The notes under the pieces were generated by a model. The model did no database searches. It had not been told where the DNA came from and saw only the letters and a list, made by a program, of their open reading frames with translations. DNA of 64,000 nt from Treponema brennaborense (GTDB taxonomy: Bacteria > Spirochaetota > Spirochaetia > Treponematales > Treponemataceae): positions 186,001 through 250,000 of the forward strand of contig JAMPCJ010000001.1 in assembly GCA_023666275.1 (NCBI GenBank), given 5' to 3'. A program made the translations under genes and the position numbers. Within the stretch, counting starts at the first letter, position 1; each line of letters opens with the position of its first letter. Shown here piece after piece: positions 1 through 64,000 of the stretch.

Positions 1-1580
1 CCAAGCTGAGTAATCAAAATTTTCCCCTCAACTTTGATGTAGCCGTTTGCTTTTAATTCGGGAATGAAAGTGTGCCGTGTTGCCTGGGTTCCCAGTCCCA
101 AGAGTTTTCCGTTTTCGTCCTCGCTTTTCGGATTTTCCATAAAGGCAAGGATTGACGCTTCATTAAAATATTTCGGCGGTTTTGTCCATTTTTCTTTTGT
201 TTCGGCTTCCAAAAGACAAAGATTGTTCCAATCGATGTTTTCAAGCGATTGTTCTTCGGCGGAGCGCGACGTCGCGCTCGAAAATCTTTTCCATCCCAAA
301 TCCAAAGTCTGTGTTCCCGTAATTTTGTAAGTGTGTCCGTTCACGGAAAGCACGACGGACTGCCTGTTGTAGACGAACGTCGACGCAAACGCGACTTTAA
401 AGCGGTTCAGGATGAGGCTGTAAATCTGCGTTTCTTTTTCGCCCGCATCTGACGGAAGAGTTTTCAGCGGAATCAGAGCGTGGTGAGCTTCAAGTTTTGC
501 ATCATTAAAGCAGCGTTTATTATTCAATGAGATATCAGAAATTTTCAAAGCTTCATTGAAATCAGGATAAGTTTTTGCAAGATCGCCGAAAATTTTATTC
601 ACAAGCGCAACGTTGCCGCTTCCCATAACTTTTGACGGAGTTCGCGGATAGGAAACGCATTTATATTCTTCGTAGAGTCTTTGGATGACGAAAAGTGTCT
701 CTTCGGCAGAAAATCCGTAGAGTTTGAATGCGTCTTTTTGAACTGCATTCAGATTGTAGAGCTGCGGCGCGGGAATTTCTTTTTTTTCGGTTTTATTTTC
801 GACAACGTTTGCTGCTTTTGAAACATCGGCTTTCAATTCTGTTTCCAAGGCGTTGTTTGAAAATTGAGTTTTATTTTCAGGCACAAAAAAAATTCCCTTG
901 CAGACAGGAGCGCAACGTTGCGCTCCGAACGAGCCGAAGAACTCATAATATTTTTCAGCTTTGAAATTCTGTATTTGAGAGCATCTTGCGTCTATCGCCG
1001 AGAGAATTGCGGTTTTTACTCTGCCGATGGAGAGTTTTTTTTTCGCAGCGATGGAGATATAGCGTGTAAAATTATACCCTGTAAGCCAGTCGGAATGCTG
1101 GCGGGCGAATCCTTTTTCGGCGAGCTTATCGTATTCTGAAAGAGGCTTTGCGTTTTTAATACCTTCTCGGATAACTTCGGGAGTGAGCGCCTGAGAAACC
1201 CAAAATCTTTTGACACGCGAAAAATCAATGATACCTGATTGTTCAAGACATTCGCGAGCTATAATTTCGCCCTCGCGGTCGGCGTCAGTGGCAATCAGAA
1301 TTGTATCATAGCGATGCCGTCTCAAAAGAGATGTTACTCCGCTCGCTTGTGCTTTTACAGTATCGTTTACCGCATATGAAAACTTTTCGGGAATGCAGGG
1401 CAGTTCTTTCCAGGATTTAAAACGTTCGTCATAAAAACAAGGTTCTTCCAATCGGAATAAATGGCCTACGCAGTTAGTGATGTCTGTCTTTCCGTCTGAG
1501 TAATATCCAGAGTGAAACTGACAGCCGAGAACATTTGCGAAGTCTTTTGCGACGGCAGGTTTTTCTGTGAGAATTAACAT
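1..1580 (-). CDS. topB: DNA topoisomerase III-like type IA topoisomerase (3' end beyond window)
   Basis: Read from ATG at 1580 leftwards; at least 526 codons are open to the window edge, so the C-terminus is missing. The N-terminus (MLILTEKPAVAKDFANVLG) and the acidic TDADREGE stretch mark the Toprim domain. VSYPRT near 640-660 carries the likely active-site tyrosine of type IA enzymes. TopB-like enzymes relax or decatenate DNA and are common on ICEs and conjugative plasmids, so a role in processing transferred or replicating element DNA is inferred. Two palindromic elements lie inside the reading frame (262-279 read as SATSRS; 907-926 read as GAQRCAP) without breaking it. A GCCTGCCCAAAGGAG block directly before the start supplies the ribosome-binding site. 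Confidence 0.9.
   Translation of the reverse strand, partial: MLILTEKPAVAKDFANVLGCQFHSGYYSDGKTDITNCVGHLFRLEEPCFYDERFKSWKELPCIPEKFSYAVNDTVKAQASGVTSLLRRHRYDTILIATDADREGEIIARECLEQSGIIDFSRVKRFWVSQALTPEVIREGIKNAKPLSEYDKLAEKGFARQHSDWLTGYNFTRYISIAAKKKLSIGRVKTAILSAIDARCSQIQNFKAEKYYEFFGSFGAQRCAPVCKGIFFVPENKTQFSNNALETELKADVSKAANVVENKTEKKEIPAPQLYNLNAVQKDAFKLYGFSAEETLFVIQRLYEEYKCVSYPRTPSKVMGSGNVALVNKIFGDLAKTYPDFNEALKISDISLNNKRCFNDAKLEAHHALIPLKTLPSDAGEKETQIYSLILNRFKVAFASTFVYNRQSVVLSVNGHTYKITGTQTLDLGWKRFSSATSRSAEEQSLENIDWNNLCLLEAETKEKWTKPPKYFNEASILAFMENPKSEDENGKLLGLGTQATRHTFIPELKANGYIKVEGKILITQL
262..279. repeat. Palindromic element copy 1, inside topB
   Basis: Perfect 18-bp palindrome GAGCGCGACGTCGCGCTC. 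It is in-frame within topB and adds SATSRS on the minus strand. Confidence 0.9.
907..926. repeat. Palindromic element copy 2, inside topB
   Basis: Perfect 20-bp palindrome with core GCAACGTTGC flanked by GGAGC/GCTCC. It is in-frame in topB but read in a different frame from copy 1, giving GAQRCAP. Confidence 0.9.
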
Positions 1581-1586
1581 TGCGAA

Positions 1587-1602
1587 CTCCTTTGGGCAGG
1601 CG
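1587..1602 (-). promoter_or_regulatory. GCCYGCCCAAA box with Shine-Dalgarno, before topB
   Basis: On the minus strand this reads CGCCTGCCCAAAGGAG and ends six bases before the topB ATG. The same block precedes virB8 and virD4. The GGAG end is the ribosome-binding site; the role of the GCC-rich part is unknown. Confidence 0.6.
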
Positions 1603-1670
1603 GTTCGTCTTATATTTTGTATAAAATACAATAAAAATCAAGACATAAAAGCAATGCGATTGAAAATTAT

Positions 1671-1727
1671 GAATATTTGCGAAATTTATCTTTATTCAGT
1701 TTTCGGATGCGACGTCGCACCCGAAAA
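1671..1727. repeat. Long palindromic repeat unit a
   Basis: A 26-nt AT-rich lead ending CTTTATTC is followed by a 28-bp near-perfect palindrome centred on GACGTC (1700-1727) with outer TTTTCGG/CCGAAAA arms. One mismatched pair flanks the TGCGACGTCGCA core. Confidence 0.8.
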
Positions 1728-1972
1728 AATAAAAAACAAAGAAGAAAAATGCACAACTGACCTTTACGGCAAGATAAAGAAATGTAGACGCATTGCAATA
1801 ATTCTATATATTGCAAAAAATTATCGGTGGACATTTAATGTTTTTTGTGGTCAGTTGTTTATTTCTTCTATATACGCTTTGTAGACAATTTGATTTTTTC
1901 GTTTGTTATTATTCAATATTAAAAAACATACAAACAATATATTGACTTTAAAAAATAAAAAAAACAGAATAT

Positions 1973-2023
1973 TGATAATTTCTATCTTTATTCAGTTTTC
2001 GGGTGCGACGTCGCACCCGAAAA
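1973..2023. repeat. Long palindromic repeat unit b
   Basis: An imperfect copy of the AT-rich lead is followed by a perfect 28-bp palindrome at 1996-2023, centred between 2009 and 2010. Confidence 0.85.
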
Positions 2024-2027
2024 CCAT

Positions 2028-2083
2028 AAATATTTGCGAAATTTATCTTTATTCGAAAAAAAGATGCAACGTTGCATCCGAAA
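2028..2083. repeat. Long palindromic repeat unit c
   Basis: The lead is nearly identical to unit a. The core is the 16-bp palindrome GATGCAACGTTGCATC (2063-2078), followed by CGAAA. Confidence 0.8.
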
Positions 2084-2106
2084 AAATTATGTACGGAGGA
2101 TAGAAA

Positions 2107-2457
2107 ATGTCTTATTGCAGATATTGCGGAGCGGAAATTTCATACAAGCGTTCAAAGAACGAAAGGTGGATTCCCTGCGATTCTGCCTCAGGAGAACCGC
2201 ATTTTTGCAGAGAAGATAAAAATAAAGCTCCAAGCGGAATTGTTCCTTGTTCTGTGTGTGGCAAACCGACTTTTATACAGAAACAGAAAAATAAAAAAGT
2301 TTTTATTGATTACACCACACTTGAAGTTCATCGATGTCAAAAAGCCGATATAACACGATATGCGAAATTTCAGCAAAGACAACTTAAAACAGATATGGCA
2401 AAGAGCGCGACGTCGCGCTCGGAAAAAAAAATATCAAAAAGAGAAATTAAATTATGA
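2107..2457 (+). CDS. Small zinc-ribbon protein
   Basis: 116 residues, starting at ATG 2107 behind GGAGG. The N-terminal CRYC (C4, C7) and a later cysteine/histidine cluster ending HFC, then a CSVC pair, suggest one or two zinc ribbons, so nucleic-acid or protein binding is likely. Nothing shows a precise function. Near the C-terminus KSATSRSEKK comes from a palindromic element at 2403-2420, which appears to have changed the tail. The stop overlaps the next start (ATGA), so it is translationally coupled to the unknown protein and the relaxase downstream. Confidence 0.75.
   Translation: MSYCRYCGAEISYKRSKNERWIPCDSASGEPHFCREDKNKAPSGIVPCSVCGKPTFIQKQKNKKVFIDYTTLEVHRCQKADITRYAKFQQRQLKTDMAKSATSRSEKKISKREIKL
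2403..2420. repeat. Palindromic element copy in the zinc-ribbon gene
   Basis: Perfect 18-bp palindrome GAGCGCGACGTCGCGCTC, in-frame near the 3' end, read as SATSRS. Confidence 0.9.
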
Positions 2458-3035
2458 CTAAAGATTTTACCAAGAAAAGCAAAAACTTGATTAAAAAACT
2501 TGTAAACGAAAAAGGCTTGAAACTTTTTACAATGAAGATTTGTTTCGGCGAATGCACAAAATTCGATCTGATTGCAATTTGTGATTTTCTTTTGGCAAAC
2601 TGGTTGAAAATGCGTCGCAATCGATACAGCATTTTTTTCAAGTGGTTTGCAGGTTTTACAAGAGAACTGATTATTGAAATTGACGGCGAAGTTTGCCGTC
2701 CGTATTTGTATTTGCTGCTTTTTGCAAATAATCAAAATCTGCCCTTTCTTATGGAATTGAAAAGCCTTGCTTTTTTGTCTTTCGTGAAAACTTTTAAGGT
2801 AACCGAGGAGATTTGCAGAGGAAATGTAAAAGTTCCTCTTGAAGAAATCGCAGCGGAAGACTATGAAAAAGTTATTGATGACTTAATGCTTCCGTGTATC
2901 CGCGTGATAAAATCAAATGCCGAATTGGAAGAACTGCTTAAAAACTACCAATACAACAAACAGTTGTGTTCACGCGGCGGGATTATTTCCCGCAAAAATT
3001 TGGAGCGCGACGTTGCGCTCGACTTTGAAAGGTGA
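2454..3035 (+). CDS. Unknown protein upstream of the relaxase
   Basis: 193 residues. ATG 2454 overlaps the previous stop by four bases and its own stop overlaps the relaxase start, so it sits in a tight mobilisation operon. I do not recognise a family. It is basic at the N-terminus, has a hydrophobic central part (residues 80-110) and an acidic C-terminal half. The last residues include LERDVALDFER from a palindromic element. The position suggests a relaxosome accessory protein, but that is only inference. Confidence 0.7.
   Translation: MTKDFTKKSKNLIKKLVNEKGLKLFTMKICFGECTKFDLIAICDFLLANWLKMRRNRYSIFFKWFAGFTRELIIEIDGEVCRPYLYLLLFANNQNLPFLMELKSLAFLSFVKTFKVTEEICRGNVKVPLEEIAAEDYEKVIDDLMLPCIRVIKSNAELEELLKNYQYNKQLCSRGGIISRKNLERDVALDFER
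3003..3020. repeat. Palindromic element copy at the 3' end of the unknown gene
   Basis: GAGCGCGACGTTGCGCTC, one base off a perfect palindrome, in-frame as ERDVAL just before the stop. Confidence 0.9.
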
Positions 3036-4216
3036 ATTTATCGTATATGGGAAAAGACATATTCAATCGGAAGCCGAATAAAAATCACTTTGACGATGAC
3101 GACAAAATCAAATTCAAAAAGCCCGTGTATGTCAAAGACGACTTAGAAGCATTTAACAGACTCTTTAAAAGTTATTCTAAGTTAAAACGGAATTATCGGA
3201 AAAAGGATTATATTTTTTACGGCGGAAAAATCGGGAGTGCATATAAGATGCGTGAACAAAATCAGCGCGTAATGTTCAAAATGTCTTATTCGCATTCTAT
3301 GGCAAGTCATGACAAATACCGAAAGTATTATATGCCGCAAATAAATAAAGATTATGTTGCCGAAAAACCCGAACTTTTCGGTATGAACAATGAAGAATAT
3401 GAACAATATAAAGCCCCGCTTAATTTTAAGTGCATTATTTCGCCTGAAAGTCAAAACATAAATTTACAGACACTCGTAAAATCTTTTATAAAGAGAATTG
3501 AATATCAGACAGGATATAAACTTGTTTGGCAAGGCTGTATTCATAATGATACGCCGCATAGACATGCCCATGTCGTAATAAACGGCAAAGATCGAAACGG
3601 TGATGAGATTTATTTTAACAAGGATATGATTCAGCTTATGCGCTTTATGTGCGAAAATGCGGCAACTCAGATGATTGGTGAACGGACAAGCGAACAAATT
3701 GAAGCGGCAAGGAAAAATTATATTACGGCAAAAAGATGGTCTATGCTTGATGAAAAAATGGAATTACTTGTAAGAGAAAATAATTTTGCAGTTTTAAGAA
3801 AAAATCTCATACCTGAATATGAATCACGCTTTTCCTATCTTGCAGAATTGAAACTTGCAAAGATTGACTGGAAAGAAAATTCTTGGCAGGTTTCAAAAGA
3901 ATACAAGAATATTTTACAGGCGGCAGGAAGATACAACTCGTATCTTGAAGAATATTGCAAAAATCCCGAACAGCCTTTGAGCCTTTATACAGGAGGCAGA
4001 ATCAAAGGCAAGGTCGAAAAAGTCATTTCCTTTGACAAAGACGAATCTTGGAATGATGCACTTATTATCAACACAGGAAAGAATCGTATTTATGTTCCTG
4101 TTTGGCAGCTGCAAAAAGATGACTTGCAGGGAAAAACAGTTTCAATCTGCAAAACAGGCGATGAAACAAAAATTGCACGGCAGGTATCAGACAAAAATAT
4201 CAATATAATTGATTAA
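3032..4216 (+). CDS. Relaxase (VirD2/MobA-like, DUF3363-like C-terminus)
   Basis: 394 residues from GTG 3032, or 389 from ATG 3047, which has AAGGTGA upstream and may be the true start. The metal-binding three-histidine motif is clear in HNDTPHRHAHVV (residues 171-182 counted from 3032), followed by INGKDRNGDEI as in VirD2-type relaxases with DUF3363. Candidate catalytic tyrosines lie in the N-terminal KDYIFYGG stretch. Relaxases nick oriT, stay covalently bound to the 5' end and lead the strand through the type IV channel. The C-terminus (about 320-390) has a small beta-rich domain with RIKGKVEKV and RIYVPV. The gene is coupled to the unknown gene upstream. No oriT could be identified. Confidence 0.85.
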   Translation: MNLSYMGKDIFNRKPNKNHFDDDDKIKFKKPVYVKDDLEAFNRLFKSYSKLKRNYRKKDYIFYGGKIGSAYKMREQNQRVMFKMSYSHSMASHDKYRKYYMPQINKDYVAEKPELFGMNNEEYEQYKAPLNFKCIISPESQNINLQTLVKSFIKRIEYQTGYKLVWQGCIHNDTPHRHAHVVINGKDRNGDEIYFNKDMIQLMRFMCENAATQMIGERTSEQIEAARKNYITAKRWSMLDEKMELLVRENNFAVLRKNLIPEYESRFSYLAELKLAKIDWKENSWQVSKEYKNILQAAGRYNSYLEEYCKNPEQPLSLYTGGRIKGKVEKVISFDKDESWNDALIINTGKNRIYVPVWQLQKDDLQGKTVSICKTGDETKIARQVSDKNINIID

Positions 4217-4278
4217 AAACGCGCTACTGCGCCTTATGACGTGGAAAATGATAATTGCAAACAATACAATTATAATAT

Positions 4279-4307
4279 TTGACTTAATACAGATAATTAC
4301 TTATAAT
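4279..4307 (+). promoter_or_regulatory. Sigma70-type promoter of the virB8-10 operon
   Basis: TTGACT (4279-4284), a 17-bp spacer and TATAAT (4302-4307) are almost consensus. Transcription would start near 4314, about 25 bases before virB8. Confidence 0.8.
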
Positions 4308-4321
4308 AACAGTGCATATCT

Positions 4322-4337
4322 GCCCGCCCAAAAGGAG
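4322..4337 (+). promoter_or_regulatory. GCCYGCCCAAA box with Shine-Dalgarno, before virB8
   Basis: GCCCGCCCAAAAGGAG ends two bases before the virB8 ATG and lies within the predicted 5' leader, so it could act on RNA as well as DNA. Confidence 0.6.
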
Positions 4338-4339
4338 AT

Positions 4340-5032
4340 ATGAAATTGTCGTCAAAAAGCTATACGGCTAAAGGAACAAATTCAACGCCATTCAATCCGC
4401 AGCTTGAACACTTTGATATGATATGCGGACAAACAATAAACGAAAACCGCATATTGAAATTTGTTATTTTTGTTTTCGCAATTCTTGTTGTTATAATCGC
4501 AATTACTTTCTGTTTTTGGTCTGTGAACAAAAAAGATACCACTCCGGTATTGGTAACAATGAACGACTTTGGCGAAACACGCTATGTGGGCGAAGTTTCA
4601 AAAAAGAATTTTCAGGGTTTTAATATTCCCGAACTTGCTATTACTTATAAAGTAAAGGAATTTATCAATCTGTATAAATCTCTTTCGAGCGACAAAGCAA
4701 TTGTAAAAAGGAATATAGAGAAAGCCTACCATTGTCTTACCGCCGTGTCCTCAACTAAGTATGCGACATTGCTCCGTGAGAACAATCCTTATAATGATTT
4801 TGGTGATTATACCAAAGAAGTGAACTTTGAAACCGATCCTTTAAAAATTTCAAAAGATACTTATCAAGTTGACTACAAAATTACAAAAAGAATAAACACC
4901 GGAGCAATTGCGGAAGAAAAAAGAGAACGGGCTGTTGTTACAATTAAAACATTGAATCCTGCCGAAGAGGACATCAAAGACAATCCGCTTGGGATTTACA
5001 TAACAGATTTTGATATAAAAGAAATCAGATAA
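4340..5032 (+). CDS. virB8: VirB8/TrbF-like inner-membrane secretion protein
   Basis: 230 residues, ATG 4340 behind AAGGAG. A short cytoplasmic N-terminus is followed by one membrane segment (about residues 38-60) and a periplasmic domain ending in NPLGIYITDFDIKE, the typical VirB8 end. VirB8 is a bitopic assembly factor that contacts VirB9 and VirB10 in the type IV secretion channel. It heads the virB8-9-10 block, directly after the promoter at 4279. Confidence 0.9.
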   Translation: MKLSSKSYTAKGTNSTPFNPQLEHFDMICGQTINENRILKFVIFVFAILVVIIAITFCFWSVNKKDTTPVLVTMNDFGETRYVGEVSKKNFQGFNIPELAITYKVKEFINLYKSLSSDKAIVKRNIEKAYHCLTAVSSTKYATLLRENNPYNDFGDYTKEVNFETDPLKISKDTYQVDYKITKRINTGAIAEEKRERAVVTIKTLNPAEEDIKDNPLGIYITDFDIKEIR

Positions 5033-5048
5033 AAAAGGAGAATTGGAA

Positions 5049-6128
5049 ATGAAAAAAAACGTAAAAAATATTTCAATAGTTTTTACGGTAAATCTTTTGT
5101 TTGTATTTGTTTCCTGTCAAACAGTTGATCTTGAAAAACAAATTGAGCCTAAAATTTCCGGCGATGAAACTTTGAAATCACTTGAGAATGAAAAAGAAAG
5201 AAATGAAGAAGAAATGCATGAATATTTTATTCAGGAAGAAGTTAAGGTTCAGGACATTGCACCGACTGTGGTTTATATTGAAAAACCTGTCTATGTTCCA
5301 TTCGGCACCGGGAAAGAAAGAGAAAAAAAAGATACGGGAATCGAGGCAAGCAAAGCCAGTCTGGAAAAAGCGACAATCAAACCGGAAAACTACAAAGACG
5401 GAACTTTCTATTACACCTATAACGAAAATTTTGTTTATGAGATTTATGCGCAGCCTTATCATTTGACGGATATTATTTTGGAAGACGGTGAAGTTGTTCT
5501 TGGGAATCCGCTTTTGAGTGAAGATGAAAGTGTTTGGGAATTGACGGCGAATGTCGCAAAAAATCCGGCAACGGGCGATAATATTCAGCACTTGTTCATA
5601 AAACCTGCTTATTCGGGACTTGATTCTTCATTTATCGTAATTACGGATCGAAGAGTTTACCACATGCGGATAAAGTCTTTCAAAGATACGCACATGGCAA
5701 TGGTAAAATTCACTTACCCGAATACAAAAAATGTTTGGGCGCGAAGTTCGAATGACAGCGCCGCTGCAAATGGCGTAAGCATTGAAAATGACTATATTAC
5801 CGTAACAAATCCGGAATATCTTTCCTTTGATTACAAAATGAAATACGGATTCAAAAAACCCGAATTTTTGCCGCAGAGAGTTTATGACGACGGGAACAAA
5901 ACGTATATTGTTGTTGACGACATTGTTCTGCATAAACAGCTGCCGCTTGTTTTCAATGAAAGAAATGAAATTGTAAATTATGCAGTCAAGAAAAATGTTT
6001 TTATTATTCCGCGTTTAATAAATAAAATTATTTTGCGGCTTGAAAATCAAAAAGTAACAATCGAAAAAAAACAGGCAAAAGCACGAAAAATCAATATTGA
6101 TGATGAACAAACGGAGAATCGGGAGTAG
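5049..6128 (+). CDS. virB9: VirB9/TrbG-like outer-membrane-complex protein
   Basis: 359 residues from ATG 5049, chosen over the TTG six bases upstream because GGAG lies eight bases before it. The N-terminal hydrophobic segment ends in FVSC, a spirochaete-like lipobox, so lipidation at that cysteine is likely. The C-terminal half has the beta-rich VirB9/CagX pattern (TFYYTYNENFVYEIYAQPYH, then LFIKPAYSGLDSSFIVITD). With VirB10 it forms the outer part of the secretion channel. The end overlaps the frame of virB10 only upstream of virB10's preferred start. Confidence 0.88.
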   Translation: MKKNVKNISIVFTVNLLFVFVSCQTVDLEKQIEPKISGDETLKSLENEKERNEEEMHEYFIQEEVKVQDIAPTVVYIEKPVYVPFGTGKEREKKDTGIEASKASLEKATIKPENYKDGTFYYTYNENFVYEIYAQPYHLTDIILEDGEVVLGNPLLSEDESVWELTANVAKNPATGDNIQHLFIKPAYSGLDSSFIVITDRRVYHMRIKSFKDTHMAMVKFTYPNTKNVWARSSNDSAAANGVSIENDYITVTNPEYLSFDYKMKYGFKKPEFLPQRVYDDGNKTYIVVDDIVLHKQLPLVFNERNEIVNYAVKKNVFIIPRLINKIILRLENQKVTIEKKQAKARKINIDDEQTENRE

Positions 6129-6132
6129 ATTT

Positions 6133-7512
6133 ATGGAAGAAGATGAAAGCACAGAAAATCTTTCTCTTGACTATGAAAGTTCCGATTTAACGGACAACAT
6201 TGAAGACGATGAAACGGAACTGTCGCCGCCCGACGAAGAAAACACGGCAAAGCAGCTTAATGTAACAAATATTGTTATGGTGATCGGTTTTGCCGCGGCA
6301 ATCATAATCGGTTTGATAGTCATTATGGGAAAAATCCACACAAAAAAAGCCGAAGATAATTCCGAACTGGATAAAGCGGGCAATAAATATATTCCCGATA
6401 TCACACTCAAAGACAAGCAGCTTCCCTTAATTGATTCTTTGATTGAAAGCGAAGATAAAAACGCTTTCGAAAAAGAAATGAAGAACAAAAAGGATGTCGA
6501 TGAAATAATCAACAACCTTCCCGAAGATTTTCAACAGCCTGTGTCCGGGACTGCGCCGCTAAATACCGGCAGCAGTGCAGCCGTTTCTTATAAGTCCGAC
6601 AGACCCGACACAAGGAATTCGAATTCAATCAGGAAAATCGAAGGAATCGGCGGACAGGAATATACAAATGCAACCGCAAACAATCAGTCAATAATCGCCG
6701 ATGCGATGAACGGCTACGCCGGCGGGAAGCAGCAAAGAATATCAAAAGAAGAATACATCGCGCAGCTTATGAGGCAAAGTTCGGCAGTAAATTCTTCTTA
6801 CGGAAGCAAAAGTTATGGAAACCAAAATGCCGGTGCAGTAAATCAAGGTGACAAAGAAAGTTTCTATAGGAATTCGAACGGACAGGCAGGTCAAGGACAG
6901 TATTTGTCTTATGCTTCTTTGTGGGACGGAACGATTATAACCGGTGCGCTCGTTACGGCGGTCAATACGGATAATCCCGGTGTCATCATTGCCCGAGTTA
7001 CCGAAAATGTTTATTCAAGTTATGACAATTCGTTTTTGCTTGTTCCCGAAGGAACGCTTCTTTATGCGACATATAATTCTTCGATAAGCTACGGACAAGA
7101 CAGAGTTCAAATCGCCTGGAATCTTTTAATCAGACCCGACGGCTACAGAATGGAACTTGGCAATATGAACGGAGTTGATGCACAAGGACAGAGCGGAACA
7201 CAAGGAAAAGTTACCAATCATCCGTTTGAAACGCTGAAAGCGCTGGGCATGGTTGCCGTATTTTCAGTTATTCAAACGGAACTTACAAATGATATAAAAT
7301 CGCAGAACAACGAATACCTGCAAAATTCCATGAGTGATGTTTATGCGGAAGCGAGCAAACTCGGCAACAAGATTGTCGATCGTGCTTTGAACATTAAGCC
7401 GACAATCACAATCAAGCAGGGAACCCAAATAAAATTTATTACGAATATTCCTCTGGAACTTCCGCCGGTGAAAGTGAATCAGGTAAACAGGAAATATGTA
7501 AGGACAAAATAG
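6133..7512 (+). CDS. virB10: VirB10/TrbI-like channel scaffold
   Basis: 459 residues from ATG 6133, which has GGGAG at proper spacing and follows the virB9 stop closely; a longer frame opens at 6097 inside virB9. There is an acidic cytoplasmic N-terminus, one membrane segment (about 46-66), a low-complexity Ser/Asn/Gly linker and a C-terminal TrbI barrel (LWDGTIITGALVTAVNTDNPG, then FLLVPEGTLLYATYNSS). VirB10 spans both membranes and senses energy from the ATPases. The last gene of this block, it is followed by a palindromic element with a T run. Confidence 0.92.
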   Translation: MEEDESTENLSLDYESSDLTDNIEDDETELSPPDEENTAKQLNVTNIVMVIGFAAAIIIGLIVIMGKIHTKKAEDNSELDKAGNKYIPDITLKDKQLPLIDSLIESEDKNAFEKEMKNKKDVDEIINNLPEDFQQPVSGTAPLNTGSSAAVSYKSDRPDTRNSNSIRKIEGIGGQEYTNATANNQSIIADAMNGYAGGKQQRISKEEYIAQLMRQSSAVNSSYGSKSYGNQNAGAVNQGDKESFYRNSNGQAGQGQYLSYASLWDGTIITGALVTAVNTDNPGVIIARVTENVYSSYDNSFLLVPEGTLLYATYNSSISYGQDRVQIAWNLLIRPDGYRMELGNMNGVDAQGQSGTQGKVTNHPFETLKALGMVAVFSVIQTELTNDIKSQNNEYLQNSMSDVYAEASKLGNKIVDRALNIKPTITIKQGTQIKFITNIPLELPPVKVNQVNRKYVRTK

Positions 7513-7545
7513 TCGTACATAAATCACGAAGTATTTAATTTTTTT

Positions 7546-7563
7546 GAGCGCGACGTCGCGCTT
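7546..7563 (+). repeat. Palindromic element after virB10, possible terminator
   Basis: GAGCGCGACGTCGCGCTT followed by TTTT. Folded with an ACGT loop, a six-pair G+C-rich stem and T run look like a factor-independent terminator, so the element may have been reused to end the virB8-10 message. Confidence 0.65.
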
Positions 7564-7626
7564 TTTGAAGCATTAGCGAAATCGAGAATTATTAGGTTTA
7601 CAAAATTTTTTTTCAAGGATGAGGGA

Positions 7627-10600
7627 ATGAAAAAGATGAAAAACCTAAAAGCCGGTAAAACGGTGATTTTATTTTCTTTGGTTTTGTTTATTTTCTATTC
7701 ATGCAGTTTTTTGGACAGCTTTTCCGAAGATGAAAATAATGGCATTCAAATTACAAGCTTAACGCTCGCGAAGCAAGCGCTTTCTGTTTCTGTCAGTGAA
7801 ATGGCGTATATTTCCGTAAACATGAAGCCTGCGGATGTTCAAAAAGATATAAAACTCAACTGGTCGTATGACAGCAATATTATTACAGCCGATACAGATT
7901 CCGCTTGGGGAGTTACGATAAAAGGCTTAAAAGAGGGGCAAACGAATTTGAAATGTTCGTATGGCGGTTATGAAGCGACATGCATAATCACAGTGAAAGG
8001 TTTCGCTGAAAATTATGAGGAAACAATCGAACCGTATATTTATTCGAGTACTTCGATTATACAAACCTCGCCGGGAATAACGGAAAAAGTATATGTTTCT
8101 TTGTACGGCGGAAGCGCAGCGGATATTGACGGCTATTCTTGGACTCTTGACAACGCAGGTGTCTGTTCGATAGAACCTGCGGGACAGTATTGTTTAATTA
8201 CGGCAAAAGATGCCGGATATGCGCGCATAAAAATCACTCATGCAAAAGCCGCGTATCCGTACTATATGGGCGTTTACGTTTTCTCCGATGCGACGAAAGT
8301 AAGTTACATAACGACTTCGGCAAATATTCTTACAATGAATCTTGCTGACGACGAACAGACAATTTCGGTTTCGCTTGTAAACGGGAAAGACACTTCCTCC
8401 GACAGCAGTTTTGCTTGGGAAGTTGTAAACGACGGAAGCGATTGCCCGATTCGCTGGGAAACGAACGGAAACAAAGCTGTAATTACGCCTTTTAAAGCGG
8501 GAAGCTGCACACTGCGTGTAACGCATCCGGATGCATCTTATCCGCTTGAAATTTTGTGCCGCGTAATTTCCGTTGTGAAAAATGTTTACATTCAGCCTGA
8601 TAAAACAATGGTAACGCTTTCGGGAAATACAGAAGCGACGGTAAAATCGGTGCTTGAAAACATCAATACAGGTGAATACGATGTTGATGCTTACACCTAT
8701 ACACTTGACGATTACAATGTCGCGGAAATTGTCGGCTATGTCGGAAACGAAGTCATGCTCAAAGGAAAGGCAAACGGCTCGTGCAAACTTTTAATCGCGC
8801 ACGAAAAAGCCGCCTACACACGGGAAGTTCTGCTCGTTGTAAACGGTCAGCTCACCGATGCGGTTGACTCAAGCTGTTACATTACAACAAGTCAAAACTA
8901 TATACGCATGAAAGCAGGCGGCAGCGGAACGTCTGTGGATATTTCGCTCAAAGGCGGCGAAGACGGCGACGAAAACAATTTTGTCTGGAGCATAAAAAGC
9001 GTTGCAGCGGACGGAAGTGCAAACGATGTTGTTTCAATGGATACGGCGCACGGGAATGTCAATTACGCCAGAAGTGCACTGCAGACATACGCGCACGGGC
9101 AGGCTTTTATCGAGCCGCAGTGTGCCGGCACCGCGGTTATCACCGTTTCGCATCCGAAAGTCGTATATCCGACGGAGATTTTGGTGAAAGTGTTAAGCGA
9201 AGACGCGATTTTGGATGAGCCGCTTTATTTTACGGGGAACGGCATTATCCGAATCCTCAACGGCGAATCAGAGGAATACACGGTACTGCTTAAAGGCGAG
9301 AACAAAAAGACAGGTGATGACAATGACATTGAATGGAAATGCGACAATACGAAAATAAATATTTCCGCAAGCGCAAATGTTGCCGAAATTAAAGCGCCAA
9401 GTTCGGGAATCGGAAACACGGTTTCCACCCTCACGATAAGCCACAGTAAAGCGGATGCCGATAAAAAAGTGCTGGTGCTGACGGCGGATACGGAAGAAGA
9501 ACTTGAAAATATGAAAGCGCTGTATTCCGATAAACTGTATTATAATTTCGAAGTCGGCGATGCGGCTTATTGTTCGACAGATTATGTGGGTTTTGATAAA
9601 AAAGAAACAGTAATTGATGCTGACGGAAATGAAACGGAAAAATTTGTGCCGTATGATTTCAGCACGGCAGTATGGAAAACAAGCGATTCTTCTGTTTGTT
9701 CGGTTGAAAAAATAACGCAGAATCCGCTGTCGGCTCGTATAACCGGTCTTAAAGCAGGAACTGCGGTTGTTGCTGTAAGCGTAACCGACAGCGAGGGAAC
9801 ATATACGTGCGAATATGCAATCACCGTTTATCCCAAAGGAACGATTCAGACAGAACCTGAAATTTATTTTACGACAAGTCAAAACGTTGTGAATCTTTCG
9901 GGTGCGGGAAAAGAAAGCACGATAAGAATTTCCGCAATCAATTTAACTTCTTCCGAATATTCAAAAATCGACTGGACTTCAAGCGATGAAAGCGTTGCGA
10001 CCGTAATCGGGAACGGATTAAGCGCGAACATAACGGCGGTGTCCGAAGGCGAAGCGGTAATTTCCGCATCACACGAAAAAAGCCAAAACACGCTTAAAAT
10101 CTATGTACGGGTCGGAAGTGAATATGTTATTCCGGATGCAAAACCGGTCGTTTATATTTCCGCCGCCGATGTGCTGACAATGCTTAAAGACGATCCTGCA
10201 CAAAAACTTACCGCCGTTTTGATGAACTTCACCGAAACGGATACATCGGGATTTTCTTTTGAAATAGACAATGAACAAGTCGCGGCAATTTCAAGCCAGT
10301 CCGTAAACGGGACTGCCTTTATAAAGCCGGTTTCAAGCGGTCAGGCGGAAATTACGATATCGCATACACAAACGAGCATCGTAAAAAAAGTTTTGGTTGT
10401 TGTGGGAAATTCGAGCGAGGAACTCAAAAGTTTTACGTACCTTACAACAAGTTCGAATGTTGTTGCGGTCGGCGAGGGAAACACCAAGACAGTTTCCGTT
10501 TCCGTGAAAAATTCGGACACGGTGATTGTCGACGGCTACACCTGGTCGTCTTCCGACGCAAGCATTGTCGACGTAACAGGGCGCGGAAGTACTGCTGTTT

Positions 10601-13482
10601 TGACGGGGAATTCAATAGGAACCGCAGTTATTGAAGTGAAAAACAAAAACTGCTCATATCCGCTGCAAATCATTGCGCAGTGCGTCGATCCGATCGCAGC
10701 AGCGGCAAATCCGTACATTCAGCTTACATCTTCCGTTATTACGGTGAATGTGAGTTCGTCATATACGTCTGTTTCCGCGGATTTGGTCGGCGGCAGCGAA
10801 AAAGATTTTTCGGACTTTGTCTGGACTTCGAGCGATTCATCTGTTTGCGTATGTTACGGACAAAACGAAGTGGGAAAAATAAGGGCATTGAAATCCGGAA
10901 CAACGTATATCACGGTTTCTCATCCGAAAGCGCAATATTCGGCGCAGCTGCTTGTCGTTTGCGATGAAGTAAAAGAAAGCGAATGTTACATTTCGGTTCC
11001 GTCAAGCATCATTTCAATGAAGCCGACAGATTCAAGCCAAACCATCACGGCAAATCTTATAAACGGAAGTGCTACCGATAAATACAACTTCACTTGGTCG
11101 CTCGATGTTTATGATATTGTCGACTTTGTGTATTCCGCCAATGTCTGCACAATCACGCCTTTGCAGCAGGGGCAGGCTGTAATTACCATTCATCACCCGA
11201 AATCAGCTTATGACCAGCAGATTGCAGTAACAGTTCAGGAATATACAACGTTCGCTTTTCCCGACGATTACACTTCCATAACGCAGGGAAATGTTTCGTT
11301 TAAGACAATGCAGGTTCCCACAACGAAAGTCGCAACGTATGTCGAATACTCTGTGGACAATCCCGATATTTGCTCGATTACGGGAACAAAGACGACGGCG
11401 CAGATTACGGCGGTCAAGGCGGGAACAACGACTGTCCGCGCAAAACTCGTCGCATCTTCGACAGGTGTTTCTCAGGCAAGCGCGGAAATGATGGTTTATG
11501 TAAAAGAAGCCGCCGTCAATGCATGCTATATTTCCGCCGCAAGCACAATCTATACCGTGAACAAAGGGAAAAGCCAAACGCTGAGTGCCTCGATTTCGGG
11601 CACGGGAATTGCGGAAAGCGACCGCTATAATTTAAAATGGACGACAAGCGATACCGATGTAATAAACATTACGGGCGTATCTTCTGACGGCACGGTTACG
11701 GGACAGTCGATTTACATTACCGCACTCAAAGCGGGCGAAGCGCTTATCACGTGTTCGCACGAGAAAGCGGCAAGTGATTTGATGTTTTATGTTCTGGTTC
11801 CGGGAAGCGGCACAAAATCCGTAACGCTCAATAAATCCTACATTACGCTTACGAAAGGCTCTTCCGGCACGACATTGAAAGCGACAATCGAAAACGCGGA
11901 AAGTTCGAACGATTACAACGATCTTATATGGACGGTTTCTTCGTCGAACAACGAGGAAGTGTGCCGCGTAATGGGAAACGGACAGAATGTAACGATATAT
12001 CCGATAAATGTCGGCGAAGCAGAAGTTATGGCGCAGCTTCCCGACAGCCCAAGCACCGCAAAATGCACAGTTTTGGTTCAGGCGGGCAAGAGTTTTACAT
12101 TCGAGCAAAGCGGAGGCACTGTGCAGCCGTTCCATTCCAAAAAGTATAAGTACACGGTAAGTCCGCCGGATGCGAATTTGACTTGGACGATAAATCAAGG
12201 AGACGACTACTTCAGCTTTAATGACTTGGGCTGCGACGAAAAAGGCGTCGGCTATGTTGAAATTGAAGGAATAAAAGAAGGCAGCGGCACTTTGGTATGT
12301 CTCACCGACGGCGGTGCAAAAGGTCAGATGAGTATCAAAGTAGATTGGAATTACGAGTTCAAAATATATTCGACACGGCTTTCGGGAAGCCCTGATAATC
12401 TATACGTCGTTGAATACAAAGTAAGCCCGGCTGATGCCGTTATTGATGTAGCTGGAAACGGATTATGCGAATTCTCCCAGAACGACGATGGATTCGGAAA
12501 CGGCAGAATAGAAATCTCGCCGCACACAGAAGGTTCGGATGCAATAACAATCAAGGCAAAGAATCCGAATGACAGCAACAAGATAATAGGCAGCTATAAT
12601 GTGGACGGAACGTTCTACTATGATTCGATTACAGTGAAATATAAAAAACTAAGCGATGTCGCATACGCAGACAACACAAAGACAGCTTGGTGGTCTGATT
12701 TTGAAAATGATACGATTACCTTAGGGGACGGAGAAAAACTGACATTTTTGTTTGAAGTTTCGGAAACGAAGCTTAAAGACTTGAAAATCAGCGCCGCTTT
12801 GAAAAGTAAGAAAGACACGAACATCTTGTTGGAGCCAGGTGCTGTCAGCGGGCAGTTCATACTGAGCCACAAGACTGATTTTCAATCTCCTGCATACAGG
12901 ATAAACAAAGGATACAGACCAACCTATAAAGGTTCTGTCTCGTATCCTGACGGGACGCCGATAAAACTGGATGATTTCAGAGAGGAATGGGCCTCTGATG
13001 ATTATCATTGGTGGAATCTTACCGGTGATCATAATAAAAGAAAAGCCTGGTTTTATCTTCGAAATGACAAAACTTCAAGTAGATTGTATGAGATATACTC
13101 TGGGGAGTATGAAGGAGGTACGTCTCGCAAATTGCTGAAAGATAAATCCTCTAAAAATAATGATTGGGGTGTTATTCGCGACACAAGTCTTGACGGCACG
13201 TGTTATTCTGTGGAAAAATTTCAAAACTATTTGTGGTATTATGTCCCCGCCTGGGAAAAAGAGTACGGAGGCAACGACAAACTCACTTTTGTTCATGAAT
13301 ATGGAGAAATCGACACTGACCATATCGATGCCGCATATTACGATGTAACACCTGACACAGCAATTGTGGAGGAAACACAGGCAGATGTCTTGGAAGTGTC
13401 ATTTGAACATAACGGCAAAGAGCGGAAAAAGTCTTATCTGATTTATGTCGTCAAGCGCAATTCCGCTTGTACGCAAAGATGA
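7627..13482 (+). CDS. Giant Ig-like (BIG2-type) repeat lipoprotein
   Basis: 1951 residues from ATG 7627 behind AAGGATGAGG. A basic start and hydrophobic core end in FYSC, a likely lipobox. I count about 15 Ig-like repeats of roughly 95-125 residues between residues 40 and 1540. Each begins like CYITTSxN and ends like GxAxIxxSHxKAxYP followed by a strand, the pattern of group 2 bacterial Ig domains. The last ~400 residues are not repeated and are rich in aromatic and charged residues. Such proteins are usually surface-exposed adhesins. Lying between virB10 and virD4, it may promote donor-recipient contact; that is inference. Confidence 0.85.
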   Translation: MKKMKNLKAGKTVILFSLVLFIFYSCSFLDSFSEDENNGIQITSLTLAKQALSVSVSEMAYISVNMKPADVQKDIKLNWSYDSNIITADTDSAWGVTIKGLKEGQTNLKCSYGGYEATCIITVKGFAENYEETIEPYIYSSTSIIQTSPGITEKVYVSLYGGSAADIDGYSWTLDNAGVCSIEPAGQYCLITAKDAGYARIKITHAKAAYPYYMGVYVFSDATKVSYITTSANILTMNLADDEQTISVSLVNGKDTSSDSSFAWEVVNDGSDCPIRWETNGNKAVITPFKAGSCTLRVTHPDASYPLEILCRVISVVKNVYIQPDKTMVTLSGNTEATVKSVLENINTGEYDVDAYTYTLDDYNVAEIVGYVGNEVMLKGKANGSCKLLIAHEKAAYTREVLLVVNGQLTDAVDSSCYITTSQNYIRMKAGGSGTSVDISLKGGEDGDENNFVWSIKSVAADGSANDVVSMDTAHGNVNYARSALQTYAHGQAFIEPQCAGTAVITVSHPKVVYPTEILVKVLSEDAILDEPLYFTGNGIIRILNGESEEYTVLLKGENKKTGDDNDIEWKCDNTKINISASANVAEIKAPSSGIGNTVSTLTISHSKADADKKVLVLTADTEEELENMKALYSDKLYYNFEVGDAAYCSTDYVGFDKKETVIDADGNETEKFVPYDFSTAVWKTSDSSVCSVEKITQNPLSARITGLKAGTAVVAVSVTDSEGTYTCEYAITVYPKGTIQTEPEIYFTTSQNVVNLSGAGKESTIRISAINLTSSEYSKIDWTSSDESVATVIGNGLSANITAVSEGEAVISASHEKSQNTLKIYVRVGSEYVIPDAKPVVYISAADVLTMLKDDPAQKLTAVLMNFTETDTSGFSFEIDNEQVAAISSQSVNGTAFIKPVSSGQAEITISHTQTSIVKKVLVVVGNSSEELKSFTYLTTSSNVVAVGEGNTKTVSVSVKNSDTVIVDGYTWSSSDASIVDVTGRGSTAVLTGNSIGTAVIEVKNKNCSYPLQIIAQCVDPIAAAANPYIQLTSSVITVNVSSSYTSVSADLVGGSEKDFSDFVWTSSDSSVCVCYGQNEVGKIRALKSGTTYITVSHPKAQYSAQLLVVCDEVKESECYISVPSSIISMKPTDSSQTITANLINGSATDKYNFTWSLDVYDIVDFVYSANVCTITPLQQGQAVITIHHPKSAYDQQIAVTVQEYTTFAFPDDYTSITQGNVSFKTMQVPTTKVATYVEYSVDNPDICSITGTKTTAQITAVKAGTTTVRAKLVASSTGVSQASAEMMVYVKEAAVNACYISAASTIYTVNKGKSQTLSASISGTGIAESDRYNLKWTTSDTDVINITGVSSDGTVTGQSIYITALKAGEALITCSHEKAASDLMFYVLVPGSGTKSVTLNKSYITLTKGSSGTTLKATIENAESSNDYNDLIWTVSSSNNEEVCRVMGNGQNVTIYPINVGEAEVMAQLPDSPSTAKCTVLVQAGKSFTFEQSGGTVQPFHSKKYKYTVSPPDANLTWTINQGDDYFSFNDLGCDEKGVGYVEIEGIKEGSGTLVCLTDGGAKGQMSIKVDWNYEFKIYSTRLSGSPDNLYVVEYKVSPADAVIDVAGNGLCEFSQNDDGFGNGRIEISPHTEGSDAITIKAKNPNDSNKIIGSYNVDGTFYYDSITVKYKKLSDVAYADNTKTAWWSDFENDTITLGDGEKLTFLFEVSETKLKDLKISAALKSKKDTNILLEPGAVSGQFILSHKTDFQSPAYRINKGYRPTYKGSVSYPDGTPIKLDDFREEWASDDYHWWNLTGDHNKRKAWFYLRNDKTSSRLYEIYSGEYEGGTSRKLLKDKSSKNNDWGVIRDTSLDGTCYSVEKFQNYLWYYVPAWEKEYGGNDKLTFVHEYGEIDTDHIDAAYYDVTPDTAIVEETQADVLEVSFEHNGKERKKSYLIYVVKRNSACTQR

Positions 13483-13515
13483 TGTAAGTGCTTTTCAAAT
13501 AGCATCAAACAGAAC

Positions 13516-13548
13516 AAAAAGGAGCTGCAATTATTGCAGCTCCTTTTT
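13516..13548. terminator. Bidirectional factor-independent terminator
   Basis: A perfect 15-bp stem (13516-13530 with 13534-13548) has a three-base loop. A's lead in and T's follow on both strands. It separates the convergent Ig-repeat gene and the minus-strand lipoprotein gene. Confidence 0.93.
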
Positions 13549-13564
13549 GTCAGGAAAATGTATG

Positions 13565-14149
13565 TCAGTCTTTCTTCGCGGTGATAACAAATTTATTGGG
13601 ATTTTCGCCGTTATCGGAATATTTAACGGAATATGTAATAATGCGAAGTGTTTCGCCTGTCAGTTGAAAAGCCATGTATTCTTTCAGCGAACCGGATATA
13701 CCATCAAAGTCAGAAATAATGTATTCACCTGTTTCAAATAAATCTGCATATTTTTTGAGAAATTCTGCTTCCTTGCACACATCTGTCGAAAAGAAGTACA
13801 CATCGTTATACGGCATATAATCGGATGACGTTTTGCCGTTATAGGTTTGTGTTGCTGTGATAAGGAAAGAAGCTTTTTTTGTTTCTCCATTTTCCGTATA
13901 GCTTCCGTTTTCTTCAATACTAACGCTATAGCTTACCTGTGTTCCCGCAAGCTCCCCTTCGCTTATGGTAAGATTGCCGCTGCCGTGTTTCCATTCAAGA
14001 AGTTTTGTCTTGAATGCATTCGACTCTGCTACTAACGAATCCCCCCCCCCGCTGTTTTCGCCGTCATCAGCGCAGCCGAGCAATGCAGTAAGTCCTGCAC
14101 AAAGCAGAGCAATAAGAACTGCTTTGTTTCCTTTCATAAATTTTTTCAT
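13565..14149 (-). CDS. Small lipoprotein with a poly-G tract
   Basis: 194 residues from ATG 14149 behind AGGAGG. The signal peptide ends LTALLGC (lipobox), giving a mature lipoprotein starting CADDGENSGGGDS. The GGG is encoded by ten consecutive G's on the coding strand (14041-14050). Slippage there would shift the frame just after the lipidated cysteine, so phase variation is possible. The rest is beta-rich with no family I recognise. It lies 17 bases after the MORN-type gene and probably shares its transcript. Confidence 0.8.
   Translation of the reverse strand: MKKFMKGNKAVLIALLCAGLTALLGCADDGENSGGGDSLVAESNAFKTKLLEWKHGSGNLTISEGELAGTQVSYSVSIEENGSYTENGETKKASFLITATQTYNGKTSSDYMPYNDVYFFSTDVCKEAEFLKKYADLFETGEYIISDFDGISGSLKEYMAFQLTGETLRIITYSVKYSDNGENPNKFVITAKKD
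14041..14050. repeat. Homopolymeric C10/G10 tract
   Basis: Ten C's on the plus strand fall within codons 34-38 of the minus-strand lipoprotein. The current length keeps the gene in frame. Confidence 0.95.
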
Positions 14150-14166
14150 AGAAATACCTCCTTTAT

Positions 14167-15540
14167 TTATTCTATTTCAATAATTTTTCCGCTGCTGCTT
14201 ATCAAAACTGCCGCAGGATTTCCGCTCTCGTCAAAAATGAACGAGTCCTTGGCGGAAAGTTCGCTTATTTTTACCGTCCTGATTTTATCTGCGTCGAAAA
14301 TTGCCGCGCAGTTGTAGTTTGTGTTGTAAAAAGAGCCCCGCGAACTTTGCAAAACAGCGCATCCGAGCGCGGCGTTTCTTTTTCCCTCTTTGTAATATAT
14401 TTTCCAAGCGAAAATTGTTTGAATGCCGTCTTTTGTTTCGATTTCCGAAAGAATCTGCGATTCGGCAAAATACGCCATTGTGATTTCGCCGTTTTCATCA
14501 TAATCAACTTGATTAACCGCAACGACTTTGTTTTCGACCAATGCGGGAAAATCGGAACCTTTTACAGCTTTCATGCTTTTTACCGCGCCGGTTTCGGAAA
14601 AAGAAACGATTTGGCTTGTCGTATTCGGCGGAAAGTCCGATTTCGGATTGAAATAAAAACGCACATTGCCGAGCGTAAAATTTACGTTTTCGAATGTCCA
14701 GGAAATTTGTTTTAAGGTTTTTCCGTCTTCATAAAAAACAAGCGGCTCGCCCGGAATACAGGTAACTTTTATTCCGTCGCCCAAGACTAACGCAGAACCG
14801 TTTCCGGGATAAAACGAAAGCAGTTTTGTCGGATCGTCTTCGCTTACGACAACAGACGTTCCGAGTTTCAGCGAGAAATTCAAGGGATTGGGGTAATTCG
14901 CGCCTTGAGGAACGAATTCTTTTACGGCGCCGCTTTCGTAAAAAAATACTTCCGACTGATTTTTGAAAACTGCTTTGGTTTTTTCGTTTTTTCTCAAATC
15001 GCGCAGGAATTTGAACGATTGGTCTGCCGCGACTTTTACCGACTCGATATTTCCGTTTTCGTAAAAGCGAATTACGCTTTTGGGAAAAATCGCCAGCGAT
15101 TCGTTATATTTCTCAAACGAAATATGAAGATAATTGTCGCCGCCGAGAGAATCGTATTTTACGTTTGCAAGGCGGACGGTTTTTAAATTCCCGTTTTCGT
15201 AAAATTCCGCGGGCTGCGCGTTTTTTTGTGATAAATAATCAGTTCCAGGAACCGGCGTCTCAATGAAAATCGCGCCGAAAGTTGCGGAAGGATACGAAAT
15301 ACGGACAGGCTGTCCGAAGTCTTCGATATAAAAAGATTTTACCGCGCCAGATTCATATCGTTCCGCGGGAAATCCGCCTTTTACGGAAAAAGTGCCGTAT
15401 TTTGTTTCGATTTTTTCCTGCGGGATTTGAGCGTTTCCCGCCGTTACGCCGCCGATTGAAATTTGCGCAGACAATGCGGCATTTGCCGACGTCAGCGCAA
15501 GGGCGCAAACAAATGCCCTGCCGATGCTGGATTTTATCAT
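14167..15540 (-). CDS. Secreted MORN-variant repeat protein
   Basis: 457 residues from ATG 15540. An N-terminal signal peptide (cleavage likely after ANAALSA) predicts export. Degenerate repeats such as EFYENGNLKTV, RFYENGNIESV and FFYESGAVKEF recur about every 40-70 residues, the pattern of MORN-like 'x-Y-x-N-G' repeats. No enzyme motif is seen. A hairpin overlapping the start region may control translation. It forms a two-gene unit with the lipoprotein at 13565-14149. These two look like surface cargo between the two halves of the secretion operon. Confidence 0.75.
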   Translation of the reverse strand: MIKSSIGRAFVCALALTSANAALSAQISIGGVTAGNAQIPQEKIETKYGTFSVKGGFPAERYESGAVKSFYIEDFGQPVRISYPSATFGAIFIETPVPGTDYLSQKNAQPAEFYENGNLKTVRLANVKYDSLGGDNYLHISFEKYNESLAIFPKSVIRFYENGNIESVKVAADQSFKFLRDLRKNEKTKAVFKNQSEVFFYESGAVKEFVPQGANYPNPLNFSLKLGTSVVVSEDDPTKLLSFYPGNGSALVLGDGIKVTCIPGEPLVFYEDGKTLKQISWTFENVNFTLGNVRFYFNPKSDFPPNTTSQIVSFSETGAVKSMKAVKGSDFPALVENKVVAVNQVDYDENGEITMAYFAESQILSEIETKDGIQTIFAWKIYYKEGKRNAALGCAVLQSSRGSFYNTNYNCAAIFDADKIRTVKISELSAKDSFIFDESGNPAAVLISSSGKIIEIE

Positions 15541-15571
15541 AATGCTTCCTTGCCGGAAAATCCGGCATTAT
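15539..15571 (-). promoter_or_regulatory. Hairpin overlapping the start of the MORN-type gene
   Basis: On the minus strand CCGGA-TTT-TCCGG (within 15551-15567) is enclosed by an outer pairing of ATAATGC (15571-15565) with GCATTAT (15545-15539). The outer pairing covers two bases of the ATG, with the AAGGAA ribosome-binding site in a bulge. Translational control is plausible. Confidence 0.5.
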
Positions 15572-15705
15572 AAAAAAAATTTTCCGGTTGCACTACGAAA
15601 ACTTGGAGAAGTCCTCTATCCGCCGGGATTGAGTGCTGGATTTACGAGTCATAATGACCGACCATACCAAAGTATATGGAATTTTATGCGAAAGTTATAC
15701 CATTT

Positions 15706-16047
15706 TTACAAATCCATTTCAAGATTGGAAAGAACGCATTCCCAATCTTCGAGAAAATCCCATCCTTGCTCTTTGCATTTTCTGATTGCAAAATATCCTG
15801 CTTGGTTTGCCGTCATGCTTCTGCAAACTCCGGGAAACTTCTGCGTGTTAATCGGGATCCAAAATATGCGATCCGCCGTTTTCGGCAAGTCATCGTCATC
15901 AATCAGATTGTCCGAAAATTCGTCCGTAAAGTTTTCTTTCGTGATTTCCTTTTTGACTTTGCAGAAAGAAACCTCGCCGCCGTTTGGAATCCCGCGGGCA
16001 ATAAATTCTTCCCTTATCAAGGAAAGATAATCAGTACCGTTTGTCAT
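15706..16047 (-). CDS. Hypothetical protein
   Basis: 113 residues from ATG 16047 behind GGAGG at good spacing. Soluble, with an acidic stretch (NLIDDDDLPK) in the middle and a C-terminal part rich in aromatic residues (QAGYFAIRKCKEQGWDFLEDWE). No family recognised. About 165 bases separate it from the MORN-type gene. That gap holds only the hairpin and nothing else I can support. Confidence 0.65.
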   Translation of the reverse strand: MTNGTDYLSLIREEFIARGIPNGGEVSFCKVKKEITKENFTDEFSDNLIDDDDLPKTADRIFWIPINTQKFPGVCRSMTANQAGYFAIRKCKEQGWDFLEDWECVLSNLEMDL

Positions 16048-16112
16048 TTTTCGACCTCCTGTTTTCTTTTCTCCCCGACTCAGTATCCAAAGATCCTAAC
16101 CTAAAATAATAA

Positions 16113-16346
16113 TCATAATTTTTCCTCCGATATTTCTTCTTTTTGCTTTTTTTCGATTTCCGCAGCAACGCCGAGCTGCAAATATTCGCTTATAAAGCGG
16201 CTTACCGTTTTTTTCTGCCGTGCGGCGATTTCTTTGAGCAATTCGGCTTCTTCTTCGGGCAGCGCAACGGAAAATGTTTTGTATTTGACAGTTCCTTTTT
16301 TTCGTCCGGCACCCTGCCGTTTTCCGCCCCAGTTTCTTTCATTCAT
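16113..16346 (-). CDS. Ribbon-helix-helix-type regulator
   Basis: 77 residues from ATG 16346 (MNERNWGGKRQGAGRKKG). A longer upstream frame is rejected because it would cross the promoter. A basic arm is followed by KYKTFSVALPEEEAELLKEIA and a second helix, fitting an Arc/MetJ-type DNA-binding fold. It is divergent from virD4, so it may repress its own gene and the virD4 operon. There is no Shine-Dalgarno sequence. The -10 hexamer ends six bases before the ATG, which predicts a leaderless mRNA. Confidence 0.75.
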   Translation of the reverse strand: MNERNWGGKRQGAGRKKGTVKYKTFSVALPEEEAELLKEIAARQKKTVSRFISEYLQLGVAAEIEKKQKEEISEEKL

Positions 16347-16352
16347 AATTCG

Positions 16353-16381
16353 AGTATAACTTGTTAACTTGATTTTGTCAA
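16353..16381 (-). promoter_or_regulatory. Near-consensus promoter of the RHH regulator (leaderless)
   Basis: On the minus strand TTGACA (16381-16376), a 17-bp spacer and TATACT (16358-16353) precede the ATG at 16346 by six bases. The spacer contains AAGTTA twice at eight-base spacing, a plausible RHH operator. Confidence 0.8.
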
Positions 16382-16442
16382 TTTTAATTTCAAGTTCCGC
16401 TGAAATATGTTTGTTTTTTACGATACACATACAAAATATATA

Positions 16443-16471
16443 TTGCAGAAAATACAACAAGAAGCTATAAT
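16443..16471 (+). promoter_or_regulatory. Sigma70-type promoter of the virD4 operon
   Basis: TTGCAG (16443-16448), a 17-bp spacer and TATAAT (16466-16471). The start near 16478 gives a ~36-base leader holding the GCCCGCCCAAA box. Confidence 0.75.
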
Positions 16472-16491
16472 TGCTTTTGTAAAAACTTTCC

Positions 16492-16510
16492 GCCCGCCCA
16501 AAAGAGGAAA
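16492..16510 (+). promoter_or_regulatory. GCCYGCCCAAA box with Shine-Dalgarno, before virD4
   Basis: GCCCGCCCAAAAGAGGAAA, three bases before the TTG start. CTTTCC just upstream can pair with GGAAAG, putting the box in a hairpin loop. Confidence 0.6.
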
Positions 16511-16513
16511 GCT

Positions 16514-18643
16514 TTGTTCGGCAAAAAAGAAGAATTTTCAAGGGAAGATCCGAAATCCTACGGCAAATATTATATTCTGCGCATTTTGAATTGGATTATC
16601 CCCATTTGTGTTGTTGCGGCGGGATTGTTCATTTCGGCACAAAAATTCGCACCGATGATGAATTATGACGAAAGCGTCATAGGAACGCCGATTCACGTCT
16701 TTGCAAACGGGCGCAGGCTTTACAATCCCGGCATTTTTTTGATGGGAGTTTTCAAATACGCCTTTAACAGCACGTACTCCGATTATTTTTTCAAAGCATT
16801 TCCGCCTGCGGGCTTTTCGATTGTCATTGCTTTCTCTTTGTATTTTATAACCGCGCTGATTTTAAATTCGCACCAGAAAAATCAGCACATTCACGGAACT
16901 GCCCGCTGGGCGACCGTGAAAGACTTGCGCGATTTGGGACATTTGCAGCGATACGGTGTTGTCTGCGGAGAACTTGCGAGTTCCGATGTGTACTCAAAAA
17001 TCAATCCGGAAAAGGGAAACCTTGTTTTGCATATCCGAAAGAATTTTTTTACGAAAAAAGAACGGATTGCGCCGCTTGTCTGTCATTCGGGGGCAACAAA
17101 CACTTGGATGATTGCACCGACCAGAAGCGGAAAAGGCGTTTCGACTATCATACCTACGTGTTTGAACTACGGTGTTCCTTATTGGGCGCACGACAATGAA
17201 ACGCATCGAAAAAAAATCAAAGGGCGCGGCTCAATGGTTATTTTTGATCCGAAAGGAGAAAACTTCGATGCGACGGCAGGGTACAGAAGCAAGTTTTCTG
17301 TCGTTATTCCATTCAGACCGCTTGATCCCGACGACAATACCGCACACTACAATCCGATACACGAAATACCCGACGATCCGAATACGGCTTTTGACTGGGC
17401 AGATATGATCGGCGCGATTTTTTTCGGCGCGGAAAAGAAAGGCGGCGGAGACGATGCGACGGCTTATTTCAACAATACGGCGCGCGATATTTTTTCCGGT
17501 GTTGTGCTGCATGTTCGCTTTTCGCCCGACATTCCGTGGAAAGAAAAGAACCTTGCAAAAGTTTTGGAAATATTTTCCCAAGCGAGTATGGAGGAGGAAG
17601 ATGCGGACGATGACGGAGAAACAGGCGGATGCGGTGCTGAAATGCTTAGGGAAATGATTGAAACGCATCATGTTTGCCGCAATAAAAACGGCACTCCGGA
17701 GGAAAACGCGCAGCTTGACGGCATCATAACAAAAGCCGCGAACCGCTCGAAAATACAAACGCCGAAAGAACGGGCATCAACATATTCAACGGTTTTTTCC
17801 AAAATCTCGCTGTTCCAGTCGCCGCTTATCGCACAAGCTACGGCATACAGTGACTTTTCGGTTGATGACTTCATAAACGGCAAGAACGGAATTTCCCTTT
17901 ATCTGATTGTTCCTTACGCACACATTCAGCGGATTGCGCCCGTGTTCCGTATGCTCATCACTTTTATGATTAAAAAATTTTCCGACGGCGCGACGAACGC
18001 AAATTCGGTAAAGCTGAAAATTCCCTGTCTTTTCCTGCTCGATGAATTCCCTGTTTTGGGTTACTTTCCCGACATCGCGCTCAATGCGGGAATTCTTGCG
18101 GGATACGGTGTAACGTTTTTTATTGTTTCGCAGTCGATAAATCAGATTGTTGATGTCTACGGCGAAAATCATCCGTTTCTCGATCACTGCAAAACAAAAA
18201 TTATTTACGCATCGGGCAACTACAAGGACGCGAACAATATCTGCCAGTCAATCGGGAACCGCTCGGTACTGATAGATAACATTTCTGCCAACATGGCGAA
18301 TTTTTCTTCATCGAACCTTTCAAGCCAGGAAACGTCCGTTTCTCTTATCAATCCCGACGAGCTGATGAAACTTGAATTCTCGCGATGCATTGTTCTGCTT
18401 GAAGGGAAGCCGCCTTATAAAGGGAAAAAAGTCGTGTATTACGAAGATCCGCGTTTTAAGAACAAACAGTTCCTTGAGATTCCCGAATTCAAAAAGCTTG
18501 AAAAAATAATCAAAACTTTGCCGAGCAATAAAATTGTGCGCACATCGAAAAAGAGCACAAAAGAAATTGTCGAAGGCATTGACGTGAAAAAAGCAGTTTT
18601 TTCGAATTTCGACGTTTTCGCGGCGTCGAATCAGGCGGAATAA
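16514..18643 (+). CDS. virD4: Type IV coupling protein VirD4/TraG
   Basis: 709 residues from TTG 16514, accepted because AGAGGAAA sits just before it and no ATG is nearby. Two N-terminal membrane segments (about 21-43 and 95-117) precede the cytoplasmic ATPase. Walker A is APTRSGKG from residue 201; Walker B is LFLLDEF, with the acidic pair at about 510-511. VirD4 brings the relaxase-DNA complex to the secretion channel. It leads the second secretion operon, which continues through VirB11 to TrbL. Confidence 0.93.
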   Translation: MFGKKEEFSREDPKSYGKYYILRILNWIIPICVVAAGLFISAQKFAPMMNYDESVIGTPIHVFANGRRLYNPGIFLMGVFKYAFNSTYSDYFFKAFPPAGFSIVIAFSLYFITALILNSHQKNQHIHGTARWATVKDLRDLGHLQRYGVVCGELASSDVYSKINPEKGNLVLHIRKNFFTKKERIAPLVCHSGATNTWMIAPTRSGKGVSTIIPTCLNYGVPYWAHDNETHRKKIKGRGSMVIFDPKGENFDATAGYRSKFSVVIPFRPLDPDDNTAHYNPIHEIPDDPNTAFDWADMIGAIFFGAEKKGGGDDATAYFNNTARDIFSGVVLHVRFSPDIPWKEKNLAKVLEIFSQASMEEEDADDDGETGGCGAEMLREMIETHHVCRNKNGTPEENAQLDGIITKAANRSKIQTPKERASTYSTVFSKISLFQSPLIAQATAYSDFSVDDFINGKNGISLYLIVPYAHIQRIAPVFRMLITFMIKKFSDGATNANSVKLKIPCLFLLDEFPVLGYFPDIALNAGILAGYGVTFFIVSQSINQIVDVYGENHPFLDHCKTKIIYASGNYKDANNICQSIGNRSVLIDNISANMANFSSSNLSSQETSVSLINPDELMKLEFSRCIVLLEGKPPYKGKKVVYYEDPRFKNKQFLEIPEFKKLEKIIKTLPSNKIVRTSKKSTKEIVEGIDVKKAVFSNFDVFAASNQAE

Positions 18644-18646
18644 AAA

Positions 18647-19069
18647 ATGAAAAAAAGCAATAAAGCAAAACTGAATGCTGTCATAAGAACACGCGTAACA
18701 AGTGAAACCGAAAAAATGCTCAAGGCAAAGGCAAGCCGCGAAAATCTTGATATGGCAACTGTTATTCGGGAAATTATCTTGCAGCATTTTGAGGATAACT
18801 TGAGCGACGCAAAAATTATCACACAGTATATGATGAAGACAAAAAATAAAATTACGTCTTTGGAAAATAAAATAGAAATTATGGCGCTTCTTGTAATGGA
18901 GCTTGCCCAAATGTATACACGGACGTTTCCCGATAAACAAATCCCCGAAAGTATTTCGGAAAAATTTTATGAAGAACTTATAACAAAACTTTCGGCGAAT
19001 ATGAAAAATCACAGAGGGAAACTCGAATCTATGGTGCTTGATATTTATGAAAAATCGGGAGGTGAATAA
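18647..19069 (+). CDS. RHH/coiled-coil protein between virD4 and virB11
   Basis: 140 residues, three bases after the virD4 stop; its own stop overlaps the virB11 start by one base. The N-terminal NAVIRTRVTSETEKMLKAKA and the helix after it look like a ribbon-helix-helix motif. A long helical region (LENKIEIMALLVMELAQMY) follows. A DNA-binding relaxosome or operon regulator is likely; the partner is not evident. Confidence 0.65.
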   Translation: MKKSNKAKLNAVIRTRVTSETEKMLKAKASRENLDMATVIREIILQHFEDNLSDAKIITQYMMKTKNKITSLENKIEIMALLVMELAQMYTRTFPDKQIPESISEKFYEELITKLSANMKNHRGKLESMVLDIYEKSGGE

Positions 19070-20052
19070 TGAACGCCTCTATCGAAAACATTTCGGAAAA
19101 AGTAAAACAGGATAAATGGCTCAGAAACTTAGAGGACGACATGAAACTTATTCTGCCTTTTATCGATGACAGAAATGTTACGGATATTGCGATAGGACGC
19201 GGCGGAGAACTTATAGTCGAAGGAATCGGAATGGATAAAAACTACACGGGGATTTTCTTTGACGAAGCGACAACTACACGAATCATTTACGCGAGTGCGG
19301 CGGTTATGGGTATTACGATTGACAGCAAAAATCCCATTGTCGAGGGAACTATCAAACTTACGCATTACAAAATTCGCTTCGAAGGAATATTGCCGCCGAG
19401 AAGCGCGGAATGTCCGATGATTTTTATCAGAAGACCGTCGAACAAAATTTTCACTTTGGAAGAATATATCGAACAAGGAAGAATTACAAAAGACAAATAC
19501 GACTTGCTTATAAAGCACATAGAAATGAGGAGCAACATTGTTTTAGGCGGCGCGACAGGTTCCGGAAAAACGACGATGCTGAATGCGATTATAGCAAAAA
19601 TGGCGGAATATACGCCTGACGATCGTTTTTACATTGTGGAAGATGCAGGAGAAATTCAATGCCGGGCAAAAGACACGGTTTCGATTTGGGCTGAAGGCGA
19701 AGACACGGTAAAAGCCGTGCGCATTGCGCTTCGATGCCACGTGAACAGAATTATTTTCGGCGAGCTTCGCTACGGTTCGACGACAAACGAACTGCTTAAA
19801 GCCTGGAATACGGGACACAGAGGCGGGATTACGACTGTCCACTCTGACAGCGCACTGCTCACGATTGAAAAATTGCGGACATATTTACGCGAAGTAATCC
19901 TTGGAGAACTTCCCGATGTCGCCACAAGCGTTCAGCTTGTTGTCCACATGATTCCGACGAAATCAGGTCCCATTATAAATGAAATAGTTGAAACGCATCA
20001 GACGACAAATTCAACCTTTATGGAAGAACTTGAAAAAAATCATTTAATTTGA
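19069..20052 (+). CDS. virB11: VirB11/TrbB secretion ATPase
   Basis: 327 residues. Walker A GGATGSGKTT lies at about residues 160-169. An Asp-box region (FYIVEDAGEIQC) and the His-box (TGHRGGITTVHS) follow, as expected for traffic ATPases. The hexamer powers pilus assembly and substrate transfer at the inner membrane. The start overlaps the preceding stop. A 172-bp gap follows before virB2, with no supported feature but the virB2 ribosome-binding site. Confidence 0.93.
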   Translation: MNASIENISEKVKQDKWLRNLEDDMKLILPFIDDRNVTDIAIGRGGELIVEGIGMDKNYTGIFFDEATTTRIIYASAAVMGITIDSKNPIVEGTIKLTHYKIRFEGILPPRSAECPMIFIRRPSNKIFTLEEYIEQGRITKDKYDLLIKHIEMRSNIVLGGATGSGKTTMLNAIIAKMAEYTPDDRFYIVEDAGEIQCRAKDTVSIWAEGEDTVKAVRIALRCHVNRIIFGELRYGSTTNELLKAWNTGHRGGITTVHSDSALLTIEKLRTYLREVILGELPDVATSVQLVVHMIPTKSGPIINEIVETHQTTNSTFMEELEKNHLI

Positions 20053-20224
20053 TGTTTTTCGTAATTTTTACCGCAAAAGTTTGCAAAGGAGGCGCAAAGA
20101 AAAAAACAAGTGTTTTATTTTGAAGAATCGGTTTTAAGCGGGAACGCTTTTGTAAAAACGAAGTATTAGGAAAGAACGAAGAAACATGAAAATTTCTGCA
20201 AAACAATTTCAAGGAGTTTTATTT

Positions 20225-20638
20225 ATGGAAAATCAACATGAAAATTTATTCAGAAAAAAGCGCGATGCCGCGCTCGAAAATTCAAAAACAGTTCTTTCTG
20301 AAAAAGAAAAAAACAAATCCGTCGTCTGGAAAAAAGTGTTAGCGTTTTCGCTTCTGCTTTCGTGTGCCGTGGTTCCGATATTCGCGGCGGGCAACGGCAC
20401 CGGAATTGAAGAAGCCGTAGAAAAAGTAACCTCGTTTCTTTCTTCGGGCGTAATCACCGCAGTCTGTTTGATTGCCTTGGTGGTTGAAGCTATCGGCGTT
20501 GTCGTTATGGGAAAACAAGGTGCAGACATTCAAGCGATTATTTCAAAATTTGCGCCGTGGGTTGTCGGAACCGTTGTTTTGCTTTCGGCAAACGGAATTT
20601 GCAGCTATTTTCTTACCGGACTGGATTTCTCGTCATAA
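20225..20638 (+). CDS. virB2: VirB2/TrbC-like pilin with palindromic insertion
   Basis: 137 residues from ATG 20225, chosen over 20186 because AAGGAG lies eight bases before it. There is an unusually long charged N-terminus, then a signal-like segment ending FAAGNGTG and two membrane helices, as in TrbC/VirB2 pilins. Residues 12-17 (KRDAAL) come from a decayed palindromic element, so the extended N-terminus may be partly repeat-derived. It would be removed with the signal peptide, which may explain tolerance. The mature subunit would form the conjugative pilus. Confidence 0.82.
   Translation: MENQHENLFRKKRDAALENSKTVLSEKEKNKSVVWKKVLAFSLLLSCAVVPIFAAGNGTGIEEAVEKVTSFLSSGVITAVCLIALVVEAIGVVVMGKQGADIQAIISKFAPWVVGTVVLLSANGICSYFLTGLDFSS
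20259..20274. repeat. Decayed palindromic element in virB2
   Basis: AGCGCGATGCCGCGCT has mismatches near the centre but keeps the arms and the CGAAAA flank. In-frame as KRDAAL. Confidence 0.7.
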
Positions 20639-20718
20639 TTCGGTGCGAAAAAATAAAGAATGGAGTCCGAAAATATCGGACGCCATTCTGTTTTTACGTT
20701 TGATTTCAGGGAGGAAAT

Positions 20719-20979
20719 ATGGAAAAAGACAGTGTTTACAATTATTCGACGCCGATACATAAGAGCCTTATTCAAGACGACGTTCAATTCGGGATTGGAC
20801 TTGCTCCTTTGTGTCTTATTGTGATTTTTACAATAATTTTAATGCGTTTGGTTAGTATTTGGTGCGTTCTGGTGGGAATGGTGCTTGTGATTATTGCGAA
20901 GATTGCGACACGCAAAGATCCGCATTTTCTCGAATCGCTTTTCGAGCGTATTTTAACAAGTAATATTTACAGAAGTTGA
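20719..20979 (+). CDS. virB3: VirB3/TrbD-like membrane protein
   Basis: 86 residues, ATG 20719 behind GGGAGGAAAT. The short polar start (STPIHKSLIQ) and two adjacent membrane segments (about 24-65) are the VirB3/TrbD plan. It lies directly before virB4, its usual partner. Confidence 0.88.
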   Translation: MEKDSVYNYSTPIHKSLIQDDVQFGIGLAPLCLIVIFTIILMRLVSIWCVLVGMVLVIIAKIATRKDPHFLESLFERILTSNIYRS

Positions 20980-20983
20980 TTTT

Positions 20984-23566
20984 ATGAAAATACCTTTTCT
21001 TGACATGCGGCAATTCAAAGAACCGCTCAACCAACTCAAATATGTTTCGCCGTATGCTTTTATACTGGAACCGAATATTTGTCTTTTAAAAGACGGCGCA
21101 TTGATGACAACCTATCAAATTGAATATCCCGACCTTGAATCTTCTTCGGCAAACGACATTGCCGCCGTCGCGGCGCTTTTCAACAATTCGATAATGTCGC
21201 TTGCACAAAACGAAGGCTGGGCGATTTTCTTTGACGTTCGGCGCGTAAAAACCAAAGACTATCCTGCGGGAAGTTTTTCGAATCTTGCCGGCTGGCTTAT
21301 CGACCAAAGACGGGCGGAAAATTTCGAAAAATTCGGCGAGCATTACACATCGAAATACTATATCAGTTTTGTCTGGCAGCTTCCAAACGATATGGAAGAA
21401 AAAGGAAGTGCACTGTTTTTGAAAAATGAAAGTGAGAAAAAAGACAGAGAGAAAACAAAAAAAGACTGGGCACACAATCGCGACTTAAAAGCCGTCTGGG
21501 ATAACTGTGAAAAATTTTTGGACGACTGCGAAAAAATTATGGGAGCGATGACAAACAAGCTTTGGATTTATCATTTGAATAAAGATGAATTGTTCTCATA
21601 TATAAAATCCTGCATAAATATCGATGAGGAAAAACTTTTTTATCCGAACGATGTTTTCTTTTTTTTGGATAATTACATTTGCGAAAAAGATGTTCAAACT
21701 TCCATGCCGCTGAAAGTCGGAAAGTATTATGTTCCTGTAATGACGGTAAACGATTTTCCGAGCATGAGTTATCCTGCTGTTTTCGACAAACTGAACCGCA
21801 CAATGCAGGAATACCGTTGGACAACCAGATTTATCCCGCTGTCGAGAGAAACTTCTCTTAAGGAAGCGGATAAGTACCAGAACAAATATCTTTCGAAAAG
21901 AAAGTCCGCCATGACAGCTTTGACCGAAAATTTTTTGGGTGCATCTATCGGCAAGGAAAATCAGGGTGCATTGGCAATGGCGAGCGAGGCAAGCCAAATA
22001 AACGAAGATTTGACAATGGAAAATTATGTTCTCGGTTACTATACAAGCACTCTTATGTGCTGGGATACACAGCTGGAACGAGCGAAACGAAAAAGCCGAA
22101 AATTACAGCAAGTGATAAGGAGCTGCGGTTTCGGTGTAAAAGAAGAAACATTGAACAATTTTTCCGCATGGCAGGGAATGTGGGCAGGAAACGTTTACGC
22201 GAATATCCGCCGTCCGCTTATATCTTCCGAAACGTGTTCAAACATCATTCCGCTTTCGTCTGCATGGCAGGGCAACGCCGAAAACGATTTTACGAACGAA
22301 ACATGCGGAAGTTCTGTTCCTCTTTGCATTTGTTCCACAAGCTACGGAACACCGTTTTTTATGAATCTCAACGTAAGGGACGTGGGACATACATTTGTGT
22401 TCGGTCCTACCGGCGCGGGAAAATCGACGCTGCTTGCGCTTCTTATGGCACAGGCAACAAAATACAAAGACGCAAATATTGTATGCATAGACAAACAGCT
22501 TTCAAGCCGCGCTTTTATGGTTGCCGCCGGCGGTGTATATGTTGAGCCGGGGAAAGATTCCGTCGCATTTCAGCCTTTGGGTGAACTGAAAAATCCGCAG
22601 GAATGTACGCCTGAAGTTTACAACGAAAGTCTTTTATGGTGTCAGCAATTTATCGAAGGGCTTTTGGCGCAGCAGAATATCGAATGTTCGGCGGCAATGA
22701 GCAAGGCGATTACCGAAGCATTGCGCCTTGTATCCGAAAAACCAAGCAAAGATTTGACGACTTTCCAGCAGTATGTAACGTATCAGGATTCAAAGACAGG
22801 TGAAAACACCATCAGGCTTGGCATTGAGCCGTACTGCGCAGGCGGGCAGTACGGAAGTATTTTCGATGCGGACAAAACGACGCTGAATCTTTCGAAATTG
22901 ATGACAATAGAAATGGGCTCGTTAATGCGTTTGAGCGAAAAAGCCGTTGCGCCTGCTTTGTTTTATATTTTCCGCTATCTTGAAAAACTTTGGAATGTTC
23001 CTGCGGGAGAAAAACAGCCTTTGACTTTTCTTTTCCTTGACGAAGCATGGCTTTATTTGCAGCATCCGATTTTTGCGAAATTCATTCAGGAGTGGCTTCG
23101 TACTTTGCGAAAGAAAAAAGTCTTTTGTGTTTTCGCCACACAGGAAGTTTCGGCGGCAAGCAAGTCTTCTCTTAAAGAAACAATCGACCAGCAGTGCTTG
23201 ACAAAAATCTATCTGGCCGATGAATCGGCGCAAAACCCCGCACTGGCAAAAAGCTACGCGGATTTCGGTTTGACCGATTCCGAAATAATTGCGTTAAGCA
23301 ATGCGCAGATGAAGCACGATTATTATTTCAAAAATCCGCTCGGCTGCCGTATGTTCAGTCTCGACTTGGATGATTTCCAGCTCGCCCTTATTTCAAGCGA
23401 TCACGAGATTCTGGACAAAGTTGAAGCCGAATACGGCAGAAATACGACGAAAGAACTTGCTTTTGAGGTTCTGGAAGCTACAAGACAGAAATATATGGGA
23501 ACTGAAAAAGACCCAAGAAATCTTGACTATGAAAAATACCAGATTATGCTCGGCATCGCGAGTTAG
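20984..23566 (+). CDS. virB4: VirB4/TrbE secretion ATPase
   Basis: 860 residues. Walker A GPTGAGKST lies at about 474-482 and Walker B FLFLDEAW around 682-689, then a TQEVSAASKSSL arginine/sensor region, as in VirB4. It is the large ATPase at the base of the channel, used for pilus biogenesis and transfer. The start follows virB3 by four bases and TrbJ follows after ten. Confidence 0.94.
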   Translation: MKIPFLDMRQFKEPLNQLKYVSPYAFILEPNICLLKDGALMTTYQIEYPDLESSSANDIAAVAALFNNSIMSLAQNEGWAIFFDVRRVKTKDYPAGSFSNLAGWLIDQRRAENFEKFGEHYTSKYYISFVWQLPNDMEEKGSALFLKNESEKKDREKTKKDWAHNRDLKAVWDNCEKFLDDCEKIMGAMTNKLWIYHLNKDELFSYIKSCINIDEEKLFYPNDVFFFLDNYICEKDVQTSMPLKVGKYYVPVMTVNDFPSMSYPAVFDKLNRTMQEYRWTTRFIPLSRETSLKEADKYQNKYLSKRKSAMTALTENFLGASIGKENQGALAMASEASQINEDLTMENYVLGYYTSTLMCWDTQLERAKRKSRKLQQVIRSCGFGVKEETLNNFSAWQGMWAGNVYANIRRPLISSETCSNIIPLSSAWQGNAENDFTNETCGSSVPLCICSTSYGTPFFMNLNVRDVGHTFVFGPTGAGKSTLLALLMAQATKYKDANIVCIDKQLSSRAFMVAAGGVYVEPGKDSVAFQPLGELKNPQECTPEVYNESLLWCQQFIEGLLAQQNIECSAAMSKAITEALRLVSEKPSKDLTTFQQYVTYQDSKTGENTIRLGIEPYCAGGQYGSIFDADKTTLNLSKLMTIEMGSLMRLSEKAVAPALFYIFRYLEKLWNVPAGEKQPLTFLFLDEAWLYLQHPIFAKFIQEWLRTLRKKKVFCVFATQEVSAASKSSLKETIDQQCLTKIYLADESAQNPALAKSYADFGLTDSEIIALSNAQMKHDYYFKNPLGCRMFSLDLDDFQLALISSDHEILDKVEAEYGRNTTKELAFEVLEATRQKYMGTEKDPRNLDYEKYQIMLGIAS

Positions 23567-23575
23567 GAGAAAAAA

Positions 23576-24550
23576 ATGAAAAAAATAAAGGTAATTTTAA
23601 CGGCGGCGGTTTTTGCCGTATGTTCGGCGGTGCCGGCTTTCGCGCAGATTCCGTCGATTGTTCACGATCCGGTGAACAACATTCCGATTTTCTCGAACTG
23701 GCTTACGGCAATCGACACGCTTTACTCGAATTACGATATGGTAATGAACACAATTACGCAAATTGAGAATCAGTACAGAACGATTCAGCAGGCTGTCGAA
23801 AACGCAAAAAATATTGACTGGGACAACATTCAATTTGACGGGGATTTTGATATTCGCAACGACATAAAGGATGCAAACCTGCGGGTAAACAAACTTTTAA
23901 CACAGGCAAGAACAATAAGGAACTCGCTGACTACGACAATTATAAACGCGGACGGCGTATCGTATTCACTTGCCGACTTGTGCGGTGCGGGCGACGACGG
24001 AAAAAACTTCGGCACATGTATCTCCGATATTTACGGTTATATGAGCAGCAACCTGAAGCAAGCAGCTGCGGCAGCAGTGGGCAATTTATCGGAAGCGCAG
24101 GAAATGGCAATCTGGGCTAAATACGGTATTTCTCCGCGGAATTATTATATGGTCGCGCAGGCATCAAAGCAAGTCCGCAATAAGGCGCTCGAATGTATCG
24201 GCAAGACAACGGACGAAGCAAGGCAGCTTGTCCGCACGGAAAAAATCACAAGGACAAACAACATTGTAAAAGCAGCAATGGAAGCAAAAACCGCCGACGG
24301 AACAATTCCGCAGGGCGCGTTGGACGAAGCATCTTTGCTTGCAAGCCAAATGATGATTGACCAATGTATTTCTTTGGAAGAAGCGGTTAACGATGCCGCA
24401 GCAGTAATTGCGCAGAAACTTATCGCCGAAGAAAAGGAAAAAGAAGCCGAAGCGAGCGAAAAAATGGCGGAAAAAGAAAGCGAAAAATTCGAGCGGAATA
24501 ATCTTCCCTATTCTTTTGCGGCAGGAAGAACGAAAATCTATGAAGAATAA
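23576..24550 (+). CDS. trbJ: TrbJ/VirB5-like periplasmic protein
   Basis: 324 residues, ATG 23576 behind TAGGAG. The signal peptide is likely cut after AVPAFA. A long helical region (MNTITQIENQYRTIQQAVENA) and the position between VirB4 and TrbL match TrbJ. The C-terminal 60 residues are highly charged (EEKEKEAEASEKMAEKESEK). VirB5/TrbJ proteins sit at the pilus tip or assist pilus assembly. Confidence 0.87.
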   Translation: MKKIKVILTAAVFAVCSAVPAFAQIPSIVHDPVNNIPIFSNWLTAIDTLYSNYDMVMNTITQIENQYRTIQQAVENAKNIDWDNIQFDGDFDIRNDIKDANLRVNKLLTQARTIRNSLTTTIINADGVSYSLADLCGAGDDGKNFGTCISDIYGYMSSNLKQAAAAAVGNLSEAQEMAIWAKYGISPRNYYMVAQASKQVRNKALECIGKTTDEARQLVRTEKITRTNNIVKAAMEAKTADGTIPQGALDEASLLASQMMIDQCISLEEAVNDAAAVIAQKLIAEEKEKEAEASEKMAEKESEKFERNNLPYSFAAGRTKIYEE

Positions 24551-24574
24551 AATTTCGATAAGGAGATAAAGTAA

Positions 24575-26494
24575 ATGGAGGGAATAGATTTTCTTGATTT
24601 GCCGATTGTTGCCGCAATTGATTATTTTCAGGGTGTTTCGAAATGGTTTTTGATGTTCGCGACGACATACGGAAATTTTTTCGGAATGCTCGGCTTGGTT
24701 TGGACAGGCATACGGCTTGTGAATTCCCGTATCGATATGCGCAGTGCTTTTTGGGATTCACTTTCAAAATGGTTTGTTTTTTTGCTCCTCATCAATTTTT
24801 ATTATGCGGGAACAACGGTAATCGGCGAAATTGCAAATTCCGTCGGAATAAACGCAGGCGGCGGGAAAAATATAATTGTTTCGAATTTCAAGAACTTAAA
24901 AACGAGAATCGAAGCCGATTTACAGCTCGAAAAACAATGGAGCAAAGGTTTGACAGACCTATACAATGCGGAACTGGGTGTCGAACTTGATTACATTAAA
25001 GCGGATGATGATGATATTGATGCGTATGTCAAAACGCTTAAGAATTTTCAAAAAAAATATGAATGGAATTCAAAGCAGCAAAAAGATGCTTTCAACAAAA
25101 AACTTTCTGCATATAAAAAAAATCGTCCCGAAAAAGAAAAAACTATTTACGGAGCAAAAACGCTGAAAGCCTTAAAATCGGTTTTGGTTTACGGGAATAC
25201 GGAAGGAGAAAAAACAGATTTGACCGGTGCTTATGTGGTAAGCGAACCGGAGTTGGATATTTGGCTGAGAGATTCAAATAAAGAAAGAACGAATTATTTT
25301 TCGGCGGCAGCGCTCATCAGAATCGGCTGTCTTATCTGCGAAATAATTTGGGAAAAATCTTCGATGCAGGTTATTGTGCAGGAAGACGAATACGGAAACG
25401 AAACGTATACGGTAAAAGAATATTCCAAATTCTCGCTTGAAAAATTCAGGGCGATGTTCTTTGCGATTATCTGTTGTTTGGGCATAATGGCTTCGATTAT
25501 TTTTGCGACAATTCAATATGTAATGTGCATTTTGGAATTTACCATTATTCAAGGAATCGGCGCAGGCTTTATTCCGCTGTATTTGTTCGACGGCACGAAA
25601 GACATGCCCAAAAAATTAGTTCCCGTATTTACGGGTTTTATTATAAAAATTCTTGTAATGGTAATTTGCCTGATGTTTGTGATTTCTTTGTATTTGAATT
25701 TCGCGGCTGCGCAAATCTCGCCTGAAAGCGGAAGCCTGAACACCTTCAGCGCCGTATTTGAATGCTTTTTTATTGTTTTGCTTTCGTTTATTTTGACGAG
25801 CAATGCTCCGAAAATCGCAATGACGCTTCTTACGGGACAGCCGCAGCTTTCTATGGGCGAGTTCATGGCGGGACTCGGTGCGATCGCAGGCGTAGGTGCT
25901 GTCGCAAAAAACACTGCCGGAACGATTGCAAGTCCTGCTGCGGCATTGGCAAAAAAGAAAGCGCACGACTGGTCGGAAAGAACCGCGGCGGGCAAAGCCG
26001 GCGAGCAAAAACAAAGATCGGAAATGAAAAACCAATTTGCGAGCGCTCACGGAATTGATACATCAACAAAAGCCGGACAAAAAAACCTTGATAAAAAATG
26101 GAAAATCTACAGCGAATCTTCCGACAGAAAAGACGAAATAAATGATAAAATTAAAACCGCAGGAAAAAACGCCCGATCGGAAACAAAGCAGCAGCAGAAA
26201 ACGGAAGACAGAAAACACGGCGGAGTTTTAGGTGAAACAGGGAGAATGATTGCTCATTATTCGGGAGCAGTTCTTAATCCGAAAGATACGCTGATGCGCG
26301 GCAGAGTTTACAATACACCGCAAAGCAACCTTGATGTAAACCGCATCGGCGGCGACAGCTTGGTCAATCCCGATATTAAAGGCAGGGCAAATAAGGATGA
26401 CAATATAAAAAAGGAAGATTCAAAAAACGGGGTTTCCGAATCTGAAATCGAAGGAATCGGAACATCGCGTAAGAGCGAAATGACAGACAAATAA
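24575..26494 (+). CDS. trbL: TrbL/VirB6-like polytopic membrane protein
   Basis: 639 residues, ATG 24575. Membrane segments cluster at about 30-90 and 290-420, interrupted by a ~190-residue soluble insert (about 100-290) rich in Lys/Glu/Asp. The central GAGFIPLYLFDGTKDMPKKLVPVFTGF stretch is typical of TrbL. A long hydrophilic C-terminal tail (from about 460) is probably cytoplasmic. The last gene of the block; the next gene is convergent. Confidence 0.88.
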   Translation: MEGIDFLDLPIVAAIDYFQGVSKWFLMFATTYGNFFGMLGLVWTGIRLVNSRIDMRSAFWDSLSKWFVFLLLINFYYAGTTVIGEIANSVGINAGGGKNIIVSNFKNLKTRIEADLQLEKQWSKGLTDLYNAELGVELDYIKADDDDIDAYVKTLKNFQKKYEWNSKQQKDAFNKKLSAYKKNRPEKEKTIYGAKTLKALKSVLVYGNTEGEKTDLTGAYVVSEPELDIWLRDSNKERTNYFSAAALIRIGCLICEIIWEKSSMQVIVQEDEYGNETYTVKEYSKFSLEKFRAMFFAIICCLGIMASIIFATIQYVMCILEFTIIQGIGAGFIPLYLFDGTKDMPKKLVPVFTGFIIKILVMVICLMFVISLYLNFAAAQISPESGSLNTFSAVFECFFIVLLSFILTSNAPKIAMTLLTGQPQLSMGEFMAGLGAIAGVGAVAKNTAGTIASPAAALAKKKAHDWSERTAAGKAGEQKQRSEMKNQFASAHGIDTSTKAGQKNLDKKWKIYSESSDRKDEINDKIKTAGKNARSETKQQQKTEDRKHGGVLGETGRMIAHYSGAVLNPKDTLMRGRVYNTPQSNLDVNRIGGDSLVNPDIKGRANKDDNIKKEDSKNGVSESEIEGIGTSRKSEMTDK

Positions 26495-26501
26495 AATTAA
26501 A

Positions 26502-27248
26502 TTATTTTAAAATTGCCCGCGCTTCGGCAAGAACGGCATTTACATCTTTGCTTGAAACACTCTCGATAAAACTTGCCTGACAGCGCGGTGCAAGAACAAA
26601 CGTTTTCAGATTTCTTGCGCAGACAAAGCCCTTGGTTTTTGTACCGGTAAGTTCAACCGAATTTTCGCACTTTGCCAAAACGGGAGAGCAGATTAAATAA
26701 TTCGTGTTTTCGATATCCTGCTTTTTTGAAAGGACTAAAACGATATTTCCCTGAATGTTCACAATGTCGCCGCGGTCGGGGAAAAATTTCTTGGGAACTT
26801 CGACTTCTTCGCCGTCAATAAAGAAATCTATCGGATTCACATCCTTGCAGCATTCTCGGATGAAAGCAAGACTTGGCTGCGCGCGGGATGCGACACAGAT
26901 ATTGTAAGCTGAAAGTTCCGAAAGTCCGTATTTTTTTGCGATTTCCTTGTAATCATAACGATGCTCTTTTATAAATTTGCATTTATTTTCAGGATTCCAC
27001 GCGGGTATCAAAACGGGTTTAAACGGCAGTTTTTCATCCGTGTAATAAAGCCATTCAATAGCGGGAATAAGATGAACCATTGAACATACGATTTTATATG
27101 TCGGTATTTGTTCTCCGATTCCGATTCTGTAAATTGTCGAGTGCTGCAAACCGTTGTCCTGGCACCATTTGCGAAGTTTTCTTTCTTCAGTCAATTCAAT
27201 GATTTTTTTTTGTGCATACGTTATGCGATTCGGAATTTGCTTCAACAT
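26502..27248 (-). CDS. Double-HTH protein with a MazF-like C-terminal domain
   Basis: 248 residues, ATG 27248 behind AGGTGA. Residues 15-70 (ERKLRKWCQDNGLQHSTIYRIG) and 90-140 (YKEIAKKYGLSELSAYNICVAS) look like helix-turn-helix modules. Residues 158-248 follow the MazF/PemK plan: PDRGDIV, then IVLVLS, a CSPV strand, KGFVCARNLKTF and a C-terminal VLAEARAIL helix. The usual basic residue before the second strand and the Thr after it appear to be missing, so RNase activity is doubtful. No separate antitoxin gene is adjacent. It may be a repressor built on a dead toxin fold. Confidence 0.65.
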   Translation of the reverse strand: MLKQIPNRITYAQKKIIELTEERKLRKWCQDNGLQHSTIYRIGIGEQIPTYKIVCSMVHLIPAIEWLYYTDEKLPFKPVLIPAWNPENKCKFIKEHRYDYKEIAKKYGLSELSAYNICVASRAQPSLAFIRECCKDVNPIDFFIDGEEVEVPKKFFPDRGDIVNIQGNIVLVLSKKQDIENTNYLICSPVLAKCENSVELTGTKTKGFVCARNLKTFVLAPRCQASFIESVSSKDVNAVLAEARAILK

Positions 27249-27339
27249 TCTATTTCACCTTAAACCTAATAATTCATATTCTGCAAAATTGAACTTGCTG
27301 CAAATATAATAACTCAAAACATAGATTGCATCAATATTT

Positions 27340-28044
27340 TTAAAATTGCTTTTCCAAAAGATTTATAACACGCTCTTTCCAAATATAATGAATCGGCTCT
27401 AATAACTGACAGGAAATTGTCGAAAAGATTCTGCTGTCTGCATTGTCGAGCCTTGAACGGACTTTATGCACCTGCAATAAAACCGACTGTTCGGGATTGA
27501 CAAAAGAAATGTGAATGCTGAAATTTTCAAGGTTCTTGAAAAACGGATTTTCAAAAGGTGTTATAACGCAAACACCGTGCATTGAAACATCAAGCAATGC
27601 GCACGGCTGGATTACTTTTGCGGTCTTTGAAAAAAGTTTTTGTTCTGGAGAAGAAAGTCCGAAAGCTGAAAAGTTTGTTTTTCCGATTTTAATGCGCTGT
27701 TCTTTTCTTCTGCCGTACTTTTCGTATTTTTGTTCTAAAGAAGAAATGTACTCTAAAACTTCCCGTAAATCCTTTTCGCACTCTTCAACTGTTCCTGCAA
27801 GCCAGTCCAATCCGCTTTCAAAAACCTTGAAACGTGCCTGCGAAATCGTATGTACGGCGTCTTTCTGAAAAGTTGCCGAAAGCAAAAGCTTTTCGCCTTC
27901 GGCGAACTTGAAGTCGCCAGAGAATTTGAAAAAAAGAATTGTTTTCTCGGTTCGTTTTAAAACACAGTTTATATCGTTCTTCCCTTGTGTAAAAAAGAGA
28001 GAGATAACATTCATCCCGTCCAATAGTTCTTTTGTTATGTTCAT
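27340..28044 (-). CDS. PilZ-domain protein (c-di-GMP receptor)
   Basis: 234 residues. A helical N-terminal module is followed by RRKEQR (112-117) and DVSMHG (152-157), the two PilZ signatures that bind cyclic di-GMP. The domain order matches spirochaete YcgR-like or PilZ-type proteins. The start overlaps the previous gene's stop by four bases, so the two are coupled. It could link element transfer to the host's second-messenger state; target unknown. Confidence 0.8.
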   Translation of the reverse strand: MNITKELLDGMNVISLFFTQGKNDINCVLKRTEKTILFFKFSGDFKFAEGEKLLLSATFQKDAVHTISQARFKVFESGLDWLAGTVEECEKDLREVLEYISSLEQKYEKYGRRKEQRIKIGKTNFSAFGLSSPEQKLFSKTAKVIQPCALLDVSMHGVCVITPFENPFFKNLENFSIHISFVNPEQSVLLQVHKVRSRLDNADSRIFSTISCQLLEPIHYIWKERVINLLEKQF

Positions 28045-28508
28045 GTGATTTCCAGCCTTTTGCTTTTTTTGCAGTATTTGTTGTAAAGAAAAAAAATGTC
28101 TTCCTTGCGGCTTCCGTACAATTCAATTTGATTGGCAAGTTTCTTCCAAAAATCCACTGACAGCGAAAAAGGCGCATAACGGTCTTTTTTTGTAAGAATA
28201 AAAAGCGCGTGTTTCAGGTCGTCTATTTTGCGTCCTTTCGCCTTATATAAAACATACAGCGGAATGTCTATACCCGGAAGTCTTACTGCATCTCCGTCTT
28301 TTTCGTTCTGCCATTCCGTTGCCAAATATGCCCTCCGAAAATCGGCGAATGTGTAAAAAAGAACAAAAACCGTTCTTCCCAAAAATGTGAATACAACATA
28401 ATTTCCGTCTTCGCTGTCTTTCGGAATATCAGCAGGCAGCCCTTGCGCAAAAAGCGAGTAAGGAACTACAGCATTTATGGGAACATGCACACATATGTTA
28501 TTTCGCAT
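28041..28508 (-). CDS. Unknown protein coupled to the PilZ gene
   Basis: 155 residues from ATG 28508. Not recognised. It is soluble, with a strand-rich N-terminal half (YVVFTFLGRTVFVLFYTF) and a basic C-terminus. There is no Shine-Dalgarno; TATAAT ends six bases before the ATG, predicting a leaderless mRNA. It forms a two-gene operon with the PilZ protein. Confidence 0.7.
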   Translation of the reverse strand: MRNNICVHVPINAVVPYSLFAQGLPADIPKDSEDGNYVVFTFLGRTVFVLFYTFADFRRAYLATEWQNEKDGDAVRLPGIDIPLYVLYKAKGRKIDDLKHALFILTKKDRYAPFSLSVDFWKKLANQIELYGSRKEDIFFLYNKYCKKSKRLEIT

Positions 28509-28514
28509 GCAAAA

Positions 28515-28543
28515 ATTATAGCATAAAAAATTTTATTACTCAA
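28515..28543 (-). promoter_or_regulatory. Promoter of the PilZ operon (leaderless)
   Basis: On the minus strand TTGAGT (28543-28538), a 17-bp spacer and TATAAT (28520-28515), then six bases to the ATG. Confidence 0.75.
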
Positions 28544-28568
28544 TGTTGTAAAAAGTGCAAATATATTA

Positions 28569-28597
28569 TTGCACAAAATACTTAACAGTATTATGAT
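28569..28597 (+). promoter_or_regulatory. Promoter of the ArdC-like/polyvalent operon
   Basis: TTGCAC (28569-28574), a 17-bp spacer and TATGAT (28592-28597). The start near 28604 leaves a ~170-base structured leader. Confidence 0.7.
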
Positions 28598-28642
28598 ATT
28601 GTAAATTGTACAAATAAACTGTTGTTTTTAATTGTACAGCCG

Positions 28643-28770
28643 GTTTCTGTCAGAAACTGCTTTTAATGCTCCTTGAATGTCCTGCTGTTCGGAACTCCTA
28701 GATCGGCAGGACAAGCGCATTAAAATCAAGGAGGATTTTGTTCCTCCTGCAAAATTTTTTAAGGAGGAAC
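28643..28770 (+). promoter_or_regulatory. Structured 5' leader with alternative hairpins
   Basis: Stem 1 is GTTTCT/AGAAAC (28643-28657). TGTCCTGCTG pairs with CGGCAGGACA (28678-28687 / 28704-28713). TAATGC/GCATTA (28664-28669 / 28717-28722) and CTCCTTGA/TCAAGGAG (28669-28676 / 28726-28733) cross each other. TCCTCC (28742-28747) can pair either with GGAGGA (28730-28735) or with the ribosome-binding site GGAGGA (28763-28768). An 11-codon frame (ATG 28666 to TAG 28701) runs through it. The layout suggests a translational switch. Confidence 0.6.
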
Positions 28771-28774
28771 AATT

Positions 28775-29518
28775 ATGAGTTCTCTTGACCAAAACACACC
28801 TTTTAAAAACTCCGTATCCCCAAAACAGTTCAACGGATACTGGATTCCAAACCAAAATGCAAAAATTATCAAAGAAGCAATCGAAAACGGTACCGCTCCG
28901 TTTTTGCCCGACCAATCGGGAAATCTTTCCGGCAAAGCGATTTACAATGGAAATACGGGATTTTGCCTGAATGCGAAAGAACTCATTCCGCTTCAAATCA
29001 CACGAGGCGAAAAATCGGATGTCGTCGCGACATTCAGCACAATCAGCAAGGCAGGGACGAAAATTCGCGAAGGCGAAAAGGGTCTTTTCTATAACTTCAA
29101 GCGCGATGACGGTTCGATCGGCGCTGCGCAATTTTTCTTTCCGGAACAAGCCGAAAATCCCGAAGCCGTGAAAAAAATTACGGAGAAAAAAATCGAAAGA
29201 AAGTTCAAACCTGATACAGTCATTGAAATTACCTCTTCCGAACCTGAAGAATATCTTGCGAATTATGTTGCTGCCTGCAAGTCAGGTGCGCGCGTGAAAG
29301 TTTCAAGCGAAGTTGCAAAGGAATTCACCGAAAAATTCACACCGCTTTTAAATAACCAGCTTGCAAGAGGCGCGGAGCGCGATAAGGAAATGGACACACT
29401 CGGACAGTTCATGTTCAAGGTTGACGTACAGGCGAATAAAATCAATACGGAAATGTCCGCGCAAAAGAAAAAAGAACATCAAAAATCCCAAACGCAGGAA
29501 ATGGAAAGGTCTTCCTAA
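28775..29518 (+). CDS. ArdC-N-like antirestriction/ssDNA-binding protein
   Basis: 247 residues, ATG 28775 behind AAGGAGGAAC. The fold-defining stretches WIPNQNAKIIKEAIENGTAPF and TKIREGEKGLFYNF resemble the N-terminal domain of ArdC, a ssDNA-binding antirestriction domain carried by plasmids. No metalloprotease motif is present, so only the binding domain is here. The C-terminal domain of the 1773-residue protein downstream (from about 40996) is a clear paralogue. It probably protects entering single-stranded DNA early in the recipient. Confidence 0.65.
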   Translation: MSSLDQNTPFKNSVSPKQFNGYWIPNQNAKIIKEAIENGTAPFLPDQSGNLSGKAIYNGNTGFCLNAKELIPLQITRGEKSDVVATFSTISKAGTKIREGEKGLFYNFKRDDGSIGAAQFFFPEQAENPEAVKKITEKKIERKFKPDTVIEITSSEPEEYLANYVAACKSGARVKVSSEVAKEFTEKFTPLLNNQLARGAERDKEMDTLGQFMFKVDVQANKINTEMSAQKKKEHQKSQTQEMERSS

Positions 29519-29585
29519 ATTTATATTTTTCTGGAGAAAGCTTTTCGTTCTAGTTTCTTCAGCTTTAACGAAAGCAAACAATTCT

Positions 29586-29674
29586 CTTTCCCACAATTTT
29601 ACCACAGCTTCACGGTGTTCTGCGAAATTCCTCATGGCTTCTCCGAATACCTGCTGTGGAAAAATTATGGAAAA
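29586..29674 (+). repeat. ~90-bp direct repeat, left copy
   Basis: About 89 bp, roughly 85% identical by hand alignment to 47739-47828, same orientation. The ends carry imperfect inverted repeats (TTACCACAGC / GCTGTGGAAA). It lies in the gap between the ArdC-like gene and the first polyvalent gene, which otherwise holds a weak hairpin at about 29540-29577. Confidence 0.85.
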
Positions 29675-29699
29675 AAGACACGGAGTGTTAAAAAATAAA

Positions 29700-32600
29700 A
29701 TGCCGGAAATAAAAAACTATAAAAACAATGATTTTTCAGTAACAGTAAACACACGAATGAATGGCATTGAAATTGTGTTCAATGATGAAATGACGGAAGA
29801 AATGATTGAGGAAATCAAAGATGCGGGATTCAAGTGGAGCAAACGGCAGCAAAAATGGTGGGCATACCAAAGCGAGAAATCGAATGCCTATGCTGTGTCC
29901 CTTGTCGAAAAATCCGAAGCAAAAGAAATTCCTTTTGACGACCTCTCGGCGGAAACGAAAATCGGCAAAGAAGATTTTGCTTCGGTTTTGGAAACTCCTG
30001 CTGCGCCGCCGGTTATTGAGCTGCAAAAAGGATTGCAGGCGGCGCTGGAAGAAAACGCGGCAGTTTTAACGGAAATCCCGCTTACGCGAAACAATTATAA
30101 TGCGCTGTTTCCGAACGGCACGGTAGAAACTCCGATAGGAACCGTAAAACTCGGCGAAAATCAATTTAAAAAACTGCAACAAGAAGACAGAAACAATCTT
30201 TTGGGCGCGATGTATGAAACGCTTTCAAATCCCTCGCTTGTTCTCGAAAAAGAAACGCTTAATGCCGAAAGCGGCGATTTCAAGCCGGTACATGTTTATG
30301 GAAAGTCGTTCGTTCATGAAACTTCGGAACATAAAAGAATTGTCGAATCGATAATAATCTTCAAGAGCGGTGAAAATATTTCTATCGGAACGCACAACAA
30401 GGATATTGCGCGGTTTGTCAGGCAAATAAAAACGGCTGACCAGATAATCTATGCAGATTCTGAAATCAGCCGAGTGGCTTCGCTAATTCTTTCGAAAGGG
30501 GGAAGCCCTGTGCAGCTAAAAGGTATAAATACCCAAGCCCTTAATCCAAAGTACGATAAAACAAAGCTTTTGTCAACAAGCGATTTATTGAAAGAACATA
30601 CGGAAGCGCAAACGGCAAATCGTGCGACTGAAACTGAAGCTGAAAAAGCGCTAAACGAAGAAACTTCCGGCAAGCTTATTACGGAAGAAAATTTCGATTT
30701 ATTGGGAATCAAAAAAGGCGGCGTAATAAAAGATGCGGGAAGCGGTTTTTATTGGAAAATAACAGATGACGGAGATTTTTCCGGAAGCATATGGCGCTGT
30801 GATGAAAAAGGAAATTTTCTCGACATCACAGGAGTGTCGGAGGTACAAACTGTTGGCGGCGGAATAAAAGAAATTTTGCTTGACAACGGAGTGGCAGACG
30901 GAAAATTAAATAAGCCGATTTATCTCGGCGAGGTCGCAAAAAATCAGAATTTAACAACTGTATTAACAGATACAGAGAGACACGAAAATGAAGCAAAATT
31001 ACCCTTTGCAGAACGAATAAAACTAAAACAGGAATACAAGTCATTTTTTGAAAGAGAGTTGAAAGGAGAAAATGATGTTGAAACTTTTAAAAATATTGCG
31101 AATTACTATACTTCTCTTTCAAAAAATTTAAGACAAGTTGCTGAAGAAATTGAGCCTGAATTCCCAAATTTCGTTCCGTTTCCTGCCAGAGAAGCATTAG
31201 GATCATTGCGATTGAAGTATGCGGAAAAACTTCCAGAAACTGAAGAACAGAAAAAATACAGAGAAATGCTTGATCGTTTTAATTCCAAACTTGGAGAAAA
31301 AATTCAAGAAGAATTTGGATATGCCAGAAATGGAGAATTGGCATTAAAAGATGAAAATCCTGACAATGAAAAAGACGCAGAAATCGCACAAAACAAATCA
31401 GCAACGGAAGTTGAAAAAAAATCCGTTCAAGAGGAAAAACTTTCGCAGCCGAAAGACCTTTTTATAAGTGAGCGGCACACACAAAACCAAATGCGAAAAA
31501 TCCGTGAGGAAGCAAAAAAAATTCTTGCAGAAAACACAGATGAACAAATCAGCGGAAATCCCGAAATGCTTTCGCTGCTCGCACAATACGAAGGCGGCGG
31601 AGGTCTTTCAGGTGAAGCTAAACGCACATCAGCAGAAGTTTTGAATGCGTTTTACACGCCGAGGTCGGTTGTAAAAGCGGTATGGCAATTGGCGGATTAT
31701 TATGCACCGAATGCGAAAAGTGTCTTGGAGCCGTCTTCGGGGATTGGGCGTTTTGCGGAAAACCGTCCTCAAAATGATTTTACGCTGCGCGAACTTGACG
31801 AAACCTCTGCACGCATTGCGAAAATTCTGCATCCGGAAGCGAACGTCATTCAAGGTGCGTTTCAAGCGCAGTTTTTTGACGAAGACGGACGCGCTGTCAA
31901 GAAAGATTATGAGCTTCCGAAATACGACCTCGTGATCGGAAATCCGCCTTACGGCGAAAACAAAAGTATTTGGGCTGGACGCGGTGAAGGAAAGGAATTC
32001 GCGAGAATCGAAGAATACTTTCTTTCGCGAGCTATGGATTCACTCAGGGACGAAAATTCCGTGCTGGTTTTTGTGATGCCGTCAAGTTTTCTCAAAAGTT
32101 TTCCCGACAAAACGAAATACCTTATTGCGGAAAAGTGCGCGCTCATTGATGCGTACCGGCTTCCCAATGGTGCGTTCGACACCACCGATGTGGGAACGGA
32201 CATCATCGTGCTGAAAAAGGGCTTGTGCCGCGCAGAAGAAATTTCAGGCGACAATTTCTTCAAAGCGCATCCCGAAAAAATTCTCGGCGAGGAATATGCC
32301 GACACGGACAGGTTCGGAAAAAAAGTGACGAAAATACGGACTCGCGGTGCGAATATGCTTGAGGATGAGCTCGGAAAAATCGCAGAACATCTTAAACGCG
32401 CAGTGCCGCACAAAAAACATCGAGATAAGTTATCAGCAGCAGAACAATTTTCAGAAACGGGAACAAAAAGTCCGAAGCACATTTTTAAGGATAATGCCGA
32501 AACACAAAACGGCGGAGAAAAAACTGCTGCTTTTGAAACCAATATCCAAAATCAAAAAAACGAAGAGCGCGACGTTGCGCTTGAAAGCGGTTTTTCTCAG

Positions 32601-35600
32601 TTAAAATCTTCCGGACAAAAAAAAGAAAATAATGCAATTATGTCCATGCAAGATTTTTGCCGACTTTACGGAAAAAACTTTGTAAAAGAAGAAATTTCGA
32701 TTTGGCAGGCGACAAACTGGGAAGGCATTATCGACAGAAACAGGCTTTCCGTCGACGAAGAGGGAATCCTTCATACAAACGAAAACTATGTCGAAACAGA
32801 ACCCGGGAAATTTACGCATAAGGTTCTTTTTGAATCAGGCAATATCGCGGAAAAAATTCAGCATTACAAAAACGAAATCGCCCGCTTCGAGCGCGACATA
32901 AAAGAATACAATGGTCGCATTTACAATTCTGAAAAAGAAATGTGGGAAGAAGCAGACAATTCAAAACTCGAACTTTACAAAAAAAACCTTGCTGCGCTCG
33001 AAAACGCGCTTCCCTCAAAAATTCCGATAGAGCGGCTTCACTTTGGTGTGAACTCGACTTTGGCTGAAGAATTTATGGTTGACCACATCAATGACGATGG
33101 GCAAATCGAGCAGCTCAACTTGCAGGAATCATTCATTCTATGGGCAACAGGAAATACACTCCAGTCGGCCAATAAGGACAATCATTATTGGCGATGGAAT
33201 ATTGACTTTGCGACTGCAAATATTTCAGAAGAGGAATTTCCGCCGAATATTTCTTGGTACGACATCATCGAATACATAGATAAAAAACCTGTAAAAGCCG
33301 ACAAAGTGAGTTCCTGGAGAAAAAGCGAGGACGAAATCAAAGCGGACAAGGCACAGAAGAAAAAAGAAGCAGACGAAAAGCGAATGGCACGAAGCGAAAC
33401 TGCGGACAAACTTTTCGATAAATATCTGCACGAAGGACTTTCTGAAAAATTGAAGGAACAAGTCGAGTCCGAATACAACCGGCGTTTTAACTCTTATGTC
33501 GCACCCGACTACGCAAAACTTCCGCTTTTTATCGACGGGATGAGCAGAGAAAAGGACGGCAAACAATTCAAACTCTACGACCAGCAGATAAAAGGCGCTG
33601 CCTTTCTCGCGAACAAGGGCAACGGACTTTTGGCTTATGATGTCGGTGTCGGAAAGACGGCGACGGGAATTGTCGCGAATGTCGCTCAAATGCAGACCGG
33701 CAGAAGCAAACGACCTCTTATTATTGTACCGAATGCCGTATATTCAAAATGGTACAAAGATATATCGGATTTATTTCCGAATATTCAAATAAACGATCTC
33801 TATAACTTAAATAAAGAATCGACTGAAAAATACCGAGACAGCGAAAATCCGCATAAACTTGTAATTCCTGAAAATTCAATTTCGCTTGTTACTTACGAAG
33901 CGCTGAAAAACATAACATTCACCGATCATTCCTGCGAAAACGAACTCAAGGAAGACTTTTCAAAACTTTTATCAGAGGATTTTGAGGGAACGACAAGGGA
34001 AAATGCACAGAACGCAGAAAAAATAAAAAACGTTATCGGATCTGCAAGTCAAGTAAAAAATACCGGTTATGTTTTCTATGAAGATTGCGGATGGGACAAC
34101 ATCACCGTCGATGAAGCGCATAATTTTAAAAACCTATGGACAGTTCCGCGCCCGAAGAACAAAGGAGAATCGAACGAGTTTTCAGGAATTCCGTCGGGGA
34201 AACCGAGCGCACGAGCGTTGAAACTTTACGGGATGACACAGCTTACACAGCGCCGCAACGAAAACCGAAATGTTTTTTTGCTTACGGCAACGCCGTTCAC
34301 CAATTCGCCGCTGGAAGTTTATTCGATGCTTTCTTATGTAGGGCGCGAGCGTTTAATCAAGTCGGGATTGTATTCTCTCCGCGATTTTTGCAATCAGTTT
34401 GCACACACAAAACTCGAACTCGGCGTCAATTCGAAAGGCGAAATCGACCAAAAGCAGGTAATGAAAAACTGGAAAGAATTGCCGGCGCTGCAAAAACTTT
34501 TAACAGAATACATCGATAAAGTTGACGGCGAAGAATTAAAAGAAATCATCAGACCGAAAAAATTCAGCCATGTACAGGAACTTGAAATGTCCGATTTGCA
34601 AAAGAAGATGATGGAGCAAGATATCGAAAGTATGAATGATGTTGCAAACGGGAATTCTGCGGCGGTAATAACTTCTATGAATGCAATGCGGCTTGCACTT
34701 GTCGCACCGGCTCTTGCCGATCCCGCACGCTATGCGGGACTTACTTTGCCCGGCAAAAAAGAATTGGTCGAAACTTCCCCGAAACTGAAATTCGTCTGCG
34801 ATTCCGTAATCGAAATGTACAAAAACAATCCCGAAAAAGGGCAGTTCATTTATATGCCCTTGGGAAAAGAAGCGCACGGAATTGTAAAGGACTATCTTGT
34901 TGCACACGGATTGCCGAAAGAATCGGTTGAAATAATCAACGGCGAGATAAACAACTCAACCGAGAAGAAATACAAAATAACCGGTAAATTCAACGATCCG
35001 AAAGATCCGTGCAAAATTCTCATCGGCGGCAAAAATACAAGTGAAGGAATCGATCTTAACGGAAATTCTTTTGTGATGTATAACTGCTCTCTCGGATGGA
35101 ATCCGTCGGAAACAACTCAAGCCGAAGGGCGTATTTGGCGGCAGGGAAATATGCAGGGACACGTTCACTGCTGCTATCCCGTGATGAATGACAGCATCGA
35201 TGCTGTTCTTTATCAAAAACACGATGAAAAACGAAGCCGTATAAACGAACTTTGGACTTACAAGGATGGCGATTCTCTTAATGTCGAAGACATAAATCCC
35301 GAAGATTTAAAATTCGATCTTATCAAAGACCCTGATAAAAGAGCGAAATTTATTCTCGAAAACGGAATTGAAGAAAAAGACAAAGACGGCAAAATCACAT
35401 TCAAATTTGATGGTACGAAAACAATTCAAAATGAACTTGACAAAGTGAACAGCCGCTTGAAGTCTTTTGACGAAGTTTGTGAAAAAAGAATCGAACTCAA
35501 GAAAAATTTCATTGAAGCGGAATTTGGTATTCAAAAATACGAAAAAAATATTGACGATTACAAAAGCCGAAAGCTTGCGATTCCCGAATGGCTGAAATCA

Positions 35601-36398
35601 GAATTCAAAGACATGCGGAAGTATAAGACGAACTACGAACAAAAACTTGGAACGATAAGCCGGAAACTTGCTTCTTGGGGAATAAAAACGGAAGAAGATT
35701 TGGAAAGATTCATTCCGACTATGAACGAAAAAAAACATTTGCTTGAAAAACAACTTGCGGATAAAAGGAGCGAACTTCCCGAACTTCTCAAACGTGAAAC
35801 ACTCAAAATGAACGAAGCACGGCGGATTCTTCCGTCTATGGAACAGCAGCTTAAAGATTTCACGGAAGGCATTCAGGAAAATCTGCGCACGATGAATGAA
35901 GTGGAAAGCGAAATCAGAAAAGAACGGTTTGAAGAAATGCTTTCCGTAAAATGGGAAAAAGGCGAAATCACAACGGAAGAACGCAGCAAATATATTGCCG
36001 CAGGCTACAAAAAATATTACGAATGGCTTAACGGCGATATTGAAAGCCTTGAATCTTCCGTGAAAGAAACACAGCCGGAAACGAGCTTCGAGCAAAACGT
36101 AAAGAAAACGGCGGAATCAAAAGAAACACAGCAGTCTGCTGCTATTATTTCTTTTGGTGAGTCGAAAAATTTCAAACAATTGTTTCTTTTTGATATTGAT
36201 GAAACGCAGCATGCAAAGCGCACAGATAATGTCATTGAACAAAAAGAAAATGTCTCGGAAACGAAAATTTCCGACATTGCAAATTCGGTGAAAGCAAAAA
36301 TCATTGAAAAAACGAACGCCTCTGACGAATGGGTAAAGGCGCACCTCGTTGTGGGCGGAATTCCACGACAGAAAAAATGCGCGGGCGTTGAAAGATAA
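29700..36398 (+). CDS. Giant polyvalent protein: adenine methylase plus SNF2-type helicase
   Basis: 2232 residues from ATG 29700; ATGs at 29633 and 29667 are possible but lie in the repeat. Order: a short GFKWSKRQQKWWA module (about 33-50); a PBECR-type RNase-fold domain (VETPIGTVKLGENQ, about 145-265); an N6-adenine methylase with NPPYG near 748; then a SNF2-like helicase with DVGVGKT (1314-1320), DEAH (1471-1474), LTATPF and a C-terminal motif block (QAEGRIWRQG). The end is coiled-coil. Such methylase-helicase fusions occur in phages and conjugative elements as polyvalent proteins, probably modifying or protecting incoming DNA. A palindromic element (ERDVAL) lies at 32565. Confidence 0.83.
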   Translation: MPEIKNYKNNDFSVTVNTRMNGIEIVFNDEMTEEMIEEIKDAGFKWSKRQQKWWAYQSEKSNAYAVSLVEKSEAKEIPFDDLSAETKIGKEDFASVLETPAAPPVIELQKGLQAALEENAAVLTEIPLTRNNYNALFPNGTVETPIGTVKLGENQFKKLQQEDRNNLLGAMYETLSNPSLVLEKETLNAESGDFKPVHVYGKSFVHETSEHKRIVESIIIFKSGENISIGTHNKDIARFVRQIKTADQIIYADSEISRVASLILSKGGSPVQLKGINTQALNPKYDKTKLLSTSDLLKEHTEAQTANRATETEAEKALNEETSGKLITEENFDLLGIKKGGVIKDAGSGFYWKITDDGDFSGSIWRCDEKGNFLDITGVSEVQTVGGGIKEILLDNGVADGKLNKPIYLGEVAKNQNLTTVLTDTERHENEAKLPFAERIKLKQEYKSFFERELKGENDVETFKNIANYYTSLSKNLRQVAEEIEPEFPNFVPFPAREALGSLRLKYAEKLPETEEQKKYREMLDRFNSKLGEKIQEEFGYARNGELALKDENPDNEKDAEIAQNKSATEVEKKSVQEEKLSQPKDLFISERHTQNQMRKIREEAKKILAENTDEQISGNPEMLSLLAQYEGGGGLSGEAKRTSAEVLNAFYTPRSVVKAVWQLADYYAPNAKSVLEPSSGIGRFAENRPQNDFTLRELDETSARIAKILHPEANVIQGAFQAQFFDEDGRAVKKDYELPKYDLVIGNPPYGENKSIWAGRGEGKEFARIEEYFLSRAMDSLRDENSVLVFVMPSSFLKSFPDKTKYLIAEKCALIDAYRLPNGAFDTTDVGTDIIVLKKGLCRAEEISGDNFFKAHPEKILGEEYADTDRFGKKVTKIRTRGANMLEDELGKIAEHLKRAVPHKKHRDKLSAAEQFSETGTKSPKHIFKDNAETQNGGEKTAAFETNIQNQKNEERDVALESGFSQLKSSGQKKENNAIMSMQDFCRLYGKNFVKEEISIWQATNWEGIIDRNRLSVDEEGILHTNENYVETEPGKFTHKVLFESGNIAEKIQHYKNEIARFERDIKEYNGRIYNSEKEMWEEADNSKLELYKKNLAALENALPSKIPIERLHFGVNSTLAEEFMVDHINDDGQIEQLNLQESFILWATGNTLQSANKDNHYWRWNIDFATANISEEEFPPNISWYDIIEYIDKKPVKADKVSSWRKSEDEIKADKAQKKKEADEKRMARSETADKLFDKYLHEGLSEKLKEQVESEYNRRFNSYVAPDYAKLPLFIDGMSREKDGKQFKLYDQQIKGAAFLANKGNGLLAYDVGVGKTATGIVANVAQMQTGRSKRPLIIVPNAVYSKWYKDISDLFPNIQINDLYNLNKESTEKYRDSENPHKLVIPENSISLVTYEALKNITFTDHSCENELKEDFSKLLSEDFEGTTRENAQNAEKIKNVIGSASQVKNTGYVFYEDCGWDNITVDEAHNFKNLWTVPRPKNKGESNEFSGIPSGKPSARALKLYGMTQLTQRRNENRNVFLLTATPFTNSPLEVYSMLSYVGRERLIKSGLYSLRDFCNQFAHTKLELGVNSKGEIDQKQVMKNWKELPALQKLLTEYIDKVDGEELKEIIRPKKFSHVQELEMSDLQKKMMEQDIESMNDVANGNSAAVITSMNAMRLALVAPALADPARYAGLTLPGKKELVETSPKLKFVCDSVIEMYKNNPEKGQFIYMPLGKEAHGIVKDYLVAHGLPKESVEIINGEINNSTEKKYKITGKFNDPKDPCKILIGGKNTSEGIDLNGNSFVMYNCSLGWNPSETTQAEGRIWRQGNMQGHVHCCYPVMNDSIDAVLYQKHDEKRSRINELWTYKDGDSLNVEDINPEDLKFDLIKDPDKRAKFILENGIEEKDKDGKITFKFDGTKTIQNELDKVNSRLKSFDEVCEKRIELKKNFIEAEFGIQKYEKNIDDYKSRKLAIPEWLKSEFKDMRKYKTNYEQKLGTISRKLASWGIKTEEDLERFIPTMNEKKHLLEKQLADKRSELPELLKRETLKMNEARRILPSMEQQLKDFTEGIQENLRTMNEVESEIRKERFEEMLSVKWEKGEITTEERSKYIAAGYKKYYEWLNGDIESLESSVKETQPETSFEQNVKKTAESKETQQSAAIISFGESKNFKQLFLFDIDETQHAKRTDNVIEQKENVSETKISDIANSVKAKIIEKTNASDEWVKAHLVVGGIPRQKKCAGVER
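32565..32582. repeat. Palindromic element in the methylase-helicase gene
   Basis: GAGCGCGACGTTGCGCTT, near-perfect palindrome, in-frame as ERDVAL in the linker between methylase and helicase. Confidence 0.88.
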
Positions 36399-36419
36399 AT
36401 TTTTGGGAGGAAAATATTT

Positions 36420-39400
36420 ATGGAATTGAATGAAAAAACGACAACTTTGAAAGATGCAATCGCAAATCAAAAGGCGACTTCTTTTGCGCTTGAAATGCTT
36501 GAAAAAACAGGAGTTGCAGTAAGCCTCGACAAAGAGGAATTCAACCGAATTCTTAACGGCACGGAAAAGTTGCAGAAAATGGTCGCAGATTTGGAAGAGT
36601 TTAAGAAGTTGAAAGCGGAACTCGACAGCCTCCAAGCAAAACACGCCGAACTTTTGAAGGAACAAGAAAAAGTTGAGGCTGACAGAAAGCAAAAAGACAA
36701 AGAGATTACAAAATCAAATTTGCAGGATTTTTTCCAAACAGTAAAAGAACTTGATAAATTTATAGATGATGAAGTTTTGATAAAAATCAATGCAAAAATA
36801 TGCGAGGAACCAGGAGGTGATCATCTTAAGATTTGGCGGGGAAATGATTTTATTCTTTATGTGAATGAATACAACGATGAAATTCCTGACTATAGCATTT
36901 ATGACGATGCAAAACTTAACGAAATAATTGATGAATTGGTTGAATATTCTTTGGTCAACAGAAACGGCAGCCTTACAAAGTTTTTGGAAGATACAGTTTA
37001 CGAGAATTTGCAGGAAAAAATCAATTTACAGAAAAGAGAGAACAGCGAAGTTGAAAACACAATTCTTGTAGATAGAAATGTTGTTGACCTTACACCAGAG
37101 GAAAGCGAGCGAGTTAAAAAAACATTGAAAAAGATGCCCTATGTTGAAATTAACGGCGTAAATGTTTTTGAAGGAAAAATCAATTCTGTTACTGAAGAGA
37201 TTTTCTTGAAAGAACTCGTGCAGTCGAAAATTCTTGTTGATAACGACCACGAGGTTTATTTGCTGCCTGAACATTACACAACAGCACAAAGTGCGGCAGA
37301 TACTTTGACAGATAATGAATTTCTTGATTTGAAAACTGTAACAGGTGGAAAGTCAAAAGTTGGAAAACGTTTTGCACAAGGTAAAGAACAGGCACGGGAT
37401 GTGTTTGTTAGGGTAAAATCTGATATTACAGCAAAAGAAGCTATTACTTCAATTCAAGACCAATTTAAAAACATTCGCCCTGATATGATTGACGGTCGGC
37501 TTATTCTTATGCTTGATAAGGCAAATCAGTATTTTGAAATGAACATAAAAAAAGACGGAACTATGAATATCATTCCGACCTCCCAGGCTTATAAACCCAG
37601 TGTCCAAAATGACATCGCTCCGTCTGTAAGTGAAAGTATATCACAAAAAAATGATTTGTCAAGCAAGAGAAATGAAAGTTCGGAAAACAAAGTAAGCAAC
37701 ACTGATAAAAAGCTCGCGGAAACTGAAAAGAACGAAAGTGTAATTCCCGGCATAACGAAAGAGCCTGTAAACGGAACTTATGCTGTAAACGAATATGACT
37801 TCCGCGACAGAATTGAAAGCGCGATTACAAGCGATGAAAAAATCGGCGAAAAATACCGCGCAACGTTTGACCTTGATGACAAACTGAATGTAAAGGGACT
37901 TGACGATATTCGCGTGGAAATGCTGCAAAGACTTATGGAGTCGGTCGGTAACGGCGAAAGGAGCGTGTCAAAAGAAGAAGTAGTAAATATTGCGGATGGA
38001 ATGTTGAACAGCGATGGCTACGCCCAAAGGGCGCATAAAGCAAAGCAATGGGAATTTGTTGAGAAAGCAGACTTTGTTGACCCTATGCGAGTTGCAGCAA
38101 TGGACACTCTTGGGCTTGACAAGGCGATTGAAATCTTTGGAACGCTTGATGAGCCAAAAGAAGTTTCGTGGGAATTAAGAGAAGAGCTTCGCTCGCTTGG
38201 CGCAACATTAAAGTTGGAAAGCCGAAATGTCACTAAAATGGAAGTTGAAAATATTCAAGAACTTGCTGAAAAAGTTACTTCTGCAAAAGAGCAAGTTGAA
38301 ATCGGACCAAAAGTTGCGGAAAAAACACAAGCCGAAAATCTTGAAGAGATTATCGAAAACGCTGCAAAGCGAAGGGATGAAAAAAAACTTGCCGAAACAA
38401 TGGCGAAAGAAGAAAATGAGACTTTTGAAACAAATTTTGTCGAAGCCGTCAAGTCGCTGAACATAGAGCAAGAACAAACACCAAAAATCCAGTTTATGAA
38501 AAATATTCCGTTTTCAAAACTCGACCTCGGCAAAGTCGCGGACTGGCAGGTTGAGGAAGCAAAAGAAGCAGGAATTGACCTTTCAGGTTACAAGCACGAA
38601 ATAACAAACCAATTCATCGCTCATGTCGTGAAGAACCACGGAAACGCGATTTCCGAAGCGGCGCGGGGAAATGTCGCAATTACAAAAGACGACTTAAAAA
38701 AACTCGGCGAAGTAATCTCAAATCCCGACCGCGTTGTGTACGGAACGACGAGGAAAGAATTTATCGGCGGCAAAATGGTTGACCAGCAGAGAGTTATCTA
38801 TGTCAAAGAAAGCGAAAAAGGAACGAACCTTTATTTTGAAGCGGTGCTTGAGGGCAACAAGAACAAAACATTGCGCGGGAAAACTTTCTTCAAAAAGAAT
38901 GGCGAATTAACAAATGAAGCATTAGAAAATGTCATAAGCATTAACAGTGCAAAATCTAATGTTGAAAATATAAAAATAGCCGTTCACGAGGGTGCGACCA
39001 TTTCACCATTTAGGTCAACAGAAACTGTTGATGTAGCGGTCAACTCTACTTCTCACGAACAGCCATCTAACGAAAGTATAGCACAATTCGTGGAAAAGTC
39101 AATAAACGAATACGCGTCCACAAAAGTTGACACCGAAGCATACATAAAAGAAAACACAGTCTACGGCTTTACCTACGGCAACAAGATTTATCTTAACGCG
39201 GATGCCCTAAACTCGAACGCGCCCGTCCACGAGTATACGCATCTTTGGGACAAGGCTATCGAAAAAACGAATCCCGCATTGTGGAAACGCGGCGTTGAGC
39301 TTTTGAAAACAACGACAATGTGGAACGAAATCAAAAACTCTCCCGCTTATGCCGACATCGCGGACGATGAAAACTTACTTGCAAGCGAAGTTCATGCCCG

Positions 39401-41741
39401 ACTTTCAGGAAATCGCGCCGAGCAATGCTTCACTCAAATCGCTCGAGAAGACGGCGAAATCACCGAAGAAAAAACACGAAGGTGGAACGGAGATGCTTGG
39501 GAATATGTTATCGATACGTTTACGGACTACGAAATAGACGCGGACAAGAAAATCGAAACGCTCAAAAGTTTGCTTAAAGAGGCAGAAAGTCAACTTCCGA
39601 TTGCGGAAAAAGAGCTTGCCGAAAAAGGTGCATTTGTCAATTTGAAAGAAAGCGACTTGGAAATCTTAAAAGAACTTGGTGTTCCTGAAAAAAATCTTAA
39701 TCAAATTGATGACGCTTTGGAGTTTATAAAATTTAAAGATGAAAATGGAAAGGAAATTTCAAAAGAAACCGTTGAAGAAAGATTTGGCAAAGAAAAATTT
39801 TTAGCAGGTATTGCAACTAGTGCGTTTGTTCATTCTTATCAACCGATCATAACTGATACAAGCACATTTGTGCATGATTCTTTTATGGAAACAGGTTTTC
39901 AGATTATGAAAAACGATCCTGCAAAAGCAAAGCACATAGTTGAATTTGATGCATCAAAATATTTTGACCGGAACAGAGATGAGCAACCGACAAACAGGGC
40001 AATGCTTGTCCGAAGTTTAAAGTACGAAGTTCAAGAATTAAAAGATGCAATCGTCGAACTTGAAAAAAGCAAATCGCTTGAAAATATCACGCTTGAACAA
40101 TTCCTTGCGATGCCGATGAAAGACTTTATCCAAGGCGTGAATCCTGCTGCAGAAATGGGCAAAAGTGGAGTTGAAGAAACAATAGAAGCGACCGTTCAGA
40201 AAATGGCAGAAACGGAACGGGACAAAACGATAGGTACAAATCTTGATCGAATGACATATGAGGATTTTATTCAATCCGAATTCGTGAGGGAGAAAACAAG
40301 GCTTATTTATGAGAAATTGAATTTTCCGATGATAACAAAGATAGATTTTGAACAAGCTTTTTCTGATACAAAAGAATTTTTCTCCGATTCGCTTGAAAAA
40401 GAAAACGGTTATACTCCGGAAGATTTTTATATCAAGCAGATTATTCTTCAAGGAATCGATTCCCGCTATGAAAATCTCGATAAAATCGAATTTAGCGATA
40501 TGTACAAAATCGCAGATGACATTCTGCGCGAAAAGCTGCTGAATAAAGATGAGTTTGAAGTAAGAATGAATGCTATTCATGCGGTAAAAAAAGAAAAAGA
40601 AAAGATGGTTTTCGAAGAACAGGAAACAGGGCGTTTCCTTCTTGTGGAAGAAACGGATAACGAATTCGAATTCAATTCAAGGCTTTATGACGTTGAGCTG
40701 AACTTGGTTTCGGAAAAGAAAATCGGCACGGTATTCGACGACAAAAGAAACATTCCAGAACTTACAAAAGCCTGCGACGGTGCGATGGAATTCCACGGCA
40801 TCGACAAGACCGATGTGATGATTTTTGAAGAAGAACGGTTCGAGGAAATGCTTCTCATGCGTAATTCTGCGCAAAAAATAACGAAATCAGCTGGAAATGG
40901 CATACAGCAGAACGAAGATTCAATTCTCGGTACTTCATCCGGCTCGAGTGATGAAAAATCAAAGATTTCGAAAGCCCGCAAAATTTCCAAAGCTATCGAT
41001 CCTGAACAGCCGTATAAAAACAGCGTTTCGGAAAAGCAGTTTTCGGGAAACTGGATTCCGTTCCACAACGCGAAAATCATCAAAGAGTCGATGAACAAAG
41101 GAAATGCACCATTCCTGCCGAACGAGGAAGGTGAAATCACTGCACGACCGATTTACAATGCGAATACGGGTTTTTGCTTGTATGCAAAAGATCTGATTCC
41201 GCTTCAGATTGTCGCGGACGGAAATTTCTCGTTGTCCTCCGCAGTCGTGGCGACTAAGAACAGCATCAATGCGGCGAAGACCAGCGTCAAAGCGGGCGAA
41301 AAAGGATTTTTCTACAACTTCAAGCGTGATGACGGTTCAATCGGAACGACGCAGTTTTTCTTCTCGGAGCAGACGGAAAATCCCGAAGCTGTGAAAAAAC
41401 TCGCTGAAGGAAAAATTCGCAAAAGCAATAATTTTAATAAAACCGTTGAAATCACTTCGGCTGAGCCTGAAGAATATCTTGCAAACTATGTCGCAGCCTG
41501 CAAAATAGGTGCAAAAATGAAAGTATCGTCCGAAATCGCAGAAGAATTCAAGAAGAGTTTTTCACAAGTCTTGGATAATCAATTCGCAAAGAAAGATGAA
41601 TTTGACAAGAAAATCGGAAAGTTAAACGAGCTGTTTTTCAACGCCGACAGAAAATCCGCGCAAATCGTGAAAGACATTGAAAGACAAAATGAAATTTCTA
41701 ATGCAAAACAAAAAATGCAAGCCGTTGCAATGGAGCGGTAG
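36420..41741 (+). CDS. Giant polyvalent protein with zincin and ArdC-N-like domains
   Basis: 1773 residues, ATG 36420 behind GGGAGG. The N-terminal ~110 residues are coiled-coil. A PBECR-type RNase-fold domain lies near 715-850 (VVKNHGNAISEAARG, then NPDRVVYG). A zincin metallopeptidase motif HEYTH lies at 937-941, in APVHEYTHLWDKA. The last ~250 residues (from YKNSVSEKQF, nt 40996) copy the ArdC-like protein at 28775. Around residue 603-627 a 73-bp segment is shared with the MazG-like gene at 47986. Likely carried into the recipient or made there to counter defences; the substrates are unknown. Confidence 0.78.
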   Translation: MELNEKTTTLKDAIANQKATSFALEMLEKTGVAVSLDKEEFNRILNGTEKLQKMVADLEEFKKLKAELDSLQAKHAELLKEQEKVEADRKQKDKEITKSNLQDFFQTVKELDKFIDDEVLIKINAKICEEPGGDHLKIWRGNDFILYVNEYNDEIPDYSIYDDAKLNEIIDELVEYSLVNRNGSLTKFLEDTVYENLQEKINLQKRENSEVENTILVDRNVVDLTPEESERVKKTLKKMPYVEINGVNVFEGKINSVTEEIFLKELVQSKILVDNDHEVYLLPEHYTTAQSAADTLTDNEFLDLKTVTGGKSKVGKRFAQGKEQARDVFVRVKSDITAKEAITSIQDQFKNIRPDMIDGRLILMLDKANQYFEMNIKKDGTMNIIPTSQAYKPSVQNDIAPSVSESISQKNDLSSKRNESSENKVSNTDKKLAETEKNESVIPGITKEPVNGTYAVNEYDFRDRIESAITSDEKIGEKYRATFDLDDKLNVKGLDDIRVEMLQRLMESVGNGERSVSKEEVVNIADGMLNSDGYAQRAHKAKQWEFVEKADFVDPMRVAAMDTLGLDKAIEIFGTLDEPKEVSWELREELRSLGATLKLESRNVTKMEVENIQELAEKVTSAKEQVEIGPKVAEKTQAENLEEIIENAAKRRDEKKLAETMAKEENETFETNFVEAVKSLNIEQEQTPKIQFMKNIPFSKLDLGKVADWQVEEAKEAGIDLSGYKHEITNQFIAHVVKNHGNAISEAARGNVAITKDDLKKLGEVISNPDRVVYGTTRKEFIGGKMVDQQRVIYVKESEKGTNLYFEAVLEGNKNKTLRGKTFFKKNGELTNEALENVISINSAKSNVENIKIAVHEGATISPFRSTETVDVAVNSTSHEQPSNESIAQFVEKSINEYASTKVDTEAYIKENTVYGFTYGNKIYLNADALNSNAPVHEYTHLWDKAIEKTNPALWKRGVELLKTTTMWNEIKNSPAYADIADDENLLASEVHARLSGNRAEQCFTQIAREDGEITEEKTRRWNGDAWEYVIDTFTDYEIDADKKIETLKSLLKEAESQLPIAEKELAEKGAFVNLKESDLEILKELGVPEKNLNQIDDALEFIKFKDENGKEISKETVEERFGKEKFLAGIATSAFVHSYQPIITDTSTFVHDSFMETGFQIMKNDPAKAKHIVEFDASKYFDRNRDEQPTNRAMLVRSLKYEVQELKDAIVELEKSKSLENITLEQFLAMPMKDFIQGVNPAAEMGKSGVEETIEATVQKMAETERDKTIGTNLDRMTYEDFIQSEFVREKTRLIYEKLNFPMITKIDFEQAFSDTKEFFSDSLEKENGYTPEDFYIKQIILQGIDSRYENLDKIEFSDMYKIADDILREKLLNKDEFEVRMNAIHAVKKEKEKMVFEEQETGRFLLVEETDNEFEFNSRLYDVELNLVSEKKIGTVFDDKRNIPELTKACDGAMEFHGIDKTDVMIFEEERFEEMLLMRNSAQKITKSAGNGIQQNEDSILGTSSGSSDEKSKISKARKISKAIDPEQPYKNSVSEKQFSGNWIPFHNAKIIKESMNKGNAPFLPNEEGEITARPIYNANTGFCLYAKDLIPLQIVADGNFSLSSAVVATKNSINAAKTSVKAGEKGFFYNFKRDDGSIGTTQFFFSEQTENPEAVKKLAEGKIRKSNNFNKTVEITSAEPEEYLANYVAACKIGAKMKVSSEIAEEFKKSFSQVLDNQFAKKDEFDKKIGKLNELFFNADRKSAQIVKDIERQNEISNAKQKMQAVAMER
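38224..38296 (+). repeat. 73-bp segment shared with the MazG-like locus
   Basis: Matches 48248-48320 (opposite strand) with three mismatches and no gap, in the same reading frame (VENIQELAEKVTSAKEQV). Confidence 0.92.
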
Positions 41742-41750
41742 GAGCAGAAA

Positions 41751-44700
41751 ATGACAGAACCTAAAAATAAATTGCAAAATGAAATAATGCGATCGGATGA
41801 AGAAGAATTCTTTGTAGCCGTCGAGAATTATCTGAAAAACGGAATTGCGCCTATATACAACGAATTTAATTTAAAAGTGACTCCCGAAATTCTTCAGTAT
41901 GCGGGAATTCCGAACCATAAAATAATTATGACGACAAAGGTTCTCAACAAGGCGAAAGACGAGGCACACAATCTTGATAACGAGGAAATTCTTTCTGCGC
42001 TAAAAGGCTTGTCGGATCCCGTAATTATCTTTGAGTCCGACAAGGAAAAAAGCGAGGCAAAAGGCAGCAGTGTCTTAATCTTCACGGAGGCGAACGACAA
42101 AAACAACAAGCCGCTTGCGATTGGCTTTGAAATGGAAATCCAAAAGCAAGGCGAAAATAAAAATTATGTCGTCAACAAAATTCGCAGTGTGCATCCAAGA
42201 ACGACATTGATAAACAGCAAGGGCGAAAACATGCTTGAAAAATGGACTGAAAAAGGATTGATGAAATATGTTGATGACAAAAAAATATCGGAGTGGTTAA
42301 AGGATAGACAGGTACAATTCCTGCTGTCTTTAACCAACGCCGATACGATTACTATCACAGATTCAAGCGGAAATGTCAAGAGTTTTTCTGTAAAAACAAA
42401 GGCGAATTTTGAACGGCAGGCAGAAAAAATCCAAGCCATAGTAAACCAACAGCGAACCAATCTCGCTGAGGTGGAATACTTGAACTTGGATTCTTTAACC
42501 AGAATACTCGATTCCTTTGGAAATGTCAAACAAATTTTCACAAAAGATTCAGACATTTATGCAAAGGCAATCGATGAACTGCAAGCCGTAACCGAGAATC
42601 TTCTTACGCCGAAGGAATATCTTAAGAATCTTCTTTCAAAAGCGAAAATCGAAATGGTTGAAGATGCAGGAATTATGAGAGCGATTTTGGCGGAAGGAAA
42701 AAATGTCCAGAAAATGGCGGTAAAGTACGGGACAAATCAGAACCTCGAAAACGGCAGTGAAGAATCTTTCAGCGGATTCGGAACGTATGTTGTGAGCGTG
42801 AATGAAGAAAATGCAAAGCAGCTTGGAATTAAAATCGCGGCTAAAAAGTACGGCGGAAATTTTTACATTAACGAGAAGCCTTTCAATGAATTTCTGCAAG
42901 AGAAAAATTTCTCGCCGTATTGGATAAGCCGCTTGGAACAATTCAAAGACAGCAATATCGGCAATCTTGCAGACGATTTTTTAACAGCAGATGTAAAAGG
43001 AAATGCCACATTGGAAAAAGAAAGGGACACTTTGGCAACTTTGTTTTCGCTTGATTTGATTGAGTACAAACGGGAGCAGACATTTCTTTACTCCGTTGAT
43101 ATTCCCGACAACGACAGCACAAACTATCTTCTGTACGGCAATCCGATCGGAATCGAACATGCGAACAGAATAAACGAACAGCTTGAAAAATTGAATGTCG
43201 GCTGGCGTGTTTCAAGAAACGACATCGGTAAAAACGTTTACTTCAATACGCTTTCGGAAAAAGTTTTCGGCGGCAGCAGGGAAAGCGCGAGCAAATTCCT
43301 AAAAGAAATCGGCTATGTCGGAATGGAAATGAATCATGCGAACTACATTGTTTTCAGCGACAAGGACATGAAAGTTACGAACCGCGTGCAATATATGATT
43401 GACGGAGAAAACAATATTTACGGTTTTGCTTATGACGGCAGGATTTATGCAGATCCGGAAATTGCGGAGAGCGGCACTTACGCTCACGAATATACGCACT
43501 TGTGGGATGCGTACACGCAGCGCACAAATCCCGAACTTTGGGAGAAAGGCAAAAACATTTTCAAAGGAACTGTTCTTTGGAACGAGGTAATGAGCGATGC
43601 AAATTACAAAAATCTTTCCAACGACGATGAGATTCTTTCAGAGTGCCACAGCAGAATTGTCGGAAAAATGGCAGAAAAAATCCTGAACCGCATTGCGGAA
43701 AAAAACGGCGGGCTTTTGCGCGACCAAGTTATCGACTGGGATAAAGAAGTTGCAGAGTACATCGCAGGCGAGCTCGGCGCGGAATTTCCGAAGCCCGAAC
43801 TCGGAAACGAAAATTATGTTTCCGAGTTTATCCGCTATGAAACTGCACGGGAATTCCTTGCACAGCCGATGAAAGATTTGACGGCGGGGAAAGACATCGT
43901 GATGGGGCAGGAAAAAGAAAGCGCGCTGTCGGAGGAGGACTTGGAGTACATCCGCTCGCCCGAGTTCATCGAAAAATTCGGAGACTGGGAAAAAGCGCAG
44001 CGACTTGAAAAACTGAAGGCGGCAGAGTCGCTGACAATGAATTCGCAAGTCATTGTCAACAAAAGGGATGTTTCAAAAGAAATAACGAAACTTCGAGAAA
44101 CCTACAGCCGTGAAAATTTAAAATCACTTCAAAAGTACGCGGATGCCATTGGGAAAGAAATCCTTGCGGAAGAACGCAAGCGACAAGGTCTAAATGAATA
44201 TGAGAATCCAAAATTTAAAAACAATGACACGGGAAAAGAATTCTTCTTTCAAAGTATGAGCATCCGCGAAATCCGACATCACAATCTCTTTCAAAAAGGA
44301 CACATAGAGGCGTTACAAAAAATTCCTGAAATCATTGGCAAGTCCGTATATATCGGCAAAGAACGCAACGAGGATGACAGAAATTCTGACCTCAAAAATT
44401 TCCATTACTTTGGATGTGGAATAAAAATTGATGGAGAGGATTACACTTGTAAGGCTGTGTTTGCGGAAAACAGGCACGGCGAACTTTTTTATGACCAGTC
44501 GCTGTCAACGATTGAAAAAGGAAAATTCGTCGATTTGGTGAATCAAAAAAACAAGCCCGTGGCATTTAACCCACAACAACAAGGGTGGGATAGCAACGAG
44601 CTTTACGAAAGGAATTTAAATCCTTTCGAATATTATGATAAGCGTCTCATCAATATTTGTCAAGTACCGCAGATGAAATATCTCGATAAAAACTTGATGC

Positions 44701-47700
44701 CCACAAAGGAAGCGGTGGAAGCCGTGCGCAACGGAACACTCCGCGTTGAGAAAAAGGGGCAGACGGAAATCATGGTTGACGAAACGCAAAACGCGGGAAC
44801 GGAAAGAATCCAAAAGATGGCGACGCCCGCCGAGAATGTAAGCGACCTCGCCACGTCCGCGCGTGCGCTTCCCGATGAGCGGGAGACGGCGGAAAGGCTG
44901 TGGAGGGCGGCGACCACCGACTACGACGATCCGATCGAGGCGAAGGAGGCGTGGCACAACGGCACAGAAGAGGAGCGGGAGACAATGAGGCTGTCCAGCG
45001 CGGCATTCCGGCGGGAAGAAGCTGTACGCAGCGGAACACTCCGTATTGAAAAAAACGGACAAAGTGAAAGTGTGTTTAACGAATCAAACAACGTAATAAC
45101 AGATACGGCTCAAGAGACAGCAGCATCTGTTAAAAAAGAAAACGACTCTTCCCAAAATATTGATGAACATAACAAAAAGCGTAATCAAGAATTTTCAATT
45201 CTGCCCGCATTCACACTTGTAGATAACAGAATCTGTCATGCTTCGGAACTGTATGACATTCTTGAGAAGTTCAAAAATATCGACTCTGAAAACTGGAATT
45301 TGCCGAATGAAGATAAAGTTGCTGTTTTCCGCTTGATTGAGGTCGCAGAAATCAAAGAAAACAATAAAGAAAAATCGATTGCAAAACTCAATGAATATCT
45401 TTTAACGGAAGAATATGAACGGGAAAAAGACACCTATGCCGAAATTTTTACACCCATTGTTTTGAATCACGCCGAAGCGCTGAAAGAAAAATCCGCACTG
45501 ACAAAAGAGGATTTTGAGTACATACATTCGCCGCAGTTCATCGAAAAATTCGGCGATTGGGAAAAGGCAAACAGACTGGAGAAATTGAAAAAATCCCAAG
45601 CGCTTACGATAGATAATAAAATCTATATACATGGAATTGATGAAACTGAGCATATAAATAAATTACGAAATAATCCGAACAATAAAAATTTACGGGAATT
45701 ATCTAATCTTGTTGCAGGTATAGGAAAAGAAATGCTTCAGAATCTTCGTACTGAACAAAATTTAAATAATTTTGCAGAACCTATATTCATAATAAAAGAT
45801 GATGGTAAAAAATATAAATTTAATTTTTCGGGAATAAAAGAAACAGGACATCATAACTTATATCAAAAAGGGCATATCGAAGGAATTTTTAATATTCCTG
45901 CAATTATAAATAATGCAATTTATATCGGAAAAGAAAAAAATGAAGACGATAGAAAACCTGAATTAGAAAGATTTTATTATTATGCTTTGGGAATAAAACT
46001 TGATAATGAAGATTATACGGCTAAAATCGTATTCACAGAAAATAAAAACGGAGAAGTTTATTATGACCAAAGTTTATCGACAATAGAAAAAGGAAATTTT
46101 GTTGAAATCATAAAAAACAAGCCCGATGCAGTTAACCCGATAAATCGTCGGGATAGCAACGAGCTTTCGGACAGTTTTCCGTCCGAATATTACGATATGC
46201 GATTATATCGAATTTGTCAAGTTCCTCAGATGAAATATCTTGAACAAAATCCCGAAACAGGAGAATGGCAGCCGACAGCTGCAGCGGTAGCGGCAGTAAG
46301 AAACGGGGATCTGTTTATCAAAAAAGACGGTCATACTTATGAAATGACAGAAAAATCAGGCGGTATAATTCAAAGGGAGGAAGCGATTCCGCAGCCGGAA
46401 TATATTGAAATTACGGGTAAAATAAAATCAATATATGAAAACGAATTTTCAGGCGGGAATGAAAAAACCGTAAAAGAATTTCAAAAGCAGCTTGTTGCCG
46501 CAGGAATTGCAAAAGCTGACGATGATTTTGTTTTGGTAAACGAACTTGAAGCCCATGCCGCAGGAACGAAAATCAAAGAAAGTGCCGAAAATGATTTTAT
46601 TTTGATTAACGTTCCTGTCGAAACAGACGGCAAAAAAGAATTTGTTCAAACAAAATATTATCATATTTCCGCAGTTGAAGAACCGCAGAAAATCAATCGC
46701 AGTGCCAAGAATGAACATGCCGTGCCGAAAGACAAAATAATCGAAATAAAAGGAGCCGACGGGAAAACTTCCGAAGCAAAAATCGAATTCGGAAAAACCA
46801 AAATCACGAAATTCGCAATGACAACGCAGAGTGGATTCAAGATTTTTACCGATATGACAATTGATAACTTTGAAGAAAGCACAGATTCATATCTTTTGGT
46901 TTCCGAAGACAAATCGCAGCAAGTCCGTGTCCAATCTTCTACGATGAGTACGTTTTTATCGGACGAGCGGCAGAAAGAAATCGAAAAAGTAAACTTGCAG
47001 ATTGAAGAAAAACATGAGGCAGGCAAAGACGCGCAAGACCTTGAATTCAAAAAAGAAAAACTTGAGCAGGGAATGGCAGCCGCGCAGTACAATGATTTTT
47101 TTCAGACGAGAAAAAACTGTGCGAGTAATTTTCGCCATAATCTTTCTGTTATGTGTCGAAAAGAAGCGAATTCGCCGCTTGACGCGCTTAAGATTGCGAA
47201 CAAAATTATCACTCAAATGCCCGGCAATGAAAAAGTCAAAACGAAAGACCTGTTGAATTTAATGAGAGAAAACGGTCAGTCAATCAATGAAGTTTTAGTC
47301 GATATGTACAATGAAGCCATAAAAGACACTCCTCTTAACGAACAGTATCTTTTAACGCAGCGTTACGACAAAATAATTGCCCGACCGATGTATGATACTC
47401 TTTCGAATAAAGGTGAAAAAATCGACAGAGATTTCAATTTAAAAGTCGGCGATACAGTAAAAATGAATTTTAATGTAAATAAAAATAGTGCTTTTAAAAG
47501 AACAGCTTTCGGCATCAAGGATCGCCTTTATTGCGAGTGTAAAATCATTTCATCTTCAAAAGAGGGAAACATTGTAACGCTTATGGATGGAAATAAATCT
47601 TTTTACGATGTCCCGCGCGATACATTTCTGAAAGAGTATGCCAAACGGGAAAAAGCTGAAAAAAGGCAGGAGAAAAAACAGACGCATAAAAATAATATAA

Positions 47701-47723
47701 TGCGTTTTGATATTGAGCGCTGA
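41751..47723 (+). CDS. Giant polyvalent protein with MuF-C-like, zincin and duplicated LPD3-like domains
   Basis: 1990 residues, ATG 41751 behind AGGAG. Residues ~30-150 resemble the C-terminal toxin-fold domain of MuF proteins (VTPEILQYAGIPNHKIIMTTKV, DPVIIFES). A zincin HEYTH lies at 579-583. Two related units of about 270-285 residues (nt 43921-44775 and 45496-46340) each begin with YIxSPxFIEKFGDWEKA and contain HHNLFQKGHIE and YYDQSLSTIEKG, as in large polyvalent-protein domain 3. Between them is a GC-rich insert. The C-terminal ~450 residues are less clear, partly coiled-coil. It closes the three-gene polyvalent operon. Confidence 0.75.
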   Translation: MTEPKNKLQNEIMRSDEEEFFVAVENYLKNGIAPIYNEFNLKVTPEILQYAGIPNHKIIMTTKVLNKAKDEAHNLDNEEILSALKGLSDPVIIFESDKEKSEAKGSSVLIFTEANDKNNKPLAIGFEMEIQKQGENKNYVVNKIRSVHPRTTLINSKGENMLEKWTEKGLMKYVDDKKISEWLKDRQVQFLLSLTNADTITITDSSGNVKSFSVKTKANFERQAEKIQAIVNQQRTNLAEVEYLNLDSLTRILDSFGNVKQIFTKDSDIYAKAIDELQAVTENLLTPKEYLKNLLSKAKIEMVEDAGIMRAILAEGKNVQKMAVKYGTNQNLENGSEESFSGFGTYVVSVNEENAKQLGIKIAAKKYGGNFYINEKPFNEFLQEKNFSPYWISRLEQFKDSNIGNLADDFLTADVKGNATLEKERDTLATLFSLDLIEYKREQTFLYSVDIPDNDSTNYLLYGNPIGIEHANRINEQLEKLNVGWRVSRNDIGKNVYFNTLSEKVFGGSRESASKFLKEIGYVGMEMNHANYIVFSDKDMKVTNRVQYMIDGENNIYGFAYDGRIYADPEIAESGTYAHEYTHLWDAYTQRTNPELWEKGKNIFKGTVLWNEVMSDANYKNLSNDDEILSECHSRIVGKMAEKILNRIAEKNGGLLRDQVIDWDKEVAEYIAGELGAEFPKPELGNENYVSEFIRYETAREFLAQPMKDLTAGKDIVMGQEKESALSEEDLEYIRSPEFIEKFGDWEKAQRLEKLKAAESLTMNSQVIVNKRDVSKEITKLRETYSRENLKSLQKYADAIGKEILAEERKRQGLNEYENPKFKNNDTGKEFFFQSMSIREIRHHNLFQKGHIEALQKIPEIIGKSVYIGKERNEDDRNSDLKNFHYFGCGIKIDGEDYTCKAVFAENRHGELFYDQSLSTIEKGKFVDLVNQKNKPVAFNPQQQGWDSNELYERNLNPFEYYDKRLINICQVPQMKYLDKNLMPTKEAVEAVRNGTLRVEKKGQTEIMVDETQNAGTERIQKMATPAENVSDLATSARALPDERETAERLWRAATTDYDDPIEAKEAWHNGTEEERETMRLSSAAFRREEAVRSGTLRIEKNGQSESVFNESNNVITDTAQETAASVKKENDSSQNIDEHNKKRNQEFSILPAFTLVDNRICHASELYDILEKFKNIDSENWNLPNEDKVAVFRLIEVAEIKENNKEKSIAKLNEYLLTEEYEREKDTYAEIFTPIVLNHAEALKEKSALTKEDFEYIHSPQFIEKFGDWEKANRLEKLKKSQALTIDNKIYIHGIDETEHINKLRNNPNNKNLRELSNLVAGIGKEMLQNLRTEQNLNNFAEPIFIIKDDGKKYKFNFSGIKETGHHNLYQKGHIEGIFNIPAIINNAIYIGKEKNEDDRKPELERFYYYALGIKLDNEDYTAKIVFTENKNGEVYYDQSLSTIEKGNFVEIIKNKPDAVNPINRRDSNELSDSFPSEYYDMRLYRICQVPQMKYLEQNPETGEWQPTAAAVAAVRNGDLFIKKDGHTYEMTEKSGGIIQREEAIPQPEYIEITGKIKSIYENEFSGGNEKTVKEFQKQLVAAGIAKADDDFVLVNELEAHAAGTKIKESAENDFILINVPVETDGKKEFVQTKYYHISAVEEPQKINRSAKNEHAVPKDKIIEIKGADGKTSEAKIEFGKTKITKFAMTTQSGFKIFTDMTIDNFEESTDSYLLVSEDKSQQVRVQSSTMSTFLSDERQKEIEKVNLQIEEKHEAGKDAQDLEFKKEKLEQGMAAAQYNDFFQTRKNCASNFRHNLSVMCRKEANSPLDALKIANKIITQMPGNEKVKTKDLLNLMRENGQSINEVLVDMYNEAIKDTPLNEQYLLTQRYDKIIARPMYDTLSNKGEKIDRDFNLKVGDTVKMNFNVNKNSAFKRTAFGIKDRLYCECKIISSSKEGNIVTLMDGNKSFYDVPRDTFLKEYAKREKAEKRQEKKQTHKNNIMRFDIER
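44708..45070 (+). repeat. GC-rich insert flanked by imperfect direct repeats
   Basis: 44821-45000 is 121/180 G+C by hand count, far above its surroundings (45661-45720 is 17/60). Flanks encode VRNGTLRVEKKGQTE (44722-44766) and VRSGTLRIEKNGQSE (45022-45066), a diverged direct repeat. Confidence 0.75.
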
Positions 47724-47738
47724 TTCCGTAATACATCA

Positions 47739-47828
47739 CTTTCCCACAATTTTACCACAGCTTCACGATGTTCTGCAAAGTTCTCCTGCGACTTCTCCGA
47801 ACATCTGCTGTGGAAAAATCATGGAAAA
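47739..47828 (+). repeat. ~90-bp direct repeat, right copy
   Basis: Partner of 29586-29674, placed 16 bases after the last polyvalent gene. The pair brackets the three polyvalent genes. From 47829 to 47985 I see nothing else I can support. Confidence 0.85.
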
Positions 47829-47985
47829 GTGCAAACATTGCTTTTCTATACTTTAACCACATGAAAATATTTACCTCGACAAAAAACTCTTTCAGAACTT
47901 TATTTGAAATCTCGATATAATAACCGCAGCTGCGCAATTTCCACGAGGAAATATTCTTCCGGATAATCTTCTGAACATTCCTTAT

Positions 47986-48231
47986 TTATTGTTCAGCCCG
48001 CATTGCGTTTTTCTCTTGCACACGTAGCAATGCCGCTTCAATGTCCACGTCTTCCCGCTCGGCAGCGATAAGTGCGCAGATGATAACGTCTGCCAGCTCA
48101 TCGGCGAATCGTATTTTGAATTCTTTTTTTTCATCATCTGTTCGCGAAAAAAAATTACAACAATTCCAATAGCAATCGGTAAACGCCTGCATTGCTTCAA
48201 CAACTTCGCCGGAACAATGTTTCAACACAGC
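47986..48231 (-). CDS. MazG-like protein, start uncertain or degraded
   Basis: About 81 residues from GTG 48231, or 80 from TTG 48228. HCSGEVVEAMQAF and FADELADVIICALI match the helix pair of MazG-type nucleotide pyrophosphohydrolases, and the intact paralogue is at 53576-53908. The frame is open upstream to a stop near 48318. It reads TKREVENIQELAEKV, where the 73-bp relative has TKMEVENIQ, so the natural ATG seems mutated to AGG. Possibly a pseudogene using a weak start. Confidence 0.6.
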   Translation of the reverse strand, partial: AVLKHCSGEVVEAMQAFTDCYWNCCNFFSRTDDEKKEFKIRFADELADVIICALIAAEREDVDIEAALLRVQEKNAMRAEQ

Positions 48232-48247
48232 TATTACTCCGCTTCCG

Positions 48248-48320
48248 ACTTGCTCTTTTGCAGAAGTAACTTTTTCAGCAAGTTCTTGAATATTTTCAAC
48301 TTCCCTTTTTGTGACGTTTC
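48248..48320 (-). repeat. 73-bp segment shared with a polyvalent gene
   Basis: Opposite-strand partner of 38224-38296. It covers what should be the 5' end of the MazG-like gene. Confidence 0.92.
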
Positions 48321-48486
48321 ATGACAATAACAATCCTAGAATAATTACAATGAGTATTACAAATGCAATTGCAGCCGAGATTAAATCAACGTAAAACTCA
48401 CCAATGAACACGCCTTTCTTTTTGCAGTGCTCTTTTATTTTTTCGTGCAATTTTTTAAGTTTCAACAAAATATTTTTCCAAAACAT
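48319..48486 (-). CDS. Small membrane protein
   Basis: 55 residues from ATG 48486 (a TTG 15 bases upstream is also possible). A basic helical start (LKLKKLHEKIKEHCKKKG) is followed by one C-terminal membrane segment (AAIAFVILIVIILGLLL). It overlaps the end of the next upstream gene. Unknown role. Confidence 0.55.
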   Translation of the reverse strand: MFWKNILLKLKKLHEKIKEHCKKKGVFIGEFYVDLISAAIAFVILIVIILGLLLS

Positions 48487-48673
48487 CTTTCGTAATTGCA
48501 ATCACCTGCTCTCCATTTTTCAGCACAGTCGTTGTCGAATCAGGAAGAGCACACTCTTTCCATACCGTATGCTCTTCAACTTTAATTGATGCTCCATGCT
48601 CTAGCCGTGTACCATATATGGTATATATACCGACTGAGAACGTTTCTGTACATTCAAAGTATCTCAATTTCAT
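48455..48673 (-). CDS. Small hypothetical protein, paralogue of 52427-52633
   Basis: 72 residues from ATG 48673, overlapping the previous stop by four bases (ATGA). It aligns with the 68-residue product at 52427 along its whole length (MK-starting, GTxLxxxxG centre, KDxxxxYF end), so the two are paralogues. Function unknown; both sit in runs of small phage/plasmid genes. Confidence 0.65.
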   Translation of the reverse strand: MKLRYFECTETFSVGIYTIYGTRLEHGASIKVEEHTVWKECALPDSTTTVLKNGEQVIAITKDVLEKYFVET

Positions 48674-49506
48674 ACCAAAAATAACCGCACGGTGAGACTT
48701 GCGATCCCGACACAGCCGAACACAATTACAATCCAGTTTTCCGCCGTGAGTTTTCCTTTTATCGAGGGGATTTTTCCTATGAGCGCCTTGTTTTCTTTTT
48801 CGCATTGCGTAATAAAGTCAATAGAATGTTTCTTTACTGTTTCCAGCGTTTTTTGCGCATTGTCCGTAAAAAGTCTGAGAGTCGTTTCGCAATTTTGCTT
48901 CAGTACTTTATATTCATTTTCGGAAGCGGACAGTGAATCCGATCGAAACTTCATTATCGCTTCTTCAATGAGATTGTTTGCGGATTTCAATTCCATGCAT
49001 TTATCTGAAACAAGCTGCAATTTTTCTTTCACGATTTTCGAGATGCTGTCCAATTCAATGGTGATTTTAGCGCGTTCTTCGTTCAGCTCTTTCTCTAAAA
49101 GGTAAATCTGACCATTGTATTCATGGTTCTGAATTTTCAATTCAAGTTCGCGGGTGTAATCAACTTCTCTTGAGAATTTTTCGTTAAATTCGTCAAACTG
49201 TTTTCGCAGCGAATTGAAATAAGTCGTTACTTCCGATTGAAACTTATTATCAGCAAGGTTTTTATCATTGAACGACTGTTCTATTGCATCTTTAAGTTCC
49301 GACAAATTCATAAGTTCTTGCGAAAGCTCAATAATTGCTTTTTCGATTGACGAATAATTTTCTTTTTCGTAAGGCATTAACTCTTCTTTTTCTTTAACCG
49401 GAAAGCGAATGTTTGACATCGGTGTTTTTTTCTGTACTTTTATCTCTTCATTTTGCACAGATAAATTCTGTTCTTCCGTTTTGACACTATCTTCTATATT
49501 ATTCAT
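48670..49506 (-). CDS. Coiled-coil protein with C-terminal membrane anchor
   Basis: 278 residues from ATG 49506 behind AGAGAGAA; a longer frame from 49560 overlaps the gene upstream and is less likely. Residues ~50-230 are almost entirely charged helix with heptads. The last ~20 residues (WIVIVFGCVGIASLTVRLFLV) form a membrane segment. It may tether a cytoplasmic complex. No family recognised. Confidence 0.7.
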   Translation of the reverse strand: MNNIEDSVKTEEQNLSVQNEEIKVQKKTPMSNIRFPVKEKEELMPYEKENYSSIEKAIIELSQELMNLSELKDAIEQSFNDKNLADNKFQSEVTTYFNSLRKQFDEFNEKFSREVDYTRELELKIQNHEYNGQIYLLEKELNEERAKITIELDSISKIVKEKLQLVSDKCMELKSANNLIEEAIMKFRSDSLSASENEYKVLKQNCETTLRLFTDNAQKTLETVKKHSIDFITQCEKENKALIGKIPSIKGKLTAENWIVIVFGCVGIASLTVRLFLV

Positions 49507-49531
49507 ATCATTCTCTCTAAAAGCAAAAGTT

Positions 49532-49825
49532 TTATTTCTGCGGCGGACATTCTGTCCCATTTATAAACCAAAGTTCATATTTATCGATATTATCCACAAC
49601 AGCGGGAGCGTTCTCGCAATGGAGAACTCCGTTTTTCCAGTGTTCCGAGTGGCTGCCATCCCGCGTTTCGATTGCGGGTAAAAGAATGCCGTCTTCGCCG
49701 GGCAAATCGCATAGCAAACCGTTTTTGCATCTGATGACAACGTCATCCGTAATATAATCACCGTTTGCAATTATCCCTTCCTCCGTAATGATGCGAACAT
49801 ATTGCAAATTTCTAAAATCTTTCAT
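49532..49825 (-). CDS. Small hypothetical protein
   Basis: 97 residues from ATG 49825, with AAGGAACAAAGG upstream. Strand-rich. The C-terminal motif DGSHSEHWKNGVLHCENAPAV reads like the 'HW-NG-LH-E--PAV' repeats of small phage-associated proteins that resemble antitoxin-type MORN motifs. Function unknown. Confidence 0.65.
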   Translation of the reverse strand: MKDFRNLQYVRIITEEGIIANGDYITDDVVIRCKNGLLCDLPGEDGILLPAIETRDGSHSEHWKNGVLHCENAPAVVDNIDKYELWFINGTECPPQK

Positions 49826-49853
49826 AGCCTTTGTTCCTTTCCTGTCTTATTTT

Positions 49854-50051
49854 TCAAAGCGGAATTCCGTATGGATTCGCTTTATTGATTTCGTTTACGA
49901 CTCCGGTAATTTTGTTTGTTTCAACCGCAATCTTTTTAAGCAAGTCCCTGCAAAAAAATTTTACGAATGAGCTTTCGTTTGTTTCGTATTCTTCCGCAAG
50001 ATGCGCAACTGTTTTACTGTCTATTTTCAATGTTACTGGTATACCCATCAT
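49854..50051 (-). CDS. Small hypothetical protein
   Basis: 65 residues from ATG 50051, overlapping the SSB-like gene by 38 bases. A short strand (IPVTLKIDSKT) then two helices; it could be a ribbon-helix-helix variant, but this is not clear. Confidence 0.5.
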   Translation of the reverse strand: MMGIPVTLKIDSKTVAHLAEEYETNESSFVKFFCRDLLKKIAVETNKITGVVNEINKANPYGIPL

Positions 50052-50373
50052 TCACTCTTTTCTGTCCCGTGAGCATTATATAGTCTGCGGAAATATAATA
50101 TTTTTGCTTCTGTTCTCCGTTTCGCGTTGTGTAGTTTTTACTCCGCAGACATCCAAAAACGGCAATCTCCTTTCCTTTTTTCAAAAAATTGAAAATATGC
50201 ATTGCCGCCTCTTTCATGAAATGGACTTCGATAAACATCGGTTCGCTTTTCTGGTAAGGAAGTCCTCCGTCAAAGAATGTGAAACTTACAAGCGGAGTTT
50301 CTATTCCGTTGTTGTTTACTAAAGCAACTTTTGCATCCTTTATTACTTTGCCGTGTAATGCAATTGAATTCAT
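50014..50373 (-). CDS. SSB-like OB-fold protein
   Basis: 119 residues from ATG 50373 behind AAGGAACATC. The frame opens earlier, but MNSIALHGKVIKDAKVAL is the natural OB-fold start. KGKEIAVFGCLRSKNYTTRNGEQKQKYYISADYIML matches the later strands of single-strand-binding proteins. There is no acidic tail. Together with the classical SSB at 50667 it gives the element two OB-fold proteins. Its ATG overlaps the upstream stop. Confidence 0.68.
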   Translation of the reverse strand: MNSIALHGKVIKDAKVALVNNNGIETPLVSFTFFDGGLPYQKSEPMFIEVHFMKEAAMHIFNFLKKGKEIAVFGCLRSKNYTTRNGEQKQKYYISADYIMLTGQKRVNDGYTSNIENRQ

Positions 50374-50648
50374 CTGATGTTCCTTAATATTCCTTTCAAT
50401 GCGAATAAAGTCAGACACAGCCTTATGCTTTTGAATACAGCCCGTCTTTTCCAATTCCACCAGTCATATTTGCCGTATCTTCTCAAATAACTTGCAAGAA
50501 AAAACAATACACTTCCGATTGTGCAAAAAAGCAAGAGTGCAAGATACGTAAAATGACTGTCAAAAAAATAAAATATTCCCGAAAATATTCTGTTTAGAAT
50601 ATGTGTAAATTTATTTAATGCCAGCTGAAAATTAACAGAAGCAAACAT
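50370..50648 (-). CDS. Small membrane protein
   Basis: 92 residues from ATG 50648. One strong membrane segment (YLALLLFCTIGSVLFFLASYL), then YGKYDWWNWKRRA and a weaker hydrophobic helix. Coupled to the SSB-like gene by ATGA. Function unknown. Confidence 0.6.
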   Translation of the reverse strand: MFASVNFQLALNKFTHILNRIFSGIFYFFDSHFTYLALLLFCTIGSVLFFLASYLRRYGKYDWWNWKRRAVFKSIRLCLTLFALKGILRNIR

Positions 50649-50666
50649 TTGTTTTGCCTAGTAAAT

Positions 50667-51176
50667 TTACATTTCATCACCGATAAATATATCTTCGCTT
50701 GAAGCATCCTCTTCAAGAACAATATCCTCAGTAAATTCCGGTTCTGCAAACTCTTCTCCGGAAGGAACTTCGCTTGAGTACATGTGTTCCTCAAGCGGTG
50801 CGGTTTCAATTTCCGATGAGTTTGTTTCAGTATCGGTGTTTTTCGAAGAGGGGCTTCCAATAAGCTTGATGTCATCAACTGCTATTTCAAGGCGAGAGAA
50901 CTTTTTCCCGTCTTTTTCCCATCTGCGTTGAATGATATGCCCTTCAATCGCAACTTGCTGTCCCTGTATCAAATAAGGAGCAAGCGCATTTGCTCTGTTT
51001 CCGTAAAGTGAAAAGTCAATAAAATGTGCAATTTTATCCCAACTTCCATCCTGATTTTTCTTTGCCTGATTTGTGGCAATCGAAAAATGTGCGATAAAAA
51101 GTCCGTCCGCTGTTGTCTTTGTTTCGACATTGCGAACAAGCCGCCCCAGCACAAAACATTTGTTAAAATCCGACAT
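50667..51176 (-). CDS. ssb: Single-stranded DNA-binding protein
   Basis: 169 residues from ATG 51176 behind AGGAGG. The OB-fold pattern is clear: NKCFVLGRLVRN, then HFIDFSLYGNRANALAPYLIQGQQVAIEG, then RLEIAVDDIKLIG. A Ser/Glu-rich tail follows and ends DIFIGDEM, not the usual DIPF. It protects ssDNA during conjugative transfer and replication. It lies next to the probable initiator. Confidence 0.9.
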   Translation of the reverse strand: MSDFNKCFVLGRLVRNVETKTTADGLFIAHFSIATNQAKKNQDGSWDKIAHFIDFSLYGNRANALAPYLIQGQQVAIEGHIIQRRWEKDGKKFSRLEIAVDDIKLIGSPSSKNTDTETNSSEIETAPLEEHMYSSEVPSGEEFAEPEFTEDIVLEEDASSEDIFIGDEM

Positions 51177-51213
51177 ACTATGTCCTCCTGTAAAGATTTA
51201 TTTTTTCGGCGAT

Positions 51214-52305
51214 TCAGCCGGAAAGTCCGTATTTAATATTCAGCTCGTGTTCAAGATTTTGTTTTTGCGCCATATCAAGAAGCTTCTGCAATTCGGTCAT
51301 TCGTACACTTTCTGCAAGATCGACGCAGTATATTTCTCCCAGTTCTTTTTCATAGCTTTTTTGTTTTTCTTTCGGCAGCTGCAAAAATCTTTTATGAATA
51401 ATAATCTTTGTTTCATTCTTGAAATTGGAAATATTAAAGCCGCAGACAGGGCAAGCCGAATAAAAATCAGGCAGAAAACTTGTCTGACAGCAAGGACAGG
51501 TTATCTTGCTTTCTTCAAGTTTGCGTTCTTTCTCAATTTCTTTTTGTGTATTAAACATAAGCTGTTGCTGCTTGCCTGAAAATTCCTGTGCAATATCTTT
51601 TTGGAAAAAGAGCCGATAGGCAAAACCTCTGGGATTTAAAATATTGTTGTGCGATAAATTTTGTTTCTCATTCAGCTTTGACTTGATAAACTCGAAATAG
51701 TTTTCGAAATTATTTATATTTTGACTTGTCAAAAAAGCTGCTGCTTTTTCCGCAAAGCTTGCATCAAAAGCGTTTTCGCCGAAATATTTTTCAGACAATT
51801 TTTTTAAATCTGTTTTATTTGTATTAGCAGCAGTATCTTTAGTATTATAGCTAGTATTATTGGGTAAAGAAATTTGACCACCTCTGGTCAAATTTCTTGA
51901 CCACCCCGATATAATTTTTTTACCACATCCGGCAGAAATTTCTGTTTGAGGTGGTAAAGTTTTTTGACCACCTATTATCGATTCTTCGCGAGACAGTAAT
52001 TTACTGCCTTGTGTCATTCTTGACCTTGTTGTACAGTATTCACAGCCGGCAACAGAATTTTTGTTGCGAATAATGTTCTTTACGACAAGACCTTTCTCGA
52101 TTAAACTTTGAATTGTTGCAATGCATGTCTGCTTTGATATACCAAGCCAGGACATAATATACGGAAGACTTCCTTTGAAGACCGATTTCCCGTCTTGGCA
52201 AAATCCATGAATAAGAGCATACAGTAAAAGTTCATTGCCTTTAAGATGCAGTTCATTGATCATCCAGCCGCTGATTTGTATGTAATTTTCATCTCGGATA
52301 TTCAT
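51214..52305 (-). CDS. Probable replication initiator (winged helix plus zinc ribbon)
   Basis: 363 residues, ATG 52305. Residues ~15-90 form a winged-helix domain (GNELLLYALIHGF, SWLGISKQTCIATIQSLIEKG), as in DnaD/RepA-type initiators. A low-complexity Ser/Thr/Gly linker (about 95-165) follows. Its DNA carries an inverted repeat and several GACCACC motifs. The C-terminal half has a four-cysteine zinc ribbon (CPCCQTSF...CPVCGF). Neighbours SSB and ParAB support a replication role. A transcriptional regulator is the alternative. Confidence 0.65.
   Translation of the reverse strand: MNIRDENYIQISGWMINELHLKGNELLLYALIHGFCQDGKSVFKGSLPYIMSWLGISKQTCIATIQSLIEKGLVVKNIIRNKNSVAGCEYCTTRSRMTQGSKLLSREESIIGGQKTLPPQTEISAGCGKKIISGWSRNLTRGGQISLPNNTSYNTKDTAANTNKTDLKKLSEKYFGENAFDASFAEKAAAFLTSQNINNFENYFEFIKSKLNEKQNLSHNNILNPRGFAYRLFFQKDIAQEFSGKQQQLMFNTQKEIEKERKLEESKITCPCCQTSFLPDFYSACPVCGFNISNFKNETKIIIHKRFLQLPKEKQKSYEKELGEIYCVDLAESVRMTELQKLLDMAQKQNLEHELNIKYGLSG
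51867..51898. repeat. 14-bp perfect inverted repeat inside the initiator gene
   Basis: AAGAAATTTGACCA and its reverse complement are separated by CCTC. More GACCACC/ACCACCT copies lie to 51985. This resembles iterons or an initiator-binding site. Confidence 0.75.
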
Positions 52306-52318
52306 TATCGCTTGTTCT

Positions 52319-52420
52319 CTATAATTTTTTGAAAACGATTTTTCTTATAAACCGTCCTATTTGATATAGCACTTCACGAATGACAATGCTGACTGCACGT
52401 TTCTTTATATATTTTTTCAT
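52319..52420 (-). CDS. Small basic peptide (33 aa)
   Basis: MKKYIKKRAVSIVIREVLYQ and more basic/hydrophobic residues to KKL. It fills the gap between two genes, starting seven bases after the previous stop. The ribosome-binding site is weak, so confidence is low. Confidence 0.4.
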   Translation of the reverse strand: MKKYIKKRAVSIVIREVLYQIGRFIRKIVFKKL

Positions 52421-52426
52421 ACCGTT

Positions 52427-52633
52427 TCATTTCGTTTTCCGAAAATAATCCTTGAATATCAATTTCGGCAGTACAAGCCAATTACAGCCACTTTCAAGGA
52501 GCACAAAGCTCCCGTCAATGACATCGCCCTTGTAATTCCATACTTCGCCTTTCTTAATTTGCAGCTTTGTCCCTTGAACACCGGATTGTCTATAAACACC
52601 AAAGTGCTCGCTTTCTTTGCACTTATATTTCAT
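52427..52633 (-). CDS. Small hypothetical protein, paralogue of 48455-48673
   Basis: 68 residues from ATG 52633, with GAGGAAACGG upstream; overlaps the stop of the DUF3310 remnant by four bases. It resembles the 72-residue product at 48455 throughout (HFGVY, GTKLQIKKGE, KDYF). Function unknown. Confidence 0.65.
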   Translation of the reverse strand: MKYKCKESEHFGVYRQSGVQGTKLQIKKGEVWNYKGDVIDGSFVLLESGCNWLVLPKLIFKDYFRKTK

Positions 52634-53261
52634 TCCGTTTCCTCGTTCAAAAATGCAATAACATCTTCTCTCTTCCCATTTGTTACTTCTTTGTATTTCG
52701 CCATATACCAGTCGGATTTTTTTATATCCTCTTCGCCGTTCTTTTTTGCCGCGCGGTAGCGGTACTTCCATGTATTCAGCAGACAGAAGTTTTTTACCGC
52801 ATCGCACCGAACACAAGCATCATTTCGTCAATACATTCCATTGCACCTTCGCGCGTATAATGTTCCGGACGGTTTATATTGTCGACAGAGGCAGAAGCGC
52901 ACGCACTGACGTTTGTTTCTTCCGGCGAGAAAGTTGTTGCTTTTTCAATATGAAACGCATATACGAGCTTGTCGATTTTCAAGTCCGTGTCCTTGCCGTC
53001 CAGAACTGCGATTTGATTTATTTGTGCCGTCGTACATTTCTTCGTAAGACCGAGGCGGAGGATGCAAGGTTTCTGAAAAGGAATCAAAACCCCGTTTTTC
53101 TTCTGTAGCTCATCTACGGCTTTCCCCAAACCGAGTTCATTTTCAATCTGTACACTCCAATACGGCTTGACTTCGCGGTAATCAATCAGCATTCCGCCAC
53201 AGCAAATGTTTTCGTACTGTTCTTTTTTTAACGGAAACGTCAGCATTTTTTCTCTCCTCAT
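52630..53261 (-). pseudogene. ASCH-like plus DUF3310 protein, frameshifted
   Basis: The first frame (53261 to 52794, 155 aa) starts with an ASCH-like domain (MLTFPLKKEQYENICCGG, then EVKPYW). It then enters DUF3310 at RPEHYTREGAMECIDEMMLVFG and stops. The rest (AVKNFCLLNTWKYRYRAAKKNG to AFLNEETE) continues in the -1 frame to 52630. Together they make an intact ASCH-DUF3310 fusion, so one indel at about 52795-52808 split it. No slippery heptamer is seen, so decay or a sequencing error is more likely than programmed shifting. Confidence 0.8.
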
Positions 53262-53267
53262 ACTTTC

Positions 53268-53411
53268 TCATAACGGCAGTTCGCACTGTTTCGGCGCCGC
53301 TGCTGCTTTATGCGCTTCTATTGCTTCATCGATTAGCTGTTCAAACTCTTTTGCTTCACGAAGTGCACCGTCACTTCTTGTTCTGAAATATTTTTTCTGT
53401 GCCGTGCGCAT
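53268..53411 (-). CDS. Small phage-type protein, start uncertain
   Basis: 47 residues from ATG 53411: MRTAQKKYFRTRSDGALREA then a charged helix. The family normally has ~12 more N-terminal residues. The frame is open upstream for 10 codons (ELGAIFFLAVST) but has no ATG, so the start may be lost. It is homologous to 62628-62816. Confidence 0.55.
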   Translation of the reverse strand: MRTAQKKYFRTRSDGALREAKEFEQLIDEAIEAHKAAAAPKQCELPL

Positions 53412-53447
53412 CGTGCTTACAGCCAGAAAAAAAATCGCTCCAAGTTC

Positions 53448-53579
53448 TTATCTCCATACGCTATCCTTTGTTTGCTTCTTTTCATTATCGCTGATAAAAA
53501 AGGTTAATATTCCGCAAAGCCCACAGAGTAAGCCATACACACAAAAAATTATTGCACCAACCATTTCAAAAATTTTCAT
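53448..53579 (-). CDS. Small membrane protein (43 aa)
   Basis: ATG 53579 overlaps the MazG-like stop (ATGA). One membrane segment (VGAIIFCVYGLLCGLCGILTFF) then a short charged tail. Translational coupling supports a real gene; function unknown. Confidence 0.6.
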   Translation of the reverse strand: MKIFEMVGAIIFCVYGLLCGLCGILTFFISDNEKKQTKDSVWR

Positions 53580-53908
53580 ATCGTTTTATCCGCATCTATA
53601 ATGCGTTTCTTGTTTTTCTCCAAACACTGCTGCAATGCTTTTTCCATATTGATTACCGGTTCTTTTGCTCCTATTATCAAGACGCAGGTAATTATGTCGG
53701 CAAGCTCCCCTGCGAAATCCTTATACAGTATTTCTCTTTTTTCTGTATTTTCTTCAAACTCGTAAGCATCATACGCATTCATTGCTTCCACTACTTCGGT
53801 TGCACAGTGTTTTAGTAAATTAAGAGCTTGCACACCTACACCGTCTTTTTGAGCACGTACACAAGAAACAGAATACGCTTTATATGCTAATTCATTTAAA
53901 TCAATCAT
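53576..53908 (-). CDS. MazG-like nucleotide pyrophosphohydrolase
   Basis: 110 residues from ATG 53908. HCATEVVEAMNAYDA and FAGELADIITCVLI carry the acidic residues of the four-helix MazG fold. MazG-type enzymes hydrolyse NTPs or (in phages) reduce ppGpp. This is the intact paralogue of the degraded copy at 47986. Confidence 0.75.
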   Translation of the reverse strand: MIDLNELAYKAYSVSCVRAQKDGVGVQALNLLKHCATEVVEAMNAYDAYEFEENTEKREILYKDFAGELADIITCVLIIGAKEPVINMEKALQQCLEKNKKRIIDADKTI

Positions 53909-53923
53909 TTTCTTCCTGCGCCT

Positions 53924-54049
53924 CTATCCTTGTCTTGTGTGCTTAATGCAATTGAAAATGCAGTCCAAGACGGAGGCGAGTTGTATATCACCATTTTGTT
54001 CTTTCCACCGTTCTATTTCTGCCTTCAATTCTTTCAAGTCGTCGTTCAT
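53924..54049 (-). CDS. Small hypothetical protein (41 aa)
   Basis: ATG 54049, MNDDLKELKAEIERWKEQNG then a Cys/Ile-rich helix. The preceding GGGGTAGAAA is a possible ribosome-binding site. Helical; function unknown. Confidence 0.5.
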   Translation of the reverse strand: MNDDLKELKAEIERWKEQNGDIQLASVLDCIFNCIKHTRQG

Positions 54050-54073
54050 TTTTCTACCCCTTCATTTTCACTG

Positions 54074-54250
54074 TTAAAACGGCAAGACAAAATTCAACTG
54101 TCTTGCAATGTAATACGGACAATTCGCAGGACGAGGATGGCGGCATCCGTATATCTTGCAATCCTTTTCTGCCTTGCTATACGTTCCGCAATATTTCTCA
54201 CACTGCGCCTTTTCATTCCGAAGTTTTGCTCGCAATTTCTCTCTCGTCAT
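54074..54250 (-). CDS. Small cysteine-rich protein
   Basis: 58 residues from ATG 54250 with CAGGAG nine bases upstream. Five cysteines in QCEKYCGTY, KDCKIYGCRH and ANCPYY suggest metal binding. A longer frame upstream is rejected on the ribosome-binding site. Confidence 0.6.
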   Translation of the reverse strand: MTREKLRAKLRNEKAQCEKYCGTYSKAEKDCKIYGCRHPRPANCPYYIARQLNFVLPF

Positions 54251-54302
54251 TTTCTTCGCTCCTGCATTCAGTCGGCTTTGCATTTTTAAGTGCATTACAA
54301 AT

Positions 54303-55340
54303 TCACAAAAAAAAGTCTTCGTCTTCATTTTCAGAGTTATTAAATTCTTTGAGAATGTTTTCATTGTCCGCAGGAACTGCAAGTTTCGATGCAATTTCAC
54401 TGAAAGTAAAATCAGAGAAAATTTCATCGTTCTCGATTTCTTCAGCGCTGTTATATATCCCGTCTTTTATTGCGGAAATAATTTTGCCGTAAATTCGAGA
54501 AGCGCCCTCTGAAAAGCCTTTTTTGAAGCCGTCGGCAAATCCGTCTTTGTAGCGTTCAATCATGCGTTTGTCGCTTTCGGTTTCGGCGGGCGCATTGTAC
54601 TGTTCGCTCATGTCGCGGCTGCGCACAAATATTTCCCGAGGATTTTCCGCAGTTTCTTCCAGCGCGTCGGAAATGTCCTCAAAATCTTCTATGCCGGAAT
54701 CTTCCGCACGTTCGTCGATGCGCTTTTTTGATTTTGCCTTCGACTCCTTATAAGCTTTGTGTACAGATTTTTCGCCTGAATCAATTTTTGCAAGTGTTTC
54801 TTCGTCTGCGTTTTTTGCGACCGAAATTGCTTCCGCAACGGTTCTCGGTGAAACACCCAACACTTCCGCAATCGCCTCTGATTTTTTCCCACTCGTGTTT
54901 TTGATAAACTCCGTTCCCAAAAGTTTTGAGACATTACGCAGCAATTCTGCGCTTTCGAGATTACGGCGGTTAACCTGTAATCCCAAAGCATATTTGTATG
55001 CTTCGTCAAAATTCTCAAACTTATGTTCGAAATACGGAACGGTGTTCAGCCCCGCGTTTTTTGCCGCCTGCAGCCTTGTATATCCGTCAATCAGATAATT
55101 GTGGCTTGTGCCGTCTTCTTCTTTCTTCACCCAGATATGCAGCGGTTGTGAAGCATCGAAAGAATTTTCTTTTATTGAATCGGTAATACGCTCCAAAAGT
55201 TCATTTTCAATTTTGAACAAAGACCGGAAATCTTCATGCGCTTCGATTTGTTCGATTAAAATCGATTTTGAAAGCTTTAGCCCGCCGTCGGCGAAGGGCG
55301 CTTTCCCGCCCAGTTTTTCTAATGTTATTTGCCTTGCCAT
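54303..55340 (-). CDS. parB: ParB-type partition protein
   Basis: 345 residues from ATG 55340, overlapping the parA stop by one base. The ParB N-terminal domain has the YLIDGYTRLQAAKNAG box (about residues 82-97). The helix-turn-helix region is SEAIAEVLGVSPRTVAEAISVAK (about 153-175). The C-terminal part is acidic. ParB binds centromere-like sites and, with ParA, segregates plasmids or excised ICEs. No parS-like array was spotted. Confidence 0.88.
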   Translation of the reverse strand: MARQITLEKLGGKAPFADGGLKLSKSILIEQIEAHEDFRSLFKIENELLERITDSIKENSFDASQPLHIWVKKEEDGTSHNYLIDGYTRLQAAKNAGLNTVPYFEHKFENFDEAYKYALGLQVNRRNLESAELLRNVSKLLGTEFIKNTSGKKSEAIAEVLGVSPRTVAEAISVAKNADEETLAKIDSGEKSVHKAYKESKAKSKKRIDERAEDSGIEDFEDISDALEETAENPREIFVRSRDMSEQYNAPAETESDKRMIERYKDGFADGFKKGFSEGASRIYGKIISAIKDGIYNSAEEIENDEIFSDFTFSEIASKLAVPADNENILKEFNNSENEDEDFFL

Positions 55341-56137
55341 TAAAATTTCTCCACGGAAAATATTTCATTCCCATTCTCATCTTTTTTTACTTCTGTCTGT
55401 GTGATTAAATCCGCAAAATGGTTGAATGCGACAGCCAGACGCTGACTTCCGATAAGACGCGAATGAACGCTTACTTTTTCGTCTGTCTGCGTGTACTTGA
55501 TTATTGCGGGAGTTTTCGGGATTTGGATGTCTTTTAAAATATTCGAAAATTCTCTTTCAAAAATTCTTGCGAATTGCGACTGAACCGAAGCCGCGAACAG
55601 CGCGTGGTTTTCCTGCCAGAAACTGTAAAAGATGAACCACTTGTCGACTTGTTCAGGCAATTCATCGTAAAGATGCGACCGCAGAAAGCGTGATGTCGTG
55701 AGATTGAAAAAATCAAGCTGAACGGGCGTGAAAATGTAATCCGCCGCATAAAGCGCATTCATCACGAGATTATCGTATGTCGGCGCGGTATCAATGATGA
55801 TGAAATCATAAGTATCGACGGGCAATGTTTTTTTCAGTGCGTGGTAATCAATCGATCGGATGTCGAAAAGCCGCAGGGACGACGGCACGATGTCAATATT
55901 CTCAATTCGTGACTTTACCGTGCAGCCCTCTATCGTCCTGTGAGTAAGAGCCTCGGCGACGTTCTGCGTCGGAAACTCGTTGGCAATGCCCATGCAATAA
56001 TAAATTGTTGATGAATTATTCGTGTCCATGTCAAAAAACAGGACTTTGAATCCGCGCGCTGCCAAATTGTTGGCAAGTAAAACGGCGTCCGTCGATTTTC
56101 CGACCCCGCCTTTCATGCTTGAAAAAGTGATAACCAT
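55340..56137 (-). CDS. parA: ParA-type partition ATPase
   Basis: 265 residues, ATG 56137 behind AAAAGGAAG. The deviant Walker A is KGGVGKST (9-16); FFDMDTNNSSTIYYC and DFIIIDTAPTYDN are the other ATPase motifs. It has no N-terminal HTH, so it is a type Ib/soj-like ParA. First gene of the parAB pair. Confidence 0.93.
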   Translation of the reverse strand: MVITFSSMKGGVGKSTDAVLLANNLAARGFKVLFFDMDTNNSSTIYYCMGIANEFPTQNVAEALTHRTIEGCTVKSRIENIDIVPSSLRLFDIRSIDYHALKKTLPVDTYDFIIIDTAPTYDNLVMNALYAADYIFTPVQLDFFNLTTSRFLRSHLYDELPEQVDKWFIFYSFWQENHALFAASVQSQFARIFEREFSNILKDIQIPKTPAIIKYTQTDEKVSVHSRLIGSQRLAVAFNHFADLITQTEVKKDENGNEIFSVEKF

Positions 56138-56170
56138 AATACTTCCTTTTCCAAAACTCGACAGAAAATC

Positions 56171-56182
56171 CGCCCGCCCAAT
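56171..56182 (+). other. GCCYGCCCAA box in an inverted-repeat setting
   Basis: CCGCCCGCCCAA lies between CGACAGAAAAT (56159-56169) and ATTTTCTCTGTCG (56191-56203), an imperfect inverted repeat. It is on the opposite strand to parA, unlike the other three copies, and close to the prophage boundary. Confidence 0.5.
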
Positions 56183-56226
56183 TGGTGAATTTTCTCTGTC
56201 GAATCTTGAAAATCAGTTTAAAATAA

Positions 56227-56273
56227 AAAAGACGGCTTTTATCGAAACGGGAAATTTCAATAAGCCGTCTTTT
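56227..56273. terminator. Bidirectional terminator at the phage end
   Basis: A 12-bp outer stem AAAAGACGGCTT / AAGCCGTCTTTT with an extended, imperfect inner stem. A and T runs on both sides fit termination of the prophage minus-strand operon. Confidence 0.85.
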
Positions 56274-56290
56274 CTTAGCCGCAAAAGCGA

Positions 56291-57550
56291 CTATGCAAAA
56301 CCCCGTTTCAATACCTTGCACAGTCGTTCTTCAGACAAGACGAAAAAATCTCGTGCTGTCCTAATAGCGAAATTATCACGAAATGCTGACACAATTGTTT
56401 CCACTACTTGAATATCAAGATAACTTGTATCACGCGCGCCGTCGGTGTTTTCCGTGTAACTTGTAACCGCGCGTTCAATCAGCACCGTTCCCACCGTATC
56501 AAGACGGTAGGTACAAATGCCGTTATTGAGCATTGTATCTCTGTCGTTGAAATCAAACTCGTCTGCTTCCAATCCCTCGACTTCAAGGTCGGTGGTGTTT
56601 GCGGCAGGGTCATCGGCAAGGCGGCGAGAAAGCACCGCGCACCAAGCGGCAGCCCACACGCATGGAAGCGCAGGGGCATTTCCGCGCGGAACAAGAAGAA
56701 TATGCGGACTATTCACAGTGCTTGCTGCTTTGAGCATTGTTTCGTCCGTGGAAACATCGCCGAGTTCGCCCGAAAGTGCGATGAAGCATCGCCCGCCAAT
56801 TTGACGAATCGCGGTATAGCGGTCTTTCAGTTCGGCGGCAATCGCTTTTAGGCTTTGCACGTCAGAGAATTCGCTTGCAAGATAGTGATAGCGAACTGCA
56901 CCGAGTTTTTCCAGCGGAGCTGCAAGATCGGGAACAAGTGTCCCTTTTATAACCGTTCCTGCGGTAATCGTCACTCCCGAAGAAAGAGATGCAAGCGTTA
57001 CGCGCACGGCGTTGCTTGATTCTCCCTTTACCGCGGCAGAAAAAGAAACCGAAACAGAGTTCTCTTCTTCAATAACTTCCGCCTCGACCGGAAAATTGTC
57101 GCTTCCGTTTACTGCTGCCGTAATTGCGCTTGCGACTTCTTTTGCTGTGGCTTCCGTTTTTACGGCAGCGGAAACCGAATCCCCGTTCACCGTAATGCTA
57201 ACAGATCCAGCCGCCGCATTGTTCGCGATAACAGCAAAACTCTGCGTCCACTTTGTTCCCGCACTCGGTTCTGCAATCGGCAGCACCCACAGTTCTTCGG
57301 TAGTGTTGCGCGAAAGAAATTCAGCCGCCATAATCGCGGCGGGGCTTCCGTTCCCGAACAAAACTTTTGCCTTGTCTGTGCTCCGCACTTGCACAGCCTT
57401 TCCCGCAGCTGCCGTTCCCGACGCTGCCATCGTGCCGATTATCAGGGCTTTTTTTACGTCGCTCACGCTTCCCGCAAGCGAATTGTCGATTTCCTGATAC
57501 TGACCGGGAATAAGCAGTGCATCAGGAATTTCAGTGAATGGAATTGCCAT
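56291..57550 (-). CDS. Mu-like tail sheath protein, C-terminally truncated
   Basis: 419 residues from ATG 57550 (MAIPFTEIPDALLIPGQY). KKALIIGTM, the SITVNGDS strands and DTSYLDIQVVETIVSAFRDNFAIRT match the Mu gpL sheath. Mu gpL is nearly 500 residues. Here the conserved C-terminal ~70-90 residues are replaced by ARDFFVLSEERLCKVLKRGFA, so the end was lost at a deletion joint around 56300-56360. No tail tube, tape measure or baseplate genes follow. Confidence 0.85.
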   Translation of the reverse strand: MAIPFTEIPDALLIPGQYQEIDNSLAGSVSDVKKALIIGTMAASGTAAAGKAVQVRSTDKAKVLFGNGSPAAIMAAEFLSRNTTEELWVLPIAEPSAGTKWTQSFAVIANNAAAGSVSITVNGDSVSAAVKTEATAKEVASAITAAVNGSDNFPVEAEVIEEENSVSVSFSAAVKGESSNAVRVTLASLSSGVTITAGTVIKGTLVPDLAAPLEKLGAVRYHYLASEFSDVQSLKAIAAELKDRYTAIRQIGGRCFIALSGELGDVSTDETMLKAASTVNSPHILLVPRGNAPALPCVWAAAWCAVLSRRLADDPAANTTDLEVEGLEADEFDFNDRDTMLNNGICTYRLDTVGTVLIERAVTSYTENTDGARDTSYLDIQVVETIVSAFRDNFAIRTARDFFVLSEERLCKVLKRGFA

Positions 57551-58105
57551 TTAGTTCTCCATATTTATTTTTTCTTCAACCGACAGGCTGCCCATTTCTG
57601 CGCAGCCGTCCGCGCCTTCAAAGTTTTCAAGTTCGTCGCCGAGCGCAATACAGCCGTCATCGAGTTGTGCTGCGCGATTGTACCAGCTCCAAGAAACAGC
57701 CCACATCGAAATATTGATTTGATCGAGCGTTCCCCTGTACAGGTTTTCAGCCGCAATATCCGTTACTTCTGTTGCATTGTACTTCGACTTAGCGGGGATG
57801 CTTCTGATAACAGGGATTAAAAGCGATGTCATCTTCAAGCCTTCGTCATAGAGCGTGTCCGCGTTGCTGGCGCGGCAGAGTACCCAACTGACAAAGCGGC
57901 ACTCCGCGTTATCGGTTCCCCCGCCGTCGCGAATTTCCATAAGCGACGTGAGAATTGCGGGAGCTTTTGTGGCAAGCCGCCGTATTTCCGCCTCGGTGAA
58001 CTGCCCCGCATGTGCTTCGACTTTAACTTTTTTGTGCTTCGCAAAAGCCGATTCGATAAGGCAGACTGCTTCGTTCCGAATGTCCAGGTAACTGTACCTG
58101 CTCAT
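57551..58105 (-). CDS. Mu gp37/gp38-like tail protein
   Basis: 184 residues from ATG 58105, overlapping the next gene by four bases. RNEAVCLIESAFAKHKKVKVEA and the layout between the morphogenesis protein and the sheath suit a Mu gp37-like (DUF1834-type) tail-terminator or neck protein. Assignment is mainly from position. Confidence 0.6.
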   Translation of the reverse strand: MSRYSYLDIRNEAVCLIESAFAKHKKVKVEAHAGQFTEAEIRRLATKAPAILTSLMEIRDGGGTDNAECRFVSWVLCRASNADTLYDEGLKMTSLLIPVIRSIPAKSKYNATEVTDIAAENLYRGTLDQINISMWAVSWSWYNRAAQLDDGCIALGDELENFEGADGCAEMGSLSVEEKINMEN

Positions 58106-58563
58106 TTTCCTATCCTTGCAAGAAATCCATTTATAATTCCGATAATGTCTGACTTGTTTTCTGCACTCAATCCGAGATACGGACGGGCAGAAATATTTTT
58201 TTCTTTCCAGCCAAGTTGATGTACGGTTGCATAGATTTTTGTTGCGCCGACAAGCACTTTCCAGGAATCCGGCTGTGATTCGATGCTGTCAAGCAAGCTG
58301 CCCGAACGGTAAAGAAGTCCTTTTCTAGGATCGTCTGAACCGAATTTTTTGCGGTAGTAGTATTTCGTGGAATCGGCAAGATCTTTCCAAGTGTCGCCGT
58401 CAGGCGTTGTTTTGGTTTCAAAACGTTCTTTTGTCTGCGTTTCCATTTCAACGCCGATATCGGTGAGCAGTTGTTTTCGATCAGCCGGTTTCAGTGCCAT
58501 ATTGTTGAGGCGTGAGCATAAAGCCCGCAGCTCGTCATCTTGAATCGTTACAAGTGCCGCCAT
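58102..58563 (-). CDS. Phage virion morphogenesis protein (Mu gpG-like)
   Basis: 153 residues. LLTDIGVEMETQTKERFETKTTPDGDTWKDLADST is the hallmark of the family ('...RF-----PdG--W--L...'). HQLGWKEKNISARPYLGLS follows. Needed for tail completion or head-tail joining. The start overlaps the previous stop. Confidence 0.85.
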   Translation of the reverse strand: MAALVTIQDDELRALCSRLNNMALKPADRKQLLTDIGVEMETQTKERFETKTTPDGDTWKDLADSTKYYYRKKFGSDDPRKGLLYRSGSLLDSIESQPDSWKVLVGATKIYATVHQLGWKEKNISARPYLGLSAENKSDIIGIINGFLARIGK

Positions 58564-59003
58564 TAGAAAATCCGTCCTTTTTTGAAAAAACGAGTTTCGG
58601 GAATTCCGTTTTTCCCGTCAGCTTCCACGACAAAGCTTTCCTGCAAGCCGGGACCGGAAAGACCGCCTTTGTATTCCTTGTCGATTTTCTCGATAAGGCA
58701 CATTGTCGTTCTGAACCACTCGCGTTCGTCCTCGGCTGACAAGACTGTGTCCGACAGCCGATGGAGAGCGATGTCCTTGCAGAAGCTTAAAATCGCCAGT
58801 TCGAACTGCGGCGGAATTACCTCGCGGATGTCGCCTGTTTCTTCGTCAAGGAGCCACGGCAGTTGTGCGACGATAATTCCTGTCGCTTCTTGGAGTGCGA
58901 TTTCCACACGCTCCCTGTCGATTCCGTTCCCGTCAGCAGCAAGCGGGAGCGAGGCGGGCGGAAGCCGTTTTTCCAGTTCTGCCGCAGTCAGAAGCGACTT
59001 CAT
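58563..59003 (-). CDS. Mu gp36-like (DUF1320) head-tail protein
   Basis: 146 residues. LQEATGIIVAQLPWLLDEE and LSFCKDIALHRL match gp36/DUF1320 proteins, which sit between head and tail. The stop overlaps the next start by one base. Confidence 0.78.
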   Translation of the reverse strand: MKSLLTAAELEKRLPPASLPLAADGNGIDRERVEIALQEATGIIVAQLPWLLDEETGDIREVIPPQFELAILSFCKDIALHRLSDTVLSAEDEREWFRTTMCLIEKIDKEYKGGLSGPGLQESFVVEADGKNGIPETRFFKKGRIF

Positions 59004-59362
59004 TTTTCTTCCTTGACTTCAATCCATTTGTCAGCCTTGAGTTTTTCGACAATTTCGGCAGGAACTTCGTATTCTGCAAAAGTCTTTGTGATCGTAAGCC
59101 CGCAACGATGATAGTGCAGCGTGTTGCTCTTGTGCTTCAAGATCAGTTTTACTTTCTTTCCCGCCATAACTCCCTCTGCGGACTTGTCGCCACCGCCTTC
59201 AGCCTGTTCTTGTTCTTCCGCAGCGATTTTCGGCGTTTGTTCAGCTGTTTCGTGCGCGGAATTTTCCGAAGATTCGTTGTCGACGTTTTCAGCTGTCGTT
59301 TCTTTCGCCTGTGATTCGGGAAGTTTTTCTTCCGTTGATTTGTTCTTATTCGTTGTCGCCAT
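59000..59362 (-). CDS. Mu gp35-like head-associated protein
   Basis: 120 residues. An acidic, disordered N-terminal half is followed by a small domain (KHKSNTLHYHRCGLTITK, then KLKADKWIEVKEEK) like the HI1506/gp35 proteins found after the major head gene. Confidence 0.7.
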   Translation of the reverse strand: MATTNKNKSTEEKLPESQAKETTAENVDNESSENSAHETAEQTPKIAAEEQEQAEGGGDKSAEGVMAGKKVKLILKHKSNTLHYHRCGLTITKTFAEYEVPAEIVEKLKADKWIEVKEEK

Positions 59363-59371
59363 AATTGCTCC

Positions 59372-60295
59372 TTATGCAAGCCATTGATTGACGATAAGTT
59401 CAACCGCATGGTAATTGATGTTGCCTTCGCCGTTTTCGAGCGTCAGGCGTTCCAAGATTTTCTTTGCGTCCGCTTCAAGACTCGGCGGCACAACAAGCGC
59501 AGTCGGTCTGATGCCAATCGGGTCGCCGCCGTCGCGCTTGAAACTTTGTGCCTGTGCAAGTGCCGCGGCGAAATTGTCCGCAGTGAGAGCCGCTTTCGAA
59601 GCTACCGCCTGCTGCCACAAGCCGTAGCCGAAATTCCCGCGCCAACGGATCCCGTACTGATACAGATCTTTGGTGAATACGGTGTCGTTCTTTGTGTCGG
59701 TAATAGATTCTATTTCCATTCCCGTGCGCTGCTGAAGTATGAACGGTTTGATCGGACGGTTCAAAGAAACCAAGTACCAAGCTGCGCTGTTGTCGGAATC
59801 ACTCTTTTTGTAGATATTGGAAACAAGAGTTTTTGTTCCCGTTCCGTCGGGATTTTCGAAGACGGGGTGTTCTTCATCGAAGAAGTTCTGTCCGTCATAG
59901 CACAGCGACTCAAAACCGTTTTTGAGCAACGCTGCAACTTTGCGGTCAAGGAAGTCGTTCGCTTCCTGCCCCATGCTCTGTGCAATTACCGAATACTGAC
60001 CGAGATTGTCGTCTTCTATGTCGGCGCGGTCTACGCCAAGCGTAGCTTCGAACTTCTTGTTTTCAATCGCGTAACTTGATTCTGACATCGACTTGACGAT
60101 ACGCTCGCCGACCCATTCGCGCATCTGCGGGAACTTTGAGAGCCAGCCGTATGTATTGGAGTTGCTTGCGGACACGACTTCTGTTGCAAGCTTTTTGTAC
60201 AAGGAATTTGCGTTCGCGTTTTGGAACGCAATCTTGAATTCCCCACGAACAGTTGTACGGAGATTGTTAAGTGTCGCACTTGAAATGATAGCCAT
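59372..60295 (-). CDS. Mu gpT-like major head subunit
   Basis: 307 residues from ATG 60295, one base overlapping the protease remnant. TYGWLSKFPQMREWVGERI and the FFDEEHPV stretch are typical of gpT. Length is as expected. Structural, forms the capsid shell. Confidence 0.9.
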   Translation of the reverse strand: MAIISSATLNNLRTTVRGEFKIAFQNANANSLYKKLATEVVSASNSNTYGWLSKFPQMREWVGERIVKSMSESSYAIENKKFEATLGVDRADIEDDNLGQYSVIAQSMGQEANDFLDRKVAALLKNGFESLCYDGQNFFDEEHPVFENPDGTGTKTLVSNIYKKSDSDNSAAWYLVSLNRPIKPFILQQRTGMEIESITDTKNDTVFTKDLYQYGIRWRGNFGYGLWQQAVASKAALTADNFAAALAQAQSFKRDGGDPIGIRPTALVVPPSLEADAKKILERLTLENGEGNINYHAVELIVNQWLA

Positions 60296-61276
60296 TATTC
60301 ACCTGCCTCTTTGATTTTTTTCCAATCTTCTAATGAATAGCCCATAGAAGATGCCCATTTTTTTTCTTCTGCATTCAGTTCTGCGTAATTTGGTTCCGGC
60401 GCGGAACTTTCGGGAACTTGCCCTTCGTCGAAAATTTTTGGTGTCTTCGTCATAATTTTTTCAAACTTGTCGAAGCCGTCCTGTGTTGCGCAAAGCGTAA
60501 GATACTCATCCTTGCTTGCGGGGGGCAATCTTGCCGTCTTTCACCGCCTGTTCAACGGCTGCAGTTGCTTTTGCCTTGAGAGCAGCCGCATTTATCTGCG
60601 CAAGTTGTTTTTCTGCCTTTTCCGCGCGTTCCTGCATTGCGTTCAAGTCGGCTCTCGGTGCGTATGCGGCAAGGTCTACTTGTCCGTTCTTTGTGCCGTT
60701 CGTCCCCGCATTTTTAAGCGAAGCAACTGCGGCAAGAACCTCGTCATTCGTTGCGGTTTCAGGCAAGCCCAAAGCTGCACACAATTCTTTGTCCATATTT
60801 TTCTCCTCCGCAGGTTCGTCCTGCGTTGCATTTAATGCCGGATTTGCAAGGTTCGGAGTGTTCGTTAATGCCGCCCGCAAAATCTCCGTAATTTCCTTTT
60901 TTTCGTTGCACATGAATACAGGGCTGATAAATCGGTACTCCTTGTTTGAAAGTGCTTCTTTTCCCCGCGCATTCCACTCCACATTCGCCCAGATAGAGCC
61001 GTCGCTTTCTGCCGTGAGGTTCGAAAACCAACCGACTGCGGGAGACGGTCTGCCTTGAGGAGCGGCAAGGTCTGTGGAGTGGTTTTCATCGATACACCAT
61101 TTCCTTGCGTGGCCGCTTGCATTCATCCGTGAACAAAAAGCCGTAGCATCGGAGAGTGTCCAGCGCCGACCGTCCGCGCCTTTGATTTCCTTTCCTGCGG
61201 GCAGGATTTGGATTCGTTCAGGGATACTCCCGTCGGCTGAGTTCAGACATAAAAAAAGGCTGTCAGTAATTTTCAT
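60295..61276 (-). pseudogene. Mu gpI/Z-like protease-scaffold, frameshifted
   Basis: First frame: ATG 61276 to a stop at 60506 (256 aa), with the protease pattern LFLCLNSADGSIPERIQILPAG and WCIDENHSTDLA. The C-terminus (ASKDEYLTLCAT to KKIKEAGE) continues in another frame to 60295. The break is a run of six C's on the coding strand (60520-60525 plus strand), where five would restore the frame. A 10-bp inverted repeat with one mismatch (61258-61267 / 61277-61286) straddles the start codon and could be an operator. Confidence 0.82.
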
Positions 61277-61322
61277 ACTGTCAGCCTATCTTATTTTTCC
61301 GGCACGAATATTTTAACCGCTG

Positions 61323-61790
61323 TTACAAATCATTAAACAATAACGGTTGTTTTTCCTGCCGTTTCAGTGCCAATGCTCGCTCGCGCAGACGGTAAATCTG
61401 CGAGAATGTTATCTTATATTCACGGCAAATGTCGCCGCGAGATTCGTCGGTCCCATCGTACTTTTCATAAATTTCTTTCGCTACCTCGTCCCTGAATGCC
61501 CGCGCTTCCTGCGGAATGTAAATCTGCACTCCGCCGAACTGCGACATAATTACATCGAGCATTGTTTCCGCCGTCCCGTCGCCGACCGCATCGGCAAGAA
61601 CACCGAAAAGCGTTTCAGCCGTTTTGGATTTATCACGCTTGAACTTCGGCAGAAAAATCATCTGTCCGCCGTAGTATTGGCAGATTGCGCGAATTCCCTT
61701 TACTGCTTCTTCACGCTCACCTTTGCCAAGCCGTGCGGCGCAGCTTTCGACCATTTCGCTTGCAAGGTTCAGTTCATTTGACATTGACAT
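61323..61790 (-). CDS. mor: Mor-type middle-gene transcription activator
   Basis: 155 residues from ATG 61790, behind GGAAGGAAA; a longer frame begins at 61823. FGGVQIYIPQ and RDEVAKEIYEKYDG followed by a helix-turn-helix (RGDICREYKITFSQIYRLRE) match Mor/C activators of Mu. It normally switches on late or middle genes; those that should follow directly (lysis, terminase, portal) are absent here. Confidence 0.88.
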   Translation of the reverse strand: MSMSNELNLASEMVESCAARLGKGEREEAVKGIRAICQYYGGQMIFLPKFKRDKSKTAETLFGVLADAVGDGTAETMLDVIMSQFGGVQIYIPQEARAFRDEVAKEIYEKYDGTDESRGDICREYKITFSQIYRLRERALALKRQEKQPLLFNDL

Positions 61791-62229
61791 TTTCCTTCCG
61801 GTCGGGATTGTAGCCCGAAGCAATCATCATCTTTCGGAGCGCGGTGATAACATCGGTGGCACCTTTTGCGCTCATAAAGCGCGGATGGTCAGCTCCTGTA
61901 ATGCGCGTGATGAATTTGTACAGGGCACTGTCCGTTTTCTCTCGCGCGACCAATTCCCACATTCCCTTGATATAGTCCATTTGCTCCTCGCTCACGCAGC
62001 CAAGTTCAATTTTCTTTGTTTCCATTTTTTTCACGCGGAAGCCGAGTTTTTTCATTGCTTTGAGTGTGCCGTCAAGTTCTGAAAGTGTCATATCGGAGCA
62101 GCTTGATTTTCTTGATGCACTTTCCAAGACTGCACGGTAATCCGTATCCGTAAGCCCCAGCTGAGCCTTTGCGATATGGATTAACTGAATGAGTTTCGAT
62201 CTTTCGATTTTGCCTTTCATTGTGCTCAT
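61774..62229 (-). CDS. gemA: GemA/gp16-like phage regulator
   Basis: 151 residues from ATG 62229. KLIQLIHIAKAQLGLTDTDYRAVL and HPRFMSAKGATDVITALRKM are the standard GemA (DUF1018) signatures. Mu GemA influences host supercoiling genes. It overlaps the start of mor by 17 bases. Confidence 0.9.
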   Translation of the reverse strand: MSTMKGKIERSKLIQLIHIAKAQLGLTDTDYRAVLESASRKSSCSDMTLSELDGTLKAMKKLGFRVKKMETKKIELGCVSEEQMDYIKGMWELVAREKTDSALYKFITRITGADHPRFMSAKGATDVITALRKMMIASGYNPDRKENVNVK

Positions 62230-62248
62230 CTCGCAAGCCTAAAAACTG

Positions 62249-62295
62249 CCCCCTGTACCGCGTTCGGCTGTACAGCCTACGCATGATACAGGGGA
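62249..62295. other. Hairpin in the gap before gemA
   Basis: CCCCTGTA near 62250 can pair with TACAGGGG near 62287, with an inner CTGTA/TACAG option. It fills the 73-bp gap and may be an attenuator or terminator. Confidence 0.45.
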
Positions 62296-62302
62296 AAGCC
62301 GA

Positions 62303-62617
62303 CTAATTTTCCGTTCCTGCCTTTTTTCGTGCGGAAACAGGATATTTCGTCATATACTGTTCCATCGCAAAAGTGGCGAAACTTTCAATGCTTCCAAACT
62401 TTTTGGATTCCACATAGTCCGCAAGTTCACGGTAATTGGTAACAGGAACAAGCATCGTTTTTCTGTTGCTGTCCGGCGCGATTTCGTTCTGCACGGATTT
62501 TATTGCCGCGCTTTTTACAAGCGTCGAAACCCTGCTCAAGCCTTGCGCCGCTGCCGATCGTTCTAAAGCCTCATGCTGTTCTTCTGTCACGGTAATCAAG
62601 ATTTTTCTTCCACCCAT
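62303..62617 (-). CDS. RHH-like phage protein
   Basis: 104 residues from ATG 62617 with AGGGA upstream. MGGRKILITVTEEQHEALERSAAAQGLSRVSTLVKSAA looks like a ribbon-helix-helix DNA-binding domain. The C-terminal half may dimerise. Probably a regulator of early phage genes. Confidence 0.65.
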   Translation of the reverse strand: MGGRKILITVTEEQHEALERSAAAQGLSRVSTLVKSAAIKSVQNEIAPDSNRKTMLVPVTNYRELADYVESKKFGSIESFATFAMEQYMTKYPVSARKKAGTEN

Positions 62618-62627
62618 TTCAAATTCC

Positions 62628-62816
62628 CTAATCAAAAAGTTTCTGCTGAAGTCTGTCCTGCAGATTTTGTTCGCGTTCCGCAAGAATTGTGTCAACTTGC
62701 TTTTCAAGCTTTTTGCACGTCGTCAGATCTGACGGCGCGCGCGTCTTGAAATACTGTATTTGTGCAAAGCGCATATATTTTACCAAGTCTGCAAATTCAT
62801 CTGTCGTCATCTGCAT
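62628..62816 (-). CDS. Small phage-type protein, homologue of 53268-53411
   Basis: 62 residues from ATG 62816 (or 59-60 from 62810). VKYMRFAQIQYFKTRAPSDL followed by a charged helix is the same family as the shorter protein at 53268, here with an intact N-terminus. Function unknown. Confidence 0.65.
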   Translation of the reverse strand: MQMTTDEFADLVKYMRFAQIQYFKTRAPSDLTTCKKLEKQVDTILAEREQNLQDRLQQKLFD

Positions 62817-62820
62817 ATCC

Positions 62821-63678
62821 TTACAATGAATTCACGACATCTCTGTCCACTGCTTCTGCACCGAGTTCGGCGGCTTGATTCATTGCCAAGCGCGTCCAGT
62901 TGTTAATGAGAAGCGGGTAGCCGACACTGTAGACCGTGCCCCGCCGAGTCTGTTTGCGAAGTTTTTCTGCAATTGCCTCACATCCGTCATCGGAGATAAT
63001 TTTCGCACGCTCCTTGCCGAGCCGCTTGAATTTGATGCCGAGATATTCCGCAATTTCTTTTCCCGTATCGAGCGGTTTTAGTTCCAAAACTTCAATGCGG
63101 CGGATAACTTCGCGGGCTTCCCAGTTCTGTGATTCGTCGAGTTTCGCTTTCATTTCCGTCTGACCGATAAGTACGATAGCGAGCAGCTTCTTGAATCCGT
63201 CTTCCAGCTCCCAGAAACGTTTTAAGTATTTGAGCGTCCAGATATTCAAGTCATGCGCTTCTTCAATCATCAGCACATGGTTATAACCTGCGCGGGAGCT
63301 GTTGGTGAGAATTCGTTCAACTTGGCGCGATTTCGCTTCAAGCGTCCGCTTCGGCTTTTCTGCCGAACAGTCCTGAATAATTGCGTCGCAGATTGCACTC
63401 GTAGAGAGCCGTGCCTTATCGATTGAACGCGGAACGATGATTTTGATTTTCTGTCCTTCTGCCTGGATTCTGTCCATGGCATAGCGGCGGATTGTCGTCT
63501 TGCCGCTGCCCGATTCTCCGAGCAGTGCGACCATGCCGCCGACTTTTGCCGTCTGGTACAGAAACTCCGCAATAAAGCGGGTTTCGTCTGTAAGATAGAC
63601 ATCATCAGCCTTTGTGACATCACCATTGAATGGGTCTTGGAAAAGCCCGAATTTTTTGTACGCTTTCAGCGTCAGCAT
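62821..63678 (-). CDS. Mu B-like/ExeA-like AAA+ transposition ATPase
   Basis: 285 residues from ATG 63678. Walker A GESGSGKTT is at 54-62; HVLMIEEAHDL (about 133-143) is Walker B. Mu B binds target DNA and stimulates transposase A. It follows the probable transposase gene by 18 bases. Confidence 0.87.
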   Translation of the reverse strand: MLTLKAYKKFGLFQDPFNGDVTKADDVYLTDETRFIAEFLYQTAKVGGMVALLGESGSGKTTIRRYAMDRIQAEGQKIKIIVPRSIDKARLSTSAICDAIIQDCSAEKPKRTLEAKSRQVERILTNSSRAGYNHVLMIEEAHDLNIWTLKYLKRFWELEDGFKKLLAIVLIGQTEMKAKLDESQNWEAREVIRRIEVLELKPLDTGKEIAEYLGIKFKRLGKERAKIISDDGCEAIAEKLRKQTRRGTVYSVGYPLLINNWTRLAMNQAAELGAEAVDRDVVNSL

Positions 63679-63696
63679 TTTATTCTCCTTGTGTTT

Positions 63697-64000
63697 TTAC
63701 GCCATTTTTGCGGAGGTGTTTCCGCTTTCGTATTCTGCAATCAAATCATCGACAAGCCTTGAAGGAACTCCGTCAGGGTATTCCTTCTTCAAGTTTGTAA
63801 TGAAACCTTCGGGAACATATCCTGTTCTTGCCTTGAAACGCTTTGCCGTTTCCACAGCTGAAATAAGGATATCGCGAACTTCCACAGTTCCTGCCGCAAC
63901 TTCAATTTGCTTTCCGCGCTGCGTTTTGAACCATGGATTTTCTTCGCTATGGATAAGACTGTGCGTTTTAAAGCCTTGCCCGTCCGTAGACGATGCAAAC
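63697..64000 (-). CDS. 3' end of the gene upstream of the B ATPase, probably transposase A
   Basis: The frame is open from the right window edge to a stop at 63697 (about 100 codons, ending YESGNTSAKMA). No catalytic motif is in view. Mu-like gene order puts the DDE transposase A here, so this is probably its C-terminal domain. Inference from context only. Confidence 0.55.
   Translation of the reverse strand, partial: FASSTDGQGFKTHSLIHSEENPWFKTQRGKQIEVAAGTVEVRDILISAVETAKRFKARTGYVPEGFITNLKKEYPDGVPSRLVDDLIAEYESGNTSAKMA

Follow-up and report, generated by a model that had tools for sequence, protein, structure and literature searches.

A conserved anti-Shine-Dalgarno hairpin in the leader of an ArdC-like gene of Treponemataceae, a probable switch of its translation

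Background

The timing of antirestriction functions in conjugative elements is mostly known at the level of transcription, for example from the repressor-controlled promoters of p576. In riboswitch pseudoknots of the preQ1 and SAM-II types, the loop of a hairpin pairs with a strand further downstream, which hides the Shine-Dalgarno sequence (SD); the leader described here, which precedes an ArdC-like gene of Treponema brennaborense, is alike in its proposed loop:SD pairing but has neither a conserved ligand pocket nor an Rfam match. In hok-type mRNA, hairpins formed during transcription give way to a stabler fold and access to the start site is altered. Metastable refolding of this kind is also predicted for our leader, although neither a toxin nor an antisense RNA is involved and the toggle is found in one group of relatives only (group I below).

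Among proteins that bind single-stranded DNA (ssDNA), gp32 acts as a repressor of the mRNA that encodes it, by way of a pseudoknot-containing leader (PMC535899), and the ArdC-N domain is likewise thought to bind ssDNA (PMC5512222). The present leader resembles the T4/RB69 gene 32 operator in preceding the gene of a mobile-element protein that may bind ssDNA and in its apparent action at the translational level; in gene 32, however, the operator has its pseudoknot at the 5′ end, where it is the nucleation site for the protein and not an anti-SD, the protein is a different one, and protein binding is a proposal in our case (PMC535899). A second likeness is to the STAXI motif, a candidate RNA based on pseudoknots whose neighbours include ssb, topoisomerase, integrase and antirestriction genes; in STAXI two or three pseudoknots stand in tandem, frequently with UUCG loops (Weinberg et al. 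2010, PMC2864571), whereas the element found here is one hairpin whose loop carries an anti-SD. The third is to EGeRS1 and EGeRS2 of the pLS20 family, special regulatory sequences upstream of the ardC gene of a conjugative element, of which EGeRS1 carries inverted repeats (PMC8708921). EGeRS1 is 420-750 bp long, stands before several operons, has no constitutive promoter and blocks readthrough (PMC8708921), while our leader is of about 170 nt, occupies one genomic place, follows a predicted promoter of its own and is directed at the SD.

Materials and methods

The window, that is, the whole stretch of DNA that was analysed, comprises 64,000 nucleotides of T. brennaborense (assembly GCA_023666275.1, contig JAMPCJ010000001.1, positions 186,001 to 250,000); coordinates below are those of the window and lie on the plus strand unless marked otherwise. 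The leader of the window was compared with those of 22 homologous genes of Treponemataceae, whose proteins go down to about 35% identity, the sequences being taken from upstream of the start codons. The leaders fall into group I (the window, L007, L008 and L009, with proteins 59-75% identical to that of the window), group II (L019-L024, L028-L030, L075 and L076) and group III (L010-L014, L016, L025 and L026, with near-copies). Folding energies were set against those of shuffled sequences, for the leader of the window 200 shuffles that preserve dinucleotides. Three covariance models were used in genome searches: R1, built from an ungapped set of the hairpin P3 and then extended by the model itself; R2; and R3, which models the hairpin of group III. 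MAFFT alignments of whole group I and II leaders, together with several alignments of P3, put the stems out of register and were left unused.

The ArdC-like gene and its surroundings

The first gene after the leader (28775-29518) encodes a protein of 247 aa, which matches PF08401 (ArdcN) with an E-value of 4e-4, just below the curated cut-off. Its AlphaFold model (pLDDT 81) was matched by Foldseek to ArdC of plasmid R388 (6i89; E 5e-4, probability 1.00), and the metalloprotease motif HExxH is absent in 18/18 aligned homologs. Homologs were detected in 33 of the 274 genomes that were searched within the family. Single-protein scans of genome contigs and of viral contigs returned no relatives; with alignments as queries, none appeared among viral contigs (A1) and only genomes already in the set among genome contigs (A2). 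Phages yielded no homologs and plasmids a single one, on Treponema succinifaciens NC_015386.1.

The same layout of open reading frames, with two opposite-strand genes upstream and large frames downstream, is seen in several group I and group III relatives. As the downstream frame of the window carries SNF2 and Eco57I methylase domains and T4SS-type genes (named from reading of the frames) lie upstream, the locus is probably an integrated conjugative element. Several further observations were made on this neighbourhood. At 40992-41741, another domain of the ArdC-N-like kind, with 55% identity to the first, is fused to the C-terminus of a 1773-aa protein, and it is without a P3-type leader. The two genes divergent from the ArdC-like gene (27340-28508, minus strand) have no Pfam match, and divergent frames of similar size occupy the same place in the homologous loci L066, L067, L068, L070 and L071. 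Genes that look like those of a Mu-like prophage, judged from their reading frames, adjoin the conjugative element at 56291-63678 (minus strand), and a predicted lipoprotein of 1951 aa with many Ig-like (Big-type) repeats, as read from its sequence, lies among the transfer genes at 7627-13482.

Transcription and overall fold of the leader

A sigma70-type promoter is predicted ahead of the leader at 28569-28597, with TTGCAC (28569-28574), a spacer of 17 nt and TATGAT (28592-28597), matching at 9/12 positions. The layout is kept in relatives, as TTGCAT or TTGATT followed after 17 nt by TATAATATTG in L007-L009 and as TTGACA-17-TATAATATTG in L021, so that the mRNA is expected to start near 28604.

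The RNA of 28604-28800 is predicted to fold with a minimum free energy (MFE) of -66.2 kcal/mol, against -39.7 +/- 4.0 for the shuffles (z -6.6), none of the 200 being as stable as the leader. For most leaders of groups II and III the energies are only mildly better than those of shuffles (z -0.6 to -4.5), hence the support there comes from covariation and not from stability. The leader sequence is present in a single copy within its own genome. No Rfam family matched the window at the curated threshold, a permissive search giving matches far below the cut-offs only and none to the leader that exceeded chance, and a DNA-level search of 99 relatives with the leader returned short, chance-level matches outside the window.

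The initial annotation had described the leader as a set of mutually exclusive hairpins before the ArdC-like operon, organised as a riboswitch, an attenuator or an antisense-regulated switch. Direct reading of the sequence located all of the complementary segments that it named. The 11-codon frame that it pointed out does exist (ATG at 28666, TAG at 28699-28701), but it lacks an SD before its ATG and is not kept in L007-L009. A further frame of 33 codons, from the ATG at 28678 to a stop overlapping the ATG at 28775 (ATGA), was considered for translational coupling and rejected, being without an SD and not conserved.

The P3 hairpin and its anti-SD loop

The universal core of the leader is a hairpin, P3 (28678-28713), which had gone unmentioned in the annotation and which is found in all leaders compared. 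Its stem has 13 positions (28678-28690 with 28701-28713) including one U-U mismatch, and its loop GGAACTCCTA (28691-28700) contains CTCCT (28695-28699), the most conserved feature among the relatives, with the consensus (A/U)CUCC(C/U/A) of an anti-SD. Comparison of the leaders establishes both this motif and its spacing: CTCC occurs in 23/23 leaders and precedes the GGAG of the ribosome-binding site (RBS) by 33-54 nt, in most cases by 33-40. By contrast, 0/124 other frames with SD and ATG from the same sequences carry CTCC at such spacing; 125 were listed, and the sole match proved to be a duplicate of the ArdC-like leader of L014. The anti-SD loop and the SD are the only sequence common to all leaders.

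Covariation of the stem was established by several comparisons. In seven leaders, 8/10 pairs are changed on both sides and 81% of the cells are paired, against 65% when shuffled. In ten leaders, 9/10 pairs are changed on both sides with a score of 0.67 against 0.30 for shuffled alignments (0/500), a result which leans towards structure since the alignment was fitted to the model. For P3 of group III, aligned in its own register, 4/7 pairs changed and the score was 0.32 against 0.13 (3/500). When arms were exchanged among 19 leaders, none of 2000 permutations reached the energy of the own partners. The stem also contains 14 G-U pairs against 4 A-C, which indicates that the sense strand is the structured molecule.

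The pairing of loop and SD would comprise 4-6 bp, and just 4 bp in L009, L013 and L016. Only the flanking pair is swapped within group III, being A-U in L010, L011 and L025 and U-A in L012 and L026; a proof by covariation is impossible, because the CUCC:GGAG core is invariant under the constraint on the SD.

The restriction of the element to one gene was established by the model searches. R1 recovered leaders outside its training set (L023, L024 and, weakly, L020), and in the genome of the window this locus was its sole match at E < 0.5. R2 recovered L021, which had not been used in building it, and gave ten strong matches (30.9 bits or more) across the 274 genomes, all upstream of an ArdC-like gene; among its next matches, from 23.6 bits downward, those inspected lack a correctly spaced SD. 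In the same genomes, R3 found group III leaders of the ArdC-like gene down to E 3e-4, with the exception of G230:C42, which matched better than 5e-4 and lacks a properly placed SD; in the weaker matches inspected, an SD with the expected spacing is likewise missing.

The hairpins P0, P1 and P2

Three further hairpins of the MFE fold lie around P3. P0 (28606-28639), at the 5′ end, has the arms TTGTACAA and TTGTACAG and could be an operator or a hairpin that stabilises the mRNA. Counterparts of different sequence, paired by eye, are present in L007, L009, L010, L012, L026 and L076. It may be added that P0 with its TTGTACAA arms lies just after the -10 box, that its counterparts occur in groups I and III, and that the version in L076 has 14 bp.

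P1 (28641-28659; CGGTTTCT-GTC-AGAAACTG), like P3 an addition to the initial annotation, was found in 15/15 leaders of groups I and II; its own partners beat those of other leaders and 0/5000 permutations equalled them, a test which leans towards pairing because the arms were chosen by eye. P2 is formed by TTTTAATGC (28661-28669) and GCATTAAAA (28717-28725) and encloses P3. In 13 leaders of groups I and II, 0/2000 permutations of its arms reached the energy of the own partners, and L007 shows an A-U to G-C change. In group III, P1 and P2 are both missing. Formation of P2 may put the P3 loop out of reach of the SD unless the junction of P2 and P3 bends. Pairing is conserved among homologous leaders for P3 and, within groups I and II, for P2 and P1.

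The annotation had also paired CTCCTTGA (28669-28676) with TCAAGGAG (28726-28733), and it was right that TTTTAATGC:GCATTAAAA crosses this pairing. The pairing itself is present in the window with 8 bp but is weakly conserved: L008 and L009 each keep 6 bp, one of them G-U, L007 keeps 4 bp, and a CCUU:AAGG core is all that persists throughout these three. It would hardly be compatible with P2 on geometrical grounds, as no loop nucleotides would be left to span the helices.

As a separate observation, the start codon of the group II leaders L019-L024 lies inside an extra hairpin (GGTATC..ATG..GATACC, GGTTTC/GAAACC, GGTGTC/GATACC), the arms of which show paired changes even though the 3′ arm is coding.

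The SD1/anti-SD/SD2 toggle of group I

In group I, an anti-SD strand and a second SD are inserted between the position of the first SD and the start codon, an arrangement confined to the window and its three close relatives, L007-L009. SD1 (AAGGAGG, 28728-28734) occupies the position of the real RBS in the other groups and lies 35 nt from the P3 loop, as in the relatives. SD2 (AAGGAGGAAC, 28761-28770) is the RBS of the ArdC-like gene. The strand between them, GTTCCTCCT (28740-28748), can pair with SD1 in a hairpin H1 or with SD2 in a hairpin H2. Its TCCTCC (28742-28747) takes part in 9 bp with SD2 (GTTCCTCCT with AGGAGGAAC, 28762-28770), and its alternative partner is the upstream AGGAGGA (28729-28735). 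These are the two alternatives named in the initial annotation, and comparison establishes that both are possible in 4/4 group I leaders. In L008, G/C/G has become A/T/A across SD1 (AAGGAGGA to AAGGAGAC), the anti-SD (TTCCTCCT to TTTCTCCT) and SD2 (AAGGAGGAAC to AAGGAGAAAC), and both pairings are kept; this triple compensatory change is one event only.

In isolation, H2 is predicted to be more stable than H1 in all four leaders (window, -15.1 against -12.0; L007, -12.4 against -9.8; L008, -18.9 against -7.7; L009, -19.4 against -11.8), and when the RNA is folded stepwise H1 forms first. In the predicted ground state of the window SD2 is sequestered, with anti-SD:SD2 pairing at 0.86 in the ensemble, and SD1 also pairs with codons 3-5 of the gene, so that the start site is fully closed. 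In L009 there is no pairing of SD1 with codons 3-5 and the full-length ensemble prefers H1, the open form.

Proposed mechanism

We consider it probable that the leader is a cis-acting switch on the translation of the ArdC-like gene, in which anti-SD pairing occludes the start site. This part of the initial annotation, in which the RBS of an ArdC-like gene would be covered or exposed by alternative pairings, is supported: the leader is structured and conserved, and the encoded protein matches the fold of R388 ArdC. In the mechanism that we infer for the cell, the P3 loop would pair with the SD as a pseudoknot and the SD would be hidden; in groups I and II, P1 and P2 would shape this pairing and may compete with it. 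In group I a second layer would be added, the start site being open when the CCTCCT strand is with SD1 (H1) and closed when it is with SD2 (H2). Since H1 can form first during transcription and H2 is the more stable in isolation, a new transcript could pass through a short phase of translation before it is shut.

As to the trigger, the most economical candidate is feedback by the encoded ArdC-like protein, which would bind its own leader and block translation until entering ssDNA titrates it and frees the mRNA; this sub-case of the proposed switch is our leading guess, to be taken as tentative. It is suggested by the self-repression of phage T4 gp32, an ssDNA-binding protein, via its pseudoknot leader (PMC535899) and by the ssDNA binding attributed to ArdC-N (PMC5512222), the protein here having the ArdC fold and the RNA being found before the ArdC-like gene only. 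Against it stand the reliance of the binding step on analogy, no kinship of gp32 and ArdC being known, and the loss of P1 and P2 in group III, where the protein would have to recognise little beyond P3 and the SD. In a fuller version the leader RNA would sense the entry of DNA: the mRNA of the ArdC-like protein would be kept shut by that protein via the anti-SD hairpin, an element arriving as ssDNA would titrate the protein and a burst of antirestriction synthesis would follow, and the SD1/anti-SD/SD2 toggle would be a built-in timer. This fuller version is rather unlikely.

It is also rather unlikely that the leader is an ordinary one, whose hairpins stabilise the mRNA or fix a constant low translation with no switching. 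Sequestration of the SD by itself yields constant low expression, and no known ligand, protein or condition alters the fold; yet spacing and loop sequence are conserved across strongly diverged leaders and the two alternative pairings of one strand both survive the triple change, which suggests that both states matter.

A riboswitch that senses a small molecule or an ion, one of the options in the initial annotation, is now disfavoured and appears improbable. The leader is compact, conserved and structured, and occlusion of the SD is the usual output of translational riboswitches, but a common pocket is not to be expected where the anti-SD loop and the SD are the sole sequence conserved across 23 leaders; moreover P1 and P2 are absent in group III, no Rfam riboswitch matches, and the element is bound to one mobile-element gene and not to a metabolic function.

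Action of the inverted repeats as DNA, in a single-stranded promoter or origin used on entry of the element into the cell, is very improbable. According to a passage in PMC8708921, antirestriction genes are controlled by ssDNA promoters in F and ColIb-P9, and for inverted repeats upstream of pLS20 ardC a fold is predicted in either ssDNA or RNA (PMC8708921). Here, however, an ordinary double-strand promoter lies directly upstream of the hairpins, no -35/-10 elements were seen on inspection of the P2 and P3 stems, an anti-SD loop with a constant spacing to the SD is meaningful in mRNA only, and G-U pairs exceed A-C on the sense strand.

Least probable is an attenuator with leader peptide or control by antisense RNA, both offered in the initial annotation and not supported here: small frames do cross the leader and the CTTTT that follows P1 in the window gives a terminator-like prediction at 28641, but the frames are neither preceded by an SD nor conserved, the T-run is missing in L007-L009, leaving no conserved intrinsic terminator, and no minus-strand promoter is predicted in or after the leader, the sole such site (28543) lying upstream and facing the divergent gene.

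Significance of the finding

In the literature searched, the coverage of which leaves most subscription journals outside, no paper describing this leader element was found, and the element looks like a previously undescribed switch setting the amount of the ArdC-like protein. A test of the leader with a reporter, with and without the ArdC-like protein, becomes cheap and concrete with this element. The comparative evidence would add a translational layer to the timing of antirestriction, in the form of a compact RNA that is specific to mobile elements and is built on a universal anti-SD hairpin, in a system that belongs to an under-studied phylum.
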